64,000 nucleotides of DNA from Desulforamulus ruminis DSM 2154. Its GTDB lineage: Bacteria > Bacillota > Desulfotomaculia > Desulfotomaculales > Desulfotomaculaceae. The notes beneath the pieces are model-generated. The model searched no databases. It was not told the DNA's origin and worked only from the letters and a program-made list of their open reading frames with translations. Both the position numbers and the translations under genes were made by a program. Position 1 is the first letter of the stretch; every line of letters starts with the position of its first letter. The stretch lies in assembly GCF_000215085.1 (NCBI RefSeq), contig NC_015589.1, positions 3,794,120 to 3,858,119 of the forward strand, given 5' to 3'. Below are positions 1-64,000 of this stretch, piece by piece.

Positions 1-233
1 GCGAACAGATTAAAGGGATAATTGTCCCGGAGAGCTTCCTTGGTGGTAAAAGGCAGCTTACAAACATCTTCCAGTCTTTTAATATCCCCCGGCTTTACCT
101 TATGCCGGTCAAAGAGTTCCCGGTAAAAGGGCACCCGCTCGTAAACCCTGGCCACCGTTTGCTGCAGCCGGGAAGCCTGCAGGGCTTGCAATTGCTCTCG
201 GTCCATGGTCTCGTACTGTTCATTCCAAATCAT
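1..233 (-). CDS. Phenylacetate-CoA ligase family protein (PaaK-like), 5' part only
   Basis: Only the first 77 codons are inside the window; the gene continues beyond position 1. The N-terminus begins [10 protein letters not shown] and continues through [15 protein letters not shown] and [19 protein letters not shown]. This is the characteristic start of the phenylacetate-CoA ligase branch of AMP-forming acyl-CoA ligases, which activate aryl acids with ATP and CoA. The catalytic core lies outside the window, so the substrate cannot be judged. The ATG at 231-233 follows an AAGAAGGTGA ribosome-binding site. It overlaps by 4 nt the stop of a possible upstream small ORF. It lies downstream of an aminotransferase and an Lrp-type regulator, which would suit a role in aromatic amino-acid breakdown through aryl-acids; that is inference. 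Confidence 0.8.
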
Positions 234-331
234 TTTTGCTTCACCTTCTTATTCTTCACTAAACATTGTACAGTATTGTCCTGAGGAAATAAAAGAAGCC
301 CCATAAAAAGGGGCGGAAAAATTCCATTCAT
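230..331 (-). CDS. Possible 33-aa leader peptide coupled to the PaaK-like gene
   Basis: A 33-codon frame starts at ATG 329-331, 8 nt after a consensus AGGAGG, and stops at TGA 230-232, overlapping the PaaK-like ATG by 4 nt (ATGA). It encodes [18 protein letters not shown] followed by a basic tail (KNKKVKQK). The strong ribosome-binding site and stop/start overlap suggest translational coupling. However, a GCCCC/GGGGC hairpin lies inside the frame, so the ribosome-binding site could belong to a leader whose translation affects that hairpin. I recognise no homologue. It may be chance. Confidence 0.4.
287..314 (-). terminator. Terminator-like hairpin in front of the PaaK-like gene
   Basis: GCCCC (298-302) pairs with GGGGC (310-314). 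On the minus strand the stem is followed by a pyrimidine-rich TTCTTTTATTT. It lies between the aminotransferase and the PaaK-like gene, inside the possible leader ORF. It could be a weak terminator or an attenuator. The stem is only 5 bp. The rest of 332-538 shows no other gene or clear site. Confidence 0.35.
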
Positions 332-538
332 TCTACCGTCCTCCTGTTCTGCTATGAGACATTCCTTTTAGTAACAACAATTTGAACGGCCATTCCCCGA
401 AGGGATGAACGTGATTCCTTCTGTGCTGCCGCGCTTCCGTTCCACAATTTGTTGATAGTCTATGTTTCATGTCTATTCTATCATAATACCGTCATTTCCT
501 GCCTTAATCTTAATGGTATTTTTTAATTTCTTCAAGGT

Positions 539-1711
539 CTATCTCCTCCGTTGAAGAAAGCGGCCCATACGTTCCAAGGCCTCGGTTAAATCTTCCACCG
601 AGGAAGCGTAGGAACAGCGGACGCAGTTCTCTCCTCCGGGACCAAAAACATCTCCGGGGATGACCGCCACTTTTTCTTCAACCAGTAGTTCCTCGGCAAA
701 CTCGGCAGCAGTGAGACCGGTTTCACCGATATAGGGAAAAGCGTAAAAAGCGCCGCCGGGTTCAAAACAAGGCAGTCCGATTTCTTTAAATCCCTGCAGG
801 ATCAGCCGCCGGCGCCGGTTATAATGGGCCACCATGCCTTCCATGGCGGATTTGCCATTGCGCAGGGCCTCCATAGCGGAAATCTGGGCGGTAATCGGGG
901 CACAGAGCATGGTATACTGGTGAATCTTGGTCATGGCGGCAATAAATTCGGCATTGGCCGCAGCATAACCCAACCGCCAGCCGGTCATGGCATAGGCCTT
1001 GGAAAAACCGTTTAAAGTAATAGTGCGATCCCTCATCCCCGGTAACGAGGCGAAACAGGTATGTTCTCCGGTGTAAGTTAAGCGGTCATAAATTTCATCG
1101 GAAATCACCAGTAAATCGTAGCGGCGGACCACCTCGGCAATCTGCAGGAGCTCTTCCCTGCTCATTACCGCTCCCGTTGGATTATTGGGAAAACACAGCA
1201 GCAGTACCTTTGACTTGGGCGTAATGGCTGCCTCCAGCTTGCCGGCGGTCAATTTAAAATGATCCTCCATGTGGGTGGCCACCGTTACCGGCACACCCCC
1301 GGCCAGGGTGGTGCAGGGAATGTAGGAAACATAGCAGGGTGTGGGGATCAGCACCTCATCCCCTGGACTAATTACCGTCCTCAGGGCCAAGTCCAGCGCT
1401 TCGCTGACTCCCACGGTAACCAGAATCTCATCCTGGGGATTATAGCGGACCCCCTGATTCCCTAAATACTGAGAAATGCTTTCCCGCAGTTCAAGGAGTC
1501 CGTGGTTGCTGGTATAGGTGGTACTGCCTTTATGCAGGGAATAAATACAGGCCTCCCGGATATGCCAGGGAGTCACAAAATCCGGCTCGCCCACACCCAG
1601 GGAAATGACCCCTTCCATTTCAGCCGCCAGATCAAAGAATTTACGAATACCCGAGGGGGGAATTTCCTTTACATTGGTATTGATATATTCACTCCATTGC
1701 CCGATGCTCAC
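539..1711 (-). CDS. PLP-dependent class I/II aminotransferase (PatA / aromatic aminotransferase type)
   Basis: This is a 390-aa fold-type I aminotransferase, which moves an amino group from an amino acid to a 2-oxo acid using pyridoxal phosphate. Visible motifs are NNPTG at about 176-180, DEIYDRL near 205 and SKAYAMTGWRLGY at 237-249, where Lys238 should be the PLP-binding lysine. The N-terminus (GIRKFFDLAAEMEGVISLGVGEPDF) and full length fit the aspartate/aromatic aminotransferase family of Gram-positive bacteria. Its start overlaps the stop of the Lrp-type gene by 4 nt, so the two are co-transcribed and probably coupled. The upstream T-box suggests response to an uncharged tRNA. The exact amino-acid substrate cannot be read from sequence. 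Confidence 0.9.
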   Translation of the reverse strand: MSIGQWSEYINTNVKEIPPSGIRKFFDLAAEMEGVISLGVGEPDFVTPWHIREACIYSLHKGSTTYTSNHGLLELRESISQYLGNQGVRYNPQDEILVTVGVSEALDLALRTVISPGDEVLIPTPCYVSYIPCTTLAGGVPVTVATHMEDHFKLTAGKLEAAITPKSKVLLLCFPNNPTGAVMSREELLQIAEVVRRYDLLVISDEIYDRLTYTGEHTCFASLPGMRDRTITLNGFSKAYAMTGWRLGYAAANAEFIAAMTKIHQYTMLCAPITAQISAMEALRNGKSAMEGMVAHYNRRRRLILQGFKEIGLPCFEPGGAFYAFPYIGETGLTAAEFAEELLVEEKVAVIPGDVFGPGGENCVRCSYASSVEDLTEALERMGRFLQRRR

Positions 1712-2187
1712 GGTGTAATCACCAGCCTTTTATCTTTTTCCCTGTCTTCAAAAACAAAGCCGTCCTGTTTATACGTCTTCAATACAAAATGGGTTGCCGT
1801 ACTCATTACATGTTCAATGGTGGCCAGCTTGGTGGCTACAAACAAAGCCACTTCCTTCATGGTCACACCTTCAACAAATACCGTCAGATCATAGGCCCCG
1901 GACATCAGATGGACGCTTTTAACCTCCGGGAACCGGTAAATTCGTTCCGCTACGGCGTCAAAGCCCACATCCCTCTGGGGGGTTATCTTCACTTCAATGA
2001 GGGCGGATACTTTTTCTACTCCCGCCTTCTCCCAGTTAATTAAAGTAAAATATTTGATAATGGTTTTATCCGCTTCTAATTTGGCAATGATTTTTCTGAC
2101 CTCGTCTTCATCCCGTCCGGTCATCACCGCGATCTGTCCCATGGTCAACCGGCTGTTCCCCTGAAGCAGTTCGAGAATCTCAAGCAT
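1708..2187 (-). CDS. Lrp/AsnC family transcriptional regulator
   Basis: A 159-aa protein with an N-terminal winged helix-turn-helix (about 1-55; MGQIAVMTGRDEDEVRKIIAKLEADK) and a C-terminal RAM/AsnC ligand-binding fold (about 65-140; GAYDLTVFVEG). These regulators sense amino acids as dimers or octamers. I chose ATG 2185-2187 because a GGGAGGTG site sits just upstream. A longer in-frame reading would run into the T-box RNA and is not credible. It is the first gene of an operon with the aminotransferase, suggesting local control of amino-acid use by both tRNA charging (T-box) and this regulator. Confidence 0.88.
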   Translation of the reverse strand: MLEILELLQGNSRLTMGQIAVMTGRDEDEVRKIIAKLEADKTIIKYFTLINWEKAGVEKVSALIEVKITPQRDVGFDAVAERIYRFPEVKSVHLMSGAYDLTVFVEGVTMKEVALFVATKLATIEHVMSTATHFVLKTYKQDGFVFEDREKDKRLVITP

Positions 2188-2244
2188 CTTTACACCTCCC
2201 GTAAACTTTAGGTTTTCTTTAAGAGCCTGAAGTAATACCAAAAT

Positions 2245-2480
2245 AAAAAACCCCGTCCCGGAAAAAGGGACGGGGTTAAAATAACCCGTGGTACCACCCT
2301 CATTGGCCTCGCGCATAAATGCCAGGAGACCCACTCGGACTTCGGTAACGGTGAAGAACCGGCAAGGCTTACTGTTGTTCAGCCTGCATCTCGGGGGCGG
2401 CTCGAACGGCTTCCGCTGGCTGGGCTTGCACCTGATCCCGGCTCTCTAAACAGCGCTATCCGTTTTCTTCCCCGTCATAG
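2245..2480 (-). promoter_or_regulatory. T-box riboswitch leader
   Basis: On the minus strand the conserved T-box sequence AGGGTGGTACCACGGG (2285-2300) is followed by a strong GC-rich terminator: arms 2249-2259 and 2267-2277, then a T run. Upstream there is a Stem I-like domain with AGAGAGCC and GGTGCAAG motifs, and long-range pairing of ACGGGGAAGAA with TTCTTCACCGT. A Stem III-like GTCCGAGTGGG is also present. Uncharged tRNA should stabilise the antiterminator and permit expression of the Lrp-aminotransferase operon. I could not fix the specifier codon: bases in the expected loop (around GAACAACAGTAAG) do not read clearly as one amino acid. The region from 2481 to 2541 holds only the end of the ypeB transcript and possible promoter DNA. 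Confidence 0.9.
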
Positions 2481-2541
2481 AATTATACTTTATTACTTTC
2501 TGAATAGTGTCATTTTAACATCCGGCGTGGAAGATGTCAAT

Positions 2542-3900
2542 TTACATGGTTAAGGTTCCGTCGGAACTCTCAATTAATTTTAAGACCTGATCGGTTTTAC
2601 CGGTTATGGCATTGATATACACCAGATAATCTTCTCCGTTAATTTTTCCCTGCACCTCATAGGAAAATTTTTCCTGTGCCGAATCGGTGGGTATGATGGC
2701 CAACCGGGTTCCGGTGATTTCCATGCGGGGGTTTACTTTGCCTTTGGCATCATCGGCAGAGATTTTAGGAACCGGGATTTCTCTCTTTTTGTGGGCCATG
2801 AGATAACCCCTGGCGTCAAACCCCACTATTTGGCCGTTATCAAGGGCTACATTCAATTTAACCTGATCAGGATAAATCCGAACGCCTTCCTGCTCGGGAA
2901 TTAGATTAAAGACAATCCGGTTGTCCTGCAATTGATGGTACATGCTGACCATATTTTTATATCCCCGGGACTCCAGGAATTTCAGCGCTTTTTCCCTGGC
3001 CTGTTCCACATTCAAGCGGGCCGTTCCAATACTCCGGCTGTCCAAATACCAGATAACATGCCCGCCCTTTTCGCTGACGCCGCCGGAGATCCGTCCTTCC
3101 GAACCTTTTTCCGTAGGCACTAAATCAACCATGAAGCCGGGTATCCTCTCTCTGGTCCGCCCGGTGGCCATGGCCCGGTAGCTGATATTGGCCTGGGGAT
3201 CCACAAATTTCTCCAGAATATTTTTGGCTTGATCCGCCGTAATATTTTCTCCACTTAAACCTTCCGGTTGCGCTTTATTCAAATGGTCTGAAAAGGGCCC
3301 GTCATAGATCAGGGTTGGATAACCCTGCATCTGTTGGTCAATACTCTGGAAACTGGCGGCGGTGCTGGTGGGATTACCCTTTTTTAAATCCTCCTTTGCC
3401 GCTCTTACCAATTCGGAAATGCTAAGACGGCCGTCGGACACTTTTATCTCCATATCGTGCAGCTCTTTATTTAACTGCCCGGCCTGCCGGTATAAATTAC
3501 TTAAGGTTTTATACTCTTCATCGGTCATGCCTTCTCCGCTATTAATCTGCCGGGCAATCACCCGGGCATAATCTCCGGACTGGGCCAAGAACTTGGAAGT
3601 CCTGCCAACCAGTTGGGCGCTTAGCGGGAGCTGCGTCAAATTCTCCCTGGCTCCTTCGGACTGCAGCCAGATCTCCGAGAATATCTGGGTATCATCCGGC
3701 TGACCGGATACGGCCAGGGTCTTGGCCAACAGCACTTCCATGCTCTGGACCCGGCCAAGTAAGTTATAAAAAGACATCTGATAGCGATTGTTTAAATCAT
3801 TTTCCAGCGCAACCCTTTCCCTATGTTGTCCAAATCCCCATAGACCAACGGCTGCTAATATGGCCAACCCCAGCAGAATCGGCAATCCCCATCTTCTCAT
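2542..3900 (-). CDS. ypeB: Germination protein YpeB
   Basis: YpeB is a spore inner-membrane protein needed to place and control the cortex-lytic enzyme SleB. The 452-aa product opens with a signal-anchor (LPILLGLAILAAVGLWGFG). A helical central part and repeated PepSY/YPEB-type domains follow (roughly 230-450; EKALKFLESRGYKNM, DDAKGKVNPRMEITGTRLAIIP). I set the start at ATG 3898-3900 because GGAAGGGG lies about 9 nt upstream and the product then begins MRRWGLPILL, close to known YpeB N-termini. An ATG 12 codons earlier would overlap sleB. It follows sleB by 19 bp, the usual bicistronic arrangement. Confidence 0.92.
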   Translation of the reverse strand: MRRWGLPILLGLAILAAVGLWGFGQHRERVALENDLNNRYQMSFYNLLGRVQSMEVLLAKTLAVSGQPDDTQIFSEIWLQSEGARENLTQLPLSAQLVGRTSKFLAQSGDYARVIARQINSGEGMTDEEYKTLSNLYRQAGQLNKELHDMEIKVSDGRLSISELVRAAKEDLKKGNPTSTAASFQSIDQQMQGYPTLIYDGPFSDHLNKAQPEGLSGENITADQAKNILEKFVDPQANISYRAMATGRTRERIPGFMVDLVPTEKGSEGRISGGVSEKGGHVIWYLDSRSIGTARLNVEQAREKALKFLESRGYKNMVSMYHQLQDNRIVFNLIPEQEGVRIYPDQVKLNVALDNGQIVGFDARGYLMAHKKREIPVPKISADDAKGKVNPRMEITGTRLAIIPTDSAQEKFSYEVQGKINGEDYLVYINAITGKTDQVLKLIESSDGTLTM

Positions 3901-3919
3901 TCCTTGTATCCCCTTCCGG

Positions 3920-4645
3920 TTAATATGCAAAGACATGCTGCCCGATTTGTCCTACCACTTTACGGGACCAAATCCACGGGTTGACGGGTTTGCTTGGATT
4001 CCAAAAATAAATGGCCCCTCCCGTGGGATCATAGCCGGATAGTGCGTCCTGGGCCGCCTTCAAGGCCTCCGGAGTTACGGACCGGTTGTACTGGCCGTTG
4101 GACACGGACTCAAAGGCCATGGGCTGATATACCACGCCGGACAAAGTACTGGGGAACCCTTCATGTTCGGTTCGATTTAACATGACCGCCCCTACGGCAA
4201 CCTTACCCAAATAAGGTTCATTGGCAGCTTCCCCCATAATCACCCGGGCCAGCAAATTAACCGAGTCCCGGTTGGATACATAGCCCCTGGAGGTGGAGGT
4301 AGGGGTGCTGGTGTAGGTGGTTCCTGCCTTTGCTCCGGTTGACAAACCCAGCGCCTGGCTGGTCTTGGTTCCTACAACGCCATCGGCAGGGATCCCGTTG
4401 CGGCTTTGGAATTTCCGGACTGCCGCGGCGGTTTCTCCCCGGTAAACCCCGTCCACAGGCCCTTTATAATAACCCCAGTCTTTAAGCCGCTGCTGTACGG
4501 CACGGACCTTGCTGCCCTGGCTCCCCCAGTATAAAGTGGACTCCTGGGCCAAAGCCTGATTATAAACAATGAACCCGGCAAACAAAAAGGCTACCAGACT
4601 CATAAGGCAAACCATTTTTCTCCTGCCGCTGTTAAAATACCGCAT
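3920..4645 (-). CDS. sleB: Spore cortex-lytic enzyme SleB
   Basis: SleB is a lytic transglycosylase that degrades cortex peptidoglycan containing muramic-delta-lactam during germination. The 241-aa protein has an N-terminal signal segment (about 10-33). A PG_binding_1 domain follows (about 40-100; GSQGSKVRAVQQRLKDWGYY, GVYRGETAAAVRKFQ). The C-terminal hydrolase_2 domain covers about 125-241 (LLARVIMGEAANEPYLGKVAV, GGAIYFWNPSK). Glu139 in MGEAANEP is the expected catalytic acid. Length and domain order match the Bacillus enzyme. ypeB lies directly downstream. Expression is expected in the forespore, though no sigma-G promoter was confirmed. Confidence 0.95.
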   Translation of the reverse strand: MRYFNSGRRKMVCLMSLVAFLFAGFIVYNQALAQESTLYWGSQGSKVRAVQQRLKDWGYYKGPVDGVYRGETAAAVRKFQSRNGIPADGVVGTKTSQALGLSTGAKAGTTYTSTPTSTSRGYVSNRDSVNLLARVIMGEAANEPYLGKVAVGAVMLNRTEHEGFPSTLSGVVYQPMAFESVSNGQYNRSVTPEALKAAQDALSGYDPTGGAIYFWNPSKPVNPWIWSRKVVGQIGQHVFAY

Positions 4646-4752
4646 TTGACTTCACCCCGTTATTTTTTAAGTTATTTTTGCCTCAAGGGGTGGAAATTAT
4701 GTGACCTTACAGTCATTTACAATAAAAAACACTGCCATAAGAAGTGAAAAAT

Positions 4753-4817
4753 AATAGAACACGGATTGAACGGATTTTAAATTATTTTTTAAAATCCGTT
4801 CAATCCGTGTTCTATTT
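4753..4817. repeat. Perfect 29-bp inverted repeat
   Basis: Positions 4753-4781 are exactly complementary to 4789-4817 apart from the end positions, with a loop of about 6 nt. It lies between the ends of dsrN and sleB upstream DNA, so on the minus strand it could terminate the dsr transcript. The arms contain a repeated GGATTGAACGGATT-type unit rather than the usual GC-rich stem plus T-tract. It may be a mobile palindromic repeat that was recruited as a terminator. Confidence 0.8.
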
Positions 4818-4845
4818 AAAAAATAGTTTTGCCACACTTCTTGCT

Positions 4846-6348
4846 CTAGGTTTTTTTATGATCTTGCTTCCACCGGAGGGCCATATGGACAAACTCCTTG
4901 GCCCAGTCCTTTTCCACCAGTGCATGAATGTGATTATATAAAGCCACCACATTTTTATAGTGCAATCCGTCGTATTCGCCGTTAATTCCATGGCCCCGGC
5001 GTACCCGAAAGGCAAAATTGCAGTCCTCATCCAGATTGACCACTCTCGAATGGTGAAACTCGTGACCACGCACCAGTTTTTTTTCGGAATAATAGGGCGT
5101 TCCCGGCAAAACTTCCAGGTGCATATACCCGTGCCCCTGGGGTTTCTTTAGCATTTCCACTTCCAGGGGCAAAACCCCAACCATCTCATAGGACTGATCA
5201 CTCCAGTGGATCCGTCTTCCCAGGTACATCAGACCCCCGCATTCCGCATAAACCGGAAGTCCCTCTTCAATCCGGCGGCGCAGATGACTTCGGAAGCTTT
5301 GGTTGGCCTCCAATTCCCGGGCCAACACTTCGGGAAACCCTCCCCCAATATATAATCCGTCAACCTCCGGCAACTGCTGGTCCGCTATGGCACTGACGGC
5401 AACCAGGCTGGCCCCGGCCTCCACCAAGGCCTCCAGGTTTTCGGGATAATAAAAAGAAAAAGATCGGTCCTTGATAACGCCAATAACAGGACCTTTTTGG
5501 GAAGGTACTTGTTCCTTGCTCAGCCAGCGAATCTCCGCCGCCTCGGTCACCGGTGATTCTTCCACCAGATCGGGCCAGTCTCTGGCAACCTTCAATATCC
5601 CCTCGATGTCCAGATAGTTGGCAGCGGCTTCACCGATTTCCCGGATGGCTGCCGACAGCCTCTCATCTTCTCCGGCGGGAACAAGCCCCAGATGCCTGTC
5701 CGGAATGACAAACTGTTTTCCCTTGGGCATCGCCCCCAGGACCGGTACGTCACAATATTCTTTAATGGAGGCCCGAAGTGTTTGTTCATGGCGGCTCCGG
5801 GCCACCATATTAAGGATCACTCCCCCAATTTTAACCTCCGGATCAAAATTGGCAAAACCATTCACCATGGCTGCCACGCTGCGGGTCATACGGGTGCAGT
5901 TAATGACCAGCAGCACCGGGGCCTGCACAATCTTGGCAATTTCCGCCGCACTTCCGCTGCCGGCGATGTCCACCCCATCAAAAAGGCCCATAGCCCCTTC
6001 AATAATGGCCATGTCGCTGTTCCTGGCGTGCCGAATAAAGGCGCTGCGTATGGCCTGCCGTTCCATAAGGTAACTGTCCAGGTTTCTGCAGGTATGCCCC
6101 GCTACCCTGGTTAACCAACTGGGGTCGATAAAATCCGGGCCCTTTTTAAAAGGCTGCACTTTTAGCCCTCCGGCGGTTAAAGCGGCGATAAGGCCTACGG
6201 TAATGGTTGTCTTGCCGGAACGGCCCTGGGGAGCAGCCACCAGCACTCTGGGTATAGGGTATACTGCAGACAAGTTAATACCACCTCTTGCTACTGGGTA
6301 GTTTGAAGCCGGTTCCTCAAGGGCATTTCCCGGCTCTATAGTTATCAT
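4846..6348 (-). CDS. dsrN: Cobyrinate a,c-diamide synthase-family amidase, DsrN-like
   Basis: A 500-aa CbiA/CobB-type protein. It has an N-terminal dethiobiotin-synthetase-like ATPase (P-loop GRSGKTTI near 42-49; KKGPDFIDPSW near 69) and a C-terminal class I glutamine amidotransferase. Cys370 in YAECGGLMYLG is the nucleophile, and a His is present in GHEFHHSRV. CbiA amidates corrin side chains with glutamine and ATP. In dsr loci the homologue DsrN is thought to amidate sirohaem for dissimilatory sulfite reductase. It follows dsrC on the same strand with no other cobalamin genes nearby, which favours DsrN. A true corrin role cannot be excluded by sequence alone. Confidence 0.85.
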   Translation of the reverse strand: MITIEPGNALEEPASNYPVARGGINLSAVYPIPRVLVAAPQGRSGKTTITVGLIAALTAGGLKVQPFKKGPDFIDPSWLTRVAGHTCRNLDSYLMERQAIRSAFIRHARNSDMAIIEGAMGLFDGVDIAGSGSAAEIAKIVQAPVLLVINCTRMTRSVAAMVNGFANFDPEVKIGGVILNMVARSRHEQTLRASIKEYCDVPVLGAMPKGKQFVIPDRHLGLVPAGEDERLSAAIREIGEAAANYLDIEGILKVARDWPDLVEESPVTEAAEIRWLSKEQVPSQKGPVIGVIKDRSFSFYYPENLEALVEAGASLVAVSAIADQQLPEVDGLYIGGGFPEVLARELEANQSFRSHLRRRIEEGLPVYAECGGLMYLGRRIHWSDQSYEMVGVLPLEVEMLKKPQGHGYMHLEVLPGTPYYSEKKLVRGHEFHHSRVVNLDEDCNFAFRVRRGHGINGEYDGLHYKNVVALYNHIHALVEKDWAKEFVHMALRWKQDHKKT

Positions 6349-6457
6349 CTTATGTATTATTTAGCATTCCTTAAGGCGACCATTTTATCCATCACCCTAA
6401 TAAGGACATTTTTAGGAAAAGCCCTCAAGGCTAACAACCAAGGACTTATAATAGTAA

Positions 6458-6489
6458 CACCCTCACCCAGAGCATTCCGGGTGAGGGTG
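6458..6489 (-). terminator. Hairpin after dsrC
   Basis: CACCCTCACCC (6458-6468) and GGGTGAGGGTG (6479-6489) form an 11-bp perfect stem with a 10-nt loop, just after dsrC on the minus strand. The following sequence is only moderately T-rich (TTACTATTAT). It may reduce but not abolish read-through into dsrN, giving more dsrC than dsrN. Confidence 0.7.
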
Positions 6490-6503
6490 ATCAGTACCGA
6501 ATC

Positions 6504-6821
6504 TTATACGCAACCGGTAGGCTTAGGAAGACCAGCCAGTTTGCAGGCACCCTTAGCAGGGCCGGTAGGGAACAGTTCATAAATGCCTTTCAGGCTAAAG
6601 CCGGTGTCTTTGCACAGCTTACGGACCATGGGAGCAATCCCGAACTGGAAGAAATAGTCACGCAGGTATTTAATCACTTTCCAGTGATCTTCGGTTAATT
6701 CATCAATACCTTCTTCTTTGGAAAAATATTTTGCTACATCCTCGGTCCAAGTGTCGGGGTTTAATAAGAAACCGTCCTCATCAACTTCGATTTGCTGGCC
6801 AGCAACTTCAATAAATGCCAT
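6504..6821 (-). CDS. dsrC: DsrC sulfur-carrier protein
   Basis: DsrC carries sulfur as a trisulfide between sulfite reductase DsrAB and the membrane complex DsrMK. The 105-aa product has the TusE/DsrC fold signature (DEDGFLLNPDTWTEDVA; YLRDYFFQFGIAP). It ends GACKLAGLPKPTGCV, so both redox cysteines of the C-terminal arm are present: the penultimate residue and one 11 residues before it. That pair separates true DsrC from TusE-like paralogues. A GGAGGTG site precedes the ATG. It lies between dsrK and dsrN. Confidence 0.96.
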   Translation of the reverse strand: MAFIEVAGQQIEVDEDGFLLNPDTWTEDVAKYFSKEEGIDELTEDHWKVIKYLRDYFFQFGIAPMVRKLCKDTGFSLKGIYELFPTGPAKGACKLAGLPKPTGCV

Positions 6822-6974
6822 TTTGAGAGAGCACCTCCAATTTTTTATTTAAGCCCCGCCAAGCGGTGCTGTAATACCATTTTATATTATATACGTTTCT
6901 GAAAAATTTTTGTAGTAGTACAAGCAGAATATTTTTAGAAAGCTACAATATTCTCTGATCTATACCAAATTTTT

Positions 6975-8369
6975 CTATTTATTGATCGGCGGATAAAGGG
7001 CCAGGCCAACCAAATCGATCAAGCCTTTCACCTCTACGCCAAGCTTATGCTCCTCCACCATCGGATAAAGCTGGGCTTTACAAATGGAACAGGGAGCGCA
7101 AAGAATTCCGTTGCCGTCCTTGTCAACACCGGTTGCCCGGACCTGCTCGGCTTTCTTGGCAGAAAACTTAATTCTCAAATCATACATTTCAGGATCGTCA
7201 AACAAAATGGCGGATCCACCACCGCAGCAGAAATTGCGCTCGCGGTTGGGAGTCATTTCCACAAAATTACTTACACTGGCGTTCATAACAACGCGCAGGC
7301 GGTCGCAAAGGTTGCACGCCCGGCCAAAGTTACAGGGATCATGCAGCGTAACCGGCCTGTCGTTTACTTCCTTGTGCAGTTTTAGCGCACCTTGTTCAAT
7401 ATAGTAGGACACCTCGTCATGAAGGTGCACAATGGGAATCCGGCCGGGACGGTCCAGCATTCCGGGCAGATACATCTTTCCGGCGCGCCAGCCGTGGCCG
7501 CACTCGCCCCAGACAATCTTCTTGCAGCCCAGCTTCAGCGCCTCGTCAATAACGCGCATGCAGTTGGCCCGCAGGGTTGCACGCTGATCAAAGAGCAAAC
7601 CAAAGTTACCGGCTTCGGCAATCTCACTGCTCATGGTCCAGTTGATGCCCAGGTAGTGGAAGAATTTGGCCGCGCCCATCATGGTGTTGGGATTCAGCAG
7701 AAAATCCGCGGAAGAGGGAATATACAAAATGTCGGAATTCGGTTTGTCCACCGGAATCTTGATGTCTACGCCGGTCTCTTCCATGATTTCTTCTTCCAGG
7801 AACTCATTGGTATCAATCAGACCCATCTTGGGCAGCCCGGTATGGTTGCCGGTTTTAGCCATGGCGGCGCCCACCGAAGCCTGCAGCTTGGGCACCATGC
7901 CCAGCCAATGCAGCAACTGGCGTCCGGCCATGGTTACCTCACAGGTATCCAGACCAAAGGGGCAAACCATCGCGCAGCGGCGGCACTCATTGCACTGATA
8001 GAAGTAGGAAAACATTTTCTCAATGTCTTCCAATTCCAAATCCTTGGCGCCGATGAAACCGCCCAAAAACTTGCCTTCCGGGGTGAAATACCGCTTCCAT
8101 ACCTTGCGCAGCAAATCAGCACGGTTGGTAGGAATGTTATAGGGGTCTCTGGTGCCTAAATAGGTGTGACAGTTTTCAGCGCACAGGCCGCACTTTGTAC
8201 AGGACTCAAAAGTCAGCATCAGAGAGCGGAATTTCTGTCCCAGTTCATTAAGATGCTTGATGGCGGTCTCCACCTTCTGGTCATCAGGAACGGGATTGAT
8301 GTGAATTTTCAACATATCCGCAGCACTGGCTTTAACAGGCTGCTTTAATCCAGATTCAGTTAACGGCAT
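6975..8369 (-). CDS. dsrK: DsrK, HdrD-like iron-sulfur subunit of DsrMK
   Basis: DsrK is the cytoplasmic catalytic subunit thought to reduce the DsrC trisulfide. The 464-aa protein has two [4Fe-4S] motifs: Cys57/60/63/67 (CTKCGLCAENC) and Cys126/129/132/136 (CNECRRCAMVC). The C-terminal CCG-type region (HDPCNFGRAC; NFCCGGGSA; CAPCSICK) builds the special cluster of heterodisulfide-reductase-like enzymes. Its ATG directly abuts the dsrM stop, so the two are translated from one message. No DsrJ, DsrO or DsrP genes follow; Gram-positive sulfate reducers often have only DsrMK. Confidence 0.95.
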   Translation of the reverse strand: MPLTESGLKQPVKASAADMLKIHINPVPDDQKVETAIKHLNELGQKFRSLMLTFESCTKCGLCAENCHTYLGTRDPYNIPTNRADLLRKVWKRYFTPEGKFLGGFIGAKDLELEDIEKMFSYFYQCNECRRCAMVCPFGLDTCEVTMAGRQLLHWLGMVPKLQASVGAAMAKTGNHTGLPKMGLIDTNEFLEEEIMEETGVDIKIPVDKPNSDILYIPSSADFLLNPNTMMGAAKFFHYLGINWTMSSEIAEAGNFGLLFDQRATLRANCMRVIDEALKLGCKKIVWGECGHGWRAGKMYLPGMLDRPGRIPIVHLHDEVSYYIEQGALKLHKEVNDRPVTLHDPCNFGRACNLCDRLRVVMNASVSNFVEMTPNRERNFCCGGGSAILFDDPEMYDLRIKFSAKKAEQVRATGVDKDGNGILCAPCSICKAQLYPMVEEHKLGVEVKGLIDLVGLALYPPINK

Positions 8370-9188
8370 TTATTGCACCCCCCCTGAAGCGGAATGTCCG
8401 CCGGATACGGCATGACCGGTACCGCCCACGGCAGCGCCGGGCATTCCATTGGCAGGTTCAACGTAAGGACGATTAATAATCCAGCGGTGAGCAAACATGC
8501 CAAACACATGCAGCAGTTTACTGAAGGGGAAAATAATCATCAAAACTTGAACCAGGAATAAGTGAAGCACAAACATGGGTTTATGCATAACTTCCATATC
8601 GGGAGTTATGGGATTAAAAAAGAGTAAGCTGGCTACATAATCCCGAACAGGCTCGTAATGAATGCCCCACTCGGGAACAAAGCGCATAAAGTTACCTACG
8701 GAAACAATGGCGATCAGTAACAGCAGATGTGCATAATCGCTGGGAGCGGAGACCTGCTTCACTTCATTGATGGCCATCCGGCGGTACAGTAAATATAACA
8801 GTCCAATTAAAATCAAAATGCCAAAGGACGTACCAAATAAGTTAGATAGCTGTTCACTCATCTCCACCGAGGTAAGACCGATATATGCAAACTGCCTGCC
8901 CAGCAAGCCGATGCCCATAACGTGTCCACCGATAATAAAGAACAGGGCAATGTGCATAAACCATGCACCGACCCACAGGGCTTTGTCACTTTTAAACATA
9001 CTGCGGAAAAATACCGCTTCTGTAGCAATGTCCAGCATGGCGCCCGCCTGGGTGGTCGGAGCAGGGGTCAGTGTAATGTTGTGCACAATCCGCCCGCTGG
9101 CCCATCTTCCCAGTCGATAAAGAATCCCAATGACAAAGACCGCCACAGAGATATAAGGAAGTATTTGTAAAACAAAATAGGTCACCAC
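8370..9188 (-). CDS. dsrM: DsrM, cytochrome b-type membrane subunit of DsrMK
   Basis: The 272-aa integral membrane protein resembles the NarI/HdrE family, which hands electrons from menaquinol through haem b to the partner iron-sulfur subunit. Hydrophobic segments are near 5-25, 73-95, 115-135, 150-170 and 200-225. Candidate haem ligand histidines lie in WFMHIALFF, GGHVMG and MFVLHLFLVQ. The C-terminus is a Gly/Ala/Ser-rich tail. It sits between the ferredoxin and dsrK and shares their strand. Confidence 0.93.
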   Translation of the reverse strand: MVTYFVLQILPYISVAVFVIGILYRLGRWASGRIVHNITLTPAPTTQAGAMLDIATEAVFFRSMFKSDKALWVGAWFMHIALFFIIGGHVMGIGLLGRQFAYIGLTSVEMSEQLSNLFGTSFGILILIGLLYLLYRRMAINEVKQVSAPSDYAHLLLLIAIVSVGNFMRFVPEWGIHYEPVRDYVASLLFFNPITPDMEVMHKPMFVLHLFLVQVLMIIFPFSKLLHVFGMFAHRWIINRPYVEPANGMPGAAVGGTGHAVSGGHSASGGVQ

Positions 9189-9322
9189 TACACCTCCTCC
9201 GGTTGCCCAAAGTTTTTATGATATACTTCGATAACCAGTCAATGCTTCGCTACGCAAAACCAACTTTAAAAGACCTTGCGTCCGCTCTACCATCCCCAAC
9301 CCACCTTAAAACAAGCTTTACT

Positions 9323-9511
9323 CTAAAGTTCTTGCAGGGAACAGGCTTCGTTGGGACAGGTTACAACACAGGTTTCACAGCCCATGCAGTCCGTCTCGGC
9401 ACCGGTTACTTCAGCCTTGGCGTCAACCATACCAAGAATACCGGCGGGACAGGCGTCAACGCATTCGCCGCAGCCTTCGCATTTATCGGCGTTAATTGAA
9501 ATCATATACAT
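9323..9511 (-). CDS. Small 2[4Fe-4S] ferredoxin of the dsr cluster
   Basis: A 62-aa ferredoxin with Cys11/14/17/21 (CEGCGECVDACP) and Cys42/45/48/52 (CMGCETCVVTCP), plus one extra Cys near 57. A longer open frame exists upstream, but AAAGGAGG lies 8 nt before the ATG at 9509-9511, which gives MYMISINADK, typical of dsr-linked ferredoxins. It probably passes electrons to or from DsrMK or sulfite reductase. It is the first gene of the dsr block, about 130 bp ahead of dsrM. Between the two I see no further gene. Confidence 0.93.
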   Translation of the reverse strand: MYMISINADKCEGCGECVDACPAGILGMVDAKAEVTGAETDCMGCETCVVTCPNEACSLQEL

Positions 9512-9992
9512 TCCACATACCTCCTTTAACAAAAAATTTAAAATTCTTTTTTGGGGGATGGGGATTGGGGGGGTTATCTTATTACGCTTAATATCAAACG
9601 CCGGCACAGTTGAAATAACAGGCAAATAGGCATTCCTATCCCCTGCCAGTGATACTATGCCTATTTCGTTGCAATTGGAATTATTCCTTCTTAAATCGTC
9701 AATTTTTTTTGAAAATGTGTGCCGTACAAATTTTCCCACACATATTTCCGGTACTTTATTTAACTGGACAACTACTTATAGAAATATACCATTTTTACCG
9801 CCCCGGCGTAAAGAACTTATTGCTGACTCTGCAGGACAGATTTGGCAGCATTCTCAGTTCTTCTCCATTTATATTCATTCTCCCTATGCATCCTTATGGT
9901 TTACCAAATTACTGCATTTTGCTTTTTTTAGCCATTTGGAGGTAGGATTTTGTATACATTTGGAGAAAATAAGTACCGGGAGGTGATAATTC
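9512..9992. other. Divergent intergenic region upstream of ferredoxin and ylbF-like gene
   Basis: This 481-bp region must hold the promoters of the dsr block (minus) and of the YlbF-family gene (plus). One clear element is the inverted repeat AAATAGGCA (9624-9632) / TGCCTATTT (9658-9666), with a 25-nt loop. It could be an operator or a leader hairpin of the ferredoxin transcript. I found no convincing -35/-10 pair and no gene. Confidence 0.5.
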
Positions 9993-10412
9993 GTGTCTGT
10001 TTATGATATGGCCATTGAATTAGGCAAAGCTTTATCCGCCACGGAAGAATATACCCGGGTAAAAGAGACCCAGCAGGCTGTTGCCAAGGATTCCGAAGCC
10101 AGAGCATTGGTCAATGACTTCCAGCAATTGCAAAAAGCCTACCAGCGTATGCAAATGATGGGACATCAGCTTACCCAAGAAAATATTGGCAAATTAGAGG
10201 AATTGGAAAAAAAGGCTTCCTCTAATCCTTTGGTAAAAGAGTATCTTAACGCCCAGGCAACCTTTTACGGGGTTGTGAACGATGTTAACGTTAAAATACA
10301 AGAGGGGCTGACCGGAAAATCTCTGAACGAGGATGAGGAACCCGAAGCCCAGGGCGGCTGCAACTGCGCATCCAATGATAGCGGCTCCTGCGGAGGCTCC
10401 TGTTCTTGCTAA
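9993..10412 (+). CDS. YlbF/YmcA-family protein with Cys-rich tail
   Basis: A 139-aa, mainly helical protein of the YlbF family (YDMAIELGKALSATEEYTRVKE; LVNDFQQLQKAYQRMQMMG; LVKEYLNAQATFYGVVNDV). In Bacillus, YlbF-YmcA-YaaT form a complex that carries [4Fe-4S] clusters and affects RNase Y, sporulation and competence. Here the last 17 residues contain six cysteines (CNCASNDSGSCGGSCSC), a metal- or cluster-binding-looking tail that fits that biology. Start is GTG after GGGAGGTG. It is one of few plus-strand genes, divergent from the dsr block and convergent with mutY. Confidence 0.85.
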   Translation: MSVYDMAIELGKALSATEEYTRVKETQQAVAKDSEARALVNDFQQLQKAYQRMQMMGHQLTQENIGKLEELEKKASSNPLVKEYLNAQATFYGVVNDVNVKIQEGLTGKSLNEDEEPEAQGGCNCASNDSGSCGGSCSC

Positions 10413-10429
10413 AACCAGTTATCTAAAAC

Positions 10430-10455
10430 CGCCTACCGGCCCGTACCGGTAGGCG
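10430..10455. terminator. Bidirectional terminator between ylbF-like gene and mutY
   Basis: CGCCTACCGG (10430-10439) pairs with CCGGTAGGCG (10446-10455). It is followed by AAACATTTTTC on plus and by TTTTAG on minus. The mutY stop codon lies inside the stem, so the terminator overlaps the 3' end of that gene. Confidence 0.85.
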
Positions 10456-11533
10456 AAACATTTTTCTCCTGAAGAATTTTCTCTCTAATCTTCTGGAAGG
10501 CGGTAGGAATGGCAATATTATGCAGTTCCTGGATATACACCCATTGCAATGGGGATTCTCGGATGGCCTCGGGCCGGCAGCTACACCGGTATACCTTCAT
10601 ATCCCAGGTAATATGAGAGAAAATGTGCTTTGTGTCTATCCAGTGTTCACAGGGAGTAACTTCCAAGTTATACTCTTTTTTAAACTGCCGGAAGTCCTCC
10701 ATATTTTGACCCTCCACACCGGGAAACTCCCATAGTCCCCCCAGTAGTCCCCGCTCCGGCCGCTTGCCCATTAGCACGCGGTCCCGTTCCTGAACAATGG
10801 CAATGTAGCGCTGTACCTTCTTCTGTCGGCCGCTTTTTGATTTTAAGGGTAATTCCTGCTGCCGGTTATGGCGGTATGCCTTACAATCCCTCTGGACAGG
10901 ACACTCCTGGCACTTGGGGGAGGTCGGCAGGCAGATTAAAGCCCCCAACTCCATCAAAGCCTGGGTAAAATCTGAACACTCCTGCCGGGGAAAAACCCCC
11001 TTGAGCAAGCCCTCCACTTCCTTCTTGACTCCGGTACTTTTTATATCCTGCTCCAGCAGGAACAATCTGGAAGCCACCCGCAGCACATTGCCGTCAATGG
11101 CGGGATAGGGCTCATTGAAAGCAATGCTCATGATGGCCCCGGCGGTATATTCACCAATACCGGGCAGGGCTAAAACATCCCGGTGGTTATCCGGAAACAC
11201 GCCCCGGTGCTTGGTCATAACTTCCCCGGCCCCCCGGTGTAAATTCCTGGCCCGGGTGTAATAGCCCAGCCCCTCCCAATATTTCAGCACCTCGTCCAGT
11301 TCGGCCTCGGCCAGGCTTGCCATATTGGGAAAGCGGCCCAGGAAACGCCGGTAATAGTCCAGCACCGTATCCACCCGGGTCTGCTGCAGCATGATTTCCG
11401 AAACCCAGATGGCATAGGGATCTTTTTGTTCCCGCCAGGGCAGGTTTCTTTTATTTTCCCGGTACCAGTTTAATAAGGATTGCACCCAGTTCAGTGGCAA
11501 AACTAAATCCTCCCCAACTCTCGCCTCAGCCAA
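10433..11533 (-). CDS. mutY: A/G-specific adenine DNA glycosylase MutY
   Basis: MutY removes adenine mispaired with 8-oxoguanine. The 366-aa protein has the helix-hairpin-helix LPGIGEYTAGAI followed by the catalytic aspartate region AIDGNVLRV. The four-Cys cluster loop spans ICLPTSPKCQECPVQRDC. A C-terminal NUDIX-like 8-oxoG recognition domain covers about 235-350 (MGKRPERGLLGGLWEFPG). The first 31 bp overlap the end of cinA, suggesting coupled translation. The last residues (SPTGTGR) are encoded by the terminator stem. Confidence 0.95.
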   Translation of the reverse strand: MAEARVGEDLVLPLNWVQSLLNWYRENKRNLPWREQKDPYAIWVSEIMLQQTRVDTVLDYYRRFLGRFPNMASLAEAELDEVLKYWEGLGYYTRARNLHRGAGEVMTKHRGVFPDNHRDVLALPGIGEYTAGAIMSIAFNEPYPAIDGNVLRVASRLFLLEQDIKSTGVKKEVEGLLKGVFPRQECSDFTQALMELGALICLPTSPKCQECPVQRDCKAYRHNRQQELPLKSKSGRQKKVQRYIAIVQERDRVLMGKRPERGLLGGLWEFPGVEGQNMEDFRQFKKEYNLEVTPCEHWIDTKHIFSHITWDMKVYRCSCRPEAIRESPLQWVYIQELHNIAIPTAFQKIREKILQEKNVSPTGTGR

Positions 11534-12738
11534 TCAATGGCCGCTGTCGCCGCCTTACTTCTAACATGATTTCTGTTTCCCGTCAGGCTCATTTGTTTGG
11601 ACCTTACTTCACCCTTAAGATAAAGGCCCAGACAAACCAAGCCAACAGGCTTTTCGGGAGTGCCGCCCTCGGGTCCGGCAACACCGGTTGTGGAAAGTCC
11701 GATATCGGTTCCGGCCCTTCTGGCAATACCCTCCGCCATCTCCCTGGCCGTTTCCTCACTGACAGCCCCAAATTTTTCAATGGTCTCCGGGTTTACTCTC
11801 AGTGCCCTGATTTTGGCTTCATTGCTGTAAGTCACCAAACCCTCCATAAAAGCGGCGGAAATTCCCGGGTAGTTCACCAAAAGGGAGGCCACCAGCCCGC
11901 CGGTACAGGATTCGGCAACAGCCAGGGTCTGTTTCTTGTTCAGCAGAAGCTTAACTGTTTCTCCCTCCAGGCTGGTGTCCCCTTCTCCGTAAATATCTTC
12001 TCCCAGCCTTTCCCGAATGGTTGCTTCCATCGGCGCAATCAGGTTTTCCCCTTCCTCCCGGCTCCCGGCCCGGGCCGTAATCCGGAGTATCACTTCCGAA
12101 TCTTTGGCGTAAGGGGCTACGGTGGGGTTGCCTTGTTGGGAAATAATATCGTCTACCCGCTGGGCCATGGAAGCTTCCCCAATCCCCACAATCCGCAGCA
12201 CTTTGGAGACCAAAACCCCGTCCTGATACTTGGCCAGGTAAGGAACCACCGCTTTCTCAAACATATGGGTCATCTCATCCGGAGGCCCCGGGAGATTAAT
12301 AATAATTTTATGATCTTTTTCCGTGGCACAACCGGGGGCCGTACCCACCTCATTGTAAAAAACCACCGCGCCTTCCGGAAAAAGGGCCTGTTTTTTATGG
12401 GCTTCGGTCACCACCCGGTTGCCCCTGCTCAGATGAGCCTGAATCTGCCGGAAAGCCTCAGAATCCAAGGTCAATTTTTTGTTAAAATAGGTTGCCGCAG
12501 CCTCTTTGGTTAAATCGTCCTTGGTAGGTCCCAGGCCCCCGGTGGTAACCACCATATCCGACCTTTTAAAAGCTTCTGCAAAGGCCTCCTGCAAACGCTG
12601 GGGATTATCCCCCACCACCGACTGATGATAAACCAAAATGCCCATTTCCGCCAGTCTCTTTGATAAATATTGAGCGTTGGTGTTTACAATGTCTCCCAGA
12701 AGCAATTCAGTTCCTACAGATAAAATTTCTGCTTTCAT
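11503..12738 (-). CDS. cinA: CinA: competence/damage-inducible protein, NMN deamidase type
   Basis: A 411-aa protein with the MoCF-like N-terminal domain (about 1-170; SVGTELLLGDIVNTNAQYL; TTGGLGPTKDDLTKEA). The C-terminal PncC nicotinamide-nucleotide amidohydrolase domain covers about 250-411 (LAVAESCTGGLVASLL; TGVAGPEGGTPEKPVGLV). CinA recycles NMN and cleans pyridine nucleotides. Length is full. It is cotranscribed with mutY. The start follows a GGAGGAAGC site. Confidence 0.94.
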   Translation of the reverse strand: MKAEILSVGTELLLGDIVNTNAQYLSKRLAEMGILVYHQSVVGDNPQRLQEAFAEAFKRSDMVVTTGGLGPTKDDLTKEAAATYFNKKLTLDSEAFRQIQAHLSRGNRVVTEAHKKQALFPEGAVVFYNEVGTAPGCATEKDHKIIINLPGPPDEMTHMFEKAVVPYLAKYQDGVLVSKVLRIVGIGEASMAQRVDDIISQQGNPTVAPYAKDSEVILRITARAGSREEGENLIAPMEATIRERLGEDIYGEGDTSLEGETVKLLLNKKQTLAVAESCTGGLVASLLVNYPGISAAFMEGLVTYSNEAKIRALRVNPETIEKFGAVSEETAREMAEGIARRAGTDIGLSTTGVAGPEGGTPEKPVGLVCLGLYLKGEVRSKQMSLTGNRNHVRSKAATAAIDWLRRELGRI

Positions 12739-13103
12739 AGCTTCCTCCAGGTAATCATTTTCTAACGTTTATTTCATGTCACTGATGAGGTTTCTGTTTT
12801 TGAGTTTCTTTAAAATAAAAAGAAAATCCTTTTATTTAAAAAGAAAAATCAACTGTCTTTTAACTGGCATATCTTTTTAAGATCCGTTTAAAACTTATTT
12901 CCTTTCAAACATCCCAGGGCAAAAGAACCCTCGTAAAAGTCATGAATCCATTTAACCGCTGCCGCTTTTCTCCCTCTAAGAAAAGATTTATCTATATTTA
13001 TTAAACCTATGCATCTACAGGCAAAGAATACTTTTCTTATTCCTGAGCAAAGACCCGACAGCAAAAGAAAAAAGCCGTAATCCGCTACGGCTTTTTGATC
13101 TTT
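12739..13103. other. AT-rich intergenic region between cinA and M29 peptidase
   Basis: This 365-bp stretch upstream of cinA contains the peptidase terminator (13069-13096) and presumably a cinA promoter. On minus there is a stop-free stretch of about 55 codons ending near 12890 (VKWIHDFYEGSFALG). It has no start codon or ribosome-binding site, so I do not call it a gene. Confidence 0.4.
13069..13096 (-). terminator. Terminator after M29 aminopeptidase
   Basis: AAAAAGCCGTA (13069-13079) pairs with TACGGCTTTTT (13086-13096). It lies directly beyond the stop of the minus-strand aminopeptidase gene and ends in a T-run on that strand. Confidence 0.85.
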
Positions 13104-14219
13104 TTATTTTAGATTTTCCGGGTTCAGTCCTGCCAGTTCCGGAAGAACAAACCGCCCGTCTTTGCGGATGAGTATTCCATCGAAGTAAATTTCCCCACCG
13201 CCGAATTCCGGCGTCTGAACGTGCACCAGATCCCAGTGAACAGCGGATTTATTTCCGTTAAAACAACTGTCATAAGCACTGCCGGGAGTAAAATGGAAGG
13301 ATCCGGCAATTTTTTCGTCAAACAAGGTATCCTTCATGGGCCGGGTGATATAGGGATTTACCCCCAGGGCAAATTCGCCCACATATCTGGCCCCTTCATC
13401 GGTGTCCAGTATTTTATTAATTCTTTCAGTATCATTGGCCGTGGCTTTAATGATTTTGCCGTCCTTAAACTCCAGACAGATGTTTTCAAAGGTAAACCCC
13501 TGGTAGGAAGACGGGGTATTATAGGTGACGACCCCATTGACCGAATCCTTTACCGGAGCGGTGTAAACCTCCCCGTCGGGCACATTTCGTCTGCCGTCGC
13601 ACTTTATCCCCGGCAGCGACTTAATGGAAAAGGTTAAATCCGTGCCCACACCGGTCAGGCGCACTTTATCCGTCCGGTTGATCAACTCCACCAGAGGGTC
13701 CATGGCTTTGGACATTTTAGCATAATCCAGGTTGCAAACATCAAAATAGTAATCCTCAAAATTCTCCGTACTGGTATTGGCCAACTGGGCCATGGAAGGC
13801 GACGGATACCTTAGGACCACCCATTTGGTACGGTTAACCCGGATATTTCCGTGTACTTCATTCCAGAAATGCTTAAAATAAAGCTCCATCCTTTCCGAAG
13901 GAACATCTGCCAGTTCTGAAGCATTGTTACCGGAACGGATGCCAATATAAGCGTCCATATCGCTCATTCTGGCGGATTCGTACCGGGCCAGACTCTTCAT
14001 TTGTTCTTCGGTGGCGCCGAGCAAAATGGTCCTTTCCACCGCATTGTCCTTAACGGACACAAAGGGCATCCCGCCGGCCTGGTAAACTGTCTTGACCAGT
14101 TCCTTTACCAGGGGCAGTTCCAAACCAATGTTCTCTATGAACACCTTTTCCCCTTCCTGCACTTGGCAGGAATAATGCACCAGGTTTCCGGCCAGCTTGC
14201 TCAATCTTGGATCAATCAC
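13104..14219 (-). CDS. M29-family metallo-aminopeptidase
   Basis: A 371-aa protein of the thermophilic aminopeptidase family (AmpS / aminopeptidase T type), which releases N-terminal amino acids using two metal ions. The expected metal-ligand motifs are present: PDGEVYTAPV, YVGEFALGVNPY, GSFHFTPGSAYD and AVHWDLVHV. The closing segment FGGGEIYFDGILIRKDG is typical. It is a single gene with its own terminator, convergent with nothing, and 96 bp downstream of rocD. It probably works in peptide turnover. Confidence 0.9.
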   Translation of the reverse strand: MIDPRLSKLAGNLVHYSCQVQEGEKVFIENIGLELPLVKELVKTVYQAGGMPFVSVKDNAVERTILLGATEEQMKSLARYESARMSDMDAYIGIRSGNNASELADVPSERMELYFKHFWNEVHGNIRVNRTKWVVLRYPSPSMAQLANTSTENFEDYYFDVCNLDYAKMSKAMDPLVELINRTDKVRLTGVGTDLTFSIKSLPGIKCDGRRNVPDGEVYTAPVKDSVNGVVTYNTPSSYQGFTFENICLEFKDGKIIKATANDTERINKILDTDEGARYVGEFALGVNPYITRPMKDTLFDEKIAGSFHFTPGSAYDSCFNGNKSAVHWDLVHVQTPEFGGGEIYFDGILIRKDGRFVLPELAGLNPENLK

Positions 14220-14315
14220 CGTATCCCCCCTTACTGTAAAACCGTGGAGACCTTTAAGGCCATTCCCTCTTTAACCATTATATCAAGGACCCGAAAATTA
14301 TATCCCAAAATAGCC

Positions 14316-15506
14316 CTAAGAGAAGCAGGCGGCAATCCGCTCATAGGCCCAGTCCAGTTCTTCCCTGGTAATGGTTAAGGGCGGCGCAAAACGGATGGTG
14401 TGAACATGGGTTTCCTTGCACAGGAGCTTCATTTCCTTTAATTTTTCACAATAGGGGCGGGCCTCTGTGTTCAGCTCAAGGCCAATGAATAATCCTTTGC
14501 CCCGGATTTCCTTAATAACAGGGTTTTTGATCTGCTTAAGTTGATTCATAAAATATTCGCCCAGGGTTAAGGATTGCTGCGGAAGGTTCTCCTCCTCCAG
14601 CACTTCCAAAGCAGCCACCGCCACGGCACAAGCCAGGGGGTTGCCGCCAAAGGTGGACCCGTGGGAACCGGGTTCAAAGACGCCCAGGATGTCTTCATCG
14701 GCCGCTACGGCGGAAATGGGCAGAACACCGCCTCCCAGCGCTTTTCCCATGATATAGATATCCGGGACCACGCCTTCCCAATCACAAGCAAACCAACGGC
14801 CGGTTCGGCCAAAGCCGGTCTGAATTTCGTCCGCCACAAAAAGCAGGTTATTTTCCTTGCAAATGGCGTAAGCCTCCTGCAGGAAACCTTCCCTGGGAAT
14901 TACAATGCCCGCTTCTCCCTGAATGGGTTCTAACAAAAAGGCGGCGGTGTTCGGCATGATGGCTCCTTTAAGGGCTTCCGTATCGCCGTAGGGAATAATT
15001 TTAAATCCCGGTGTGAAGGGCCCAAACCCTCTTTTATATTCTTCCTCTGAAGAGAAGGAAGTGATGGTCGTGGTCCTCCCATGGAAGTTTCCCCGGCAGA
15101 CAATAATCTCCGCCTGGTTTTCCACCACCTTTTTCCGGTCATAGGCCCACCGCCGGATCGCTTTAACCGCCGTCTCAACCGCTTCGGCCCCGGTGTTCAT
15201 GGGGAGAATCCGGTTCTTGCCGGTTACTTGAGCCAACTTTTCATAAAAGCGGTACAACTGGTCATTATGGAAAGCCCGGGAAGTCAGGGTCACTTTATCC
15301 GCCTGATCCTTTAAGGCTTTAATAATTTTGGGGTGGCGGTGCCCTTGATTTAAGGCGGAGTAAGCGCTCAGCATATCCATATAGCGGTTTCCTTCAGGAT
15401 CCTCTACCCATACCCCTTCGGCCTTGGCAATAACAATGGGAAGAGGATGATAATTGCGGGCACCCAGCGCTTCGGTTTTTTCAATAATATTGTTTGATAA
15501 ATTCAT
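14316..15506 (-). CDS. rocD: Ornithine aminotransferase (ornithine-oxo-acid transaminase)
   Basis: A 396-aa class III PLP aminotransferase. It opens [21 protein letters not shown] and contains [54 protein letters not shown] and [15 protein letters not shown], the last with the PLP lysine. This set is characteristic of RocD rather than of acetylornithine aminotransferase. The enzyme converts ornithine to glutamate semialdehyde in arginine use. No other arginine genes are nearby. The gene marks the right edge of clearly chromosomal content. Confidence 0.92.
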
Positions 15507-15729
15507 CTCGCACGCTCCCTGTCATCTATATTCTGACCCGTTTGCACAGACATATTTCAACAACTTCTACAAAGGGAGACAATAACCTGCCAAACCAGGA
15601 AAGTAAACCCTATTGTCCAAGCGGAAACATTAATATTTATGTATAGAAACTTACAACCTCGCCAGAATCTTTATTCTTTAATGAGAGCTTCCCCCATGGA
15701 TTTTTAGAGTATAACCTTTTTTAAAATAA

Positions 15730-15762
15730 AAAAGAGGGAAGGCCGGCGGCCTTCCCTCTTTT
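15730..15762. terminator. Strong hairpin terminator near the accessory-region edge
   Basis: AAAAGAGGGAAGGCC (15730-15744) pairs with GGCCTTCCCTCTTTT (15748-15762). It has A and T runs on both sides, so it works in both directions. It would stop transcripts leaving the accessory region (minus) before they reach rocD. The surrounding 15507-15802 has no tRNA gene and no obvious attachment site. Confidence 0.85.
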
Positions 15763-15802
15763 AATTCAAAGTATAACCTTAATTTTTTAAAAACTTTAAC
15801 CT

Positions 15803-16357
15803 TTAGCGATTATTTAATTCTCCCTTTTCTTTATTATCAACCATTTCTCTTTGTATTATCTTTTTCACGCTCATCTCTAAATCCAATTCGGCCTCATAAT
15901 CTTTGAGAAGCCTGCTCTGCCACTGTTTGACACATTTTCTGGCCTTCTCTATATCATCAAAATAACGATTAAGCTGTCTTAAAGTATATACATGTTGGAG
16001 ATAAAAGGCATCTCCGTTTCTAATACCCTGTATTTTCACAAAATATCTTCCCTTTTCAGGGTTCCTAAGTTCGGCCAGTGTAATATAAAACAGAAAACCG
16101 GCCATGGTGAACGTCCAGGCTTCGGACCATTCATATTCCGGAAAGTCTCTGGATTGTCCAAGATATAACCATTGCCAAGCCGACGGTGTTTTTTGTTCGG
16201 CCAGGCTTTTAATTTTCTCCAGCCTTTCGAGATTATATTTGACTTTTCTTCTCTCTTCACTGATCCGGGTTAATTCGCAATAAATCCGGTCATACTCCCG
16301 GTCCAGGCGAGAAAGTTTCTCCAGTTCCTGGTTAAACAAGTCAAAATAATGTTTCAT
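15803..16357 (-). CDS. Hypothetical coiled-coil protein
   Basis: A 184-aa protein of unknown function. Residues 5-55 form a charged coiled coil (LEKLSRLDREYDRIYCELTR). A central more hydrophobic part (AWTFTMAGFLFYITLAEL, about 80-97) may be buried or membrane-associated. A second charged helix ends the protein. No catalytic motif is visible. The ATG directly follows a T-run of a terminator-like hairpin, and the only ribosome-binding-like sequence (AAGGGGG) is in that hairpin, so expression is probably controlled by the leader structure. Confidence 0.6.
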   Translation of the reverse strand: MKHYFDLFNQELEKLSRLDREYDRIYCELTRISEERRKVKYNLERLEKIKSLAEQKTPSAWQWLYLGQSRDFPEYEWSEAWTFTMAGFLFYITLAELRNPEKGRYFVKIQGIRNGDAFYLQHVYTLRQLNRYFDDIEKARKCVKQWQSRLLKDYEAELDLEMSVKKIIQREMVDNKEKGELNNR

Positions 16358-16425
16358 AAAAAGACGGCAGCCCCCTTGGCAGGCTGCGCGTCATCCCCCC
16401 TTTCAGATCGGAATGCAGCCTTGCC
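16358..16425 (-). promoter_or_regulatory. Attenuator-like leader with two competing hairpins
   Basis: Two mutually exclusive stems share one strand. Stem 1 (antiterminator-like) pairs GGCAAGGCTGC with GCAGCCTGCC (16415-16425 with 16378-16387). Stem 2 (terminator-like) pairs GACGcgCAGCC with GGCTGcCGTC (16382-16392 with 16363-16372). Stem 2 is followed by five T residues directly before the ATG of the 184-aa gene. Forming stem 1 blocks stem 2. It also contains the AAGGGGG that could serve as ribosome-binding site. I assign no known riboswitch class. Confidence 0.55.
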
Positions 16426-16547
16426 AAGTTGGCTTATATTTTAAAGACCGGGCCCGGAGGCACAGTCTGTCGGTTTCGTGTTGCAGACCCTTTCGGTGAT
16501 GCCGAAAAGGCATTTTTAGGTTTAGTTGGTCTTTGTCATGCAAAGAC

Positions 16548-16651
16548 GGATGTTTCAATGTACTGCTTAAAAACCACCTCGATGGGTTTTAAGCAGTACA
16601 CTAAACATCCCTTACAGGGAAATATCCCCGGAAAGAATCCCGGGGATATTT
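16548..16651. terminator. Large double hairpin
   Basis: Hairpin 1 (16548-16610) pairs GGATGTTT with AAACATCC. An inner near-perfect stem TGTACTGCTTAAAA / TTTTAAGCAGTACA raises it to more than 20 bp. Hairpin 2 (16620-16651) pairs AAATATCCCCGG with CCGGGGATATTT and looks like a terminator in either direction. They separate the 184-aa gene from the small gene at 16774. The large stem is longer than a terminator needs and could be a protein-binding or recombination site. Confidence 0.7.
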
Positions 16652-16711
16652 TAATAACGTTTCAAAATACTTGATTAACTTTTTAAGATATGTTATTGTT
16701 CAAGTGAGTTT

Positions 16712-16782
16712 ATTTTGCTTTTCTTATCAGGAAAAGCAAAATGTTTTTGGTGTAGACGCTATCCTTAGGGGGGTTAGCGTCT
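16712..16782 (+). terminator. Two consecutive terminator-like hairpins
   Basis: ATTTTGCTTTTC (16712-16723) pairs with GAAAAGCAAAAT (16731-16742), then GTTTTT. AGACGCTA (16754-16761) pairs with TAGCGTCT (16775-16782), then TTTTGTTCTTTTT. The T-runs favour plus-strand termination, yet no plus-strand gene precedes them. The second stem overlaps the stop of the small minus-strand gene. Confidence 0.55.
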
Positions 16783-16911
16783 TTTGTTCTTTTTAGGCTT
16801 TTCTGGTTTTTTAGTTTTAACATACTCCGTAATTAAAACAATGATGGCCGTCAGCAATTTTGCCACTGCCTCAAAGTTATTTACTAAAAAACCCACGATT
16901 TCTCTAGGCAT
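16774..16911 (-). CDS. Small single-span membrane protein, 45 aa
   Basis: The product starts MPREIVGFLVNNFEAVAK, continues through the hydrophobic LLTAIIVLITEYV and ends in a strongly basic tail (KTKKPEKPKKNKRR). I chose ATG 16909-16911 because GGGGGAAAGGA lies just upstream. A longer frame upstream lacks a ribosome-binding site. One membrane span with a Lys/Arg tail is seen in small hydrophobic toxins, phage holin-like and signalling peptides; none can be assigned. Hairpins on both sides suggest tight control. Confidence 0.5.
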   Translation of the reverse strand: MPREIVGFLVNNFEAVAKLLTAIIVLITEYVKTKKPEKPKKNKRR

Positions 16912-17099
16912 ATTCCTTTCCCCCGTTTCTTTTTTTGGGAAAATAAATACCGGCAGATCCAAAGGATTGCCGGTTCATATTTTTCCATCCCGTTTTTACT
17001 ATGGTAAAAGCTTTTCCTTATTAATTGTTACAACTTACCCTCTTTTTTGAACTCTCTCCTTTCTTTGTTTTTTGTCTCCACTTTTCAGCAAAGCAGATT

Positions 17100-17230
17100 A
17101 TGTTTTTCTCTGGACGTCCCTGCCAATCTTGTCGGCAAGAAAAATTTCCGCGTTTTATGGCTTTTCCGATCATGCCGGAAAAGTTAAGTTTAGTTGCGGA
17201 TTTCCGGCAGCCTGCCTGTCCGGCATGTTC
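17100..17230 (-). ncRNA. Candidate branched structured RNA element
   Basis: Minus-strand reading gives an outer pairing GGAC/GTCC and GGCTGCC/GGCAG. Inside it a stem AAATCCGC / GCGGAAATT encloses the perfect hairpin CTTTTCCG-GCATGAT-CGGAAAAG. The sequence just before the inner hairpin (CAACTAAACTTAA) is nearly repeated in another hairpin group at about 16490-16540 (CAACTAAACCTAA before CCTTTTCGG..CCGAAAGG). The repetition argues for a shared function. No riboswitch or ribozyme class was recognised. Confidence 0.4.
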
Positions 17231-17366
17231 CCGGAAACCCACAGAAAAATAAAAAAACCCCTGCCCACCCCCTTCAGTTCAGGAATTGGTAGTGGACACA
17301 GGGCTGTTTCAAAAAGGTGCGGCACATATATTTTATGTAAATATTTTCCATTTAAGCATGCAACGA

Positions 17367-17510
17367 CAAAAAAGCCCACATTCCCCCGGGGCAACTTCCT
17401 TCCGTGGGGAAAACATGGGCTCAATGTTTCAGGATATGAAAGCCCCTCCGGTCATGCCGAAGAGGCAAAATTTTATTTCACCAAACACAAATGTCCACCT
17501 TTTGGTGGTT
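17367..17510 (-). ncRNA. Candidate free-standing small RNA, about 143 nt
   Basis: A near-consensus promoter is followed by a short, structured, non-coding segment and a strong terminator. Hairpins seen on the minus strand are CCACC-AAAA-GGTGG right at the 5' end, GCCTCTTCGG..CCGGAGGGGC in the middle, and the terminator AGCCCA..TCCCC / GGGGGA..TGGGCT followed by TTTTTT (17368-17373). No ORF longer than 9 codons with a ribosome-binding site is present. It could be an antisense or copy-control RNA of the element, a 6S-like RNA, or a trans-acting sRNA. Confidence 0.55.
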
Positions 17511-17516
17511 GCTTTA

Positions 17517-17545
17517 ACTATACACTGCCCTGTTGTCTCTGTCAA
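17517..17545 (-). promoter_or_regulatory. Near-consensus sigma-A promoter
   Basis: On the minus strand TTGACA (17540-17545) and TATAGT (17517-17522) are separated by exactly 17 nt. Transcription should start near 17510. It is the best promoter seen in the window and it drives no protein gene, only the hairpin-rich RNA ending at 17367. Confidence 0.75.
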
Positions 17546-17562
17546 TCCTTTTTTATTTAAAT

Positions 17563-18240
17563 CTAACTGCCGGGATTAAATCTTGTATCCGGCACCAGAT
17601 CCTGTTTTTCCAACAGATAAAAAAGGATTCCCTCTTTTAAAAGGGCATCCCAGGTATACCTTACAAAATTTGTAGGGATGGACTGACGGGCGATTTCCAA
17701 GGCATGTTCCCTGCTGGTGGCTACAACAAATAAGCGGTGCTTGTTTTCAATATAGTTAAAAGCCCGGAGAGTGTAAATATTGTCACCCTGGATGAGCCTT
17801 GGAGCCACTACCAGGAATCGCTGTTCCCCATTGAGGAGGGCGGGATAGCTGCCCTCCAGATCCCAGGCTGCCCCGGGCCAAACTTTTTTCATTTTTATCC
17901 ACAGTTGATTCGCCGCCGTTACTCGCAACAACTCATCGGTCCGGTACAGGCTGTGCCGCTTTTTCACTACCCGGGCTCCGGCAACTCCCAGCGTATATAA
18001 AGGAGGCGCACCATCACTGCGGTATTCGTCCAGAAACCCTTTCTTGACCAGTCCAGTGACGGAATGCCTGACGTTAAGTCCCGTCAGTTCAGCCATTTGG
18101 TTGCGGGAAAGAACTCTACAAGCAGCCAGGGTTTTTAGCAGGATCACTTCATTTTCACCGGTTAAAATATGTCCGTTGGAGGGTATCCAATGTCTGGTGT
18201 AATGTGTATTTCTTCCATGAAAGGGTCCCAAGTGGATCAT
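17563..18240 (-). CDS. Winged-helix protein (plasmid replication-relaxation-like)
   Basis: A 225-aa protein with an N-terminal winged helix-turn-helix (about 30-75; LLKTLAACRVLSRNQMAELTG, VTGLVKKGFLDEYR) and a C-terminal alpha/beta domain (about 100-215). The layout resembles proteins of plasmids and conjugative elements often labelled replication-relaxation family, but I see no nuclease motif. It ends the minus-strand group of S1-domain protein, ParB and VirD4-like genes and probably acts in element maintenance. The start follows AAAGGGGG. Confidence 0.6.
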   Translation of the reverse strand: MIHLGPFHGRNTHYTRHWIPSNGHILTGENEVILLKTLAACRVLSRNQMAELTGLNVRHSVTGLVKKGFLDEYRSDGAPPLYTLGVAGARVVKKRHSLYRTDELLRVTAANQLWIKMKKVWPGAAWDLEGSYPALLNGEQRFLVVAPRLIQGDNIYTLRAFNYIENKHRLFVVATSREHALEIARQSIPTNFVRYTWDALLKEGILFYLLEKQDLVPDTRFNPGS

Positions 18241-18291
18241 TTTTTATTCCCCCTTTCCAGAACAGGATGCGGGTGCTTAATAAATTCATCT

Positions 18292-19275
18292 TTAACCAAA
18301 ATGGACCCATCTGGAAAGCCCGGTGACTACACCGGTAATATATCTCTTCTCTAGGTTCACGATATTCAACCGTACATTGACCGTGTCCCCAATGGTATAT
18401 TCCTGTTCGGACACCGTTGGGCAAATGGCGCTGATGCCCGGTTCCAGCTCCACCACCAGCTTCCCGTTATTGGTGTAACGACTGATTACCCCGTTATAAC
18501 GGCCGTCCTTTTTATATCGGTCCTGAACATGGGTCCAGGGGTCCGGCAGCAGCGTCCGGAGATTGACCCGTACGTAAGCATTTTCGAAATCCACCCGGGT
18601 GACCCGCACATCAAAGCTCATACCGGGCCTGACCAATTCCCGGGCGTCTTCCACTCTGCCCCAGGACATATCCCGTACGGTAAGATAGGCGGAGACCCCG
18701 CCAATGTCCATATAGGCGCCTTCTTTAACAACCGATCTTACAGTGGCGGTCCGCACAGGCCCCACCTGAATCGCCTTACGTCCTAATTCCTGCATACGAT
18801 GCCGGACTTCTTCGGTGGGTTCTTGTCCTTCCTCCGGACGAAGAGCATTCATCTCATCCAAAACCTGGACCAACTCTTCACAACTTTTTTTCAGCTCTTC
18901 CCAGGTTGCACCGGCCATTTCCGCCAGTGCGTCTTTGCGGGAGAGGTACGCCACCCCTTGGCTCCGGGCGCACTGCTTTACCTTAAAGGCCACCGGAGCT
19001 CCGATTAAGGCAGACAGATACTTAGGCCGGGGCTCCCCGATCTCATCCGGCAGGATTACTCCTTTGATGGAACCAATGAAAATAATCAGGTTTTCCCTCA
19101 CTATACCGCCGGACCGGTCCGGCTCAACTCCACTGACACTGCCCTGTATAATTTTATTTTTCCTTTGGGCGTCATAAAGAAATTCCCAGGTATTAGAATC
19201 ATCAAGAAGGGTTTTGTTGCCGGAAAAGCCTTCACTCATCCCCTGACCCAAACTGTTAATCGGTTTCTGAAACAT
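18292..19275 (-). CDS. S1 RNA-binding domain protein
   Basis: A 327-aa protein with tandem S1-like OB folds: about 40-110 (GSVSGVEPDRSGGIVR, LIIFIGSIKGVILP), 170-245 (ATVRSVVKEGAYMDIGGVSAYL, MSWGRVEDARELVRPGMSFDVRV) and 255-320 (GVISRYTNNGKLVVEL). The pattern is like ribosomal protein S1 or RNase-associated S1 proteins, but S1 proteins in conjugative elements have no settled role. It lies 20 bp after parB on the same strand. Possible roles are RNA control of the element or single-strand DNA binding. AGGAGGATAATATTT precedes the ATG. Confidence 0.8.
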   Translation of the reverse strand: MFQKPINSLGQGMSEGFSGNKTLLDDSNTWEFLYDAQRKNKIIQGSVSGVEPDRSGGIVRENLIIFIGSIKGVILPDEIGEPRPKYLSALIGAPVAFKVKQCARSQGVAYLSRKDALAEMAGATWEELKKSCEELVQVLDEMNALRPEEGQEPTEEVRHRMQELGRKAIQVGPVRTATVRSVVKEGAYMDIGGVSAYLTVRDMSWGRVEDARELVRPGMSFDVRVTRVDFENAYVRVNLRTLLPDPWTHVQDRYKKDGRYNGVISRYTNNGKLVVELEPGISAICPTVSEQEYTIGDTVNVRLNIVNLEKRYITGVVTGLSRWVHFG

Positions 19276-19295
19276 AAATATTATCCTCCTGTTTT

Positions 19296-20351
19296 CTATT
19301 TAGCTTGAAGCCTTGTCTTATCGGTTTCTAAAGATTGTTTTACGGCAAACTCAACCATCTGGCCCACCTCGATCAATACCTTCGCCCACTTTATCAGATG
19401 TGTGGCGGTGGCAGCTTCCAGGGGCAAGTCCAGTAAGGTTTCAATTTTAGGCTTAGCCCCGGCAACCGGCCGGGATACTTCTTCGATCAAATTATAAAGA
19501 GAAGCTCCCTTTTTCATAGCCCGCTCCCGCAGGGTCTTAACCGCATTCTCATGGTCGATCAGGTCATATTCCAAGGATTTCTTCTTGGCAAAAAGGGATT
19601 GGATCTCCTTTTCCAAGTCTTCTTTTTCCCCCTGCAGTTCCTTATGGACCGCCAGTTCTTTCTCCATGCTTTTAATTTGTTTTTCCATTACCTCTAATAT
19701 CAGATAACCCCGGTCGTTTTGTTCCTTTAATTTTCTAACCTCTTCCGGGCCAATATCCCTAACGCCGTCCCCCAGGGCTCTATATAGTTCTTCCTGTACA
19801 TAAGCGGGCAGGCAGGCCAGTCTTACCCCGGCCGTTAAGCCAAGAATCCCCCGTTCCACACAATCCTGCAGTTCTGAGATTAAATCGTTTAATTTATCAT
19901 AGTTTCTTAAATTACGGTCCGAGTCTTTAAATAACTCGGACAAACCTCGGAAACCGTTTCCGAGGCTTCCCCGGGTCCCCTGCCGCATTCCGGCCCTTTG
20001 TTTGAGATAGCGTATCGCCCGGGCCTTTTCCATGGTAGTTAGTTCACGTACTTTCAAGTTGGTGTCCACCAAAATAATCCCTTCATCTAACTCATTATTT
20101 ATAGCAATGCAGGGAACTTCGGTCAGTCCTGCCCTAACAGCCCCACGTTTCCTGCGATGTCCGGAAACAATGCGGAAACGTCCGTCCCCGGTGTCCTTTA
20201 CCAGCAGGGGCTGCAGAACCCCCACTTCGGCAATGCTTTCCGCCAACTCCTGGAGCTGTTGTTCATCCATAAGAAAAATGTGATTATCCGGATGATCATC
20301 CAAATCATCCACAGACACCTGTATGACTTCTTGAAAAACTTCCCTGGTCAA
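19296..20351 (-). CDS. ParB/RepB/Spo0J-family partition protein
   Basis: A 351-aa ParB-like protein. The N-terminal CTP/nuclease fold carries ELAESIAEVGVLQPLLVK and VSGHRRKRGAVRAG (about 36-75). LVDTNLKVRELTTMEKARAI and a DNA-binding helical part follow. A long coiled coil (about 215-275; MEKQIKSMEKELAVHKEL) and a C-terminal domain close the protein. Start is TTG after GAGAGGAG, overlapping the preceding stop. No ParA is adjacent; the ParM-like actin at 24.3 kb may be the motor, or ParB may serve as a regulator. Context is an element-maintenance operon. Confidence 0.88.
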   Translation of the reverse strand: MTREVFQEVIQVSVDDLDDHPDNHIFLMDEQQLQELAESIAEVGVLQPLLVKDTGDGRFRIVSGHRRKRGAVRAGLTEVPCIAINNELDEGIILVDTNLKVRELTTMEKARAIRYLKQRAGMRQGTRGSLGNGFRGLSELFKDSDRNLRNYDKLNDLISELQDCVERGILGLTAGVRLACLPAYVQEELYRALGDGVRDIGPEEVRKLKEQNDRGYLILEVMEKQIKSMEKELAVHKELQGEKEDLEKEIQSLFAKKKSLEYDLIDHENAVKTLRERAMKKGASLYNLIEEVSRPVAGAKPKIETLLDLPLEAATATHLIKWAKVLIEVGQMVEFAVKQSLETDKTRLQAK

Positions 20352-21274
20352 GAGTGATCACTCCTCTCCAGAAATCTTTTAAATACAGGATGATCCCTGT
20401 AGTCTATGGCATCAACAGACGTATAGAAGCCATTAATCACCACATCAATTTTTTCCTGTTCAATCAGATTCCAGTTCGGGCTGAGGCAATCTGTCTCTTT
20501 CCGGGGCAATGATCTGGCGGTAAGATTGGCAAGGTAATTGGCTGTCTCATAATCTTTGATGTCCGTAAAAAGCACTGCCGCACAGGCATTGAGGACATTC
20601 TGCCATTCCTGGGGATAGGTTTCTCTCAATTCCTCTAGACCATTAGTCGCAATGGTAAATTTCAGTTCCGGCAACTCCTCCCCGGACAAATACCGGTTTA
20701 GAAATGGAATGGGTCCCAGTCCGCTGATCTTATCCACCAGAATATTTAACCCGTGGGAAGCGCCGTCCTTTCGAACCTGATGCGGTAAACCTAAATTTAA
20801 AAAAAGTGTTTTTAACGTTTTATAACCATTCAGTTCTCCCTGCTGAATATAGAAATAAGCACATTTTTCCCCTGCAGCGGGTCTCCGGTTCATGATTGTT
20901 TCCCCGGTTAAATTCTTCAGGTATTCTCGGTTGGCCGGAACCCGTGGCAATGGCTCATTTAAGATTTTAAGGGAATAACCTTCTCCTTCAAAAATATGCT
21001 TAAGGCATCTGAGAATCCGGCCTCTTTCATCAAAAATGAGCAGTGATTCCCCGGAATGGATCGCCTGCAAAGCGGCATTCACCAGAATCCATTTCCCGGT
21101 TTTGGACTGGCCGGTGGTAAAAACAATGATGCTTTTTTCCGTCTGGCCCGGGGTAATTCTGACAGGCATACCATTCACTTGTCCAAGCAGGATGCCTTCC
21201 CCATGACCGTAGCTAAATACTTCTTTATGCCAATTGATCAACAATGTTTCTTCCTTCCCTTGATATAGTGCCAT
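20348..21274 (-). CDS. VirD4/TraG-like ATPase without membrane segment
   Basis: A 308-aa protein resembling the soluble part of conjugative coupling proteins. It has an ATP-binding loop TTGQSKTGKWILVNAAL and a Walker B-like LLIFDERGRIL, and lacks N-terminal transmembrane helices. It follows a full-length VirD4 gene, so this is a second, divergent member. The chosen ATG lacks a good ribosome-binding site. An in-frame ATG-ATT-TAA lies at 21287-21292 behind AGGAGG, as if the original start were cut by a nonsense codon or used for reinitiation. Function is probably DNA transfer or recruitment. Confidence 0.65.
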   Translation of the reverse strand: MALYQGKEETLLINWHKEVFSYGHGEGILLGQVNGMPVRITPGQTEKSIIVFTTGQSKTGKWILVNAALQAIHSGESLLIFDERGRILRCLKHIFEGEGYSLKILNEPLPRVPANREYLKNLTGETIMNRRPAAGEKCAYFYIQQGELNGYKTLKTLFLNLGLPHQVRKDGASHGLNILVDKISGLGPIPFLNRYLSGEELPELKFTIATNGLEELRETYPQEWQNVLNACAAVLFTDIKDYETANYLANLTARSLPRKETDCLSPNWNLIEQEKIDVVINGFYTSVDAIDYRDHPVFKRFLERSDHS

Positions 21275-21356
21275 TCCAGAAATTTAAATCATTAAATCCC
21301 TCCTAAACAATTTTTCCGTTATGCTTAAAACCAACTATTAAGAATGTCCGGTAATT

Positions 21357-23330
21357 TTAATCCCAGAAAGAAGCTCCCGCCCCTTTTGGGGCCCTATTTT
21401 CATCTTGTACTGCTTTGTCCCGGTCATAATCTTTCTTTTCCAGGAGAGCCGATGAAACCGAATATTTTTTAGCATTCAAAAATATTTGTTTTTGACTGGA
21501 ACGAGCCAGGTACTCCTCCGCCCACTTGGGCCGATAGTTGGAAATATGACTCTCTTCCAGCTCCTTGTACCAGGGATAGTATTTATACCAGAATTTATCC
21601 AGCTTCATCAGCCGGCCATCCTGAAGACGAAGCAGGCATTCGTCGATTTTTAACCGGGTTACTTCCGCAGGATCAATAAGCCTTCTCTTGGTTGGCGCTT
21701 TGGAGATAGCCCCTGCAAAGGGGTTCAATCCCGCCAGTCCTTTGGGCCGGGAGTCCCTTTCGGATTCTACCGTGGTATCTCCCACCATTTCACTAATATA
21801 TTTAGCGCTGGTAAGCTCTTTGGCCCCAAGGATGAGCCAATAGTCACAGTCCCCCAGGATAATCTCCCAGGCCTCGTTGCCTACTGCCAGCTTTAATTGA
21901 GGGATATTCTGGAAGATAATTGAACAAGCAATCCCGCGTCCCCGCATGGTGGACAACTTTTTAGGAAAGTCCGGTATCTGAGCCACATTGGTGAACTCCT
22001 CAAGAATGGCGTCTACCAGAACCGGCAGTACCCCCCTGGGCTGGCGGTCGGCCAAATCCATAAGCCGGATGAACTGGAAGCTAAAAAATACGCTGGCAAT
22101 GAAATCAAAGGCGCTGTCCTTGTCCGACATGATGCAGAAGTAAACACACTTCTGCTTGCCGGGCAGTTCAAGATCAATATCGTTGCCGGCTGTTAGCTCA
22201 CAGACCATTTGGTTTTGAAAAACTTCCAGCCGTCCCCCCAGTCCGGTAATGGCTCCAGATTTAATGACATCTGAGTTTTTCTTATAAAACTTAAAGGGCA
22301 TGAGCGCAGGATGACTTTCAGGCAATATTGCAAAGAGGTTATCCAGATATTCCACACTCTCGGTGGCCAGAAGGGAATAAAGGGTGCCTAGGTTTCGGTT
22401 ATGAACCGGCATTTCCGTAACAACATAGAGAACCAACGCCTTTAAAAGGTTTCTTTCTAAATCCTCCCAAAACTTTTCTCCTTTTTTCTGATTGGGGGAT
22501 ACCGTGTTCACCATCACGGTATTGGTAAACACCTGCGCGCTCAATTCATCATGAACTTCGGACAAAGGATTCCACCTGTCGGAATTTAACATGTTTACCA
22601 GATTAAAAACTTTAACCACATAGCCCCTTTTTTCAAGCCATTTTTTAAAGCTTCTGGTTAACTCCCCCTTGGGATCGGGTACAATCACCGATTTTCCTGA
22701 ACGAACCGCCTGAAACAGGTTGTTGCTGATATAAGTTGAAGTCTTTCTGGATCCCGGCGGACCAAAGACCGCCACATTGCGGTTTCCGGGCGCATTTTCA
22801 CGGAGAATGGCCGGTTTCAGGCCGCCAAAGGGCCCTTTTATACCGCCAAAAAAAATACCGGGTTGGTAATTGTAGTCCAGAAACTCTCTTACCCCGGCGG
22901 GATCCTCCAGTTTAGCGCTTCCAAGATCCCTTACGTCCTTTTTCACAAATTTTTTTCTTATAAAGTAAACCCCTGCCGAACCAAAAATCAGGATGTTAAG
23001 ATACACCCATCCCGTAAATACCTGGGGCGCGGACAACGGATACCCGGTAAAGATTTTTCTAAAATAGGACCAGATCACCGGCAGGGGATGCGTTAGATAC
23101 CACCGAGGATCCGGGATACCCGGCGCTGCCATTCCCAGGGCTTTGGTTAATCCGTAATAATGGTTGATAATCCATGCGGAGACCGTGCTGAGAAGCCATA
23201 CATCCAACAGACCACCCATAAGGAACAGCAGCATAAACCGGGTCCATTTATTCTCCTTGATATCGCCTTGCCACCAACCCGTTAACAGGCCAGATAGTCT
23301 TTCTCTGGCATGAGTTAGGTCATCCTTCAA
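21357..23330 (-). CDS. VirD4/TraG type IV coupling protein
   Basis: A 657-aa coupling ATPase that should link the relaxosome to the type IV secretion channel. N-terminal membrane helices (about 30-55 and 90-130) precede the nucleotide-binding domain. That domain carries Walker A FGPPGSRKTSTYISN and Walker B-region VLVDAILEEFTNV. TraG-type motifs such as VIVPDPKGELTRSF and MRGRGIACSIIFQNIPQL are present. I chose TTG 23328-23330, 7 nt after AAGGAGG. An earlier frame (from 23465) includes a GACCAAC/GTTGGTC hairpin and lacks a placed ribosome-binding site. Downstream partners on the same strand are the VirD4-like, ParB and S1 genes. Confidence 0.88.
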   Translation of the reverse strand: MKDDLTHARERLSGLLTGWWQGDIKENKWTRFMLLFLMGGLLDVWLLSTVSAWIINHYYGLTKALGMAAPGIPDPRWYLTHPLPVIWSYFRKIFTGYPLSAPQVFTGWVYLNILIFGSAGVYFIRKKFVKKDVRDLGSAKLEDPAGVREFLDYNYQPGIFFGGIKGPFGGLKPAILRENAPGNRNVAVFGPPGSRKTSTYISNNLFQAVRSGKSVIVPDPKGELTRSFKKWLEKRGYVVKVFNLVNMLNSDRWNPLSEVHDELSAQVFTNTVMVNTVSPNQKKGEKFWEDLERNLLKALVLYVVTEMPVHNRNLGTLYSLLATESVEYLDNLFAILPESHPALMPFKFYKKNSDVIKSGAITGLGGRLEVFQNQMVCELTAGNDIDLELPGKQKCVYFCIMSDKDSAFDFIASVFFSFQFIRLMDLADRQPRGVLPVLVDAILEEFTNVAQIPDFPKKLSTMRGRGIACSIIFQNIPQLKLAVGNEAWEIILGDCDYWLILGAKELTSAKYISEMVGDTTVESERDSRPKGLAGLNPFAGAISKAPTKRRLIDPAEVTRLKIDECLLRLQDGRLMKLDKFWYKYYPWYKELEESHISNYRPKWAEEYLARSSQKQIFLNAKKYSVSSALLEKKDYDRDKAVQDENRAPKGAGASFWD

Positions 23331-23652
23331 TTTCACACCTCCTTGTATGATATGACCAACAGAGTAATTTCCAGTTGGTCTATTTTTATAAAGTAATTGA
23401 CCTTTGTTATCCCTTGGGACAGTCATGGTAGAACCGATGGCGGGGCAGTTAAACACCTCCTGCACTCTATACTTAAAGATTTTCCAGATTGACTAAGACC
23501 AAGCATTAGGTGCTATAGTCTCCCGTTGTTCAATTCCAATCATGATTTTAGGGGCCCCATAATCATTACTTCTTCCTCAAAAGATTTTCAGGGGAGCACC
23601 CCTAAGTAAACATGGTAAAATTAAAAAACGGAATATTTATAGCCAAAATTCA
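23331..23652. other. Intergenic region upstream of virD4
   Basis: 322 bp between the HD-GYP gene and virD4. It holds a GACCAAC / GTTGGTC hairpin at about 23353-23379 close to the virD4 ribosome-binding site. A possible minus promoter has TATAGC near 23510. The reading frame is open but has no convincing start. Confidence 0.4.
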
Positions 23653-24249
23653 TTAAAATTGCATAGATTGCAAAAAAGATGACCGCTGTTTTTCTTCTGC
23701 CTCTTCCAACTTACGGAGCGTTTCCGCTCTCGCCAATGCACCAACCACTTGTTCCGGAGCAAACTTGGCTATTTCCAATAAGGCTACTTCTGGAGCAAAT
23801 TCTTTTATTGTATTTCGATATTCTCTTTTAGTAACCATTGCGTTATACACATCGCAAGCTGCCAGTACCAACACGTCCAAGGGAGGGTCATATATACCAT
23901 TTGGGTACCCTAGACCGCCGGGTCTCTCATGGTGTTGGGATACTAAACGCAAGATATCCCGGGACACATTCGGCCATTTACTTAAAATGATTTTTTCACC
24001 TTGAATGGTGTGATCTTTTATCACATCCCACTCATGAGGAAGAACAGGTGTTTTATAAAACAACTCCTTAGGCCAAGTAGTTTTACCCAGGTCGTGCAAA
24101 AATGCCGCTATACCTACATAGGCAACTCTTCTCTTATCAAACGACATGATAATGGCAGTTCTTATTGCCAGTTCCATTGTTTGCTCCGCATGCTTGTGTA
24201 GCACTGGTATTGGCCTCATCAACTTTTCCGCCCAATATAGATTTTTCAT
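23653..24249 (-). CDS. HD-GYP domain protein (c-di-GMP phosphodiesterase-like)
   Basis: A 198-aa single-domain HD-GYP protein with FLHDLGKTTW (HD at about 52-53) and the signature HHERPGGLGYP (about 108-118). DVYNAMVTKREY follows. HD-GYP enzymes hydrolyse cyclic di-GMP to pGpG or GMP. No sensory domain is attached, so its input must come from elsewhere. I chose ATG 24247-24249, 8 nt after AAAGGTGG. Together with the GGDEF protein at 55.4 kb it gives the element both synthesis and breakdown of c-di-GMP, which in other bacteria controls pili. Confidence 0.9.
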   Translation of the reverse strand: MKNLYWAEKLMRPIPVLHKHAEQTMELAIRTAIIMSFDKRRVAYVGIAAFLHDLGKTTWPKELFYKTPVLPHEWDVIKDHTIQGEKIILSKWPNVSRDILRLVSQHHERPGGLGYPNGIYDPPLDVLVLAACDVYNAMVTKREYRNTIKEFAPEVALLEIAKFAPEQVVGALARAETLRKLEEAEEKQRSSFLQSMQF

Positions 24250-24326
24250 GTTTAACACCACCTTTAATTTTTATTTCTATCTAAAATATGAACCCCGCCA
24301 AAAAGGCAGGGTAAGGATAGGATTAT

Positions 24327-25397
24327 CTATGCTATACAAAATTTCATATTCCCAAGATTCAGAGGTTTTTCTGTTTCGGCTTCGTAAGTAGAAATATCGT
24401 ACTGGGCAGAAATAATTTTAAAATAGCCGGCAGCATTTGCTAGCTGTGGATTTTCCACAATGATTGTTTCAGGATGAATCTCTTTAAGAGTATCTTCTAG
24501 TAGTAAGACGCCTCCACCAATAAGATAAATATGTTCCATTAGATCTGTATTATCTCGCCACTTTGATCTAACCAGATCAATAATCGTCTTCGCTATGGCC
24601 TGCTTCGCCTGATTAATTTCATCCTTGATGGAATGCTTTTTTCCTCTGTAAATAATATATTGTTTGATTATAGCACTTTCTATTTGACTAACATCTAATC
24701 GACAACCAATTTGAGCTCTTATTGTCTTTTGTAATAATTCGTAAACATTGCTTGTGGCCATATCAATTGTGTCACAAAGATCAGTTCGTAAGAACGTAGA
24801 TTTTCCTCGTGTCTCAAAGGCTACCACGTCACAAGTTTTATACCCTACGTCGATAACTCCCTCCAAATATTCGGAAGACATTACATTGTTATTTTTCCTT
24901 GGGATCAATGCGCCGGCAGCCTGCGGCAGTATAGAATGTTTTTTAAACTGAATCTTTTTTGTTTTACTCCTATGGGGTCCGCTAATAAACTGAACAGCGG
25001 AATAAAAGTGTGTCAAAAAATCTTCCATTTCATCTTTCTGGTAATCAAAATCTCCGTAAGGAAGTCCGGTTACTATATGCGTATCTTGTGGTTCTCTTGA
25101 AGCCAGCATCGCTGCCACAGTGGCTAGTAATATCTTGGTCATAGGGTGAGATATTTTGTAGGTATCAAGGGTATATGTTTTGTCCAAGGACTCTCGTTTT
25201 GCAAGCTCCCCTACAAAGTAATGTTTTCCATCAATCACTACATGTATATTATCCAGTTCATCGACTTCCTGGTTTAACTCATCTGCTATTCTCCGCTCAT
25301 GGCCAGAGCCAACAAAGGAAGGAATACATATTTCTTTACCTTCAGAATTACACCCTTTTACCCAACCATAACCTAGATCGATTGATATAACGAACAT
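24327..25397 (-). CDS. ParM/Alp-like plasmid segregation actin
   Basis: A 356-aa actin-fold ATPase: phosphate-1 motif ISIDLGYGWVKG (about 4-15), phosphate-2 region GVIDVGYKTCDVVAFE (about 190) and adenosine motif YLIGGGVLLLEDTL (about 300). ParM-type filaments push plasmid copies apart. That fits an element that is or was an autonomous plasmid. The adaptor protein ParR is not obvious. The next downstream gene encodes HD-GYP and the neighbouring small Cys-rich gene could be an adaptor only by speculation. The start follows GGAGAGTG. Confidence 0.85.
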   Translation of the reverse strand: MFVISIDLGYGWVKGCNSEGKEICIPSFVGSGHERRIADELNQEVDELDNIHVVIDGKHYFVGELAKRESLDKTYTLDTYKISHPMTKILLATVAAMLASREPQDTHIVTGLPYGDFDYQKDEMEDFLTHFYSAVQFISGPHRSKTKKIQFKKHSILPQAAGALIPRKNNNVMSSEYLEGVIDVGYKTCDVVAFETRGKSTFLRTDLCDTIDMATSNVYELLQKTIRAQIGCRLDVSQIESAIIKQYIIYRGKKHSIKDEINQAKQAIAKTIIDLVRSKWRDNTDLMEHIYLIGGGVLLLEDTLKEIHPETIIVENPQLANAAGYFKIISAQYDISTYEAETEKPLNLGNMKFCIA

Positions 25398-25421
25398 AAA
25401 AACACTCTCCTTTTAATTGAA

Positions 25422-25586
25422 TTAATTATATCTAACCAATGCATGCTCACAGGCTTTACCACGATGCCAAACAACCGCCTTGGCTTGTTTCTGAGAATTA
25501 CAATATTTACTCTTGATGGAACAAGGCTTACATTTTGGGTTTGTGCATTTCTTGGAACAATCACAATATTTACAAGCAGAATACAT
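25422..25586 (-). CDS. Small Cys-rich protein, 54 aa
   Basis: The product begins MYSACKYCDCSKKC and continues NPKCKPCSIKSKYC; eight cysteines in 46 residues suggest a metal-binding knuckle. I chose ATG 25584-25586, 8 nt after AAAGGAG. An ATG six codons earlier is too close to the site. It lies 24 bp ahead of the ParM-like gene on the same strand. Function unknown. Confidence 0.6.
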   Translation of the reverse strand: MYSACKYCDCSKKCTNPKCKPCSIKSKYCNSQKQAKAVVWHRGKACEHALVRYN

Positions 25587-25720
25587 GGACATTACTCCTT
25601 TCATGGAGTGATTTCGATGGCTCCATGGACCGAAGCGGAGGCTTCTCGGTTCATTTAAGCTGCTGTAGCACCAGTCCTCACCAGGCCTTAAATCTAAAAA
25701 CTAAAACCTGAACCGCCTTT

Positions 25721-26638
25721 CTATATACCCCATATTTCAATAGTTAACCTACCCTTATCCCATTTAGTGATAATTTTAATCAACTCATTCTTATTATTTT
25801 TGAACTTATAGTCTAAATTGGGCCAAGCAACAGCAGTGTCTTCCCCCGGGTTTGCATAACGCACGGCAGCAGTATGGCCATGCTGTTCAAGTACATGGAG
25901 TTTTGCATTTATTACCACATAATTAAGAAGTGTTGATGTACGGCAGATCCCTCCTCCAATATCAGGTACGCTGATAGTACCTTCCTCAGTAGCCATATAT
26001 GAACTGGATGGAACAAACCCCCGGTTTTCAGTTCTCGGACCAACGGTTTCATTAAAGGAAAAAGTATTACCCTGGGGAACAATCCTATGATTTATATATT
26101 GAGCTGCTACTTTTGCATTGACAGTACCCGGGTCACCCTCCTTCATGACCATTGATCCTTTGCTAATGATCCTCCAATGCCTGTTATGGATATCCACATT
26201 GACTTCTGAAGTTGATTTAAACCACCCTTGGCCTGTAAGCGATGCTGACGGTGTTGGCTGGGCCAATGCATTAGCAGTGGTAAAGCTTTTAGGGAATCCT
26301 ACAGCAAGAATCAGCATCATACAGGCCATTAATCCCCAGTTATTTTCAATTTCATTAACACGGAAGTAGAGGAGAGGAATTAACAAAAAAACATTCATTC
26401 CAATAAATACCCCTGAAAGTAATGTGAGCTGATTGTAAAACAATAAAAATACGGCTAAAGATAGAAGAGCGTTTAGAGTAAAAACAACTATAAACTTACT
26501 TCCCTTGTCAATTAGAAACAAGCTAATTAAATGTAGCAAAGCTCCCCAGGGATACCAAACCTTCCACCAGGCCACCTCGCTGATATTATAAGTAAATCCT
26601 GCCAACATTAAGGAGGATATAATATAAAGATAATAAAT
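25721..26638 (-). CDS. Membrane-anchored VanW-domain protein, probable ATT start
   Basis: A 305-aa protein. An N-terminal half of about five hydrophobic helices (residues 1-125) is followed by an external VanW domain (about 165-285; GNTFSFNETVGPRTENRGFV, DIGGGICRTSTLLNYVVI, VLEQHGHTAAVRYANPGEDTAV). VanW domains occur in cell-envelope proteins but lack a proven reaction. The first ATG (26606-26608) has no ribosome-binding site. AGGAGG lies 8 nt before the in-frame ATT at 26636-26638, which adds MYYLYIISSL and completes the first helix. I use that start, with doubt. Confidence 0.75.
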   Translation of the reverse strand: MYYLYIISSLMLAGFTYNISEVAWWKVWYPWGALLHLISLFLIDKGSKFIVVFTLNALLSLAVFLLFYNQLTLLSGVFIGMNVFLLIPLLYFRVNEIENNWGLMACMMLILAVGFPKSFTTANALAQPTPSASLTGQGWFKSTSEVNVDIHNRHWRIISKGSMVMKEGDPGTVNAKVAAQYINHRIVPQGNTFSFNETVGPRTENRGFVPSSSYMATEEGTISVPDIGGGICRTSTLLNYVVINAKLHVLEQHGHTAAVRYANPGEDTAVAWPNLDYKFKNNKNELIKIITKWDKGRLTIEIWGI

Positions 26639-26680
26639 GCGGCATCCCTCCTAAAAAAGAAAACCCCTAAATATAGAGGT

Positions 26681-28336
26681 TTATTTAGTAATGGTCAAAT
26701 CAAGTACTTCATATATATTTCCACGCACATTTATAAAAGGATTTACCGATAAATGCTTTTGTTTTACTCCCTTCTGTGCGGTTAAAGTTATTCCGATGCT
26801 GGAGGGATTTACTGCATCCACGGGAACAATATATGATCCCCACCAGACATTGATATCATCCGTTATTGATTGTCTATTTGTTAACACGACGTTAGCGCCT
26901 GTTGTAAAGTCCGCCCATACCGTTTCTGCATTTCCTTCCGTTATTACTTCAAAAACAACATCCGCTCCGGCCTTTGCTTCTACCGGAAAGATATTTGTAG
27001 GTAATGTTTGTCCTATTTTGTTTTTAGCAATCGCAGTTACTTTTAAATCCCGTATATTTAAAGTGGTTGCCTCTAATTTTAAGTACAAGATTCTTGGCGT
27101 AACATTATCATCCATTGTGTTTAAAATGGCTTTTACAACATAGTCTTTTCCCACAGGAACCGTACACCATAGACCAGGTGCTACTTCAGTGAAATTGATT
27201 CCTCCATTGCTTGATACCCAATAGGAGATGGATGTATTTGCAGGAATATCTTCTGTTACTGTTAATTTAACTTCTTCAAAATCACTATCAGTAGAAAATA
27301 TTTTAGACCAATATTCTTTCGGTGCCATGTACCCACCCATCAGTTGCAGCCCTGTTTTCTCCATACGGCTATCACGAACCATTTTTCCTTGGGCATCATC
27401 ATAACGCCAATATTGGACCTCTCCGGATGAAGTTACGATTGCTTGATCATAGCTATCCGGTTTCAAAGAGATGGCAAAGGCTTCGGAAACAGTTCCAATA
27501 CTGTAGGCCGATACACTTTTTCCTCCCCCGGTATCATTATCAAAATAAAGCTGTGCATTTGATTTACTGTTTATTGCATGGGTGGACTGATCTGAACTAA
27601 GACTTAAAATCTCGGATAGTCCTGTAATTTTTTTTGCAGTGTCCTCTACGTAATTACCAGTAAAATCATCATACATTAAATAATAAATAGTATCTTTGGT
27701 GGCCACCCGAAGATCTGCGGTACCTTTAACAATAGATACTGCAACAGGGTCTTGGATGGTGGTATTTTGTGTTAATTCGTTGACTAAAGCCCCGGACCGG
27801 GCATTATAAATTTTTAATTGTGCGCTGCCTTCATCATCTTTTATTAATACGGCCGCTTTATCAGAACCCTCCCAGGCATCCACCGACACCACCGCCCCTA
27901 TGCCCGAGGCCTTTAAGGCAGGCTCATCAGCCATAGCAGAGCCGTTGAATTTAGCGTATTGTACTCCGTCCTGGCGAATAGCCCATATGTTTAGATTATC
28001 CTGTCTGATAGCTACCCCAATGGCATCTGTAATAAATGGGCAGGAAAAAATATTGTTCTGTTTTATGGAATCTGCAGAATCATCGCATTCGTACATTTGT
28101 ATACCGGTTTTTGTTACCACTGCATATCCATCACCATACTTATTCATCGCGATAGCATTTGGGGTGTTTATCATTGGTAGTTTAACGGAGGTATCGGAAA
28201 GATCAATAATTGCGGTCGTCTTTGTCATATCCACATGGGTGGTATTGATAAAGTCATCCTCAAATACGGTTAAGGCCCAGGCAGGGACTGGAAGTGATAA
28301 AAGAAAAATCATGATTAAGAGATACCGGTACACCAT
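26681..28336 (-). CDS. Secreted repeat protein, probable beta-propeller
   Basis: A 551-aa protein with a signal peptide ending VPAWA (about residue 22). The first 330 residues contain repeated short motifs of the kind GVAIRQDNLNIWAIRQDGVQYAKF and AVSIVKGTADLRVATKDTIYYLMY, suggesting propeller blades. Beta-sandwich segments follow (about 330-551; ISYWVSSNGGINFTEV). No catalytic motif was seen. Its style, with signal peptide, blades and beta-domains, resembles the module-bearing genes just downstream in coordinates (29-34.6 kb), so it may be a related surface protein outside the recombination region. ATG was chosen 6 nt after AGGAGG. Confidence 0.7.
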   Translation of the reverse strand: MVYRYLLIMIFLLSLPVPAWALTVFEDDFINTTHVDMTKTTAIIDLSDTSVKLPMINTPNAIAMNKYGDGYAVVTKTGIQMYECDDSADSIKQNNIFSCPFITDAIGVAIRQDNLNIWAIRQDGVQYAKFNGSAMADEPALKASGIGAVVSVDAWEGSDKAAVLIKDDEGSAQLKIYNARSGALVNELTQNTTIQDPVAVSIVKGTADLRVATKDTIYYLMYDDFTGNYVEDTAKKITGLSEILSLSSDQSTHAINSKSNAQLYFDNDTGGGKSVSAYSIGTVSEAFAISLKPDSYDQAIVTSSGEVQYWRYDDAQGKMVRDSRMEKTGLQLMGGYMAPKEYWSKIFSTDSDFEEVKLTVTEDIPANTSISYWVSSNGGINFTEVAPGLWCTVPVGKDYVVKAILNTMDDNVTPRILYLKLEATTLNIRDLKVTAIAKNKIGQTLPTNIFPVEAKAGADVVFEVITEGNAETVWADFTTGANVVLTNRQSITDDINVWWGSYIVPVDAVNPSSIGITLTAQKGVKQKHLSVNPFINVRGNIYEVLDLTITK

Positions 28337-28346
28337 CAACCCCCTC

Positions 28347-29102
28347 CTATTCTTTCGCGTTTTGAGCTATATCCAGTTTAATTATCTTCCATTCCCCCGC
28401 CAGATCTACCATATCTACAATTGCTTTAATGACTGCAGGTCTATACCCTTCTATTTGAACCGTATAAAGGGCATTGGCGACAAGATATTTCTCGCTTATC
28501 CCCAACGGGGTGATTTCCAATACCTTTGTTTTAGGCTGCATCTCAGGTACATGAGGATTAGACTTCTGAGAGAGCTCTAATATAGGACCTGCAAGATAAA
28601 GATAGTCCTTTTCCTTTTTTTCTGACATAGGCAATTCCAGGTAGGTTTTCAATTTCTCTCTCGCTGCAACCGGCATTGTACCGTTTTTTAGATTGTCGGG
28701 CTTTAGCTCTTTCTGAGATACTTTATAAATCAGCCAATGTTCACCTGTTTTTTGAAGACGGAACTCATAAGAGGATAAGTCATTAAACTTAGTGACACCG
28801 TAATTATTGGTTTTAATAACATCAGCTTTAATCACGGCAAAGGTATCGGTTTGAATCTCTGACGCTGTTTGAATGGAAATTACTTTTTGTGTGGTTTTCA
28901 CTCGTTCCATTCCAGTCTGCATCTCCTGTAAAGCCTCCCCTGAAAGCATTGGCACTACGGTGTCCCATTTTGCTTGGCTGGCAGCATCTATGTAGTTTTT
29001 TACAGCGTAGTCTGGACCATCGTCCGTAGGAATGATTTTTTGATTGCATCCGGAAAGAACTATACTGATTAACAAAGCAGCCGTTAGAAAGATTTTTTTC
29101 AT
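28347..29102 (-). CDS. Lipoprotein with NTF2-like repeats
   Basis: A 251-aa protein with a clear lipobox (LSGC, Cys19) after a hydrophobic signal. The rest looks like two NTF2-like alpha/beta domains (about 30-130, AVKNYIDAASQAKWDTVVPML; and 145-245). Similar lipoproteins and TcpC/VirB8-type proteins occur in Gram-positive transfer systems, but the family here is not certain. It is 10 bp upstream of the secreted repeat protein, so the two are probably made together. Confidence 0.7.
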   Translation of the reverse strand: MKKIFLTAALLISIVLSGCNQKIIPTDDGPDYAVKNYIDAASQAKWDTVVPMLSGEALQEMQTGMERVKTTQKVISIQTASEIQTDTFAVIKADVIKTNNYGVTKFNDLSSYEFRLQKTGEHWLIYKVSQKELKPDNLKNGTMPVAAREKLKTYLELPMSEKKEKDYLYLAGPILELSQKSNPHVPEMQPKTKVLEITPLGISEKYLVANALYTVQIEGYRPAVIKAIVDMVDLAGEWKIIKLDIAQNAKE

Positions 29103-29125
29103 TGGTTTCCCCCCTTAAAATAAAT

Positions 29126-29152
29126 CTACCCCAGTCTTTACGACTGGGGTAG
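29126..29152 (-). terminator. Terminator at the constant end of the shufflon
   Basis: CTACCCCAGTC (29126-29136) pairs with GACTGGGGTAG (29142-29152), just after the stop of the 29157-30758 gene. On the minus strand it is followed by ATTTATTTTAAGG. It insulates the shuffled gene from the lipoprotein operon. Confidence 0.85.
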
Positions 29153-29156
29153 AAAT

Positions 29157-30758
29157 TTAAAACTTCCTGATTACAATGGTTTTACTCCCAACGTTGCCGG
29201 CAGCATCCTGAACACTTACAGTGATTGAATTATTTCCGGAGCTATATACCGGTAAAGTTATTCGTCCGTCATCGGGTAATGTACTATAGGAACCACCATT
29301 GATGCTATAAGTGTACGGTCCGGGGCGGTTATCCGTAACCGTTACAATGGCTTGAATACTGCTTCCGGATGTCGCTCTGGCTCCTGAAACCGTTTGTATC
29401 TCTACCGTTGGTGGCATGGTATCACTGTTTTGGATATTGGTTACGGACACCTGAAGGTTATTTAGTTTCGTTTCAAGGGAGGGAAGCTGCGTGTTACGAA
29501 TATATGTTGCATCCTGAGAGGCCTGATTAGCCTTGTCATAACTTTGGTGCGCCCAACTGGCCGCTGAGGTCCCTGCATCCACTGTCTGATTGACGGCGGT
29601 CTGCGCCCTGGAGGCTGCGGTGTCCGCTGAGGCCTTAGCACCTTGGGCGGCCGTTACAGCCGCCCCGGTATTCGCAGCCGCGGCATCAGCACTGACTTTA
29701 GCTGCATCAGCAGACTTTTTAGCAGCTTCAATTAGTTTGGATGAAAACCCATCCGTATCTGTGAGCCATGCTCCTTCTATATAAGCAGCCGCCTGTTTCC
29801 CGTTTATGGCCCAGACTATACCGGAACTATCAACCGTAAAATCGGATATTCCAAATGGTGCTGGCATAGTTATTTTCCAAATGCCTTCATCATAATATGC
29901 TAGTTTAGTACCATCAGTATTTGAAATACCCCAAATTTTGCCGCCGGGTCCAAGTTCGATGTTTGCATAAGTTTTTACAGGATTAGCAGAACGGTCATCC
30001 TTTGAAAAGTTCTTTATGGTCCAGACTCCGTTTTTATAAAGAGCCCACCCATATCCATAACTATAATCTGCAAATGCCATGATCGAACCATCTTCCGTTG
30101 TTGTAAGCCCCCCTATCATATTTCCATTTGGGAAAGGAGGATCACAACGAACCCAACTAGAGCCATTCCAATAGGCTACCTTATTATAGTCTCCTTGACC
30201 ACTTCCGCAAACCCAAGGTCTACCATCATGGTCTATGGTTAAACATGGTCCAGACAAATAAAATGGGGCTTTTACAGGCAGATTTGTAAATCCTTCACCG
30301 TTAAAATATGCTACCGTTGGAGTATTTTTAACATCTCTGCTGGGATACCCCCATGTCCATACGGTACCATCATTAGCTTTTACAAAATAACGATAACCAT
30401 AGTCACTTACAGTTTTCCCTCCCGCAGTCATTTGGAAGTATCCCGTAGAATATTCATTATCGTTGGTCCTCACACCTGAAAACCAAAGCCGCCCCATATC
30501 GTCAATAAATATATCAAATTTATTTTCATATGCTGAACCATAGGGACCCGATAGGCTTGTATTTCCGGAAACCCAACTGGAGCCATTCCAGTAATAATTT
30601 GGGTTTCCGGTTTCTCTAATCGCCCAAATGATTCCATCTTTTGAGGTAACTTTTAACATTTCATTTGGTATCGTTCCAAAGGAAGTCGCAAAGGCTACTC
30701 CCGGCAAAAGGCCAGCTATTAGGAGGACAATTAACATATTTATTAATCTCTTCTTCAT
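29157..30758 (-). CDS. Shuffled surface protein, full-length form (module A + constant C-terminus)
   Basis: A 533-aa secreted protein. The signal peptide (MKKRLINMLIVLLIAGLLPGV..AFA) is followed by a propeller-like part with WNGSSWV-type repeats (about 25-345). An Ala-rich coiled coil follows (about 345-435; AAKKSADAAKVSADAA), ending DATYIR at the recombination core. After the core come a short coiled coil (NTQLPSLETKLNNLQVSV) and an Ig-like domain (about 460-533; VEIQTVSGARATSGSS, NSITVSVQDAAGNVGSK). Only this gene carries the last about 110 residues. Coding sequence before the core is 70 bp identical to module B, and homology stops exactly after ATATATTCGTA. It probably acts outside the cell, perhaps on the neighbouring pilus. 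Confidence 0.8.
   Translation of the reverse strand: MKKRLINMLIVLLIAGLLPGVAFATSFGTIPNEMLKVTSKDGIIWAIRETGNPNYYWNGSSWVSGNTSLSGPYGSAYENKFDIFIDDMGRLWFSGVRTNDNEYSTGYFQMTAGGKTVSDYGYRYFVKANDGTVWTWGYPSRDVKNTPTVAYFNGEGFTNLPVKAPFYLSGPCLTIDHDGRPWVCGSGQGDYNKVAYWNGSSWVRCDPPFPNGNMIGGLTTTEDGSIMAFADYSYGYGWALYKNGVWTIKNFSKDDRSANPVKTYANIELGPGGKIWGISNTDGTKLAYYDEGIWKITMPAPFGISDFTVDSSGIVWAINGKQAAAYIEGAWLTDTDGFSSKLIEAAKKSADAAKVSADAAAANTGAAVTAAQGAKASADTAASRAQTAVNQTVDAGTSAASWAHQSYDKANQASQDATYIRNTQLPSLETKLNNLQVSVTNIQNSDTMPPTVEIQTVSGARATSGSSIQAIVTVTDNRPGPYTYSINGGSYSTLPDDGRITLPVYSSGNNSITVSVQDAAGNVGSKTIVIRKF
29495..29505 (-). repeat. Recombination core site A
   Basis: ATATATTCGTA read on minus, codons TAT-ATT-CGT (Tyr-Ile-Arg). 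Next bases are ACACGCAG, leading into the constant C-terminus. It is inverted relative to site B (31986) and D (34535) and direct relative to C (32244). Confidence 0.85.
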
Positions 30759-30972
30759 TGATTACACCTACTTTCCTTAATTTGATTATTTCCTCTTCTA
30801 AATCAATGATTAAAGGTCCATAATCATCACATCCTTTATAAATTCAAAACCCCTCTCGCTATGAACAGTGAGAGGGGTTTTTATTATAAAAATAAAAATG
30901 AAAGGTTGTGATAACAATGTTGTATTAATTTTAATCAGGTTTTTTAAAACAAATAAAGAAGGAGGCTATATT
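30759..30972. promoter_or_regulatory. Centre of invertible segment 1: divergent leaders
   Basis: 214 bp between the divergent start codons of modules A and B. It holds a hairpin AAAACCCCTCTC (30846-30857) / GAGAGGGGTTTT (30870-30881). A near copy lies between modules C and D. Towards module A, on minus, the motif AAAGGATGTGATGATTATGG occurs. The same motif in altered form precedes D (AAAGGATGTGGTAGG). No clear sigma-A promoter was found. The hairpin could terminate transcription entering from outside, leaving each module dependent on its own leader. Confidence 0.6.
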
Positions 30973-32004
30973 TTGAAGAATCAAAAGTTAAATATCAAAA
31001 TATTTCAATTGATACTTATGTGCTTTATCTTTATAGCTTTTTTAAAATGTAATGTCTCTGAGGCAGCATTAAGCTATAAAACAGATAACCAAACAGGAAA
31101 TATGGGACTATTTTATAGTTCAGAGTCATCTACTTATAGTGGTAATGTTATTGGCATAGGAAGTACCAATGGGGTGCTTTCAATTAGAGAAATAACCTTC
31201 AGGGTAAAACGAGTAGGTAGTTACTCCAGTTCAGTATTTTCGATGTATGCAGTTCGGGAAGCAGGCAGTAACTCAAGTAGACCATATTCTCCACGACCAA
31301 CGGATGATGTTAATTATCAGGTATTACAGACATCCTTTTCTGATACAGCATGGCATCAATATACTGTGACGGTTCCGGATAATGGATATGACCAGATAGT
31401 GCTGTTAGATGACGAAAAATACTATAGTAACAGTACCCGGTTTCAAGTTGAAATACAAAATGTAAAATACTATGACTATAGTAATACTTATACGGTAACT
31501 GCTAACTACAATATGGATACAAAAAAAATTGATTTTTATTTGGTTTCCAATGAAAATTTACCTTCTTTAGATATTTATATTAGTGGCCAAAGCAGCAAAT
31601 ATATTGAACGTACTTTTACTGCGGGTACCACTTTAATTTATAGTGACGCAAGTATAACCACGGATAAATATTACAACTATACAACAAGGTACGGCTTTGA
31701 AGCAATGACATGGTGGGGGACATGGCTATACGCAGGGACTAATCCCGGACCGTCCTTTACAATTTACACTTATTCTGATGCCTACTATGCGAAAGAGGCT
31801 GCGGAAGAAGCAAGAGATGCAGCCAACTCAGCCGTTACAGCCGCCCAGGGAGCCAAAGCCTCAGCCGATGCCGCAGCCTCCAGGGCACAGACCGCCGTTA
31901 ATCAGACGATTGATGCCGGAACCTCGGCGGCCAGTTGGGCGCACCAAAGTTATGACAAGGCTAATCAGGCCTCTCAGGATGCAACATATATTCGTATTCC
32001 GTAG
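30973..32004 (+). CDS. Shufflon module B: secreted beta-rich protein
   Basis: A 343-aa product starting at TTG 30973-30975, 7 nt after GAAGGAGG. The signal peptide ends about NVSEA. A beta-rich Tyr/Ser-rich body follows (about 35-270; TYSGNVIGIGSTNG, YNMDTKKIDFYLVS), then an Ala-rich coiled coil (AAEEARDAANSAVTAAQ) nearly identical to that of module A. The frame crosses the core as YIR and stops two codons later (Ile-Pro-stop). The passenger part is unrelated to the propellers of A and D. Inversion between sites A and B would join it in frame to the constant C-terminus. Confidence 0.75.
   Translation: MKNQKLNIKIFQLILMCFIFIAFLKCNVSEAALSYKTDNQTGNMGLFYSSESSTYSGNVIGIGSTNGVLSIREITFRVKRVGSYSSSVFSMYAVREAGSNSSRPYSPRPTDDVNYQVLQTSFSDTAWHQYTVTVPDNGYDQIVLLDDEKYYSNSTRFQVEIQNVKYYDYSNTYTVTANYNMDTKKIDFYLVSNENLPSLDIYISGQSSKYIERTFTAGTTLIYSDASITTDKYYNYTTRYGFEAMTWWGTWLYAGTNPGPSFTIYTYSDAYYAKEAAEEARDAANSAVTAAQGAKASADAAASRAQTAVNQTIDAGTSAASWAHQSYDKANQASQDATYIRIP
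31986..31996 (+). repeat. Recombination core site B
   Basis: ATATATTCGTA on plus, codons TAT-ATT-CGT, then TTCCGTAGTAAT, so translation stops after Ile-Pro. The 12 bases after the core are the same as at site C in inverted orientation. The 70 bp before the core equal those before site A. Confidence 0.85.
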
Positions 32005-32235
32005 TAATATAGCCATATTTAAGCCTTTATAGGGCGATTTATCTCCTAATAAATAACATATTAATGAAAAATTTTTTAAATCTGTTATTATAAGTAATTA
32101 ATTTTTGTGATAGAAAATAAATTTTGTCTTAAATTGATTTTAGAATGGAATAGCTGATAATAGAAAAATCCTTATATTACAAGGGCTCTGGCTTGTTCTT
32201 TAATTTTTTAAAGGCTTGTTTTATAACGCAAATTA
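32005..32235. other. AT-rich spacer between the two invertible segments
   Basis: 231 bp, very AT-rich, with no credible gene. It is flanked by cores B and C in inverted orientation, so it could invert by itself without changing any protein. Confidence 0.6.
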
Positions 32236-33075
32236 CTACGGAATACGAATATATCCTGCCAGGTTCCCTACACTTTCGGAGGCCCCACCGTAGGTACCGG
32301 TGTACCAGGAATACCCTGCTGCTTTATCAGCACTTATTTTGGCCTGCTCGGCGTAGGTGATAGATAAATCCGGTAATGTAGTTACTGAGTATTCTTGAGA
32401 GAAATATTGTCTTCCACTTTTTGCATTGATTCTGATTCTATAGTAGTAGTTTGTATTGGCTGATAAACCAACATCAGAAAATAAGTTTAGGTTTTGTGTT
32501 GTAACTAAATCGACAAAAGAGGAGCTGCTTGTTCTTCTTTGAATGGTATAACTAGTATCCTGGGGGTTGTCCATGGTATCTATTTTAAGCGTCACCGTGT
32601 CAACTCCAACTGTTAGAGGAAGAATTCCACCTCCACCTGCTTTGGGTATAGCCGGATCGGTGTACATCTCAAAATATTGTATTTCCGAATGATCAACGCT
32701 TCTACTCTGAGTCGGTGTTATTACACTCCAGGCTCTTATATATAGTTGATATCGAGTATCAGGTATTAAACCGCCAAATGTTCCAATAGTGCAGGTTTTT
32801 TCTCCAACGGTTTTTAACTCATCGACTTTAAAAGTGGTTGTGGCTGTATCGGGGAATTTATAAGTAGCGTCTAGCCCAAAATTACTCTTTACCCCTTTAA
32901 TAAGAATAGAGTTGGCTTCAGGAATATATACAACCTTTAATGTTACTGGATAATTTACATGGTTGCCAATCCACGTAAATTGGCCTGAGTCATACTGAGC
33001 AGCAAAAGCATTTTGAGTAAAGGTCATTGAAGTAACTATTAGGGTAATTAGAAAAATAAGCTTTTTATAAATCAT
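32236..33075 (-). CDS. Shufflon module C: secreted fibronectin-III-like protein
   Basis: A 279-aa product. ATG 33073-33075 follows AAAGGAGGTAAGGAAA; a longer frame reaches 33174 but gives no signal peptide. The signal peptide is MIYKKLIFLITLIVTSM..NAFA. Two beta-sandwich parts follow, the second FN3-like (about 160-250; DTSYTIQRRTSSSSFVDL, NYYYRIRINAKSG). A short helix and the tail YTGTYGGASESVGNLAGYIR at the core close the module, stopping after Ile-Pro. The tail resembles the end of module D. Confidence 0.75.
   Translation of the reverse strand: MIYKKLIFLITLIVTSMTFTQNAFAAQYDSGQFTWIGNHVNYPVTLKVVYIPEANSILIKGVKSNFGLDATYKFPDTATTTFKVDELKTVGEKTCTIGTFGGLIPDTRYQLYIRAWSVITPTQSRSVDHSEIQYFEMYTDPAIPKAGGGGILPLTVGVDTVTLKIDTMDNPQDTSYTIQRRTSSSSFVDLVTTQNLNLFSDVGLSANTNYYYRIRINAKSGRQYFSQEYSVTTLPDLSITYAEQAKISADKAAGYSWYTGTYGGASESVGNLAGYIRIP
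32244..32254 (-). repeat. Recombination core site C
   Basis: ATATATTCGTA on minus with codons TAT-ATT-CGT, then TTCCGTAGTAAT. It pairs with site D as the inverted flanks of segment 2. Confidence 0.85.
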
Positions 33076-33308
33076 TTTCCTTACCTCCTTTGAAAACCTT
33101 AATTTAATCCAATTTCCTAATCCGGATTTATTGTTCGCTATAACTGCATCATTATAGGCAAAACCTCCTTTCATTATGTTATATATAAATAAACCCTCTC
33201 GCTACACAGTGAGAGGGTTATTTATCAAATTTATTAAAGGATGTGGTAGGTATGGCCTTTTAGTTCGGATCGAAGCAAGGTAAATAATTATTGAAAGTAG
33301 GTGTATTC
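33076..33308. promoter_or_regulatory. Centre of invertible segment 2: divergent leaders
   Basis: 233 bp between modules C and D. The hairpin AACCCTCTC (33192-33200) / GAGAGGGTT (33211-33219), with the same GCTA..CAGT loop theme as segment 1, lies in the middle. On plus, AAAGGATGTGGTAGGTATGG precedes module D. On minus an AAAGGAGG with short frames precedes module C. The shared layout shows the two segments arose by duplication. Confidence 0.6.
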
Positions 33309-34568
33309 ATGAGAATAGTTATAAGGTGGTTTTTACTCATTTTGATACTGCAGACAATGGAACCTTCGGCTCATGCAGCTTCCTTTGGAACATTGCCAGG
33401 CAATAAATTCTCCCGAATAACTTCAAGTAATGGATTGATATGGATCACTAAGAATTTTGGAACAACGAACTACTATTGGAATGGTTCTGCTTGGATAGCC
33501 GGTAATTCCACCATATCTGGCACCTATCCCTATAATAAAACGCCAAACGATGCTGTTTATGATATTTTCATTGATAACCAAGGTCGTTTATGGTTTTCCG
33601 GTTTGTATGATTCTGATGATAATAGACATACAACGGGTTATTTCCAAATGAATTCAACAGGAAAAGTCATAAGTAACTTTGGCTATGAATATTTTTTCAA
33701 AGCGAAAGATGGTACTGTATGGACTTTTGGTTATCCAGAGGGAGATTATTATCGTTATCCAACCGTTGGGTATTTTACCGGTGAAGGATTTACGCATTTA
33801 CCAGTGTATGCTCCTTTTAATATACATTGTTTTACTGTAGATCATACTGGGAAACCCTGGATTGGAAGCGACAATAATGAGGTAGCCTATTGGAATGGCT
33901 CCAGTTGGGTTCGTTGTGATCCTCCTATCCCGGGGCGGTGTAATATATGGACTTTAGCTACCACGAGTGATGGTTCAATCATAGCAGTAGCCTCAGATGA
34001 TTACGCTTCTGGATGGGCTATTTATAAAAGTGGTACTTGGACCCTCATGGAAAGTGCATCTGATTCCTCTAGTGCAAGACCCATTAGTAGCTTAAAAGTA
34101 GAAAACGGTCCAGACGGTAAAATATGGGGAGTAACCACCGCGGGGGGATTATCCTATTATGAAGATGGAATATGGAAAAAAACAATTCCATCACCAATTG
34201 GAATAGCCGATTTTACAGTGGACAGTACTGGCATTGTATGGGTGGTAAGCGATACTAAAGTCGCTGCTTACATTGAAGGGGCTTGGTATACAGATACCGA
34301 TAGTTTTTCAGCCAAATTGATTGAGGCAGCCAAAAAAGCTGCCGATAAAGCAGCCTTAGAAGCGCAGGAAGCTAATGAAAGTGCTACGAGTGGTAAAAAC
34401 ATTCTCGAAAATGGATATAACAACAATGGTAAGTCTCTGAGCGCTACTTACGATAAGGCCAATAATGCCCAGAACAATTCCTGGTACACCGGGACCTACG
34501 GCGGAACAGCAGAATCCGTAGGTAACGTGGCCGGATATATTCGTATTCCGCAATATCATGGCTCATAA
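33309..34568 (+). CDS. Shufflon module D: secreted propeller protein
   Basis: A 419-aa product with start ATG 33309-33311, using the same AAAGTAGGTGTA ribosome-binding region as module A. The signal peptide ends about PSAHA. The body is a clear paralogue of module A (for example YYWNGSAWIAGN, VAYWNGSSWVRCDPPIPG, IADFTVDSTGIVWVV). The coiled coil differs (KAADKAALEAQEANESATSG), and the tail YTGTYGGTAESVGNVAGYIR matches module C. After the core the frame reads Ile-Pro-Gln-Tyr-His-Gly-Ser-stop. Inversion between sites A and D could place it on the constant C-terminus. Confidence 0.75.
   Translation: MRIVIRWFLLILILQTMEPSAHAASFGTLPGNKFSRITSSNGLIWITKNFGTTNYYWNGSAWIAGNSTISGTYPYNKTPNDAVYDIFIDNQGRLWFSGLYDSDDNRHTTGYFQMNSTGKVISNFGYEYFFKAKDGTVWTFGYPEGDYYRYPTVGYFTGEGFTHLPVYAPFNIHCFTVDHTGKPWIGSDNNEVAYWNGSSWVRCDPPIPGRCNIWTLATTSDGSIIAVASDDYASGWAIYKSGTWTLMESASDSSSARPISSLKVENGPDGKIWGVTTAGGLSYYEDGIWKKTIPSPIGIADFTVDSTGIVWVVSDTKVAAYIEGAWYTDTDSFSAKLIEAAKKAADKAALEAQEANESATSGKNILENGYNNNGKSLSATYDKANNAQNNSWYTGTYGGTAESVGNVAGYIRIPQYHGS
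34535..34545 (+). repeat. Recombination core site D
   Basis: ATATATTCGTA on plus, in frame as Tyr-Ile-Arg, followed by TTCCGCAATATC. It is the outermost core, 55 bp from the end of the recombinase gene. Confidence 0.85.
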
Positions 34569-34600
34569 TTAGGAAACGGGTTAAAACTTAACCCAAAACC

Positions 34601-35569
34601 TTAACGAAAAGTCTTTAGATAAGCCTCCTTTCGGCGGTGAATGTTAACTTGTGCGTAGATCTGAGTGGTACTAGGTGATGAATGTCCCAATATCCCCTGC
34701 ACATCTTCTAATCTGGCTCCGTGATTAATCATTGTAGTGGCCATGGTATGACGCATTACATGAGGATGTACATTTTTAACAAAATTTACTCGCTTAACTA
34801 TTTTCTTAAACACTGATTGAATTGATCTAGGAGATAATCTTTTAATGGGGCTCTTTTCCGTAACAAACAAGGCATCTTCTTGGTCTTGTCGGCTAGATAA
34901 ATATTTTTTTAATGCGAAAACGGCCCTGGAATTAATGAATACAGGTCGCTCCTTATTGCCCTTTCCAATGACGACAATCGTTCTTTCTTGCCAGTTTATA
35001 TCCGTTATGTTCATGTTATGGATTTCTTTTAACCTGCCACCAGTGGCATAAAATACTTCGACGATGGCCTTTTCCCTAAGAGATTTACAACCTTCTCTTA
35101 ATATCTCTAATTCATCTAATGAAAGTGCTTTAGGCAATCTTTTAGGAAGCTTTGGTGTTTTGATTTTTCTTGTTGGATCGATTAAGATATATTCTTCTGT
35201 GATTAAGTAATTATAAAATGATTTTAATACGCTTATATAATATCGCATGGTAGACAGCTTAATTCCTTCATGGGCATTTAGCCATTCTCTTATATTGTTT
35301 GATGTCACACTCGCTACATCTTTCTGAATATAAATGCCAAAATCAATTAGAACGCCTTTATATTTCTTTAGAGTTTCTCCCGAAAGACCTTCCGTTTTTT
35401 TAATTAGAATAAAATCATCAAGTAATTTCATAAAATAGGGAGATGAACCTTTGGGGATTTTTTTGATTTCATATTGATTTAGTAATTCATGCAGATCATT
35501 TTTTAAAATTTCTGTATCCTTTGTTCCCTCTAATATTTGGATAATTTTTAAAGTAAGTTCATCTAGCAA
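34601..35569 (-). CDS. Tyrosine recombinase, probable shufflon invertase
   Basis: A 322-aa XerC/D-type recombinase with an N-terminal core-binding SAM-like domain (about 45-130) and a full catalytic set: Arg179 (ATGGRLKE), Lys203 (GKGNKERP), His270/Arg273 (HPHVMRHT), His296 (LGHSS) and nucleophile Tyr305 (TTQIYAQV). It is convergent with module D and adjacent to core D, as rci is next to the R64 shufflon. No excision factor is seen. It could instead be the element's integrase, but no attachment repeats were noticed and the in-frame cores beside it favour a DNA-inversion role. Start is TTG with a weak ribosome-binding site. Confidence 0.88.
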   Translation of the reverse strand: MLDELTLKIIQILEGTKDTEILKNDLHELLNQYEIKKIPKGSSPYFMKLLDDFILIKKTEGLSGETLKKYKGVLIDFGIYIQKDVASVTSNNIREWLNAHEGIKLSTMRYYISVLKSFYNYLITEEYILIDPTRKIKTPKLPKRLPKALSLDELEILREGCKSLREKAIVEVFYATGGRLKEIHNMNITDINWQERTIVVIGKGNKERPVFINSRAVFALKKYLSSRQDQEDALFVTEKSPIKRLSPRSIQSVFKKIVKRVNFVKNVHPHVMRHTMATTMINHGARLEDVQGILGHSSPSTTQIYAQVNIHRRKEAYLKTFR

Positions 35570-35641
35570 TTTTTATCCCGCCTTATCCTTTATTTTCCCC
35601 CCATTATTATATAAGACAAGGCTGAATCTTTTTTTGATGAT

Positions 35642-35752
35642 TTACTTCTTTTTAGTAAATTTATAATCATTCAAGATCTTATTTAACTCGATTTTTAATT
35701 CACTTTGTGTTTTTCCCTTTAAAGAGATGATCTTCATTACTAGATTTTTCAT
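35642..35752 (-). CDS. Possible 36-aa basic peptide
   Basis: ATG 35750-35752 follows GAGGGATAAAAC directly after the glycosyltransferase stop, so the gene could be translated from that message. The product, MKNLVMKIISLKGKTQSELK then IELNKILNDYKFTKKK, is a basic amphipathic helix. Homologue unknown. It lies just upstream of the recombinase gene on the same strand and could be a recombination-directionality or accessory factor; that is speculation. Confidence 0.4.
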   Translation of the reverse strand: MKNLVMKIISLKGKTQSELKIELNKILNDYKFTKKK

Positions 35753-35755
35753 GTT

Positions 35756-36478
35756 TTATCCCTCAAATACAAAAGTTTTTGTTTTCTTCCTGTTCTTTTT
35801 ACAGGGAAAAGCTAACAGGAATAGATACCTGGGTACCAAACTGAAATATCTCATTTTACTTTCTCCCGCTGTCCGGTTTACTAGATTCAAGGGTATTTCT
35901 GCAAATCTTACCTGTACTAATTGCTGAAGTATTTTTAGCTGCACCTCAAACCCCGAACCAATTTCCCCAAGGTCCTGTACAGCCCCCCTACGATAGGCCC
36001 TTAATCCGGAGGTACAGTCCTTTACCCTTATATCTAAAGAATTTCGTATAAGCCAGTTCCCAAGCCGTGAGATAATCATTCGCCAACGAGGAACTCCTTT
36101 CATGCCTCCTCCCTGAATGTATCGGGAACCGATAACGACATCCGCTCCCATCTTGATCTCCTCTATCATTTTGGGAATTAAACTGGGGGGCTGTGAAAGG
36201 TCTGCATCCAGTGTAACAACCACATCTCCTTTAGCATGACTAAATCCAGTCTTTAATCCTGCGCCAAGGCCTTGGTTTACAGGGTGCGTGACTACGGCCA
36301 GATTGTTATACTCTTGTTGTAATCGTAAAAGGATCTCCCCTGTACGGTCACTGCTGCCATCATTTACAATAAGCATATCGAAACTTAATAACCCGCCTAA
36401 CTGATCCATTACGGTCCTTACAAATTTTTCAATTACTGCTTCTTCGTTATAAGCCGGTGCTAAAACCGTTACCTTCAT
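35756..36478 (-). CDS. Family 2 glycosyltransferase (polyprenyl-phosphate mannosyltransferase-like)
   Basis: A 240-aa GT2 enzyme of the DPM1/dolichyl-phosphate mannose synthase type. It carries LAPAYNEEAVIEKFV, LIVNDGSSDRTGEIL, QGLGAGLKTGFSHAKG, the DxD TLDADLSQPP (about 91-98) and CTSGLRAYRRGAV. It should load a sugar onto a polyprenyl phosphate on the cytoplasmic face. The gene follows a small multidrug-type transporter-like gene and a GT-C-like membrane transferase. Together they would make, flip and use a lipid-linked sugar, probably for glycosylating exported proteins. Confidence 0.88.
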   Translation of the reverse strand: MKVTVLAPAYNEEAVIEKFVRTVMDQLGGLLSFDMLIVNDGSSDRTGEILLRLQQEYNNLAVVTHPVNQGLGAGLKTGFSHAKGDVVVTLDADLSQPPSLIPKMIEEIKMGADVVIGSRYIQGGGMKGVPRWRMIISRLGNWLIRNSLDIRVKDCTSGLRAYRRGAVQDLGEIGSGFEVQLKILQQLVQVRFAEIPLNLVNRTAGESKMRYFSLVPRYLFLLAFPCKKNRKKTKTFVFEG

Positions 36479-36515
36479 TCATAACACCCCCAAAGTAGTC
36501 CTTATAAAATGAAAA

Positions 36516-36540
36516 ACCAGGCTACACATAGTAACCTGGG
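36516..36540 (-). terminator. Hairpin after the EamA-like gene
   Basis: CCAGG (36517-36521) pairs with CCTGG (36535-36539), plus inner TAC/GTA. On minus it is followed by TTTTTCATTTT. It would partly separate the glycosyltransferase from the two upstream genes. Confidence 0.65.
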
Positions 36541-36554
36541 TATCTCTCCTTCTT

Positions 36555-36884
36555 TTACTTCCCCAGCAGCCACACACCGCCACCAATCAATGCAACACCT
36601 ACCCACTGATGAACGGTTAGCCATTGGCCACTTAATATTCCCGCCCCTAGGGCGACTAACATATAAGTGATTCCAGCAACCGGTACCGCCTGGGCGACAG
36701 GCTTGGATGCCAGGAAAGGTAACCATGCTAGCATGCTTAAAAAATAACAGGTTACCCCTGCAATAACGGCTGGATGTAGTAACGCCCATAACCCTGAGCC
36801 AGCCCTGGATACACCTTCTTTAACCAGCAAATGGCCACCGGCCCCTAGAACCAGGGAAAGTGCAAGGCTAATGGTTATATTCAT
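36555..36884 (-). CDS. Small EamA/SMR-like membrane protein
   Basis: A 109-aa protein with four hydrophobic helices (ITISLALSLVLGAGGHLLV, PAVIAGVTCYFLSMLAWLPF, AVPVAGITYMLVALGAGIL, VGVALIGGGVWLLG). It resembles ArnE/ArnF-type flippase subunits and small EamA proteins. I chose ATG 36882-36884, 8 nt after GGAGG. In this operon a lipid-linked sugar flippase is the natural role, but a drug or solute exporter is possible. Confidence 0.75.
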   Translation of the reverse strand: MNITISLALSLVLGAGGHLLVKEGVSRAGSGLWALLHPAVIAGVTCYFLSMLAWLPFLASKPVAQAVPVAGITYMLVALGAGILSGQWLTVHQWVGVALIGGGVWLLGK

Positions 36885-36928
36885 CAAAAACACCTCCATA
36901 AAAAGAAAAGCCCGGAATGATCAGAACA

Positions 36929-38470
36929 TTAAAACCATTCCTTATTCACTTTCCACAGGATGACCTCCTGGCCATTAAAAACCGGTGTCCAAAGTTTCTG
37001 AACCAGAGTACTATCTTTCATTGTATCTTTATTTAAAACAATCCAAGTTATCTTGTTATTCTTTAGCACTTCCTCCATTTGCGCTTTCCCAAGGCGTCCT
37101 ATTAAAAAGTCTTCTGATATCTGTTTCTTTTCCTTAAAGTTTTGTGTCTCGCAGAGATGTCCCACATATGGCCGGCTTTTTGTAAATGCAGGAACCATAT
37201 TGCCATACCAATATTCAGACAAAACAACGCGATCGGCCCCATCCGCTTCAATGATTTTAAATACCTGTTGATATTCCGGAGAAATATAGCTACATCCGGA
37301 AATGGTGGTTGGAGTATATGAAATAAGCGCCTCTGAATATACGGCTATGCTCTGCCAAATGCAAACAATCATTACTAGGACCGGTCCTGCTAATTGACAC
37401 AGTTTACTTGTACTTTTTTTAAAAAAGCAAATTCCTTTTTCAATCCAAGGGGCTGCAAAAATTCCTATGGGAACTGAAAAGAAAAAAGCATATTCTCGTT
37501 TATTCGGCAATGGTGCCGTATAGGATAACAACATTGCCACAACCATCCAGGCAGCCCACAAATACATATTCTTTTTTCGATCTCCGGATGTAACCCATTT
37601 TACAAAACCATACCAACCGGCAATACCCGTTAACCCATAGCCTAAGATGTAATAATTCCAAAAAGGCAGTACTGTAAGGCGGGTTTGGTTTCTCCATATT
37701 TTTAACCACTCTACTTCCTTTATGGCTTGGGAAAGAGGAATTAAGATGGGTAAAGAACCCAGGGAAGCGAACGAGCAAGACATTAAAGCCTGTTTATAGT
37801 CCTTCCGGAAGACCGAGCTTATTAATATCACCGGACAAAATAGTCCTAAAAGAAATGGATGGACCAGGGAAATTATTATCCCCCCGGTCAGCGCCATCCA
37901 GGACCTGGCAGAGAGATAAGAATCCAACAGTAATAAAACCCCTAAAAACTCAAGACAATAATGAGGATAGCAGATATATGCTAACCAAACCCTGCCTTGC
38001 AGAAAAAGGTCTGTATTCCCTGAGTTAAAGCCGGTATTAAACACATCATCCAGGACGCTTAAGTATCCGCCAGAAGCAAAAACTGTCAATATCAAAGCAA
38101 TGAATGGATTTACAGGAACATGTTTTCTTAAAAATTTATATAGATATACGAAAGAAAAAGCAGCCAAGAAACTTCGTACCAAATGATACATCCATGGAAG
38201 CTTAATCCCTATCCAGCCCGCCAGATGACCGAGAAAGAGGTAGAAGTGATAGATTGGGGCCGGTTGTGTAATTTCCCCGGTAAACCGGTTATTATAACTC
38301 CAATGACCCTCTGATCCCCATTTCATTTTGGCGATAAAGGTTTCATAATCACATCCGCCGGCCACAAAACCGGTTGCAATATAACCTTCCGGTGTAAGCA
38401 AGACCTGTATTATAAACGGGGCCATTAATACAAAAAATGCGGCCCCAAAGAGAAACAGAGACTTTCGAAT
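36929..38470 (-). CDS. GT-C-like membrane glycosyltransferase, probable ATT start
   Basis: A 513-aa protein with about ten transmembrane helices. An early acidic loop (GGCDYETFIAKMKWGSEGHW, about 40-60) and a soluble C-terminus (about 400-513) are typical of polyprenyl-sugar-using GT-C enzymes, which act outside the membrane. Exact family not assigned. The only upstream GTG (38477-38479) touches its own AAGGGGG site; the in-frame ATT at 38468-38470 is 8 nt after GGGGG and is used here. The gene follows the Tad-operon terminator and starts the glycosylation operon. Confidence 0.75.
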   Translation of the reverse strand: MRKSLFLFGAAFFVLMAPFIIQVLLTPEGYIATGFVAGGCDYETFIAKMKWGSEGHWSYNNRFTGEITQPAPIYHFYLFLGHLAGWIGIKLPWMYHLVRSFLAAFSFVYLYKFLRKHVPVNPFIALILTVFASGGYLSVLDDVFNTGFNSGNTDLFLQGRVWLAYICYPHYCLEFLGVLLLLDSYLSARSWMALTGGIIISLVHPFLLGLFCPVILISSVFRKDYKQALMSCSFASLGSLPILIPLSQAIKEVEWLKIWRNQTRLTVLPFWNYYILGYGLTGIAGWYGFVKWVTSGDRKKNMYLWAAWMVVAMLLSYTAPLPNKREYAFFFSVPIGIFAAPWIEKGICFFKKSTSKLCQLAGPVLVMIVCIWQSIAVYSEALISYTPTTISGCSYISPEYQQVFKIIEADGADRVVLSEYWYGNMVPAFTKSRPYVGHLCETQNFKEKKQISEDFLIGRLGKAQMEEVLKNNKITWIVLNKDTMKDSTLVQKLWTPVFNGQEVILWKVNKEWF

Positions 38471-38488
38471 AAACCTCACCCCCTTATT

Positions 38489-38520
38489 AAAAATACCTCC
38501 CCGACCGGGGAGGTATTTTT
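38489..38520 (-). terminator. Terminator of the Tad pilus operon
   Basis: AAAAATACCTCCCC (38489-38502) pairs with GGGGAGGTATTTTT (38507-38520), a 14-bp stem ending in a T-run on minus. The tadE stop codon lies at the edge of the stem. It separates the pilus operon from the glycosylation operon. Confidence 0.88.
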
Positions 38521-38914
38521 ATGGTTTTTCCAATTTGAACACTTGGCTGCTCTCTAATAAAAAATGATTTCCCCAAGCACTGCCGCCAATTAGTTGAGGC
38601 AGCAGCGGGAAAAGGGCCGGTTGATTATACTTTACAGTAACCGTAACATAATTGGTGTCCCTAACCACCGTCACGCTTTGTTTATTGGCAACATTCAGTT
38701 TACCATCCGTTAATACTTCATCCACCTTTGTCTCAGCACTTCCTAAATTAAGGGCCTCATAGCGCGCCCCTTCCCTTGCCGCATCCACTACCACAATTTT
38801 GGCCCAAAGGGCTAAAATAACAATCATACTGCCCGCGGTTAAAAATGTGATTAGTGGTAGAACAACGGCTAATTCCGCTGTAATGGAACCTCTTCGGCAC
38901 TTTAAGAAATTAAT
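38519..38914 (-). CDS. TadE-like pseudopilin, probable ATT start
   Basis: A 131-aa protein with the TadE N-terminus (CRRGSITAELAVVLPLITFL) and one membrane helix followed by an external beta part (KQSVTVVRDTNYVTVTVKY). TadE proteins are minor pseudopilins of Tad pili. ATG 38927-38929 contains the GGAGG of its own Shine-Dalgarno and overlaps cpaA. The ATT at 38912-38914 is 8 nt after GGAGG and begins MINFLKCRRGS, which fits the family better. I use it as the start. Confidence 0.85.
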   Translation of the reverse strand: MNFLKCRRGSITAELAVVLPLITFLTAGSMIVILALWAKIVVVDAAREGARYEALNLGSAETKVDEVLTDGKLNVANKQSVTVVRDTNYVTVTVKYNQPALFPLLPQLIGGSAWGNHFLLESSQVFKLEKP

Positions 38915-38919
38915 CGGGT

Positions 38920-39420
38920 TCACCTCCATAAAAGGAAACCAATGGTACTCAGCGCGACATAAACGGCAAATGGCTGCCCCTTCCCGTACATTGGTATCTC
39001 TTCTTTGCTAAAATCCTGAATGCTGGTCTTGGCGTAGAGATAGGCGCCATGACTTACGGTAAAGGTCATTAAATCTTTTAGTTTACCTTGTTTTGCTAAA
39101 ACAATTATGGAGCAAATTCCATTAATTAATGCTGATAATATGGCAATTATGATGATGCTTTGGAAACCCAGAAAGGCTCCTACAGCGATCATTAATTTAG
39201 CATCCCCGGCCCCGACACCACAAAACAAATATACCGGATATGAAAGTATAAATCCGGCAGCGATTCCTGCTAAGGAAAAGAGGAGGCCGGGGCCGGCCAA
39301 AGTGTTAATGACCACCCCCAGAAAAATCAACCCAAAAGTTAACCAGTTAGGAACGATGCGGTCTTTGAGGTCCGTATAGCTCCCAATCAAAAGCCCGGCT
39401 AATAGCACACTAACAGTCAT
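38920..39420 (-). CDS. Prepilin peptidase CpaA/TadV
   Basis: A 166-aa type IV-like prepilin peptidase with six hydrophobic segments. The catalytic aspartates are Asp17 (SYTDLKDRIVPNW) and Asp73 in the GxGD motif GVGAGDAKL. It cleaves the leader of Flp pilins and TadE/G pseudopilins at the membrane. Short length and absence of the methylase domain are normal for CpaA. It follows the two pilin genes. Confidence 0.93.
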   Translation of the reverse strand: MTVSVLLAGLLIGSYTDLKDRIVPNWLTFGLIFLGVVINTLAGPGLLFSLAGIAAGFILSYPVYLFCGVGAGDAKLMIAVGAFLGFQSIIIIAILSALINGICSIIVLAKQGKLKDLMTFTVSHGAYLYAKTSIQDFSKEEIPMYGKGQPFAVYVALSTIGFLLWR

Positions 39421-39434
39421 GGTTCTGATACCAC

Positions 39435-39626
39435 CTAGTAGGAGAAGCCGCTGGCTGCATCCAGCTTAGCACCACCTGCCGAGGAAGTACTTTTTACCTT
39501 GCCTGCGAAGTACATCCCCAGGCCAACTGCTGCTATCGCCCCCAATACAAGAAGTCCCGCATACTCAGGAGTAGAACCTTTTTCCTCTTTCAAAAACTCT
39601 TTAACCATTCCAAATAGCCTTTTCAC
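39435..39626 (-). CDS. Flp-type pilin 1
   Basis: A 63-aa Flp/Fap pilin: charged leader (VKEFLKEEKG), cleavage region KGSTPEYAGLL with the conserved Glu-Tyr, hydrophobic helix (LVLGAIAAVGLGMYFAG) and short tail. Only three residues lie between Gly17 and Glu-Tyr, one fewer than in the usual Flp leader. Start GTG lies 8 nt after GGAGG. It is the probable major pilin or one of two. Confidence 0.9.
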   Translation of the reverse strand: MKRLFGMVKEFLKEEKGSTPEYAGLLVLGAIAAVGLGMYFAGKVKSTSSAGGAKLDAASGFSY

Positions 39627-39665
39627 TTTAAATTCCTCCGTTTCTTTTTATAAACCGGCAACCGG

Positions 39666-39812
39666 CTAAAGTTTTGAGCCAATTGCCTGAAAAACTGCTT
39701 TGATTTTTGGAGCAAAATAGGTCATGGCACCAACGCCTATTGCTAACCCCAGTACTAATAGGCCGGTGTATTCGGGAGCCACTGCTTTATTTTCTAAAAT
39801 AAATGACTTCAT
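39666..39812 (-). CDS. Flp-type pilin 2 (48 aa)
   Basis: A short gene, ATG 39810-39812 with AGGAGGGAAGTTG upstream and TAG at 39666. The product begins MKSFILENKAVAPEYTGLL and continues through a hydrophobic helix (VLGLAIGVGAMTYFA) to a basic tail. It matches Flp pilin 1 around the PEYxGLLVLG motif. The position of the usual leader glycine is Ala (KAVAPEY), so processing may differ or be absent. It lies between tadC and pilin 1. Confidence 0.85.
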   Translation of the reverse strand: MKSFILENKAVAPEYTGLLVLGLAIGVGAMTYFAPKIKAVFQAIGSKL

Positions 39813-39833
39813 CAACTTCCCTCCTTTCATTGT

Positions 39834-40706
39834 CTAAAATGCCAACAGTTTCCCAATTCCTATCAATGGGGGGCCCAAGACTACAATTAATAATGCGGGC
39901 AAGATGAAGAAAAAAAGAGGCGCAAGCATTTTAATCGTCGCTGCCTGGGCCATTTTCAACGCATTTGTTTTATAATTTTGTCTGATCCGGTTAACCTGAT
40001 CCTTTAAGACCTTTGCCATGGATACACCGGTTTTTTCAGCTTGATTAATGGCATCAATTAATAATGTGACGTCTTCTACATCCAATCGTTCTGCCAAGGC
40101 CATAAAGGCTTGAGCCCTTCTCCGGTTTAATGCGATTTCACTAAATGCAATTTGAAATTCTTCCGCCAACACGCCAGGGATCTGTCTTGTCACCTTATCA
40201 ATGGAATTATTCAGTTCCAATCCGGCTTCAATTCCGTTTGCCACCAGATCAATAAAATCTTGCACTTCATTTTGTGCTCTTTTTTGCCGGGCAATGATTC
40301 TGCGCTTAATTAAAATGGGCGGCAGAAGATAGAAAAATGCACCCGCGCAGCCAGCAAAAATGAACATCCCCTGCACATCCGGAAACATGAGGATGCACAT
40401 TAGAACGACTACCATAAGAGTTGAAGCCCATCGAAGAAGATAGATATCTTCCGGATTGTATTTTGATAAGTTCGCCCTTTGAAGGCTCACCCTCATGCCC
40501 TCCAGGACGGTTTCAGAAGGTAAAAGTGGTTGAATGATTTTTAGAATTAACTTTTTAATATTTTTAGAATGGGTCGGTTTCTGATTTTCCGTTTGTATAT
40601 ATTCCTCCAAACGTTTTCGGGCTTCTCTTTGTTTACTAATTAAATAACCAAAGAAAAAAACGGGAATTGCACCACAGAAGATACCAATTTGAATATATAC
40701 GTTCAA
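39834..40706 (-). CDS. TadC-like pilus platform protein
   Basis: A 290-aa membrane protein with a T2SSF domain (about 150-270; DFIDLVANGIEAGLELNNSI, INQAEKTGVSMAKVLKDQVN) and C-terminal helices (MLAPLFFFILPALLIVVLG). TadB and TadC form the inner-membrane platform for pilin polymerisation. Start is TTG behind AAGGGGGTG. It is directly downstream of tadB. Confidence 0.92.
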   Translation of the reverse strand: MNVYIQIGIFCGAIPVFFFGYLISKQREARKRLEEYIQTENQKPTHSKNIKKLILKIIQPLLPSETVLEGMRVSLQRANLSKYNPEDIYLLRWASTLMVVVLMCILMFPDVQGMFIFAGCAGAFFYLLPPILIKRRIIARQKRAQNEVQDFIDLVANGIEAGLELNNSIDKVTRQIPGVLAEEFQIAFSEIALNRRRAQAFMALAERLDVEDVTLLIDAINQAEKTGVSMAKVLKDQVNRIRQNYKTNALKMAQAATIKMLAPLFFFILPALLIVVLGPPLIGIGKLLAF

Positions 40707-40721
40707 TATTTATACACCCCC

Positions 40722-41645
40722 TTACTTCACCGCTTTTGTTTCACCCATTTTCTTAATGGTAAACCAACCTAAAAACACAAAAACCACGGATAGTATCAAT
40801 AGAAAATTACCTAACGGCGTTTTTATCATGGGGTCTAGGTAGTCCGGTGAAATGATTCTTAGCCCCGCGAGAACACCGAAGGGCATTAGTCCGGCTACGG
40901 TTGATCCCAAACGCGCCTGGGTCGTATAGGCTTTTAAGTTGTTCCGGGTATCAATACGATCTTCAATGGTGGTGGCAATCTTTTCAAATCTTTCCGCCAG
41001 GTTACCGCCTAGCTGCTTGTGAATTCGAGCTGTCATACAAACCATTTTAAATTCTGTTACCGGTATCCTTTCTTGAGCCTTTTCCAAAGCTTCTGCTGCT
41101 GAAATACCTAAATCAAGATCATACTTTATAAGTTTCAATTCTTCCCTGATTTCTGGTTTTACCCTATCTATTGATGCCGCAATGGCCTGTGATAAGGTGG
41201 CCCCCGATCGAATACTGTTCGACCACATTATTAAGGCTCCAAGAAGTTGTTTGGACAGGATTTCACCCCTTTTTCTTATCTTGTCCTGCAGAATACTAAA
41301 GGGCAAATACAGCCCAATAAGAATACCGACCCAACCGATATATGGCGTTGAAAATAGGGTGGTCACTATTAAAAAGGTGAGTACAGAGGAAATAAACATC
41401 CCCAAAAATATCTCTAGTTCTCCAACATTTAGCCCTGCCTGCCTTGAGGTTAAAACCAGCTTTTTTATAAAGCTATTGTTGGTTGGGGCCAGCCTAAACC
41501 TTTTTAAATTCTCCTGAACAGCTTCCTTTTCCAGGTTCACAATTTCCTCAAGTATGGTTCTTTTACTTTTTAGGGTATTAAGAATATAGGCTCCATAGGC
41601 TATAACCGTTAAAAAGCACAACAAACCGAAGTAGATATGCTCCAT
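40722..41645 (-). CDS. TadB-like pilus platform protein
   Basis: A 307-aa protein with helices at both ends and a T2SSF domain (about 135-260; LGALIMWSNSIRSGATLSQA, ARIHKQLGGNLAERFEKIAT). It partners TadC. ATG 41643-41645 was chosen because GGAGGAGG lies upstream and the start overlaps the tadA stop by one base (TAATG), giving coupled translation. Confidence 0.92.
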   Translation of the reverse strand: MEHIYFGLLCFLTVIAYGAYILNTLKSKRTILEEIVNLEKEAVQENLKRFRLAPTNNSFIKKLVLTSRQAGLNVGELEIFLGMFISSVLTFLIVTTLFSTPYIGWVGILIGLYLPFSILQDKIRKRGEILSKQLLGALIMWSNSIRSGATLSQAIAASIDRVKPEIREELKLIKYDLDLGISAAEALEKAQERIPVTEFKMVCMTARIHKQLGGNLAERFEKIATTIEDRIDTRNNLKAYTTQARLGSTVAGLMPFGVLAGLRIISPDYLDPMIKTPLGNFLLILSVVFVFLGWFTIKKMGETKAVK

Positions 41646-43015
41646 TAAATCGCCTCCTCCATCCAAGAAGGAACCGGTATATTTGCTTTTTCCAATACCG
41701 GTATGAACCTGCTTCTCCCTGGCGCAGGAACTAAAGCGTCTACTCTGCCGCTATAGCTCAATAAATCCTGAGTAATAATCTTATCGCCCTCAATTCCTAG
41801 TATGGCTACAAGCTGCGTGATCTTCCTTCTGCCGTCCCTAAACCGGTCCTGTTGAATGATTAAGTTTACTGCGGACGCGATTTGCTCCCGTATTGCCCGA
41901 ACGGGCAGGTCCATGCCGGACATTAATACCATTGTCTCCAGACGGGCCAGCATATCCCGGGGAGAATTGGCGTGCCCGGTAGTAAGGGAACCGTCATGGC
42001 CCGTATTCATTGCTTGCAGCATATCCAATGCTTCGCCTGAGCGAACCTCCCCAACGACAATACGATCCGGTCTCATACGTAAAGCGTTGCGGACTTCATC
42101 CCGAATGGTGATGGCGCCTTTTCCTTCCATGTTTGGGGGTCTGGTTTCCAATCGAACAACATGAGGCTGTTTTAACTGTAATTCTGCCGCATCCTCAATG
42201 GTTATGATCCGCTCATCTGAAGGGATAAAAGAAGATAAAGCGTTCAGAGTGGTGGTCTTGCCGCTGCCTGTACCGCCGGATACCACAATATTCAATCTGC
42301 CTCTGACACAGGATTCCATGAACTCTGCATCCCGTTCCGTGAAAGCCTTATATAAATGAATTAAATGTTCTATATCCACCGCTTTTTTGAATTTCCGAAT
42401 GGTTAAGCAAGGACCGTCCAAAGCTAAAGGAGGAATAATTGCATTTACCCTGGACCCATCCGGGAGGCGGGCATCCATCATCGGCATGCTTTCATCCGCC
42501 CGCCGTCCGATGGGAGCTCCAATCTTTTCAATTATGGAGTATACGGTTTCCTCATCCGGCGGCACAACATCCGCCTCATACACCCTCCCATCTTTTTCAT
42601 AGTAAACAACCATGATTTTTTCCGTTAGGCTCACTCTGCGACCCAGTACCATTACTTCTGAAATCTCCGGATCATCCAGCAGTTTTGTAATAACGCCAAA
42701 TCCCAGTATTTCGTCTTGAATTTCTTCAGCTAATGATTCCAAGGCGGGACGTAATAAGGAGGGAAATTTCTCTCCCTCCTGCATCACTGCGTCACGAATC
42801 ATCGACGTTAATTTTTCTCTTATAACCGGGTTATGTTTATTAGCTACAAGGTTTTTATCAAATCCTTGAATAACCTGATTCACTTTCGATCTTAAGATCT
42901 GTGTGTCTTTTTGTCCTAGATGCTGTTCGCTGACCAGCGTACCGCCGCCCTCTTTAATCTTCCTGTTTAAATAACCAAAACTCGGGGTAACAATGATACC
43001 CTTGGCATCCTGCAT
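41645..43015 (-). CDS. CpaF/TadA secretion ATPase
   Basis: A 456-aa hexameric ATPase that powers Tad pilus assembly. Motifs: arginine/aspartate box region DARLPDGSRVNAIIPPLA, Walker A VSGGTGSGKTTTLNAL (about 245-260), Walker B-linked IITIEDAAELQL, and the His box GHDGSLTTGHANSPRDML. Length is normal. A short relic of a second copy lies at 54973-55071. Confidence 0.95.
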   Translation of the reverse strand: MQDAKGIIVTPSFGYLNRKIKEGGGTLVSEQHLGQKDTQILRSKVNQVIQGFDKNLVANKHNPVIREKLTSMIRDAVMQEGEKFPSLLRPALESLAEEIQDEILGFGVITKLLDDPEISEVMVLGRRVSLTEKIMVVYYEKDGRVYEADVVPPDEETVYSIIEKIGAPIGRRADESMPMMDARLPDGSRVNAIIPPLALDGPCLTIRKFKKAVDIEHLIHLYKAFTERDAEFMESCVRGRLNIVVSGGTGSGKTTTLNALSSFIPSDERIITIEDAAELQLKQPHVVRLETRPPNMEGKGAITIRDEVRNALRMRPDRIVVGEVRSGEALDMLQAMNTGHDGSLTTGHANSPRDMLARLETMVLMSGMDLPVRAIREQIASAVNLIIQQDRFRDGRRKITQLVAILGIEGDKIITQDLLSYSGRVDALVPAPGRSRFIPVLEKANIPVPSWMEEAI

Positions 43016-44284
43016 TTAAATAATTCCCTCCTTACGGCGTCTAAAAAAGTTGAGAAGGCTAAATCTTTCACTGGCAACCTGAAGGTTGGGCGCAATTGTA
43101 TTGCATAAAATATTAACCGCCCGGGCAAAATTCTTAGCCCGCCGGCTTAGGATAGGGGGATTCCCTTTGTTGGTTTCCACCTGAACCCCTTCGTCATAAG
43201 GAATGATGCCTGCCAATTCCAACTCTAATGTGGCAGCCATATGGTTGGCCTCCAGGGGCTTACTCTTTGGCATTTTCGTTACGAGAAGTTTAAACTTGAA
43301 GCGTTCAAAATGAATCATATCCAGACGTTTAATAACCTTCTTCGTATTGGCCACAGTGGCTGCATCCGGGGGACAAAGCACATAAATCCGGGTGGCATTT
43401 TCCATGGTAATGACGGTTGGGGCAATTAAAAGGGGGGCCGTATCAACAATCACCACATCAAACCGTCTGGTTAAGATGGACAGAATTTTTATAGCCACTT
43501 CCTCGGTAATTAATTCGCCTTCTTCATGATTAAGAGGTGCCGGGAGAATTTTTAAGCCGCTAGGATGATCCACCAGGCATTTGCTGAGATCCTCATTATG
43601 CCCTTTGATCCAATCCACCATGGTAGTTACAGGCGCCACTTTAAGCCGGGTAGACACATTCCCGGAAAACACATCGAAATCCACAATAACCACACTTTGC
43701 CCTTTTTTTATCAGCCCAACCCCGGTGTTAATGGACATCGTCGTCTTGCTCACCCCACCGTCCACTCCGAAAAAGCAGATTAATTCTCTGTTCACCACAA
43801 TGGCAGGGGGTTTTTGACTTTGCGGATGGTATGCGGCTGTTTGCTGTCTCGGTGGTAGGTTTTTTGTTAGAACGTTCTCTGCCACATGATGATTTTCGTT
43901 GTTATGGGAATCTCTTGTAAGCTGACCTCTTAAAGGCCTTCTGCTTCTTCCACCGGCATTTTGAGGTATATGTCCCTGAATTTTTATAGACAGTTCATTC
44001 TGAACATTTTCCTTGGCCCACACCCCTTTGCAGCCTATTTCCGTCGTTTTTTTCCATACATTGATATCGGTTATATTGGGAGACATGATGTATGTCTCCG
44101 TATTTTGACCGACAAAATGGCGGGCCAGTCCTTCCCATTCCGGGAGTTCTGTTGATATTACGGCCAAATTAAATACTCCTGCCCCGATTGCTTCCTTAGA
44201 GGTGGTTACTTTTACAAAATCCTCTCTACCGGTATTGAACCGTTGTAGATACTCATTATTGGGATCACAAAGTAAAATCCGCAC
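43016..44284 (-). CDS. CpaE/TadZ-like ATPase
   Basis: A 422-aa protein. The N-terminal degenerate receiver-like domain (about 1-110; MRILLCDPNNEYLQ) is joined through a basic linker to a MinD/ParA-type ATPase (about 165-400). The ATPase has a deviant Walker A (GVDGGVSKTTMSINTG) and IVDTAPLLIAPTV. TadZ localises the pilus machine. It is co-transcribed with cpaB and cpaF. Start is GTG. Confidence 0.9.
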   Translation of the reverse strand: MRILLCDPNNEYLQRFNTGREDFVKVTTSKEAIGAGVFNLAVISTELPEWEGLARHFVGQNTETYIMSPNITDINVWKKTTEIGCKGVWAKENVQNELSIKIQGHIPQNAGGRSRRPLRGQLTRDSHNNENHHVAENVLTKNLPPRQQTAAYHPQSQKPPAIVVNRELICFFGVDGGVSKTTMSINTGVGLIKKGQSVVIVDFDVFSGNVSTRLKVAPVTTMVDWIKGHNEDLSKCLVDHPSGLKILPAPLNHEEGELITEEVAIKILSILTRRFDVVIVDTAPLLIAPTVITMENATRIYVLCPPDAATVANTKKVIKRLDMIHFERFKFKLLVTKMPKSKPLEANHMAATLELELAGIIPYDEGVQVETNKGNPPILSRRAKNFARAVNILCNTIAPNLQVASERFSLLNFFRRRKEGII

Positions 44285-44285
44285 T

Positions 44286-45047
44286 TTATGGGATCACCTC
44301 CGTATTTTCGGTACTCAAATTATTGGGGTTATTGGGGGAGGAAAGTAAATATTTATTCACAAAGGATTCCGGCGTTGTAGGCGTCGTTTTTGCTGCGTTA
44401 ATATCTGGCTGATAGGGGTTGACAATTAGTTTTATCTGTCCGGCAGTTTCCGCAAAGGCGGCGTCCTGGGCCTGTTGTGGGGTTAGAGCAAGTGAAACAC
44501 CGGATGGATTAGCAGGATCACCGATAATGGATATTACCGGTATGCAGATACCGATAATTTGACTTACGGGCTGCTGGATGCCGCCAATCGGTAATTTCAT
44601 GCTTCCAATTACATCGACCCGGTCCCCCGGGACAATCATTCCATTCAATGAATTGATTGCATCAACCCTTACCGGCGTACCCCTTAACCTGGGATCTTTA
44701 AACTCGGATATTTTTGTTGTAACTAAACTTCCCGGTCCCTCTATGGCAAAAAACGCACTACTTACCGGAAATCCTTCCGGAATCGAAGTCTTAGCAACTT
44801 TTCCAATAACGGCCTGGGGGTTGGCAAACATGCCCTTTTTGACAGTAATTTCTGGCCGGTTTTCTACCGTCAGCATCTCCTGGGTGATGGGAGTATAGGG
44901 CGGTATTTCTGTTTTAGCCACAACTACCGGAAGTGCATTGGTGTATTTCTTCATGGTCTGTACTCCCAAGAAACCCGCTGACAGAGCAGCTAAAATGGTT
45001 AAGATCAACAGGTACGTACTTGTACTCTGCTTTTTAAATAGGTTCAA
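44286..45047 (-). CDS. CpaB/RcpC-like pilus assembly protein
   Basis: A 253-aa protein with an N-terminal anchor (STYLLILTILAALSAGFLG), an SAF domain (about 45-110; VVAKTEIPPYTPITQEML) and a RcpC-type domain (VRVDAINSLNGMIVPGDRVD). CpaB is a periplasmic or wall-facing part of Tad systems. TTG 45045-45047 was chosen, 8 nt after AAGGAG. Confidence 0.9.
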   Translation of the reverse strand: MNLFKKQSTSTYLLILTILAALSAGFLGVQTMKKYTNALPVVVAKTEIPPYTPITQEMLTVENRPEITVKKGMFANPQAVIGKVAKTSIPEGFPVSSAFFAIEGPGSLVTTKISEFKDPRLRGTPVRVDAINSLNGMIVPGDRVDVIGSMKLPIGGIQQPVSQIIGICIPVISIIGDPANPSGVSLALTPQQAQDAAFAETAGQIKLIVNPYQPDINAAKTTPTTPESFVNKYLLSSPNNPNNLSTENTEVIP

Positions 45048-45051
45048 AGGT

Positions 45052-45693
45052 TCAAACTCCTTTCGAAAAAACAATGAGGTCCCATTTTTCAGGGGATTGA
45101 CGCCCCGGATCTTTCAGGCTGCAATTTGGAAACATTTTTTTGAATACTTTTTTATGCTTTTGGGCTGTGTACAAGTTGCAGGCGGCTTGCGTTAAAACGA
45201 CTTTCTGGTATCTGGTACCGCCAAGAATCTCCAGGGTTTTTCTCAACCAGAGGCGATTAAAGGTGTTTAAAGTGATGATCGGGTTTAAACCGAAATCGTT
45301 CAAAAGCATTCTCCGCTTGATTAGCATGAGATCCTGTTCTAAGTCTCTCTCAAACCGTTCTCTGGCTTCGTGACAATCAAGTTTGTAGGATACTTTGGTG
45401 TTCAGATGCAGTTCCAAGATCCTGCCTTTGGGTATGCGAATATGCTTTTTTTTAGCTAACCGACTGAAAAGCCAATACTCACAGGGCAATAGATAGGTCA
45501 CTTTTAATCCGGTCTTCTTAGACTTTCTCTTATGGTAAATGGCCCATAATATAACGGTTATAAGGTAAATGCCTAAGAACAGGCAAATGGGTCCCAATAG
45601 GATGGGAAATAGGTTTGCACCGATGGCCAGCAGGATGATCGTTATCCTTACGGCTAAAGTTTCTGACCAAATTAATAGATAGTTATTGTAGAT
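45052..45693 (-). CDS. Tad-operon membrane protein of unknown function, probable ATC start
   Basis: A 213-aa protein with two N-terminal hydrophobic helices (TIILLAIGANLFPILLGPIC, IYLITVILWAIYH) and a basic soluble part (about 60-213; RIPKGRILELHLNTKVSYKL). I recognise no family. AGGAGG is exactly 8 nt before an in-frame ATC (45691-45693), and TAG precedes it. Starting there gives MYNNYLLIWSETLAVR and a complete first helix. The next possible start, TTG 45595-45597, has no ribosome-binding site. It sits between the TadG-like gene and cpaB and is probably part of the pilus machine. Confidence 0.65.
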   Translation of the reverse strand: MYNNYLLIWSETLAVRITIILLAIGANLFPILLGPICLFLGIYLITVILWAIYHKRKSKKTGLKVTYLLPCEYWLFSRLAKKKHIRIPKGRILELHLNTKVSYKLDCHEARERFERDLEQDLMLIKRRMLLNDFGLNPIITLNTFNRLWLRKTLEILGGTRYQKVVLTQAACNLYTAQKHKKVFKKMFPNCSLKDPGRQSPEKWDLIVFSKGV

Positions 45694-45706
45694 TTCCTAT
45701 CCCTCC

Positions 45707-46195
45707 TTACGGTTCTCTTACCTTGCTGTCCGCCACTCTTGTAACGCTTATTTCATTTCCCATCCCGGTTAAAGGACCGGCCAATATGCTCGGGACCGTG
45801 GCTGTCACTCCCCAACGGTAGGTATCCAGGTAACCGTCCCCATCGCTGTCAAGGGTAAGGTGGTTTGATGTATCGACTATGGTCACCCCCTTTGCGGTAA
45901 ATTTTAAGCTTGCCACATTCTGGGCCCAGATGTCGGTGGCTCTGGCCTCTGCGATCACCGGATCAAGAACCAGTTTTTCTCCGGTGACATTGCCCATTCC
46001 ATCGGTGATTAATTTGGCCGATACCGCTGAAGCTCCCGCTAAAGATGCGGCGTCACAGGCGCTTTGTAACTGGTGCTTTAGGACAAAGGCATTGCCATAG
46101 TCTAAGCCCAGTGCACTAAAAAGCAGAAAAACAAGCAAGAGAACACCGAAGTAGGCCGATATGATCCCTTTTTCTTCCCGAATGAATTTCAGCAA
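45707..46195 (-). CDS. TadG/TadE-like pseudopilin
   Basis: A 162-aa protein: processing-site-like FIREEKGIISAYFGVLLLVF and the TadG signature LGLDYGNAFVLKHQLQSACD followed by AASLAGASAV, then a beta-rich external part. TadG helps assemble or anchor the Tad pilus. AAGGAGG is followed after 5 nt by TTG and after 8 nt by CTG; I use TTG (46193-46195). A longer frame upstream carries no leader-like sequence. Confidence 0.85.
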   Translation of the reverse strand: MLKFIREEKGIISAYFGVLLLVFLLFSALGLDYGNAFVLKHQLQSACDAASLAGASAVSAKLITDGMGNVTGEKLVLDPVIAEARATDIWAQNVASLKFTAKGVTIVDTSNHLTLDSDGDGYLDTYRWGVTATVPSILAGPLTGMGNEISVTRVADSKVREP

Positions 46196-46240
46196 AAACG
46201 CCTCCTTTTTACTGTTTACTGTCCTATATAAATAGAAAAA

Positions 46241-46261
46241 GACCGGCTTAATAAACCGGTC
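46241..46261 (-). terminator. Short hairpin between Athe_2463-like gene and TadG
   Basis: GACCGG (46241-46246) pairs with CCGGTC (46256-46261), with T-rich sequence after it on minus. It may partly separate the secreted-protein cassette from the pilus operon. Confidence 0.6.
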
Positions 46262-46278
46262 CTTTCCAAGCATGTATT

Positions 46279-48120
46279 TTAATAAGTTAACTGAAGCTCT
46301 TGATTCGGTATGGGCCAGGGGTTAATGGTAACCGTGGCGGAGTCCCTGGCGCTTTGGCCCTTGCTGCTGGTGGCGTCGGCCTTGATTGTCACGGTCACCG
46401 GTTTTCCCCATAATCCCGTGGCTGGATAGGTGTATTTAAAGGTGTGGGGGTTTTTTCCCCACCCCGCACTGAAGACTTTTTGATCGGTCTTTTTTACCGG
46501 GTCGATCTTCTGGTAGCCGTTATTCCAATACTGGTAGCCCACGCTTGTATCGGCCGTTTGGCCGCTTGCGCTCATGTTCATGGTGATGGTGGGCGGTGGC
46601 GGCGGGTCTTTTTCGCCATCGGCAGGCGGCGGCGGGGGCGGGTAGTCGGTGGTCACGGTGATGGTATAGGACCATTGTTTAAATGCATCCACTTTAGACG
46701 GTGCACTGATACTTATCTTTAGGCTGGATGACTCTTTATCCGGGGGAATGACCACCGCCAGGGGGTTGACGGTACAACTGTCCCGGTTATCGTCGTAGCT
46801 CCGTTCGTCGGAGGGTCTATCCCGGTCCGGGTTGATTTCTACGGTTACGATGGCTGCATCACCCGGCATGGTAAAGGTCAGGGTGTCATCCAGGGATCCG
46901 ATCAGGTCATAGTTGGAAATATCTTTCATGATCACGCCGTTGACTTTCCACACCAGGCGGGTGGTGAGCAGTTCCCCGGTATCGTTATGGATTCTTGCCT
47001 TCACCGAGGCGGTCCCGCCAATCTGGGCTTCTTTGGTGTAGTCGATGATCTCCACCCAAAGGTTGTCCGTGGTTATCCAGGCTTCGTCCCGGTTGTTGGA
47101 CCAGTCTTGGTCTTGATCAATATCTACCGGGTTGATGCGGGCCAGGATTTTGCTCGGCTGATCCTGTACGGTGAAGGTATACCGGTAGGTTTTGCTTTCC
47201 CCGGGCTGAAAGGTGAGAAATCCATCCGGGTCCGGGGTGTCTTGCGGTTCAAGTGGTTCCAGGGTGATGGGGTATTCGACCCCGCTGACCACATGATGCA
47301 GCCGCAGCCAGGCTTTTTCCGGCTGGGGATGGTCCGGGTTGAGGGTATAGGTCACGGTGGAGGTGATTTTGTCTCCCGGTTCAACATTTTTGAACCGGTC
47401 CACTTCCAGGCTGACGGAAAAGTCAGGTATTTCGGTTTTTAATAAGGATAATGGGGGCAATGGAATGGTCAGGTAGCGCATCTGGACTCCCACCAAACGA
47501 AACAGCCGTCCCATTCCGAATGTATATTCAGTGGGCGGCTGCAGTACGTGCACATATTCTTGCCATTGTTTTCCGGTTCGTTCAAATTTGATGTAGGGGT
47601 TGTAGTCCTTTAGGTTTTCAAAGCCCCGGTTAATGGATTCTAACAAATCCGGGTCGTTGTTGAAGGGGTTTTTAGGATCTAATGACGGTTCTTTCATTGT
47701 GTTAGTAACAAAATTTTGTACATTATCTTTTTCCCAGGGAAACGGAATCCAATTAGCACTATTGACATCCACAATCTCAGTAGTGTCGTTTCTGAAAAAG
47801 GTATTCGTATATTTTTCACCGTTCATTGTATAACCATGATAACGGTATTGGTTAGTATTTTTGTCATAGTCATTTGCCCCTGGTGAAGCCTCTTGAGGAT
47901 TACCGTAGCTAAACAACTTGCTTTTTAACCAAAGTCCCTCGTTTATGGGTTTACCTTGCTCGTTTTGGGCAAAAAAATAGTTCCCATTATCATTTTTTGC
48001 CCTTAAGTCATCATTTGCTGTTGCCAGAGCCTCTGTAATATTGGCCGGTTCTGCACTTGCAAAACCGGCCATACTAAATACAAATAATATGATTAGAAAT
48101 AGGGTCATAATTTTACGCAT
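46279..48120 (-). CDS. Secreted adhesin-like protein, cassette 1 (Athe_2463-type)
   Basis: A 613-aa secreted protein with signal peptide (MRKIMTLFLIILFVFSMAG..SA), a unique N-terminal region (about 25-210) and a series of Ig/CARDB-like beta-domains (about 230-460). A Pro-rich linker (YPPPPPPADGEKDPPPPPT) and a last beta-domain close it. The overall look is that of Athe_2463-domain surface proteins. From about residue 205 to the end it is almost identical, in DNA as well as protein, to the gene at 50444; the first 200 residues differ clearly. It is paired with the copper-amine-oxidase-N-like gene just upstream (3 bp). Confidence 0.75.
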   Translation of the reverse strand: MRKIMTLFLIILFVFSMAGFASAEPANITEALATANDDLRAKNDNGNYFFAQNEQGKPINEGLWLKSKLFSYGNPQEASPGANDYDKNTNQYRYHGYTMNGEKYTNTFFRNDTTEIVDVNSANWIPFPWEKDNVQNFVTNTMKEPSLDPKNPFNNDPDLLESINRGFENLKDYNPYIKFERTGKQWQEYVHVLQPPTEYTFGMGRLFRLVGVQMRYLTIPLPPLSLLKTEIPDFSVSLEVDRFKNVEPGDKITSTVTYTLNPDHPQPEKAWLRLHHVVSGVEYPITLEPLEPQDTPDPDGFLTFQPGESKTYRYTFTVQDQPSKILARINPVDIDQDQDWSNNRDEAWITTDNLWVEIIDYTKEAQIGGTASVKARIHNDTGELLTTRLVWKVNGVIMKDISNYDLIGSLDDTLTFTMPGDAAIVTVEINPDRDRPSDERSYDDNRDSCTVNPLAVVIPPDKESSSLKISISAPSKVDAFKQWSYTITVTTDYPPPPPPADGEKDPPPPPTITMNMSASGQTADTSVGYQYWNNGYQKIDPVKKTDQKVFSAGWGKNPHTFKYTYPATGLWGKPVTVTIKADATSSKGQSARDSATVTINPWPIPNQELQLTY

Positions 48121-48123
48121 TTG

Positions 48124-49014
48124 TTACGCCCCCTTACTCCAAATAGTGATGCTGGTCCGAGTACCACTATAGCTAGAAATAACCCTTACCGTTTCACCGT
48201 TGGGACCAGTAAATTTTTTATCCAGCTGTACTAATTGTGCTGTCTTTGTCCTTGCCACATCCACTACCTGTTTGGCGAAATCATTACCCAGTTTACTAGC
48301 TAAGATTTGCTCTGCCTCATCACATTGTTTCGCCACATCACGGTTGGGGATAATAATAGTAATAGCCATCTCAATATTGCTACGAGGACTATCCTCAATC
48401 AAAATCTCCGTCTTCGGCTTTACCGGCACCGTATACCCGTTCAGGTCGTAAGTCTCTCCTTGCTGCGGCTGCTGCTCCTGCAGATACTGCTTCATTGCCG
48501 AGACATCCGGCTTCTCCGTTCCTTCCGGATAACAGACCACCAAACCGTCAATGAAGTCCACCTGATAGCCCAGGGCCTCCGCCACAAAACGCGCCGGCAG
48601 ATAAGTGCGGGCGTTTTTCAGTTCCGGCGCCACATCCATGGTCGTGGCCTGGCTGCCGGCCAGCAGTTCTTTCTTTCCGATGGTCAGCTCGGCGGACCGG
48701 CTGCCCAGCACCAGCTTTGCCTTGCTGGTCTCCGTATCCCAAAAAATGTTTTCATTGGTGACACCCAGGGCGTTGCCCAGGAAGCGTACCGGTACGAAGG
48801 TCCTGTCCTGGCTGATGTACGGCGCTGCATCCATTTTCACTCCGGGAGTGTTCCCATCCACAAAGTATTCACTCCGGCCTTCGATGAAGACCACGCTTCT
48901 CACCAGGTTATTATTTTCATACACGTTGACCTGTTCTTTCTGCTCGGCCAAAGCGCCGGTGGCCAGGGCCAGGGCCAAGCAGCCGGTCAAAAACCCAACT
49001 CCAAGTTTTTTCAA
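48124..49014 (-). CDS. Copper amine oxidase N-domain protein, cassette 1
   Basis: A 296-aa secreted protein: signal peptide (FLTGCLALALATGALA) and a stalk-like copper amine oxidase N-terminal domain (about 25-160; YISQDRTFVPVRFLGNALGV, RTYLPARFVAEALGYQV). The C-terminal alpha/beta part (about 200-296) includes IAIIIPNRDV-like and DKKFTGPNGETVRVIS. In Firmicutes these domains are wall-associated and not oxidases. Near-identical to the 52282 gene up to about residue 175, diverged afterwards. Start is TTG. Confidence 0.8.
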   Translation of the reverse strand: MKKLGVGFLTGCLALALATGALAEQKEQVNVYENNNLVRSVVFIEGRSEYFVDGNTPGVKMDAAPYISQDRTFVPVRFLGNALGVTNENIFWDTETSKAKLVLGSRSAELTIGKKELLAGSQATTMDVAPELKNARTYLPARFVAEALGYQVDFIDGLVVCYPEGTEKPDVSAMKQYLQEQQPQQGETYDLNGYTVPVKPKTEILIEDSPRSNIEMAITIIIPNRDVAKQCDEAEQILASKLGNDFAKQVVDVARTKTAQLVQLDKKFTGPNGETVRVISSYSGTRTSITIWSKGA

Positions 49015-49064
49015 TCAGAATCAGCTCCCTTTTTAATTTTACATAACCTCTACAACAGAGAAGC

Positions 49065-50171
49065 TTAACTAATATCGCTTAATCTCAAATCTTTATATCG
49101 CTCACCGATCTTATAAGAAGTAACCCGTTTGGTTCCCGTGGCCGGTTCCAGCAGTCCTATTTCTACCCAATCCTTAACCCATTCCTGAATCGTCCTTTTA
49201 CTAACCAGAAACCATTCTGCCATTAGTTCTAATGAGAGCAGGCGGCCTTCAAAGCGTAAAGCCAGTTGCAGCAATTCAATTTCCTTTTTAGAAAGTTCGA
49301 GAAGCTTTCCTTCAGAGGCTTCATGTAGCCGTATCGCTGACTGGGCGATGTCTTCAAATGCCTCCGCCATGGTGGTTAAAAAAAAGGTAATCCAAGGGGT
49401 TAAGTTGGGAGTATTTCGTCCTTCGTAGTAAGAAACCGGCAATCCCATTTGTAGGCTGTTATAGTAAGTTTGGAGGTCCTTGGCATAATTTTCTTCGACC
49501 GTAAAATAGCCATTTAAATCATATCCATGAAGCATGAGGATATATAAAGCCAACGCTCTGGCCACCCGACCGTTACCATCGTCAAAGGGGTGAATGGTAA
49601 CCAATTGATAGGCTGCAATTGCTGCTTTAATCGGAACCGGTAAGGTTTCCTCTCTTTTGATCCATCCTACCAGACCCTTCATTAAACCCGGGATATCTTC
49701 CCAATAGGGGGGGATATATTCCACAGCGCCCGTAGTATTATCTCTCACGCAGAAAAGGACTCCCGGAGGGGTTGCCCCCCGATATTCGCTCATTTTTCCT
49801 CTTCTGCCGGGGCCCCGAACTTCAATAATTCTGTGGAGCTTCTTAATAAACTCTTCCGTTACGGGTAGCTTTTTGAGTTTGGCTTTATTTAAAAAGGATA
49901 ACGCCCGCCAATAGTTCCGCACTTCCTGCATGTGGTAGCTATCCGATTGATCCGGTCGTCGGTTAACTACTTCTTCTACCTCATGCAGGGTTAGTGGATT
50001 CCCTTCAATAAAGGTGGAATAGTGAGTACTTTTAATTTTAGCTCTTTCTTTCAGCTTTTCCGAGATATGCAACGGCAAGGTTTTGCTGGTTACGAGGCCG
50101 CGAAAATATTCAATTTTAGAAAGCAGGTTTACTAATTCATTGGTAAAATCGTACCGGGGTTGATAGGCCAT
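49065..50171 (-). CDS. Fic-domain AMP-transferase with N-terminal inhibitory helix
   Basis: A 368-aa Fic protein. The catalytic loop HPFDDGNGRVAR (194-205) matches HPFx(D/E)GNGRxxR in full. The N-terminal STFIEGNP (52-59) is the (S/T)xxxE(G/N) inhibitory motif, with Glu56 expected to block ATP binding. A C-terminal winged helix (about 300-355; MAEWFLVSKRTIQEWVKDW) is attached. Such proteins AMPylate targets, often as stress regulators or toxin-antitoxin-like modules. It lies alone between two copies of the secreted-protein cassette. Confidence 0.9.
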   Translation of the reverse strand: MAYQPRYDFTNELVNLLSKIEYFRGLVTSKTLPLHISEKLKERAKIKSTHYSTFIEGNPLTLHEVEEVVNRRPDQSDSYHMQEVRNYWRALSFLNKAKLKKLPVTEEFIKKLHRIIEVRGPGRRGKMSEYRGATPPGVLFCVRDNTTGAVEYIPPYWEDIPGLMKGLVGWIKREETLPVPIKAAIAAYQLVTIHPFDDGNGRVARALALYILMLHGYDLNGYFTVEENYAKDLQTYYNSLQMGLPVSYYEGRNTPNLTPWITFFLTTMAEAFEDIAQSAIRLHEASEGKLLELSKKEIELLQLALRFEGRLLSLELMAEWFLVSKRTIQEWVKDWVEIGLLEPATGTKRVTSYKIGERYKDLRLSDIS

Positions 50172-50396
50172 TCAATATCACCTCAAGTTAATTTTACCAA
50201 ATCCCTTTAACTTCCGCAAATAATTTCTATTATTTAATTAAACTAATTCATTCCTTTATATCTACCTTTTTTAAGATCAAATTTATATGCTCATCTATCA
50301 TAACTACAGTCCCTTTTCTTCACTAAACCTTCTTTCTCCACAGCCAATCAAGGTGACGGAAAAGTCAGGAGGGCCCGCAGGTTCTTCCGGTATCCA

Positions 50397-50427
50397 ATGA
50401 ATTTCTTACGAAACGTAAGAAATTCAT
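50397..50427. terminator. Hairpin after cassette 2
   Basis: ATGAATTTCTTACG (50397-50410) pairs with CGTAAGAAATTCAT (50414-50427), a perfect 14-bp stem with a 3-nt loop, just past the 50444 stop on minus. The rest of 50172-50443 has no gene. A short GACGGAAAAGTCAGG at about 50356 also occurs within both adhesin genes. Confidence 0.65.
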
Positions 50428-50443
50428 TACCGTTTGTCCTCGT

Positions 50444-52282
50444 TTAATAAGTTAACTGAAGCTCTTGATTCGGTATAGGCCAGGGGTTAATGGTAACCGT
50501 GGCGGAGTCCCTGGCGCTTTGGCCCTTGCTGCTGGTGGCGTCGGCCTTGATTGTCACGGTCACCGGTTTTCCCCATAATCCCGTGGCTGGATAGGTGTAT
50601 TTAAAGGTGTGGGGGTTTTTTCCCCACCCCGCACTGAAGACTTTTTGATCGGTCTTTTTTACCGGGTCGATCTTCTGGTAGCCGTTATTCCAATACTGGT
50701 AGCCCACGCTTGTATCGGCCGTTTGGCCGCTTGCGCTCATGTTCATGGTGATGGTGGGCGGTGGCGGCGGGTCTTTTTCGCCATCGGCAGGCGGCGGCGG
50801 GGGCGGGTAGTCGGTGGTCACGGTGATGGTATAGGACCATTGTTTAAATGCATCCACTTTAGACGGTGCACTGATACTTATCTTTAGGCTGGATGACTCT
50901 TTATCCGGGGGAATGACCACCGCCAGGGGGTTGACGGTACAACTGTCCCGGTTATCGTCGTAGCTCCGTTCGTCGGAGGGTCTATCCCGGTCCGGGTTGA
51001 TTTCTACGGTTACGATGGCTGCATCACCCGGCATGGTAAAGGTCAGGGTGTCATCCAGGGATCCGATCAGGTCATAGTTGGAAATATCTTTCATGATCAC
51101 GCCGTTGACTTTCCACACCAGGCGGGTGGTGAGCAGTTCCCCGGTATCGTTATGGATTCTTGCCTTCACCGAGGCGGTCCCGCCAATCTGGGCTTCTTTG
51201 GTGTAGTCGATGATCTCCACCCAAAGGTTGTCCGTGGTTATCCAGGCTTCGTCCCGGTTGTTGGACCAGTCTTGGTCTTGATCAATATCTACCGGGTTGA
51301 TGCGGGCCAGGATTTTGCTCGGCTGATCCTGTACGGTGAAGGTATACCGGTAGGTTTTGCTTTCCCCGGGCTGAAAGGTGAGAAATCCATCCGGGTCCGG
51401 GGTGTCTTGCGGTTCAAGTGGTTCCAGGGTGATGGGGTATTCGACCCCGCTGACCACATGATGCAGCCGCAGCCAGGCTTTTTCCGGCTGGGGATGGTCC
51501 GGGTTGAGGGTATAGGTCACGGTGGAGGTGATTTTGTCTCCCGGTTCAACATTTTTGAACCGGTCCACTTCCAGGCTGACGGAAAAGTCAGGTATTTCGG
51601 TTTTTAATAAGGATAATGGGGGCAATGGAATGGTCAGGTAGCGCATCTGGCCTCCCACCAAACGAAACAGCCGTCCCATTCCGAATGTATATTCAGTGGG
51701 CGGCTGTAAAACGTGTACATATTGTTGCCATTGTTTTCCGTCTCGTTGGAACCGGATGTAGGGGTTGTAGTCCTTTAGGTTTTCAAAGCCCAGGTTAATG
51801 GATTCTAACAAATCCGGGTCGTTGTTGAAGGGGTTTTTAGGATCTAATGGCGGTTCCTTCATTGTATTAGTGACAAACTTTTGCACAGCAGGATTTCTCC
51901 ATGGCCTTAAAATCCAATTTGAACTATTGATATTAACAATGTCCGTGGTGTCGTTTCTAAAAAAGGTGTTCGTGTATTTTTCGCCATTCATAGTGTAGCC
52001 ATGATAGCGATACTGCTTGGTTATAGGATCAAAATCATTACTGCCGGGCGAAGCTTCCTGGGGGGCTCCATAGCTGAAAAGACTATTCTTTGACCAGTTT
52101 GCCTCGTTGATTGGTTTACCATCGGTGTTTTGAGAGAAGAAATAAGCAGCGCCGTCATTTTTAGCCCGAATGTCCTCATTGGCTTTATCCAATGCTTCTA
52201 TAATATTGGCCGGTTTTGCTATTGCAGAACCGGCCATACTAAATACAAATATTATTGTGAAAAGCAAGCTTATTTTACGCAT
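50444..52282 (-). CDS. Secreted adhesin-like protein, cassette 2 (Athe_2463-type)
   Basis: A 612-aa paralogue of the 46279 gene. The coding DNA from about 50444 to 51700 matches 46279-47535 at a constant offset of 4165 bp with only a few differences that I could see, while the N-terminal 200 codons differ at many positions (NPAVQKFVTNTMKEPPLD vs NVQNFVTNTMKEPSLD). Same signal peptide type and domains. Start overlaps the upstream stop by one base. Confidence 0.75.
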   Translation of the reverse strand: MRKISLLFTIIFVFSMAGSAIAKPANIIEALDKANEDIRAKNDGAAYFFSQNTDGKPINEANWSKNSLFSYGAPQEASPGSNDFDPITKQYRYHGYTMNGEKYTNTFFRNDTTDIVNINSSNWILRPWRNPAVQKFVTNTMKEPPLDPKNPFNNDPDLLESINLGFENLKDYNPYIRFQRDGKQWQQYVHVLQPPTEYTFGMGRLFRLVGGQMRYLTIPLPPLSLLKTEIPDFSVSLEVDRFKNVEPGDKITSTVTYTLNPDHPQPEKAWLRLHHVVSGVEYPITLEPLEPQDTPDPDGFLTFQPGESKTYRYTFTVQDQPSKILARINPVDIDQDQDWSNNRDEAWITTDNLWVEIIDYTKEAQIGGTASVKARIHNDTGELLTTRLVWKVNGVIMKDISNYDLIGSLDDTLTFTMPGDAAIVTVEINPDRDRPSDERSYDDNRDSCTVNPLAVVIPPDKESSSLKISISAPSKVDAFKQWSYTITVTTDYPPPPPPADGEKDPPPPPTITMNMSASGQTADTSVGYQYWNNGYQKIDPVKKTDQKVFSAGWGKNPHTFKYTYPATGLWGKPVTVTIKADATSSKGQSARDSATVTINPWPIPNQELQLTY

Positions 52283-53175
52283 TAATAAGCCCCCTTACTC
52301 CAAATAGTAATACTGGTTCGAGTACCACCATAGCTAGAAATAACCCATATAGTTTCGCCATTGGGTCCGGTAAATTTCTTGTCAAGAGCTGCGAGCTGTT
52401 GTGTTTTTGTCCTGGCCACGTCCACCACTTGTTTAGCAAACTCACTTCCGAACTTACTGGCCAAAATTTCTTCTGCTTCATCACACTGGGCCTGAACATC
52501 CCGGTTGGGAACGATGATAGCAAGATTTATTTCAACCTTATTTTCCTTATCATCATCGATTAAAATCTCAGTCTCGGGTTTCACAGGTACCGTAAAGCCG
52601 TTCAGGTTGTATGTCTCGCCTTGCTGCGGCTGCTGCTCCTGCAGATACTGCTTCACTGCCGAGACATCCGGCTTCTCCGTTCCTTCCGGATAACAGACCA
52701 CTAAACCGTCAATGAAGTCCACCTGGTAGCCCAGGGCCTCCGCCACAAACCGGGCTGGGAGATAAGTACGGGCGTTTTTCAGTTCCGGCGCCACATCCAT
52801 GGTCTTGGCCTGGTCGCCGGCCAGCAGTTCTTTCTTTCCGATGGTCAGCTCAGCGGACCGGCTGCCCAGCACCAGCTTTGCCTTGCTGGTCTCCGTATCC
52901 CAAAAAATGTTTTCATTGGTGACACCCAGGGCGTTACCCAGGAAGCGCACCGGGACGAAGGTTCTGTCCTGGCTGATGTACGGCGCGGCATCCATTTTCA
53001 CTCCGGGAGTTTGGCCATCCACAAAGTATTCGCCCCTGCCTTCAATGAAGACCACGCTTTTCACCAGGTTATTATTTTCGTACACGTTGACCTGTTCTTT
53101 CTGCTCGGCCAAAGCGCCGGTGGCCAGGGCCAGGGCCAAGCAGCCGGTCAAAAACCCAACTCCAATTTTTTTCAT
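52282..53175 (-). CDS. Copper amine oxidase N-domain protein, cassette 2
   Basis: A 297-aa paralogue of the 48124 gene, with the same signal peptide and stalk domain and a diverged C-terminus (EINLAIIVPNRDVQAQCDEA; IWVISSYGGTRTSITIW). Start ATG overlaps the AbrB-like gene by 4 nt, so here the cassette is led by a regulator gene, unlike copy 1. Confidence 0.8.
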   Translation of the reverse strand: MKKIGVGFLTGCLALALATGALAEQKEQVNVYENNNLVKSVVFIEGRGEYFVDGQTPGVKMDAAPYISQDRTFVPVRFLGNALGVTNENIFWDTETSKAKLVLGSRSAELTIGKKELLAGDQAKTMDVAPELKNARTYLPARFVAEALGYQVDFIDGLVVCYPEGTEKPDVSAVKQYLQEQQPQQGETYNLNGFTVPVKPETEILIDDDKENKVEINLAIIVPNRDVQAQCDEAEEILASKFGSEFAKQVVDVARTKTQQLAALDKKFTGPNGETIWVISSYGGTRTSITIWSKGAY

Positions 53176-53393
53176 CCAAAATCAGCTCCCTTTTCAATTT
53201 TACATCGTCCGGTACCACAGCAGTTAGGACAATCAATTTCATCATCACGAACCGCTTTTTTAATCAGTACACCTTGTTCATGAAGGAAATATTCTATTGT
53301 ATCCCCGACCGTTAACTGCAGGTAGAACCGTACTTCCGAAGGAACAGTTGTTTGATTTTTAGAAGTAATTGTCGAAGTTATTTTGTCTGCCAA
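53172..53393 (-). CDS. AbrB-like DNA-binding protein with zinc-knuckle tail
   Basis: A 73-aa protein: SpoVT/AbrB swapped-hairpin domain (about 4-48; TSTITSKNQTTVPSEVRFYL, GDTIEYFLHEQGVLIKK) followed by a tail with CPNCCGTGRC, a likely metal knuckle. Start TTG lies 9 nt after GAGAGGAG. It overlaps the next gene and lies behind a perfect palindrome (53411-53438), so it probably regulates its own operon. No toxin partner is attached. Confidence 0.8.
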   Translation of the reverse strand: MADKITSTITSKNQTTVPSEVRFYLQLTVGDTIEYFLHEQGVLIKKAVRDDEIDCPNCCGTGRCKIEKGADFG

Positions 53394-53410
53394 GTAAGTA
53401 TTCTCCTCTC

Positions 53411-53438
53411 TATGAGTAAGGAATTTTCCTTACTCATA
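53411..53438. promoter_or_regulatory. Palindrome upstream of the AbrB-like gene
   Basis: TATGAGTAAGGAA (53411-53423) and TTCCTTACTCATA (53426-53438) form a perfect 13-bp inverted repeat just before the ribosome-binding site of the AbrB-like gene, with TAAAAT nearby on minus. It is a likely operator for autorepression or a leader hairpin. Confidence 0.6.
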
Positions 53439-53507
53439 TTTTACTAAACCCTATTTTTTAATGCAAGAGGAGGTTGAATAATATTTAAATAAATAATTCA
53501 GTTTTCA

Positions 53508-53765
53508 CTAATATCTTTTTAAGAGATCGTGGTGGCCACAAACCAGAAGGAGCAATGTGTCCCCTGTTTGCTCATAAATGACCCTGATATCCTTATTCGC
53601 ATAAGCCTCCCATAGAGCAGTACCTTTAATTCGATGAACCTGCAAGGAGGGATGCCGGGGATTACTCTCAAGAAGTTGCAAAGTCTTAATGACTTGCTTT
53701 TTTTCCTTTGAATCAAGATGTAAAAATTCTTCTACAAACTTATCCGTTCTTAGTATTTTCGGCAT
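53508..53765 (-). CDS. RelE/ParE-family toxin
   Basis: An 85-aa protein of the RelE-like fold: LRTDKFVEEFLHLDSKEKKQ, LQVHRIKGTALWEAYANKDI, RVIYEQTGDTLLLLVCGHHD. RelE toxins cleave mRNA in the ribosome. The C-terminal HHD and Arg/Lys residues fit the YafQ/RelE group. It overlaps the antitoxin gene by 26 bp. Confidence 0.85.
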   Translation of the reverse strand: MPKILRTDKFVEEFLHLDSKEKKQVIKTLQLLESNPRHPSLQVHRIKGTALWEAYANKDIRVIYEQTGDTLLLLVCGHHDLLKRY

Positions 53766-54048
53766 CTTCTAACTCCTTTATCAAATCATCCATACTGCCG
53801 TGAGATTTAACACGTCCTTCCTCCAGATCCTTCAGACTCTGTTTTACTTTTTGTTGCCAAGCTTCGGTCCAAAAATAGTCTTGATCCTTATCATGCCAAT
53901 CTACCGGAGATATGCGTAGCTCTTTCTTTTCTTCATCAATCTCGATTTTAACGTAATCTCCTTCTTTAATTCCCAATTTTTTAGCAGGATTGTTTATGCT
54001 GATAATCATTCTTTTTTGTACTTGCTGAATCATCGCTTTGTTTTCCAT
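53740..54048 (-). CDS. AbrB/MazE-type antitoxin
   Basis: A 102-aa protein with an AbrB-like N-terminus (MIISINNPAKKLGIKEGDYV, KIEIDEEKKELRISPVDW) and a disordered acidic C-terminus (SMDDLIKELEDAENT), which would wrap the toxin. Upstream DNA (54049-54110) has short inverted repeats around CAGTAAAACTG, likely the operator. Confidence 0.85.
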   Translation of the reverse strand: MENKAMIQQVQKRMIISINNPAKKLGIKEGDYVKIEIDEEKKELRISPVDWHDKDQDYFWTEAWQQKVKQSLKDLEEGRVKSHGSMDDLIKELEDAENTKNG

Positions 54049-54202
54049 AACAAAACACCGCCTCGCTGTTTTTACAGTTTTACTGTTTTTCTGTATTCTA
54101 TCATTATTGGATAGCTATGTCCAGCAGATTAGTCCATTTTATGGAAATATTTTCAAACGACCTCCTTTTTGGTAAATCTTTTTATCCTTATAAAAATACA
54201 AA

Positions 54203-54220
54203 ACCGGCTTATTTGCCGGT
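54203..54220 (-). terminator. Terminator after vapC
   Basis: ACCGGC (54203-54208) pairs with GCCGGT (54215-54220). On minus it is followed by TTTTGTATTTTT. It directly follows the VapC-like gene. Confidence 0.8.
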
Positions 54221-54235
54221 AATGATGCGCTACAG

Positions 54236-54643
54236 TTAGCCTTGATCTTCTGCTAAATATGGATTAATGCTAACCAATCCTTCGATGAATCTAAAGTGCT
54301 TTTTATTCAGCGTAAACAGAACGGACTCATGGACCAGGGCTGTGGCTGCAATCAGGGCATCCATGGCATTTAACCCATGTGAAGCATGGTAGGTGGATAA
54401 CAGTTTTCCGGCTGCAGCTGCAATCTTTCGATCTACAGGAATGTGTTCAAAAATCTCCAATAAACTTCTGATCTTTTCATGACGTTCCTCTGAAATTCTA
54501 GGGGCCGATAAAAGTTCCATAATGGTAATCGTAGAAACGTATCCTTCATATACGCCGTTTTCAACGTGCCGAAGCTGCTCCTGGGCTTGTGGAAGTCGTT
54601 TTAAATGGTCAATGATAATATTGGTGTCAAAAATTACTTTCAT
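54236..54643 (-). CDS. vapC: VapC-like PIN-domain toxin
   Basis: A 135-aa PIN RNase. Acidic residues are in IFDTNIIIDHL (Asp5), TITIMELLSA (Glu43) and AMDALIAATAL (Asp near 95), all conserved. It cleaves tRNA or rRNA when free. It overlaps the VapB-like stop by one base. Confidence 0.9.
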   Translation of the reverse strand: MKVIFDTNIIIDHLKRLPQAQEQLRHVENGVYEGYVSTITIMELLSAPRISEERHEKIRSLLEIFEHIPVDRKIAAAAGKLLSTYHASHGLNAMDALIAATALVHESVLFTLNKKHFRFIEGLVSINPYLAEDQG

Positions 54644-54897
54644 CAGACATCAAACCTTCTTCCAGAATCCTTGCGGATCTGATTGACATGTTCCTTAAAA
54701 TCATAGTCTATATCTGACAAAAGTCCAAAAGTCTGTTCCACAATGCCTTTTTTAATTTTTGCCGGTCTGGTTTTAAGTATGATTCTCCCGTCTTCAACAG
54801 AAACGGCCAGGGTATCTCCCTCTTTTATGTTTAGCTTCTTTCTTGCTTCTGCGGGGATTACGATTTGCCCCTTTGAAGATATTTTGACAGTGTACAC
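54643..54897 (-). CDS. vapB: VapB/AbrB-like antitoxin
   Basis: An 84-aa AbrB-fold antitoxin (MYTVKISSKGQIVIPAEARK, LNIKEGDTLAVSVEDGRIIL) with a toxin-binding tail (LLSDIDYDFKEHVNQIRKD). It forms a standard pair with the following PIN gene. GAGGAGG precedes the start. Confidence 0.88.
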   Translation of the reverse strand: MYTVKISSKGQIVIPAEARKKLNIKEGDTLAVSVEDGRIILKTRPAKIKKGIVEQTFGLLSDIDYDFKEHVNQIRKDSGRRFDV

Positions 54898-54972
54898 GGC
54901 TTACCTCCTCTTACTCATCTTACATATTCTTATAATATAGTAAATAGAATACACTGTCAAAGGTGAGTTTTT

Positions 54973-55071
54973 TCATTCCTTATAAGCTACTAATTCTGAA
55001 ATATCCTCAATGACGATAATTGGTTCATCAGAGGGGATAAAAGAAGATAGGTTTTTCAGAGTTGTAGTCAT
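54973..55071 (-). pseudogene. Fragment of a second CpaF/TadA ATPase gene
   Basis: A 32-codon frame (ATG 55069-55071 to TGA 54973) reads TTTLKNLSSFIPSDEPIIVI then EDISEL. The intact CpaF at 41645 has TTTLNALSSFIPSDERIITI then EDAAEL directly after its Walker A. So this is the segment following Walker A of a second copy, cut at both ends. It shows that a tadA-like gene was once present or was copied here. Confidence 0.8.
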
Positions 55072-55334
55072 ACATTTTGGCATTAAAACGTGACCTCCTC
55101 TCAGAATAGAATTTAACTAGGATGACTTCAATTACTGATATCCTTGGGGTTATTGACTCATATCCCGAAGAAAATCCCCCTATAAAGCAAAAAACCAATC
55201 TATATAGATTGGTTTTATATGGTAAATATTTACTTATTGTCTCTTGACATTCGCAAATTATTTTCAGAAAATATAGGTGGAATACCATACTAAGTATACG
55301 GCTCGTGTGCCTCGATCTACCGGGGTTTTCCTAG

Positions 55335-55368
55335 AACCTCTGAAATTGCGCTAACAATTTCAGAGGTT
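55335..55368. terminator. Hairpin after the GGDEF gene
   Basis: AACCTCTGAAATTG (55335-55348) pairs with CAATTTCAGAGGTT (55355-55368), a perfect 14-bp stem. It lies 49 bp past the GGDEF stop. The T-run is better on plus. Confidence 0.65.
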
Positions 55369-55416
55369 TTCAATTACCCGCGATTAGTTAACGAAACAAC
55401 GAGGGTTAACAGGAGC

Positions 55417-56250
55417 TCAGCCGAAAACAGCCTTATTTCTCCCCGTCTCCTTTGCCTGATATAACGCTTGATCCGCCCTTTTAAATACTTTGTCCATCGA
55501 ATCCCCATTTACAAAAACCGTAGCGCCAAGGCTAATGGTAATGCTTAGTTGTAATTCACCTATTTCAATTGGTTTACTCGCCGCCATAAACCTTACTCTT
55601 TCAGCTAGATTAAGAGCTTGGCCTTTGCTGTTGAGTTTATCAGCCACGATAACAAATTCTTCTCCACCATATCTGGCAAGAATATCTCCCGGACGTATTC
55701 CCTCCCCTATTCGATGGGCCAGTGTTTTTAGTACCAGGTCCCCGGCATCATGGCCATAATTGTCATTCACCTTTTTAAAGTGATCTATGTCTAAAAAGAT
55801 TACTCCAAAAGGTTGTCCTCCCTTAATAAGAAATTCAACTTTATCCTCTAAAAATCGTCTGTTATAGACTTGTGTCAACGGGTCCTTGATGGATTGGGTC
55901 TTTGCATTATAAAACTTATCCGCCAGTGTTCCCAGCGTTTTCCTTTCTTTTTCAAGTTGGGAAATGATACTTATCTTTAAATGATTCATTCTGTCATTTA
56001 TTGAAGCAACGTCCTGAAACTGATAGCCTTCATTCCTTGTGGTATCCGGTGATTTGATGGACGCCATCAGGAGCGCACAGTCTTTTAAAAAAAGCTTCTT
56101 TAACACCAGCAAAAGAAGTATCTGGAGTAATAACAGCAGGAATCCAATACCAGCAATCCACTTGTTGTCCATAACAAATAGAACGGATGCACTGATTAAA
56201 GCTCCAATCCCTAAGAGAGCAAGTAAGTCAAATCCGTGTTTTAACTTCAT
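55417..56250 (-). CDS. Diguanylate cyclase (GGDEF protein) with two membrane helices
   Basis: A 277-aa protein with two N-terminal membrane helices (about 8-50), a linker helix and a complete GGDEF domain: DPLTQVYNRRFLED, IFLDIDHFKKVNDNYGHDAGD and active-site RYGGEEF (GGEEF 195-199). The inhibitory I-site RPGD (186-189) stands five residues before RYGGEEF. It should make c-di-GMP. It is 11 bp downstream of the CpaE-like gene. c-di-GMP often switches pilus assembly, and the HD-GYP protein at 23.6 kb could remove the signal. Confidence 0.92.
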   Translation of the reverse strand: MKLKHGFDLLALLGIGALISASVLFVMDNKWIAGIGFLLLLLQILLLLVLKKLFLKDCALLMASIKSPDTTRNEGYQFQDVASINDRMNHLKISIISQLEKERKTLGTLADKFYNAKTQSIKDPLTQVYNRRFLEDKVEFLIKGGQPFGVIFLDIDHFKKVNDNYGHDAGDLVLKTLAHRIGEGIRPGDILARYGGEEFVIVADKLNSKGQALNLAERVRFMAASKPIEIGELQLSITISLGATVFVNGDSMDKVFKRADQALYQAKETGRNKAVFG

Positions 56251-56261
56251 AATCAGCCACC

Positions 56262-58043
56262 TTAAGCTAAGGCCTGAAGCTCTTGTTCCCTACGACTCCA
56301 AAAATCTCCAAATGCCATTTTAATCTCCGGGCAGAATAGGGCTGCCGGTATACCATTTTTGATGCTTTCCAGGACTTCTTTGGTTCTCTCCGGGATCACT
56401 CCGTCGGCCTGTAAACCGGTGGCCTTTTCAGCATCCGAGACCCCTAGATAATCACTATCCACCACCCGGTTCACCAGTAGGCTGAACTTATTAAAGTCCA
56501 GGGAATTCTCCATTTTATCTAAGTCAGCCTGCATTTTAGTAAGATGGCTGAAATCAAGATCAGCAACCAGGATTACCTGCGAGGCGGTTTCGATGATTGC
56601 CTTTGTGAAGGGCTCCGCCATATTGCGGTATGTGTCGATAATAATTACATCAACTTCGTCACTTTCGTTAAGGGAATTTAGAATTCTAATCATGGACTTA
56701 AGACCTAAAAAAGGAGAATCACTAAACGGATCTTTGTTTAGCACATATAAATTAGACAACATCGGGTGCTGATAGGAACAAGTTAATGGATCGTCCGTTT
56801 CCATGGCGTCAATGATGCCCTTTTCATCCTGGGAGACATTGAGCCAGGTGTGTGTTGATTGCTGCAGTACCTCACCGTCCACCAGCACCACTCTAAAGCC
56901 CATCTGCGCCAGGGTTGTGGCCAAGTTTACCGCAATGAAAGTTTTACCGGTTGAAACGGGCGATACCACCGCTACAACCTTATCATTGACGGTTGTTTTT
57001 TTTCGCTTTAAGGCAATTTTTGATACTGAAATGCTTGACGATAGGTTCTTTACCATTTCTGTTCCGGCCCGGGCAAATTTACTAAGGGACCCTTCCCCCC
57101 CGTCTTCCTCTTCATCCGGCTCATCATCCGACAAGGAATACTCCTTCTCCGTGGCCCCCGTTGCTTTAAACAGCGTCTGCAGAATGGTGCCAATACTAAT
57201 TTCCCCTGTCAGCACCTCAACCTGGAGCTCTTTAATCCTTAACAAGGTTATGTCGGTGGAAGGCGTTTGGCCGGCAATGAAAATAATATTCTTGCTTACT
57301 TGCCGGACTTGGTACACTACCTCCAGGATGTCGATGTCTCCCGGCAGCAAAGGAGATAAGATCACCATACCGGGTTGGTATCTCTCGGTCATTGGTAATA
57401 AGCTTTCCCGGTTGTCAACCATTACCGTATGGCTGGATATTGAAGTGGCTATGGATTCGTTTATTGCTTCATCACCCGTAGCCAGAAGAATCGTATCGGT
57501 TGGCGGAGAATCATTAAGGCTGTTTCTACTTTTTAAACTCTGCTGCTTATTTGCCAATTTTGTTTTGATGCGTTTCTGTATTTGCAACTGGTTTTCAACT
57601 TGCCGACTTACTTCCTGGCTTACACTTTGTTGTTCCATGGCTGCACGTACCAACGCATTGGGGATATCTTTGGGAACCGCAGGGTTTTTTAATCTTTCTA
57701 TGATATCCCCTGGCGTAAGTTCATCAAAAACATAGTCATAAACCCCGTAGGGAACCAGCGATGTCACCAATTGCTTCGTTTTCTCCATGTCAAGAGAACC
57801 CGGAAGTACAACGACTCTAATTCCTTCTTCCCTCAATTTTTTAACCAGGGTAATTAAATCATACTCAGCATCGCCCTTTAACAGCCCCGAGAGAATGATG
57901 GTGTCGGCGTCCAATTCTTTGGCCACTTCGCTGAGAACGATGCGGTTTAGGCAAGTCCCTACCACTTCGATCCCCTGCTTAGGGATCATCTCTTTCAATA
58001 CACCATCCAACTCTTCATGACCGGTTGCTAACAAGACTTTCAT
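56262..58043 (-). CDS. CpaE-like ATPase with two receiver-like domains
   Basis: A 593-aa protein. It has two receiver-like alpha/beta domains (about 1-115, KVLLATGHEELDGVLKEM; and about 185-290, DTILLATGDEAINESI). An acidic linker (DDEPDEEEDGGE) leads to a MinD-like ATPase (about 350-590; AVVSPVSTGKTFIAVNLATT, VDVIIIDTYRN). The Walker A lacks the signature KGG lysine, as in other CpaE proteins. It probably positions a pilus or transfer machine. It is next to the GGDEF gene. ATG 58041-58043 lies 8 nt after GGAGG. Confidence 0.8.
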   Translation of the reverse strand: MKVLLATGHEELDGVLKEMIPKQGIEVVGTCLNRIVLSEVAKELDADTIILSGLLKGDAEYDLITLVKKLREEGIRVVVLPGSLDMEKTKQLVTSLVPYGVYDYVFDELTPGDIIERLKNPAVPKDIPNALVRAAMEQQSVSQEVSRQVENQLQIQKRIKTKLANKQQSLKSRNSLNDSPPTDTILLATGDEAINESIATSISSHTVMVDNRESLLPMTERYQPGMVILSPLLPGDIDILEVVYQVRQVSKNIIFIAGQTPSTDITLLRIKELQVEVLTGEISIGTILQTLFKATGATEKEYSLSDDEPDEEEDGGEGSLSKFARAGTEMVKNLSSSISVSKIALKRKKTTVNDKVVAVVSPVSTGKTFIAVNLATTLAQMGFRVVLVDGEVLQQSTHTWLNVSQDEKGIIDAMETDDPLTCSYQHPMLSNLYVLNKDPFSDSPFLGLKSMIRILNSLNESDEVDVIIIDTYRNMAEPFTKAIIETASQVILVADLDFSHLTKMQADLDKMENSLDFNKFSLLVNRVVDSDYLGVSDAEKATGLQADGVIPERTKEVLESIKNGIPAALFCPEIKMAFGDFWSRREQELQALA

Positions 58044-58062
58044 GAATGTCACCTCCAAATAT

Positions 58063-58091
58063 AAAGAGCCAGGTCCTATAACCTGACTCTT
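58063..58091 (-). terminator. Terminator of the transfer operon segment
   Basis: AAAGAGCCAGGT (58063-58074) pairs with ACCTGACTCTT (58081-58091), with one G-U type mismatch, just after the SLT/M23 gene on minus. Confidence 0.75.
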
Positions 58092-58097
58092 GCTTTT

Positions 58098-59861
58098 TTA
58101 ATTGCCATATAATTTCAACAAGGGGTCAATGGGCAGACCTGAAGGCCCTCCCTGGGATAAATCCCTCACTTCAAAGTGTAGATGAGGTCCGGTAGAATCA
58201 CCTGTACTACCTACTTTACCTACTATATCACCAACTTGTATTTTTTGATGAAGCTTGACATTGATTTGGCTGAGATGTGCATATTTATATAAATAATTTT
58301 CATCCCGGATTGTTACATATAAGCCATAACCTTGTTTATGATTATTTGGATTTTCCCATCCCGCACGCGTAACCTCTCCAGCAGACACTGATATCACTGT
58401 GGCTCCCATCGGTGCAGCAATGTCAATCCCATAGTGTGGGAGGACCACTTTTTTAGTAGGATGCAGACGGTTTAAATCGAAAGGAGAGCGAATCGCCGTG
58501 TAACCCGGTACCGGCCACAGGGTTTCTTTCTTAAACTGTTCGGCATAATCCCAAATTTTAGAGGCATAAACCGCCCGGCACCATTCTTCTACAGAGCTAT
58601 ATTTATTTTTTAAGTTGCTCGGAACCTCCACAAAGCCTCCATAATGGATCAGTATGGGCAGCGATTGTTCTTTCCAGTCTCCCTGCCAGTCCACATTCTT
58701 AAAACCCAACTCCCGAAGCATGTAGGCCCCGACAAGAATCTGGGCCCGGGGATTCTCTTTATGCAGCTCCGGATCAAAGCCTAATCTGGCAGCATAAACC
58801 TGCCAATTACTCGGGGATACCTGCATTAATCCAAAGCATTTTGTTTCTGTGTTTTCTGCCTTGGGATTAAATGAAGATTCCTTATAGGCAATGGCTGCCA
58901 GGAACCACCAGGGGATGCCATATTTCTCTTCCGCTTCTTTGAAAAACGGAATAAGTTCCGAAGGAATCATGGACTGGGATAAGTATTTGCCCATTAAGTC
59001 ATTTTCCTTCAGCCAGGCCAGCCATTCTTTATATTCATTAAACGCAATTCCTGCTTCCCAGACTCCCTCCCTGGCCAGGGCCAGGTCGTTGGAATCCTGA
59101 TTAATTTTGTATTCCTGCAATATAAAATTCTCCAGCCTCTGCCACTTATTAGGCAAAATCTGCAGGGTGTCCTCTAATTGTTCATAGGTTATAGTTGTGT
59201 TGCCTCTAGTCTCTGTCACCCATTTATAATGATATTGATAGTGACCCTGGATGGTGTAGGCTTCCACCAGCAAATAAACCAATCTTCTAGTGGTTTCGGA
59301 TTCTCCGTCTTCATTGGTGGTTGTAGTTATAATTTCGGATTCTTTGTAATAAAAATACGGATGCAGCTTCCTGGCCGAGTCTTCCGGAAGGTCCTTTGAG
59401 ATTTCAGTCAAGTTTAAACTATACGCCTTGTAAAGGCAGGCGGCATGAATATTTCCCCATTGCAGCTTTAATTCCTCGTCATGATTGTATCGGTCATTTA
59501 ACGCCCCTAAATAGGTTCCCTTTCCCGGATAGTGGGGCTTATTTACGGATGATTCTCCAGAAACGATCCAGGTATCAACAACATTGTATTGGTTTGCTAA
59601 TTTTACATACTTATCGTGGAGTTCTTTATCCTGTTCACTCTCATAAACTCCCGCAAGTATCGGGTTTTTCTTATCTTTCGTAACGATGGGGAAGGCGGAG
59701 TAAACGGCGGCAATCAGCCAGCAAATCATAAAGAAAATAAAAAAGCCAAATAAGATGACCGGAAGATACGGTAATATGAGAACCCAAAATTTTTTTGCCA
59801 GCTTTTTAGCCGCAGTTTTTCCTGCGACTAAAAAGACTTTCTCAAGATTCCTTTCATCCAT
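58098..59861 (-). CDS. Transfer-associated cell-wall hydrolase: SLT + M23 domains
   Basis: A 587-aa membrane-anchored hydrolase. One helix (about 27-52) is followed by a spacer and a lytic transglycosylase domain (about 325-450; AIAYKESSFNPKAENTE, CFGLMQVSPSNWQVYA). The C-terminal M23 endopeptidase has HYGIDIAAPMGATVISV and GPHLHFEVRD, the metal-binding His/Asp and HxH. Such double hydrolases open the wall for Gram-positive conjugation channels (VirB1-like). It lies with VirB4/VirB6 genes. Confidence 0.9.
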   Translation of the reverse strand: MDERNLEKVFLVAGKTAAKKLAKKFWVLILPYLPVILFGFFIFFMICWLIAAVYSAFPIVTKDKKNPILAGVYESEQDKELHDKYVKLANQYNVVDTWIVSGESSVNKPHYPGKGTYLGALNDRYNHDEELKLQWGNIHAACLYKAYSLNLTEISKDLPEDSARKLHPYFYYKESEIITTTTNEDGESETTRRLVYLLVEAYTIQGHYQYHYKWVTETRGNTTITYEQLEDTLQILPNKWQRLENFILQEYKINQDSNDLALAREGVWEAGIAFNEYKEWLAWLKENDLMGKYLSQSMIPSELIPFFKEAEEKYGIPWWFLAAIAYKESSFNPKAENTETKCFGLMQVSPSNWQVYAARLGFDPELHKENPRAQILVGAYMLRELGFKNVDWQGDWKEQSLPILIHYGGFVEVPSNLKNKYSSVEEWCRAVYASKIWDYAEQFKKETLWPVPGYTAIRSPFDLNRLHPTKKVVLPHYGIDIAAPMGATVISVSAGEVTRAGWENPNNHKQGYGLYVTIRDENYLYKYAHLSQINVKLHQKIQVGDIVGKVGSTGDSTGPHLHFEVRDLSQGGPSGLPIDPLLKLYGN

Positions 59862-59892
59862 GGCATCGGTCCTTTCATTGTTCTACTAAAAA

Positions 59893-59919
59893 ATACCCCA
59901 CCATCTAGAGGTGAGGTAT
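59893..59919 (-). terminator. Hairpin between transfer genes
   Basis: ATACC..CACC (59893-59902) pairs with GGTG..GGTAT (59910-59919), with one internal mismatch. It lies just after the 59991 gene on minus. Confidence 0.6.
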
Positions 59920-59990
59920 CTTAGAGGCTCATTCCGCAGCAATCCAGCGCCTCTACCGGAAAGCCTCCCTAAAAAGAAAAACGAGAAAGA

Positions 59991-60986
59991 TTAATCTTCC
60001 TCGCTTTTTAATAACGGATTATGCCAATCCATCCTATAATCCGGTGTAAAAATCTTTTCGGCAGCGCCGGAAAAATGATTCCCCAAGCTCATGGCCGAAT
60101 GAGATCCAAAGGTTGATCCGATCATCGAACCGGTCATGGCGGATAACCCTCCGGATAGAGAATCCTGGCCGGTGTAGTTTTTGACGGCATTCCCAAAGGA
60201 ATCCAGTCCATGTCCCTCTTTAAGCTGTGAAAACGTTTCCTTTGCCAAGCCGGCGGTCATGGCAGTGGCAGTGTAGGCCCCTCTTCCCCCCGCCGCCATT
60301 CCAGCCCCAAGTGCCGGAGCCATCTGGGGAATCCCTAAACTTGAAACAAAACCGGAAGCATAACCCGCCCTTCCCGCCCTTTCAATTCCTTTTCCCTGAA
60401 GGGTCTGTTGCATAGGGTTGACCATGGTGGATCTGCCTATATCTGTAGAGGGGGTCGGGCCGACCGCCTGAGTTTCTTTATAATCTGTTGGCACTAGCAT
60501 CCCGGAGTCCCTTTGTGCGTAACCGGAAGGTAAATCTAATCTCGAATCGGTGGCCACAGAGGTATTGGCAGCCGGAGTTGAAGCACTAGGAGCGACCATT
60601 GGAGACGAACTTATCATTGGTGTTGGATTTATCCCGGAAAGGCTTCCTTGATTTTGAGAAATGCCGGGCAGGGACGGCGGGATAAAAGGAACTCCTCCCC
60701 CGCCTCCAGTTGGGCTGTTTATGCCACCACTTTCTCCAGTTAGCACGTCTCCGTTGACAAGTGAAAGGGCCCCTCCCGGCAGGGAAGCGGGCATCCCTTT
60801 TTTCCCCGTGGTTAATGCTGCCAGGGATAGTAAACCCAGCCCTTTTCCAACCAAGGACTCCTCATTGATGCCCCCAACACGGGCTATCAGCTTCATAAAA
60901 ATCTCTCTGATAAATTTACTGGCCGGCACAACGGCTACAATCATCCAAAAAACCTGCCAAATCGTAATATCTCCATCACCATTCAT
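59991..60986 (-). CDS. Gly/Ser-rich transfer protein with N-terminal membrane segment
   Basis: A 331-aa protein: one hydrophobic helix near the start (ITIWQVFWMIVAVVPASKF), then a long low-complexity Gly/Pro/Ser/Thr part (about 70-190) and a Gly/Ala-rich helical C-terminus (ALGAGMAAGGRGAYTATAM). It is 12 bp after the VirB6-like gene and resembles the C-terminal tails of TrbL/VirB6 proteins, as if that tail had become a separate gene. Function unknown. Confidence 0.6.
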   Translation of the reverse strand: MNGDGDITIWQVFWMIVAVVPASKFIREIFMKLIARVGGINEESLVGKGLGLLSLAALTTGKKGMPASLPGGALSLVNGDVLTGESGGINSPTGGGGGVPFIPPSLPGISQNQGSLSGINPTPMISSSPMVAPSASTPAANTSVATDSRLDLPSGYAQRDSGMLVPTDYKETQAVGPTPSTDIGRSTMVNPMQQTLQGKGIERAGRAGYASGFVSSLGIPQMAPALGAGMAAGGRGAYTATAMTAGLAKETFSQLKEGHGLDSFGNAVKNYTGQDSLSGGLSAMTGSMIGSTFGSHSAMSLGNHFSGAAEKIFTPDYRMDWHNPLLKSEED

Positions 60987-60998
60987 TTTAACGCCCCC

Positions 60999-62471
60999 TT
61001 AGTACCAGTCTCCGCTGAACAGCCAAACCAGAAATCCAGCGATAATGAGAGATAGCCCTAAGACAAAAACACCGGTTATAGCCTTAGAGAAGCTTTCTTT
61101 AGCCTCGGTAATTTTCCTTTCATCGCCTCTGCTCACGGCCATTTTAATTGCAACAGAAAGCAGGGTTCCAAAGCATAACGCTCCCCCCAGTGAGGCAAAC
61201 CAAACCCCAACCTTTCTCAAGGTCAATGCCAGTTCATCTACACTGGCCACTGCCAACAGGGTATTTACCATAAAGGTGGCCGAATGCTCCACCCGGCTCG
61301 CTACCAGGATGGTAAAGAACACCCCGAAAACCAAGGCGTGAAAAAACTGCATAAAGATCGTGCTGATTATCTCTCCGCCCCAGAGTTCCAGTACCTGTCT
61401 CTCTTCCGTTAGGGCCCAGATCCATACGATGAGGGGAGTACCCACAAAGGCCGCGGAAACAACCCAAAAGCGGATCTCATATAGAGCGTTAAAATAGGCA
61501 TTGAAACCGATAAAGCACATGTTCAGCAGAGCTGTTGCGAAAACGTTGCCAACCTGTATTTGTCCAAAAATATCTCCAAAGAAGGGGGATTGAGCTGTGT
61601 CATTAAAAATTAGTTGATCCAGTGAATAAAGATCAAAAACATCATTAAAAATAGCTACAATGGTTTGAAAGGGTGCGGCCACAATGGTTTCAAACATTCC
61701 GGCCCCGTCCAAATTTTTTTGCTGTAATTCGAGATTGGTAGAATCAATGATATTTTTGGTCATATTTCTAAAAAGAGAAACCCCGGCATCGTTAATTTGT
61801 ATCAGCAGATAGATGCAGTAGGGAGCCAAAATAATAATCAGCATGGCCACAAAACAGCGTTGGATATCCATTAACAAACTGGCCCGAATGGACGGGTCTA
61901 TGGAAGAATGATAGTACCGGTATCCGGAACGAACGATGACCAGGAATATAAACGCCCCCGAGAGCATTACCAAGGTACAATACCACAACATAACAACGGA
62001 AAGCCACTTATTGGTAAAGTGGAGGGAAGTTATCCCTCCTTTGGTGTCCTCATCATCGGCCCCTGGGAGATGGTTGGTTAGGGTAACATCTGTAGACCTA
62101 GAAGATCCATCGTCTGTTTTAACGGTATATCGATATTTGCCATTTCCGGGGCTTTCATTAAAGGTTGTTGTCGCTCTCTCACTGTCTAAGGGTCCTTCCA
62201 GAATTACTTTCGGGCAAGAAATCTCTCCTCTTTTTTCTTGTTTTCCAGTCGGCTTATTATCCCCTCCCAGAGGAGTTCGATAAATGGTTATATTGTGATC
62301 CACATTATCCCCAGAAACTACCACTTTAACCTTAATGGTTAAAGTAACTTTACCTTTATCGCTGACCTTTGAACTAACATCTTCCACCATAGGTTTTAAT
62401 GTCATCGCATAAGCAGGGGCAGCCATTATAGACCAAATAGCTAATGCCAAAAAGATTTTTTTTAACACCAT
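60999..62471 (-). CDS. VirB6/TrbL-like polytopic transfer protein
   Basis: A 490-aa protein with a signal peptide (LALAIWSIMAAPAYA), an external beta-domain (about 25-150) and about seven membrane helices (from VVMLWYCTLVMLSGAFIFLV to VLGLSLIIAGFLVWLF). This matches VirB6-type channel components. The added external Ig-like N-domain is unusual and may contact the wall or recipient. It is 8 bp after the VirB4 gene. Confidence 0.75.
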   Translation of the reverse strand: MVLKKIFLALAIWSIMAAPAYAMTLKPMVEDVSSKVSDKGKVTLTIKVKVVVSGDNVDHNITIYRTPLGGDNKPTGKQEKRGEISCPKVILEGPLDSERATTTFNESPGNGKYRYTVKTDDGSSRSTDVTLTNHLPGADDEDTKGGITSLHFTNKWLSVVMLWYCTLVMLSGAFIFLVIVRSGYRYYHSSIDPSIRASLLMDIQRCFVAMLIIILAPYCIYLLIQINDAGVSLFRNMTKNIIDSTNLELQQKNLDGAGMFETIVAAPFQTIVAIFNDVFDLYSLDQLIFNDTAQSPFFGDIFGQIQVGNVFATALLNMCFIGFNAYFNALYEIRFWVVSAAFVGTPLIVWIWALTEERQVLELWGGEIISTIFMQFFHALVFGVFFTILVASRVEHSATFMVNTLLAVASVDELALTLRKVGVWFASLGGALCFGTLLSVAIKMAVSRGDERKITEAKESFSKAITGVFVLGLSLIIAGFLVWLFSGDWY

Positions 62472-62479
62472 ATCCCCCC

Positions 62480-64000
62480 TTACCGCCTTATGATGGCTTC
62501 CGGATCACTGCGAATAAAGGACTCTTCAAAGGGAAGTCCCCTAAAGTTGATGACAGCCATCTCATTGCCAACTTTCAGCAGTCCCTGCCCTGGCTCAAAA
62601 CTCTTAATTTGTTCAATCACATCCGGGGGAATATCAAACATCTGTCCAAGACCCTTGGCGTCCGTAGACTGCATTTTGAGATAAAACCGGGTGTCGCACA
62701 TGTTAATGATGGTTTCTCCTTCTTTTGTCATAAACTCTCGGAAAGACTGCGTGGCAAGGAGAAGGGAGGTATTATACTTAGCGCCCCGGCGGGAAACCGT
62801 GGAAAGGAACTCGGCAGTGTCCGGATGGAGGAGAAACATCCAGCACTCGTCACAAACAACCCTCTTTTTAACTTCCCGGTGCTTTTTAATAAATTTTTCA
62901 AGGGTCCAGGAAAGCATGACTAAATTGGCGTAGGTAACCGCGAACTTATTGTTCAGTCCCTTTAAATCAAACACAATAATCGGTGCGTCAAAAAGCGAAC
63001 CGATTCCCTGGCCATCAAAAAAACCATACTCATGGCCCTTGGTAAAGGGAATCAGTATGGTTGCAAGACGATGGGCGCCTAATTTTTTAAGCCTTTCAAT
63101 AAAGCTGCTAATGGTTGGCAGCGATTTATATTCCAGTCCGGCGGAGTACTTTTCCCCTTCTTTCTTTCCAGTCCCTTCTTTAAACAGACTCTGAGGGTCC
63201 GAGGTTATGTCGCAGGATTGGTACTCTTGACGGATGGCTTCACTGGCCAAGGCCCGTTCCTCAGCAGTCATTCGTTCGCCCATTATTTCAATTAAACCGG
63301 AGAATAAGCTGATAATCTCTCCGGCTTTACTCAGCAGGTCGATATAGTACGTTCCTGTTTCTTCGTCATAATCGGGCTCCACATCAAAGGGATTAAACAT
63401 ACATTCCATCCCCGGATTAAACCGTATCAGCACACCGCCAAGGGACTTGCAGAGGTTGCCGTACTCTCCTTCCGGGTCAATGATGACGCTTTTGATGCCC
63501 AGCGCCCTGGATCTCGCCGTCATCCCCTTCACGGTGTAGGATTTCCCCACTCGAGTCATCCCTGTCAGAAACATGTGAGGACCGAAGAGCCGCGGCGGAC
63601 CGATAAATAAATCCAGGAAGGCCGGAGATCCTGTTGCGTTTTCACCAAAATAAATTGCATTACCGGTTGCGGGATGACTGAAGTCGGTACTGATCAGGGG
63701 AGCCAGGCAAGCCGCATTGGCCACGGTAACATCGTGATATTCCGGTACATTCGTATCGATAAAAGGTAAGATGCTTTTAAGCCCCTGGTGCTGTCTTTTG
63801 TAAAGAGTACGGGAATTGGTGTTGGCCAGTAAATCCTTTACTCTGCTCTTTTTTTTATCCATTTCTTCGTAAGATTTAGCAGTGATCATAACGGTTACGG
63901 TAACCGTAACAATGTTATTTCTTTTCAGAGAAATATCTCTCAGCAATTGCCTGTAATAGTTGTATTTGACCTCCAGAGTATCAACTGCGCTGGTATTGCC
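62480..64000 (-). CDS. VirB4-type conjugative ATPase, 5' part outside the window
   Basis: At least 506 codons of a VirB4/TraC-like ATPase; the frame is open to position 64000, so the N-terminus is missing. Walker A is LTGMTRVGKSYTVKG. Walker B is RVVCDECWMFL. Further conserved blocks are VIIDPEGEYGNLCKSLGG, SRRGAKYNTSLLLATQSF and MCDTRFYLKMQSTDAKGL. VirB4 energises the secretion channel. This identifies the element as conjugative or formerly so. Confidence 0.92.
   Translation of the reverse strand, partial: GNTSAVDTLEVKYNYYRQLLRDISLKRNNIVTVTVTVMITAKSYEEMDKKKSRVKDLLANTNSRTLYKRQHQGLKSILPFIDTNVPEYHDVTVANAACLAPLISTDFSHPATGNAIYFGENATGSPAFLDLFIGPPRLFGPHMFLTGMTRVGKSYTVKGMTARSRALGIKSVIIDPEGEYGNLCKSLGGVLIRFNPGMECMFNPFDVEPDYDEETGTYYIDLLSKAGEIISLFSGLIEIMGERMTAEERALASEAIRQEYQSCDITSDPQSLFKEGTGKKEGEKYSAGLEYKSLPTISSFIERLKKLGAHRLATILIPFTKGHEYGFFDGQGIGSLFDAPIIVFDLKGLNNKFAVTYANLVMLSWTLEKFIKKHREVKKRVVCDECWMFLLHPDTAEFLSTVSRRGAKYNTSLLLATQSFREFMTKEGETIINMCDTRFYLKMQSTDAKGLGQMFDIPPDVIEQIKSFEPGQGLLKVGNEMAVINFRGLPFEESFIRSDPEAIIRR

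Follow-up and report, generated by a model that had tools for sequence, protein, structure and literature searches.

A four-gene locus in the Desulforamulus ruminis chromosome raises the question of whether a DNA inversion system can exchange the signal peptide and whole outer half of a surface protein, rather than its C-terminal end. The window, which is the 64,000-nucleotide stretch of DNA that was analysed, lies in a 3,969,014-bp chromosome, the published length of Desulfotomaculum ruminis DL-T, beside a Tad/Flp pilus locus. The original prediction proposed that four secreted-protein genes, arranged in two divergent pairs, run through one common core next to a tyrosine recombinase gene, and that inversion would place alternative N-terminal modules onto one constant C-terminus. 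The arrangement of the genes is confirmed in the details checked (Table 1), and the reversed polarity, with a constant C-terminus and variable N-terminal modules that carry their own signal peptides and leaders, is read directly from the sequence. That the locus is a site-specific inversion system is strongly supported by comparison, although the inversion reaction itself is inferred and has not been shown.

Table 1. Coordinates of the features of the locus and its surroundings, in positions of the window.
Feature	Coordinates	Strand	Details
Gene A	29157-30758	-	533 aa; module (predicted propeller head, helical stalk, signal peptide) fused to the constant C-terminus in this assembly
Constant part	29157-29504	-	115 codons from Tyr of the site to the end; predicted short helix plus Ig-like domain
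Recombination site 1	29486-29513	-	11-6-11; core 29495-29505
Gene B	30973-32004	+	TTG start after AGGAGG; signal peptide, predicted beta-rich head, A-like stalk; stops 2 codons after the core
Recombination site 2	31978-32005	+	core 31986-31996
Gene C	32236-33075	-	signal peptide; fn3-like match below Pfam's cut-off; stops 2 codons after the core
Recombination site 3	32235-32262	-	core 32244-32254
Gene D	33309-34568	+	predicted propeller module related to A (49% identity over 420 alignment columns); stops 7 codons after the core
Recombination site 4	34527-34554	+	core 34535-34545
Xer-like tyrosine recombinase	34601-35569	-	presumed invertase of the four sites
Dyad hairpin between the divergent starts of A and B	30846-30881		15-bp stem
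Dyad hairpin between the divergent starts of C and D	33192-33219		12-bp stem
Leader mini-ORF of A	30810-30821	-	ATG GAC CTT TAA behind AAAGGATGTG
Leader mini-ORF of B	30917-30928	+	ATG TTG TAT TAA behind AAAGGTTGTG
Leader mini-ORF of C	33138-33152	-	ATG ATG CAG TTA TAG behind AAAGGAGGTT
Leader mini-ORF of D	33252-33263	+	ATG GCC TTT TAG behind AAAGGATGTG
Terminator-like hairpin	29125-29153	-	directly after gene A
Two accompanying genes	26681-29102	-	251 and 552 aa; accompany the constant gene in relatives
Tad/Flp pilus locus	38519-45074	-	TadE, prepilin peptidase, two T2SSF proteins, T2SSE ATPase, ParA-like ATPase, RcpC/CpaB (Pfam); TadA-like at 295.5 bits, below the NCBIfam cut-off of 373

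The sequence ATATATTCGTA occurs exactly 4 times in the window, at the four core positions of Table 1, and 100 dinucleotide shuffles gave 0. When one mismatch was allowed, the same four occurrences were found but 2 of 100 shuffles also reached four, so the number alone is weak; instead, its exactness, its position in all four 3′ ends, its alternating orientation and its recurrence in other species carry the weight. Only gene A continues, for 112 residues, beyond the shared Tyr-Ile-Arg. One part of the original prediction, which placed a coiled coil in the constant C-terminus, needs correction, as most of the helical stalk lies before the core, inside the exchangeable module. In particular, an AlphaFold model of A, built from a 2-sequence alignment and with a mean pLDDT of only 61.9, predicts the strands of a propeller at about 36-332, helices at 335-432 and Ig-like strands at 451-530. 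The predicted propeller fold of A matches many unrelated propellers, lectins among them, but a shared fold shows no function; the model of B is poor (mean pLDDT 50.7) and is not interpreted.

The core is the middle of a 28-bp site that consists of two imperfect 11-bp inverted arms around an invariant TATTCG. This 11-6-11 dyad was the best of all spacers and offsets scanned; two silent sites match at 10 of 11 arm positions, and the outer arms had 48 matches against a null of 21.8 (s.d. 3.8; 0 of 20,000). However, the window's own four sites are among the least symmetric, with 6, 5, 5 and 7 of 11 arm positions. The 12-base ATATATTCGTAT occurs 4 times in the same genome, where three occurrences are the sites of B, C and D, and the fourth (26029, -) lies antisense in an unrelated 526-aa frame and is taken as chance.

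Does the same arrangement recur in other species? Two congeners, G007 and G002, carry the same facing sites, constant part and recombinase, with two modules each. The recombinase and constant part are 57% and 85% (85.2%) identical in G007, and 70% and 84% (84.3%) identical in G002, and the pattern TATATTCGTANNNNGCA occurs genome-wide exactly twice in each congener, both times at the two sites; one pattern hit in another genome, G112, is taken as chance, and the reversed control pattern also hit once. In G002, the recombinase contig overlaps the module contig by 1,118 bases at 99.7%, putting them roughly 7 kb apart. However, the silent module of G002 is broken by frameshifts and its recombinase match starts only at residue 44, so that copy may be dead or poorly assembled.

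These comparisons bear on the possibility that the four genes encode ordinary, separate surface proteins, that TATATTCGTA only encodes a conserved Tyr-Ile-Arg, and that the recombinase is a stray mobile-element integrase. Tyr-Ile-Arg or a close variant is indeed conserved in constant-domain genes that have no recombinase, and phage matches of the enzyme are integrases or unannotated. Nevertheless, of 11 constant homologues outside the three genomes with intact site pairs, 10 use other codons at the Tyr-Ile-Arg position, and the exception, in genome G045, is a relic of the system. Moreover, the sites are alternately inverted rather than direct as in integration, and the layout recurs with the same recombinase, making this explanation very unlikely.

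The recombinase lies 55 bp from the last core and belongs by sequence to the Xer subgroup of simple tyrosine recombinases. It matches Pfam Phage_integrase at 6.3e-40 and the NCBIfam XerA_Arch model at 244.9 bits (cut-off 220), while the XerC and XerD models fall below their cut-offs; among solved structures, XerC-like, XerD and XerA proteins are the best matches. What appear to be the catalytic motifs are intact in the alignment, and the protein ends 17 residues after the presumed catalytic Tyr. The recombinase tree has long branches and 4 open forks of 9, and only the pairing of the enzyme with that of G002 (99/99) and of two paralogues with each other (95/92) is used; these paralogues seem better candidates for action on dif in chromosome dimer resolution. 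A PADLOC search gave nothing for five proteins, and PHROGs gave mostly integrases for the recombinase and one weak tail-fibre match for B.

The constant part is present in 24 of 113 genomes of the class (E<=1e-5), but 19 of these 24 lack the recombinase at E<=1e-75, and 7 of the 9 other genomes of the family lack it at E<=1e-60. Genomes of two other families, G045 and G096, hold recombinase relics beside the constant gene. G070 has the recombinase (58%) beside a constant-like Ig gene, but no facing site pair was recognised before the contig ends; G024 has the recombinase but no constant-domain match at E<=1e-5; and G038 and G095 lie in surroundings judged by eye to be phage-like, where the G095 frame holds a stop. 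G112 has a 15-nt inverted pair at 93%, with one copy at its Tyr-Ile-Arg site and one near its recombinase, but the second belongs to no usable module and arm symmetry is only 6 and 5 of 11, so it is counted as a possible relic and not as support. G026 has a distant tyrosine recombinase (best 32%) about 6 kb from one constant gene, with a single copy of TATATACGTA there.

The relics in G045 and G096 show that such loci do lock. Together with the frameshifted silent module of G002 and the weak arm symmetry in the window, they raise the alternative that this is an inversion system by descent that is locked or nearly dead in this strain, where A stays on the constant end and B, C and D are decaying spare heads. 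In contrast, all four modules and the recombinase are intact open frames with starts and leaders, and the four cores are still identical; this alternative is considered unlikely, though it is the strongest of the rivals.

Further, the sites permit exchange that is true to frame. All four modules of the window fuse in frame to the constant part, as does the silent module of G007, whose reciprocal product is also open. A second route of exchange, by homologous recombination or gene conversion between similar stalk repeats with the recombinase being irrelevant, is suggested by the sharing of 166 nt at 89% between A and B and of 92 nt at 77% between C and D, next to and including the core, which site-specific recombination at the core cannot create; A and D share heads but not stalks. 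However, such exchange leaves unexplained the exact core, its arms, the different codons in homologues without the system and the linked recombinase. It is improbable as the sole mechanism and is probably an additional process.

Each divergent pair shares a dyad hairpin, and 8 of 8 modules have a Shine-Dalgarno-like mini-ORF leader. The mini-ORF criterion was set after seeing the eight leaders; among 27 other constant genes, 3 have a hit, of which the G045 relic is one. In G045, a search for perfect stems of 8 or more pairs found no hairpin, and the one recognised there by eye pairs at 10 of 11 positions. An Rfam search of 28000-36600 at E<=5 gave 5 matches, all far below their gathering scores, so no known RNA family explains the leaders. 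Promoter and terminator scans were no denser than shuffles (24 against 27.1; 5 against 6.9), and promoter positions are accordingly not assigned. A more far-reaching but tentative hypothesis, somewhat less likely than not, is that the locus represents a class of shufflon of separate origin, built from a Xer-type recombinase and dif-like 11-6-11 sites on a chromosomal Tad pilus locus, in which each inversion exchanges a whole expression unit onto one constant docking domain, and the hairpin and mini-ORF leader insulate the units and set their expression, so that regulation and specificity switch together.

The position next to a Tad locus recurs across species. Among 20 loci of at most 20 kb (15 genomes) fetched around constant domains, 11 have a match to the window's TadA-like ATPase, while the two genes that follow gene A have matches in 19 and 18 of them.

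Overall, the best reading, with a probability of roughly 0.85, is a reversed-polarity shufflon next to a Tad pilus locus. In this reading, the adjacent recombinase is inferred to exchange strands inside TATTCG between sites that face each other, inverting A-B, C-D, B-C or A-D. Because every site sits in the same reading frame at the 3′ end of a module, inversion would put another complete 5′ unit (presumed promoter region, dyad hairpin, mini-ORF leader, signal peptide, head and stalk) onto the single constant Ig-like end. With inversions only, 16 arrangements are reachable, and each of A, B, C and D is the fused module in 4 of them. It is inferred that the constant end probably docks the protein to the pilus or cell surface and that the head is a binding domain, so that the cell changes surface specificity. 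No inverted junction was observed, in the absence of reads or a second strain. In addition, the recombinase lacks the C-terminal extension thought to bias Rci to inversion (PMC11852207), which leaves unexplained how deletion between the direct sites A-C and B-D is avoided, and the silent modules look able to make truncated secreted proteins, unlike R64. The decayed copies in two other families suggest how such loci lock.

The original prediction knew of no described Firmicute system of this layout, which was not contradicted by full-text searches of an open-access library. Small DNA inversions are known from Clostridia, including the related Desulfotomaculum gibsoniae, but these are reported near signalling genes, not as head swapping (PMC5903667). 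In pneumococcal hsdS, inversions between related genes also make chimeric proteins, with the linked tyrosine recombinase PsrA for one of the inversions, but the product is a modification-enzyme specificity subunit with swapped target domains, not a secreted protein with its own leader (PMC4948785). In the Ureaplasma mba and UU172 elements, DNA inversion fuses alternative halves of a surface protein; in mba, however, the constant part is the 5′ end with signal peptide and anchor (PMC3047005). The Rin shufflon of Bifidobacterium prophages shares a XerD-like recombinase without arm-binding domain, an 11-bp repeated site, a Gram-positive host and a varied binding protein, but it is phage-borne and joins variable C-termini to the constant N-terminus of a phage receptor-binding protein (PMC6109161). 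The locus would put adhesin switching, described in the papers consulted for plasmids, phages and mycoplasmas, beside a chromosomal Tad pilus locus of an anaerobic sulfate reducer. Finally, the R64/TP114 pilV shufflon of IncI plasmids likewise has several facing sites in alternating orientation, a tyrosine recombinase at one end, one constant part at the other and a product linked to a type IV-class pilus (PMC9045228), and the locus fits a shufflon in the broad sense by its site arrangement and in-frame alternative fusions. It departs from the Rci type in three features: there, the N-terminus is constant (345 aa in TP114 PilV) and the C-termini vary, the sites are a 7-bp core with a conserved 12-bp right arm, and Rci has an extra C-terminal domain (PMC11852207); here, the C-terminus is constant and complete heads would move with their own leaders, the right arm is not conserved as a block, and the extra domain is lacking.

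The window covers positions 3794120-3858119 of a one-contig genome of 3,969,014 bases, a length equal to that published for the chromosome of the Desulfotomaculum ruminis type strain, a sulfate reducer isolated from the rumen (PMC3569383), and the organism is therefore taken to be D. ruminis DL-T. A Tad/Flp pilus locus lies upstream of the inversion locus and encodes TadE, a prepilin peptidase, two T2SSF proteins, a T2SSE ATPase, a ParA-like ATPase and RcpC/CpaB. Further, beyond the 552-aa gene that accompanies the constant gene, there are an HD-domain gene and an actin-like ParM-type gene, whose homologues lie near the constant gene in several relatives.

When the locus is turned so that the constant gene points right, the order is the recombinase (rightward), D (leftward), C (rightward), B (leftward) and A joined to the constant part (rightward). 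Each of A, B, C and D begins with a hydrophobic signal peptide that ends, as judged by eye, in a typical cleavage motif, and each runs near its end through TAT ATT CGT (Tyr-Ile-Arg) in the same frame; only A goes on, for 112 residues. The exact 11-mer occurs four times in 64 kb and 0 times in 100 shuffles. A and D are related (49% over 420 alignment columns), while outside the stalks B and C matched neither them nor each other in that comparison. The recombinase and most of its close relatives, though not that of the congener G002 as assembled, share an N-terminal extension of about 45 residues (...LLNQYEIKKI...) that is absent from the paralogues G000_p2 and G000_p3. The coordinates of these and related features are collected in the table.

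Coordinates of features in the window and in loci of related genomes
Sequence	Coordinates	Feature
Window	23653-25397	HD-domain gene and actin-like ParM-type gene
Window	30810-30928 and 33138-33263	Shine-Dalgarno-like sequences and 1-4-codon ORFs in the leaders of all four modules
Window	34601-35569	Recombinase; residues 1-47 contain the N-terminal extension
L055 (locus in G045)	11020-11700	Relic of the recombinase start next to a truncated divergent signal-peptide start
L072 (locus in G096)	7667-7756	Recombinase N-terminal relic
L021 (locus in G112)	6590-9278	Degenerate facing pair enclosing two small membrane-protein-like genes
L057 (locus in G026)	3136-3906	Distant tyrosine recombinase
L060-L062 (loci in G035)		Matches to the constant domain

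The alignment of nine sites from four genomes shows that the 11-bp core of the original prediction is the middle of a dyad-symmetric site, consisting of an 11-bp left arm, an invariant 6-bp TATTCG and an 11-bp right arm in inverse orientation. In particular, the silent sites of the two congeners G007 and G002 match at 10 of 11 arm positions and their constant sites at 8, while the site of G045, a genome of another family, matches at 7 and the window's four sites match at 6, 5, 5 and 7. A spacer of 6 at offset 0 scored best among spacers of 4-10 and offsets of -6 to 6; however, other spacers on the same axis score only a little less, making the axis firmer than the spacer. Outer arm matches total 48, compared to 21.8 (s.d. 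3.8) for shuffled right arms, a total reached in 0 of 20,000 trials, although the sites are related by descent and this calculation overstates the significance. TATTCG is asymmetric, as needed to give the sites a direction.

The recombinase is found in 8 of 113 genomes of the class at E<=1e-75; at E<=1e-85 it is found in 2 of 398 genomes of a phylum sample in which at most five candidates per genome were scored, these two being the window's genome and G024. Of the 8 genomes, three have the facing exact sites: the window's genome, G007 (with a contig of 3,608,104 bases) and G002. In G007, the order is the recombinase (rightward), the silent module (leftward) and the constant gene (rightward). 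In G002, the module pair and the recombinase lie on two contigs that overlap by 1,118 bases at 99.7%, placing them about 7 kb apart by calculation; its silent module is frameshifted and its recombinase match begins at residue 44. Genome-wide, TATATTCGTANNNNGCA occurs exactly twice in each of G007 and G002, always at these sites, and once in G112 at an unrelated place. Of the other five genomes with the recombinase, G112 has a degenerate facing pair that encloses two small membrane-protein-like genes between recombinase and constant gene, G070 has no pair that was recognised, G024 has no constant domain, and G038 and G095 have other surroundings.

The constant domain is present in 24 of 113 genomes at E<=1e-5, and 5 of these 24 are among the 8 with the recombinase. 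One genome, G035, has 7 matches to the constant domain, some in neighbouring genes, which perhaps reflects diversification by whole-gene copies in place of a shared constant end. In G045, the constant gene still has TATATTCGT, and directly upstream are a frameshifted start of the recombinase (52% over 42 residues, E 1.7e-4 against 20 loci) and, on the opposite strand, a truncated signal-peptide start that is read as the remains of a silent module, with an imperfect hairpin between it and the constant gene; this is a locus that lost its recombinase and locked. Similarly, G096, of a third family, keeps a 30-residue recombinase relic (47%, E 3.9e-4) upstream of its 833-aa constant-domain gene. 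Among 14 constant genes aligned from the Tyr-Ile-Arg position, TATATTCGT is used in four (the window, G007, G002 and G045), while the other ten use other codons.

Moreover, in 10 of those 14 genes, including both congeners, the constant part follows a stalk end of the type SE(S/N)V...GY(I/M/V). In D. ruminis, this type sits on the silent C and D, while the constant part now follows the A/B type, where the types were judged by eye. This difference fits a past change of partner, though the A/B type also precedes a constant part in one gene of G026, and G045 and G112 fit neither type clearly. G026 also contains a distant tyrosine recombinase (best 32%) about 6 kb from a constant gene with an A/B-type stalk end. 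The similarity of the A and B stalks needs gene conversion in addition.

Each divergent pair is separated by a dyad hairpin, AACCCTCTC...GAGAGGGTT in the window; the pattern searched occurs nowhere else in the genome, and variants stand at the same place in G007 and G002. Behind the hairpin, each of 8 modules (the window's four and four more in G007 and G002) has a Shine-Dalgarno-like sequence, matching at 7-9 of 10 positions, and an ORF of 1-4 codons, well upstream of the real start. Shuffled leaders reached at most 3 of 8 in 2,000 trials, and 3 of 54 other ORFs of the window have such a mini-ORF, although the criterion was set after the eight leaders had been seen. In 27 other constant genes there are 3 with a hit, one being the G045 relic. 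It is inferred, but not shown, that the hairpin stops transcripts from running antisense into the partner and that the mini-ORF tunes translation of the module.

With inversion between facing sites only, calculations show that 16 arrangements are reachable and that each module is on the constant part in 4 of them. Sites A and C, and sites B and D, are direct repeats whose recombination would delete modules, and the recombinase lacks the C-terminal domain thought to bias Rci (PMC11852207). The head of A, and by homology that of D, is probably a beta-propeller and the constant part an Ig-like domain, and the constant gene is accompanied by the 251-aa and 552-aa genes in 19 and 18 of 20 fetched loci, respectively. 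A pilus- or surface-docked exchangeable binding head is the most economical function.

No paper on this locus, or on a surface shufflon with a constant C-terminus, was found in a partial search of an open-access full-text library. The shufflons considered here keep the N-terminus, as in R64/TP114 and Rin, or the 5′ end, as in Ureaplasma mba, whereas the constant part in D. ruminis is the C-terminus. Overall, the inferred inversion system works like a shufflon, but by three tested features it is not a shufflon of the Rci type.
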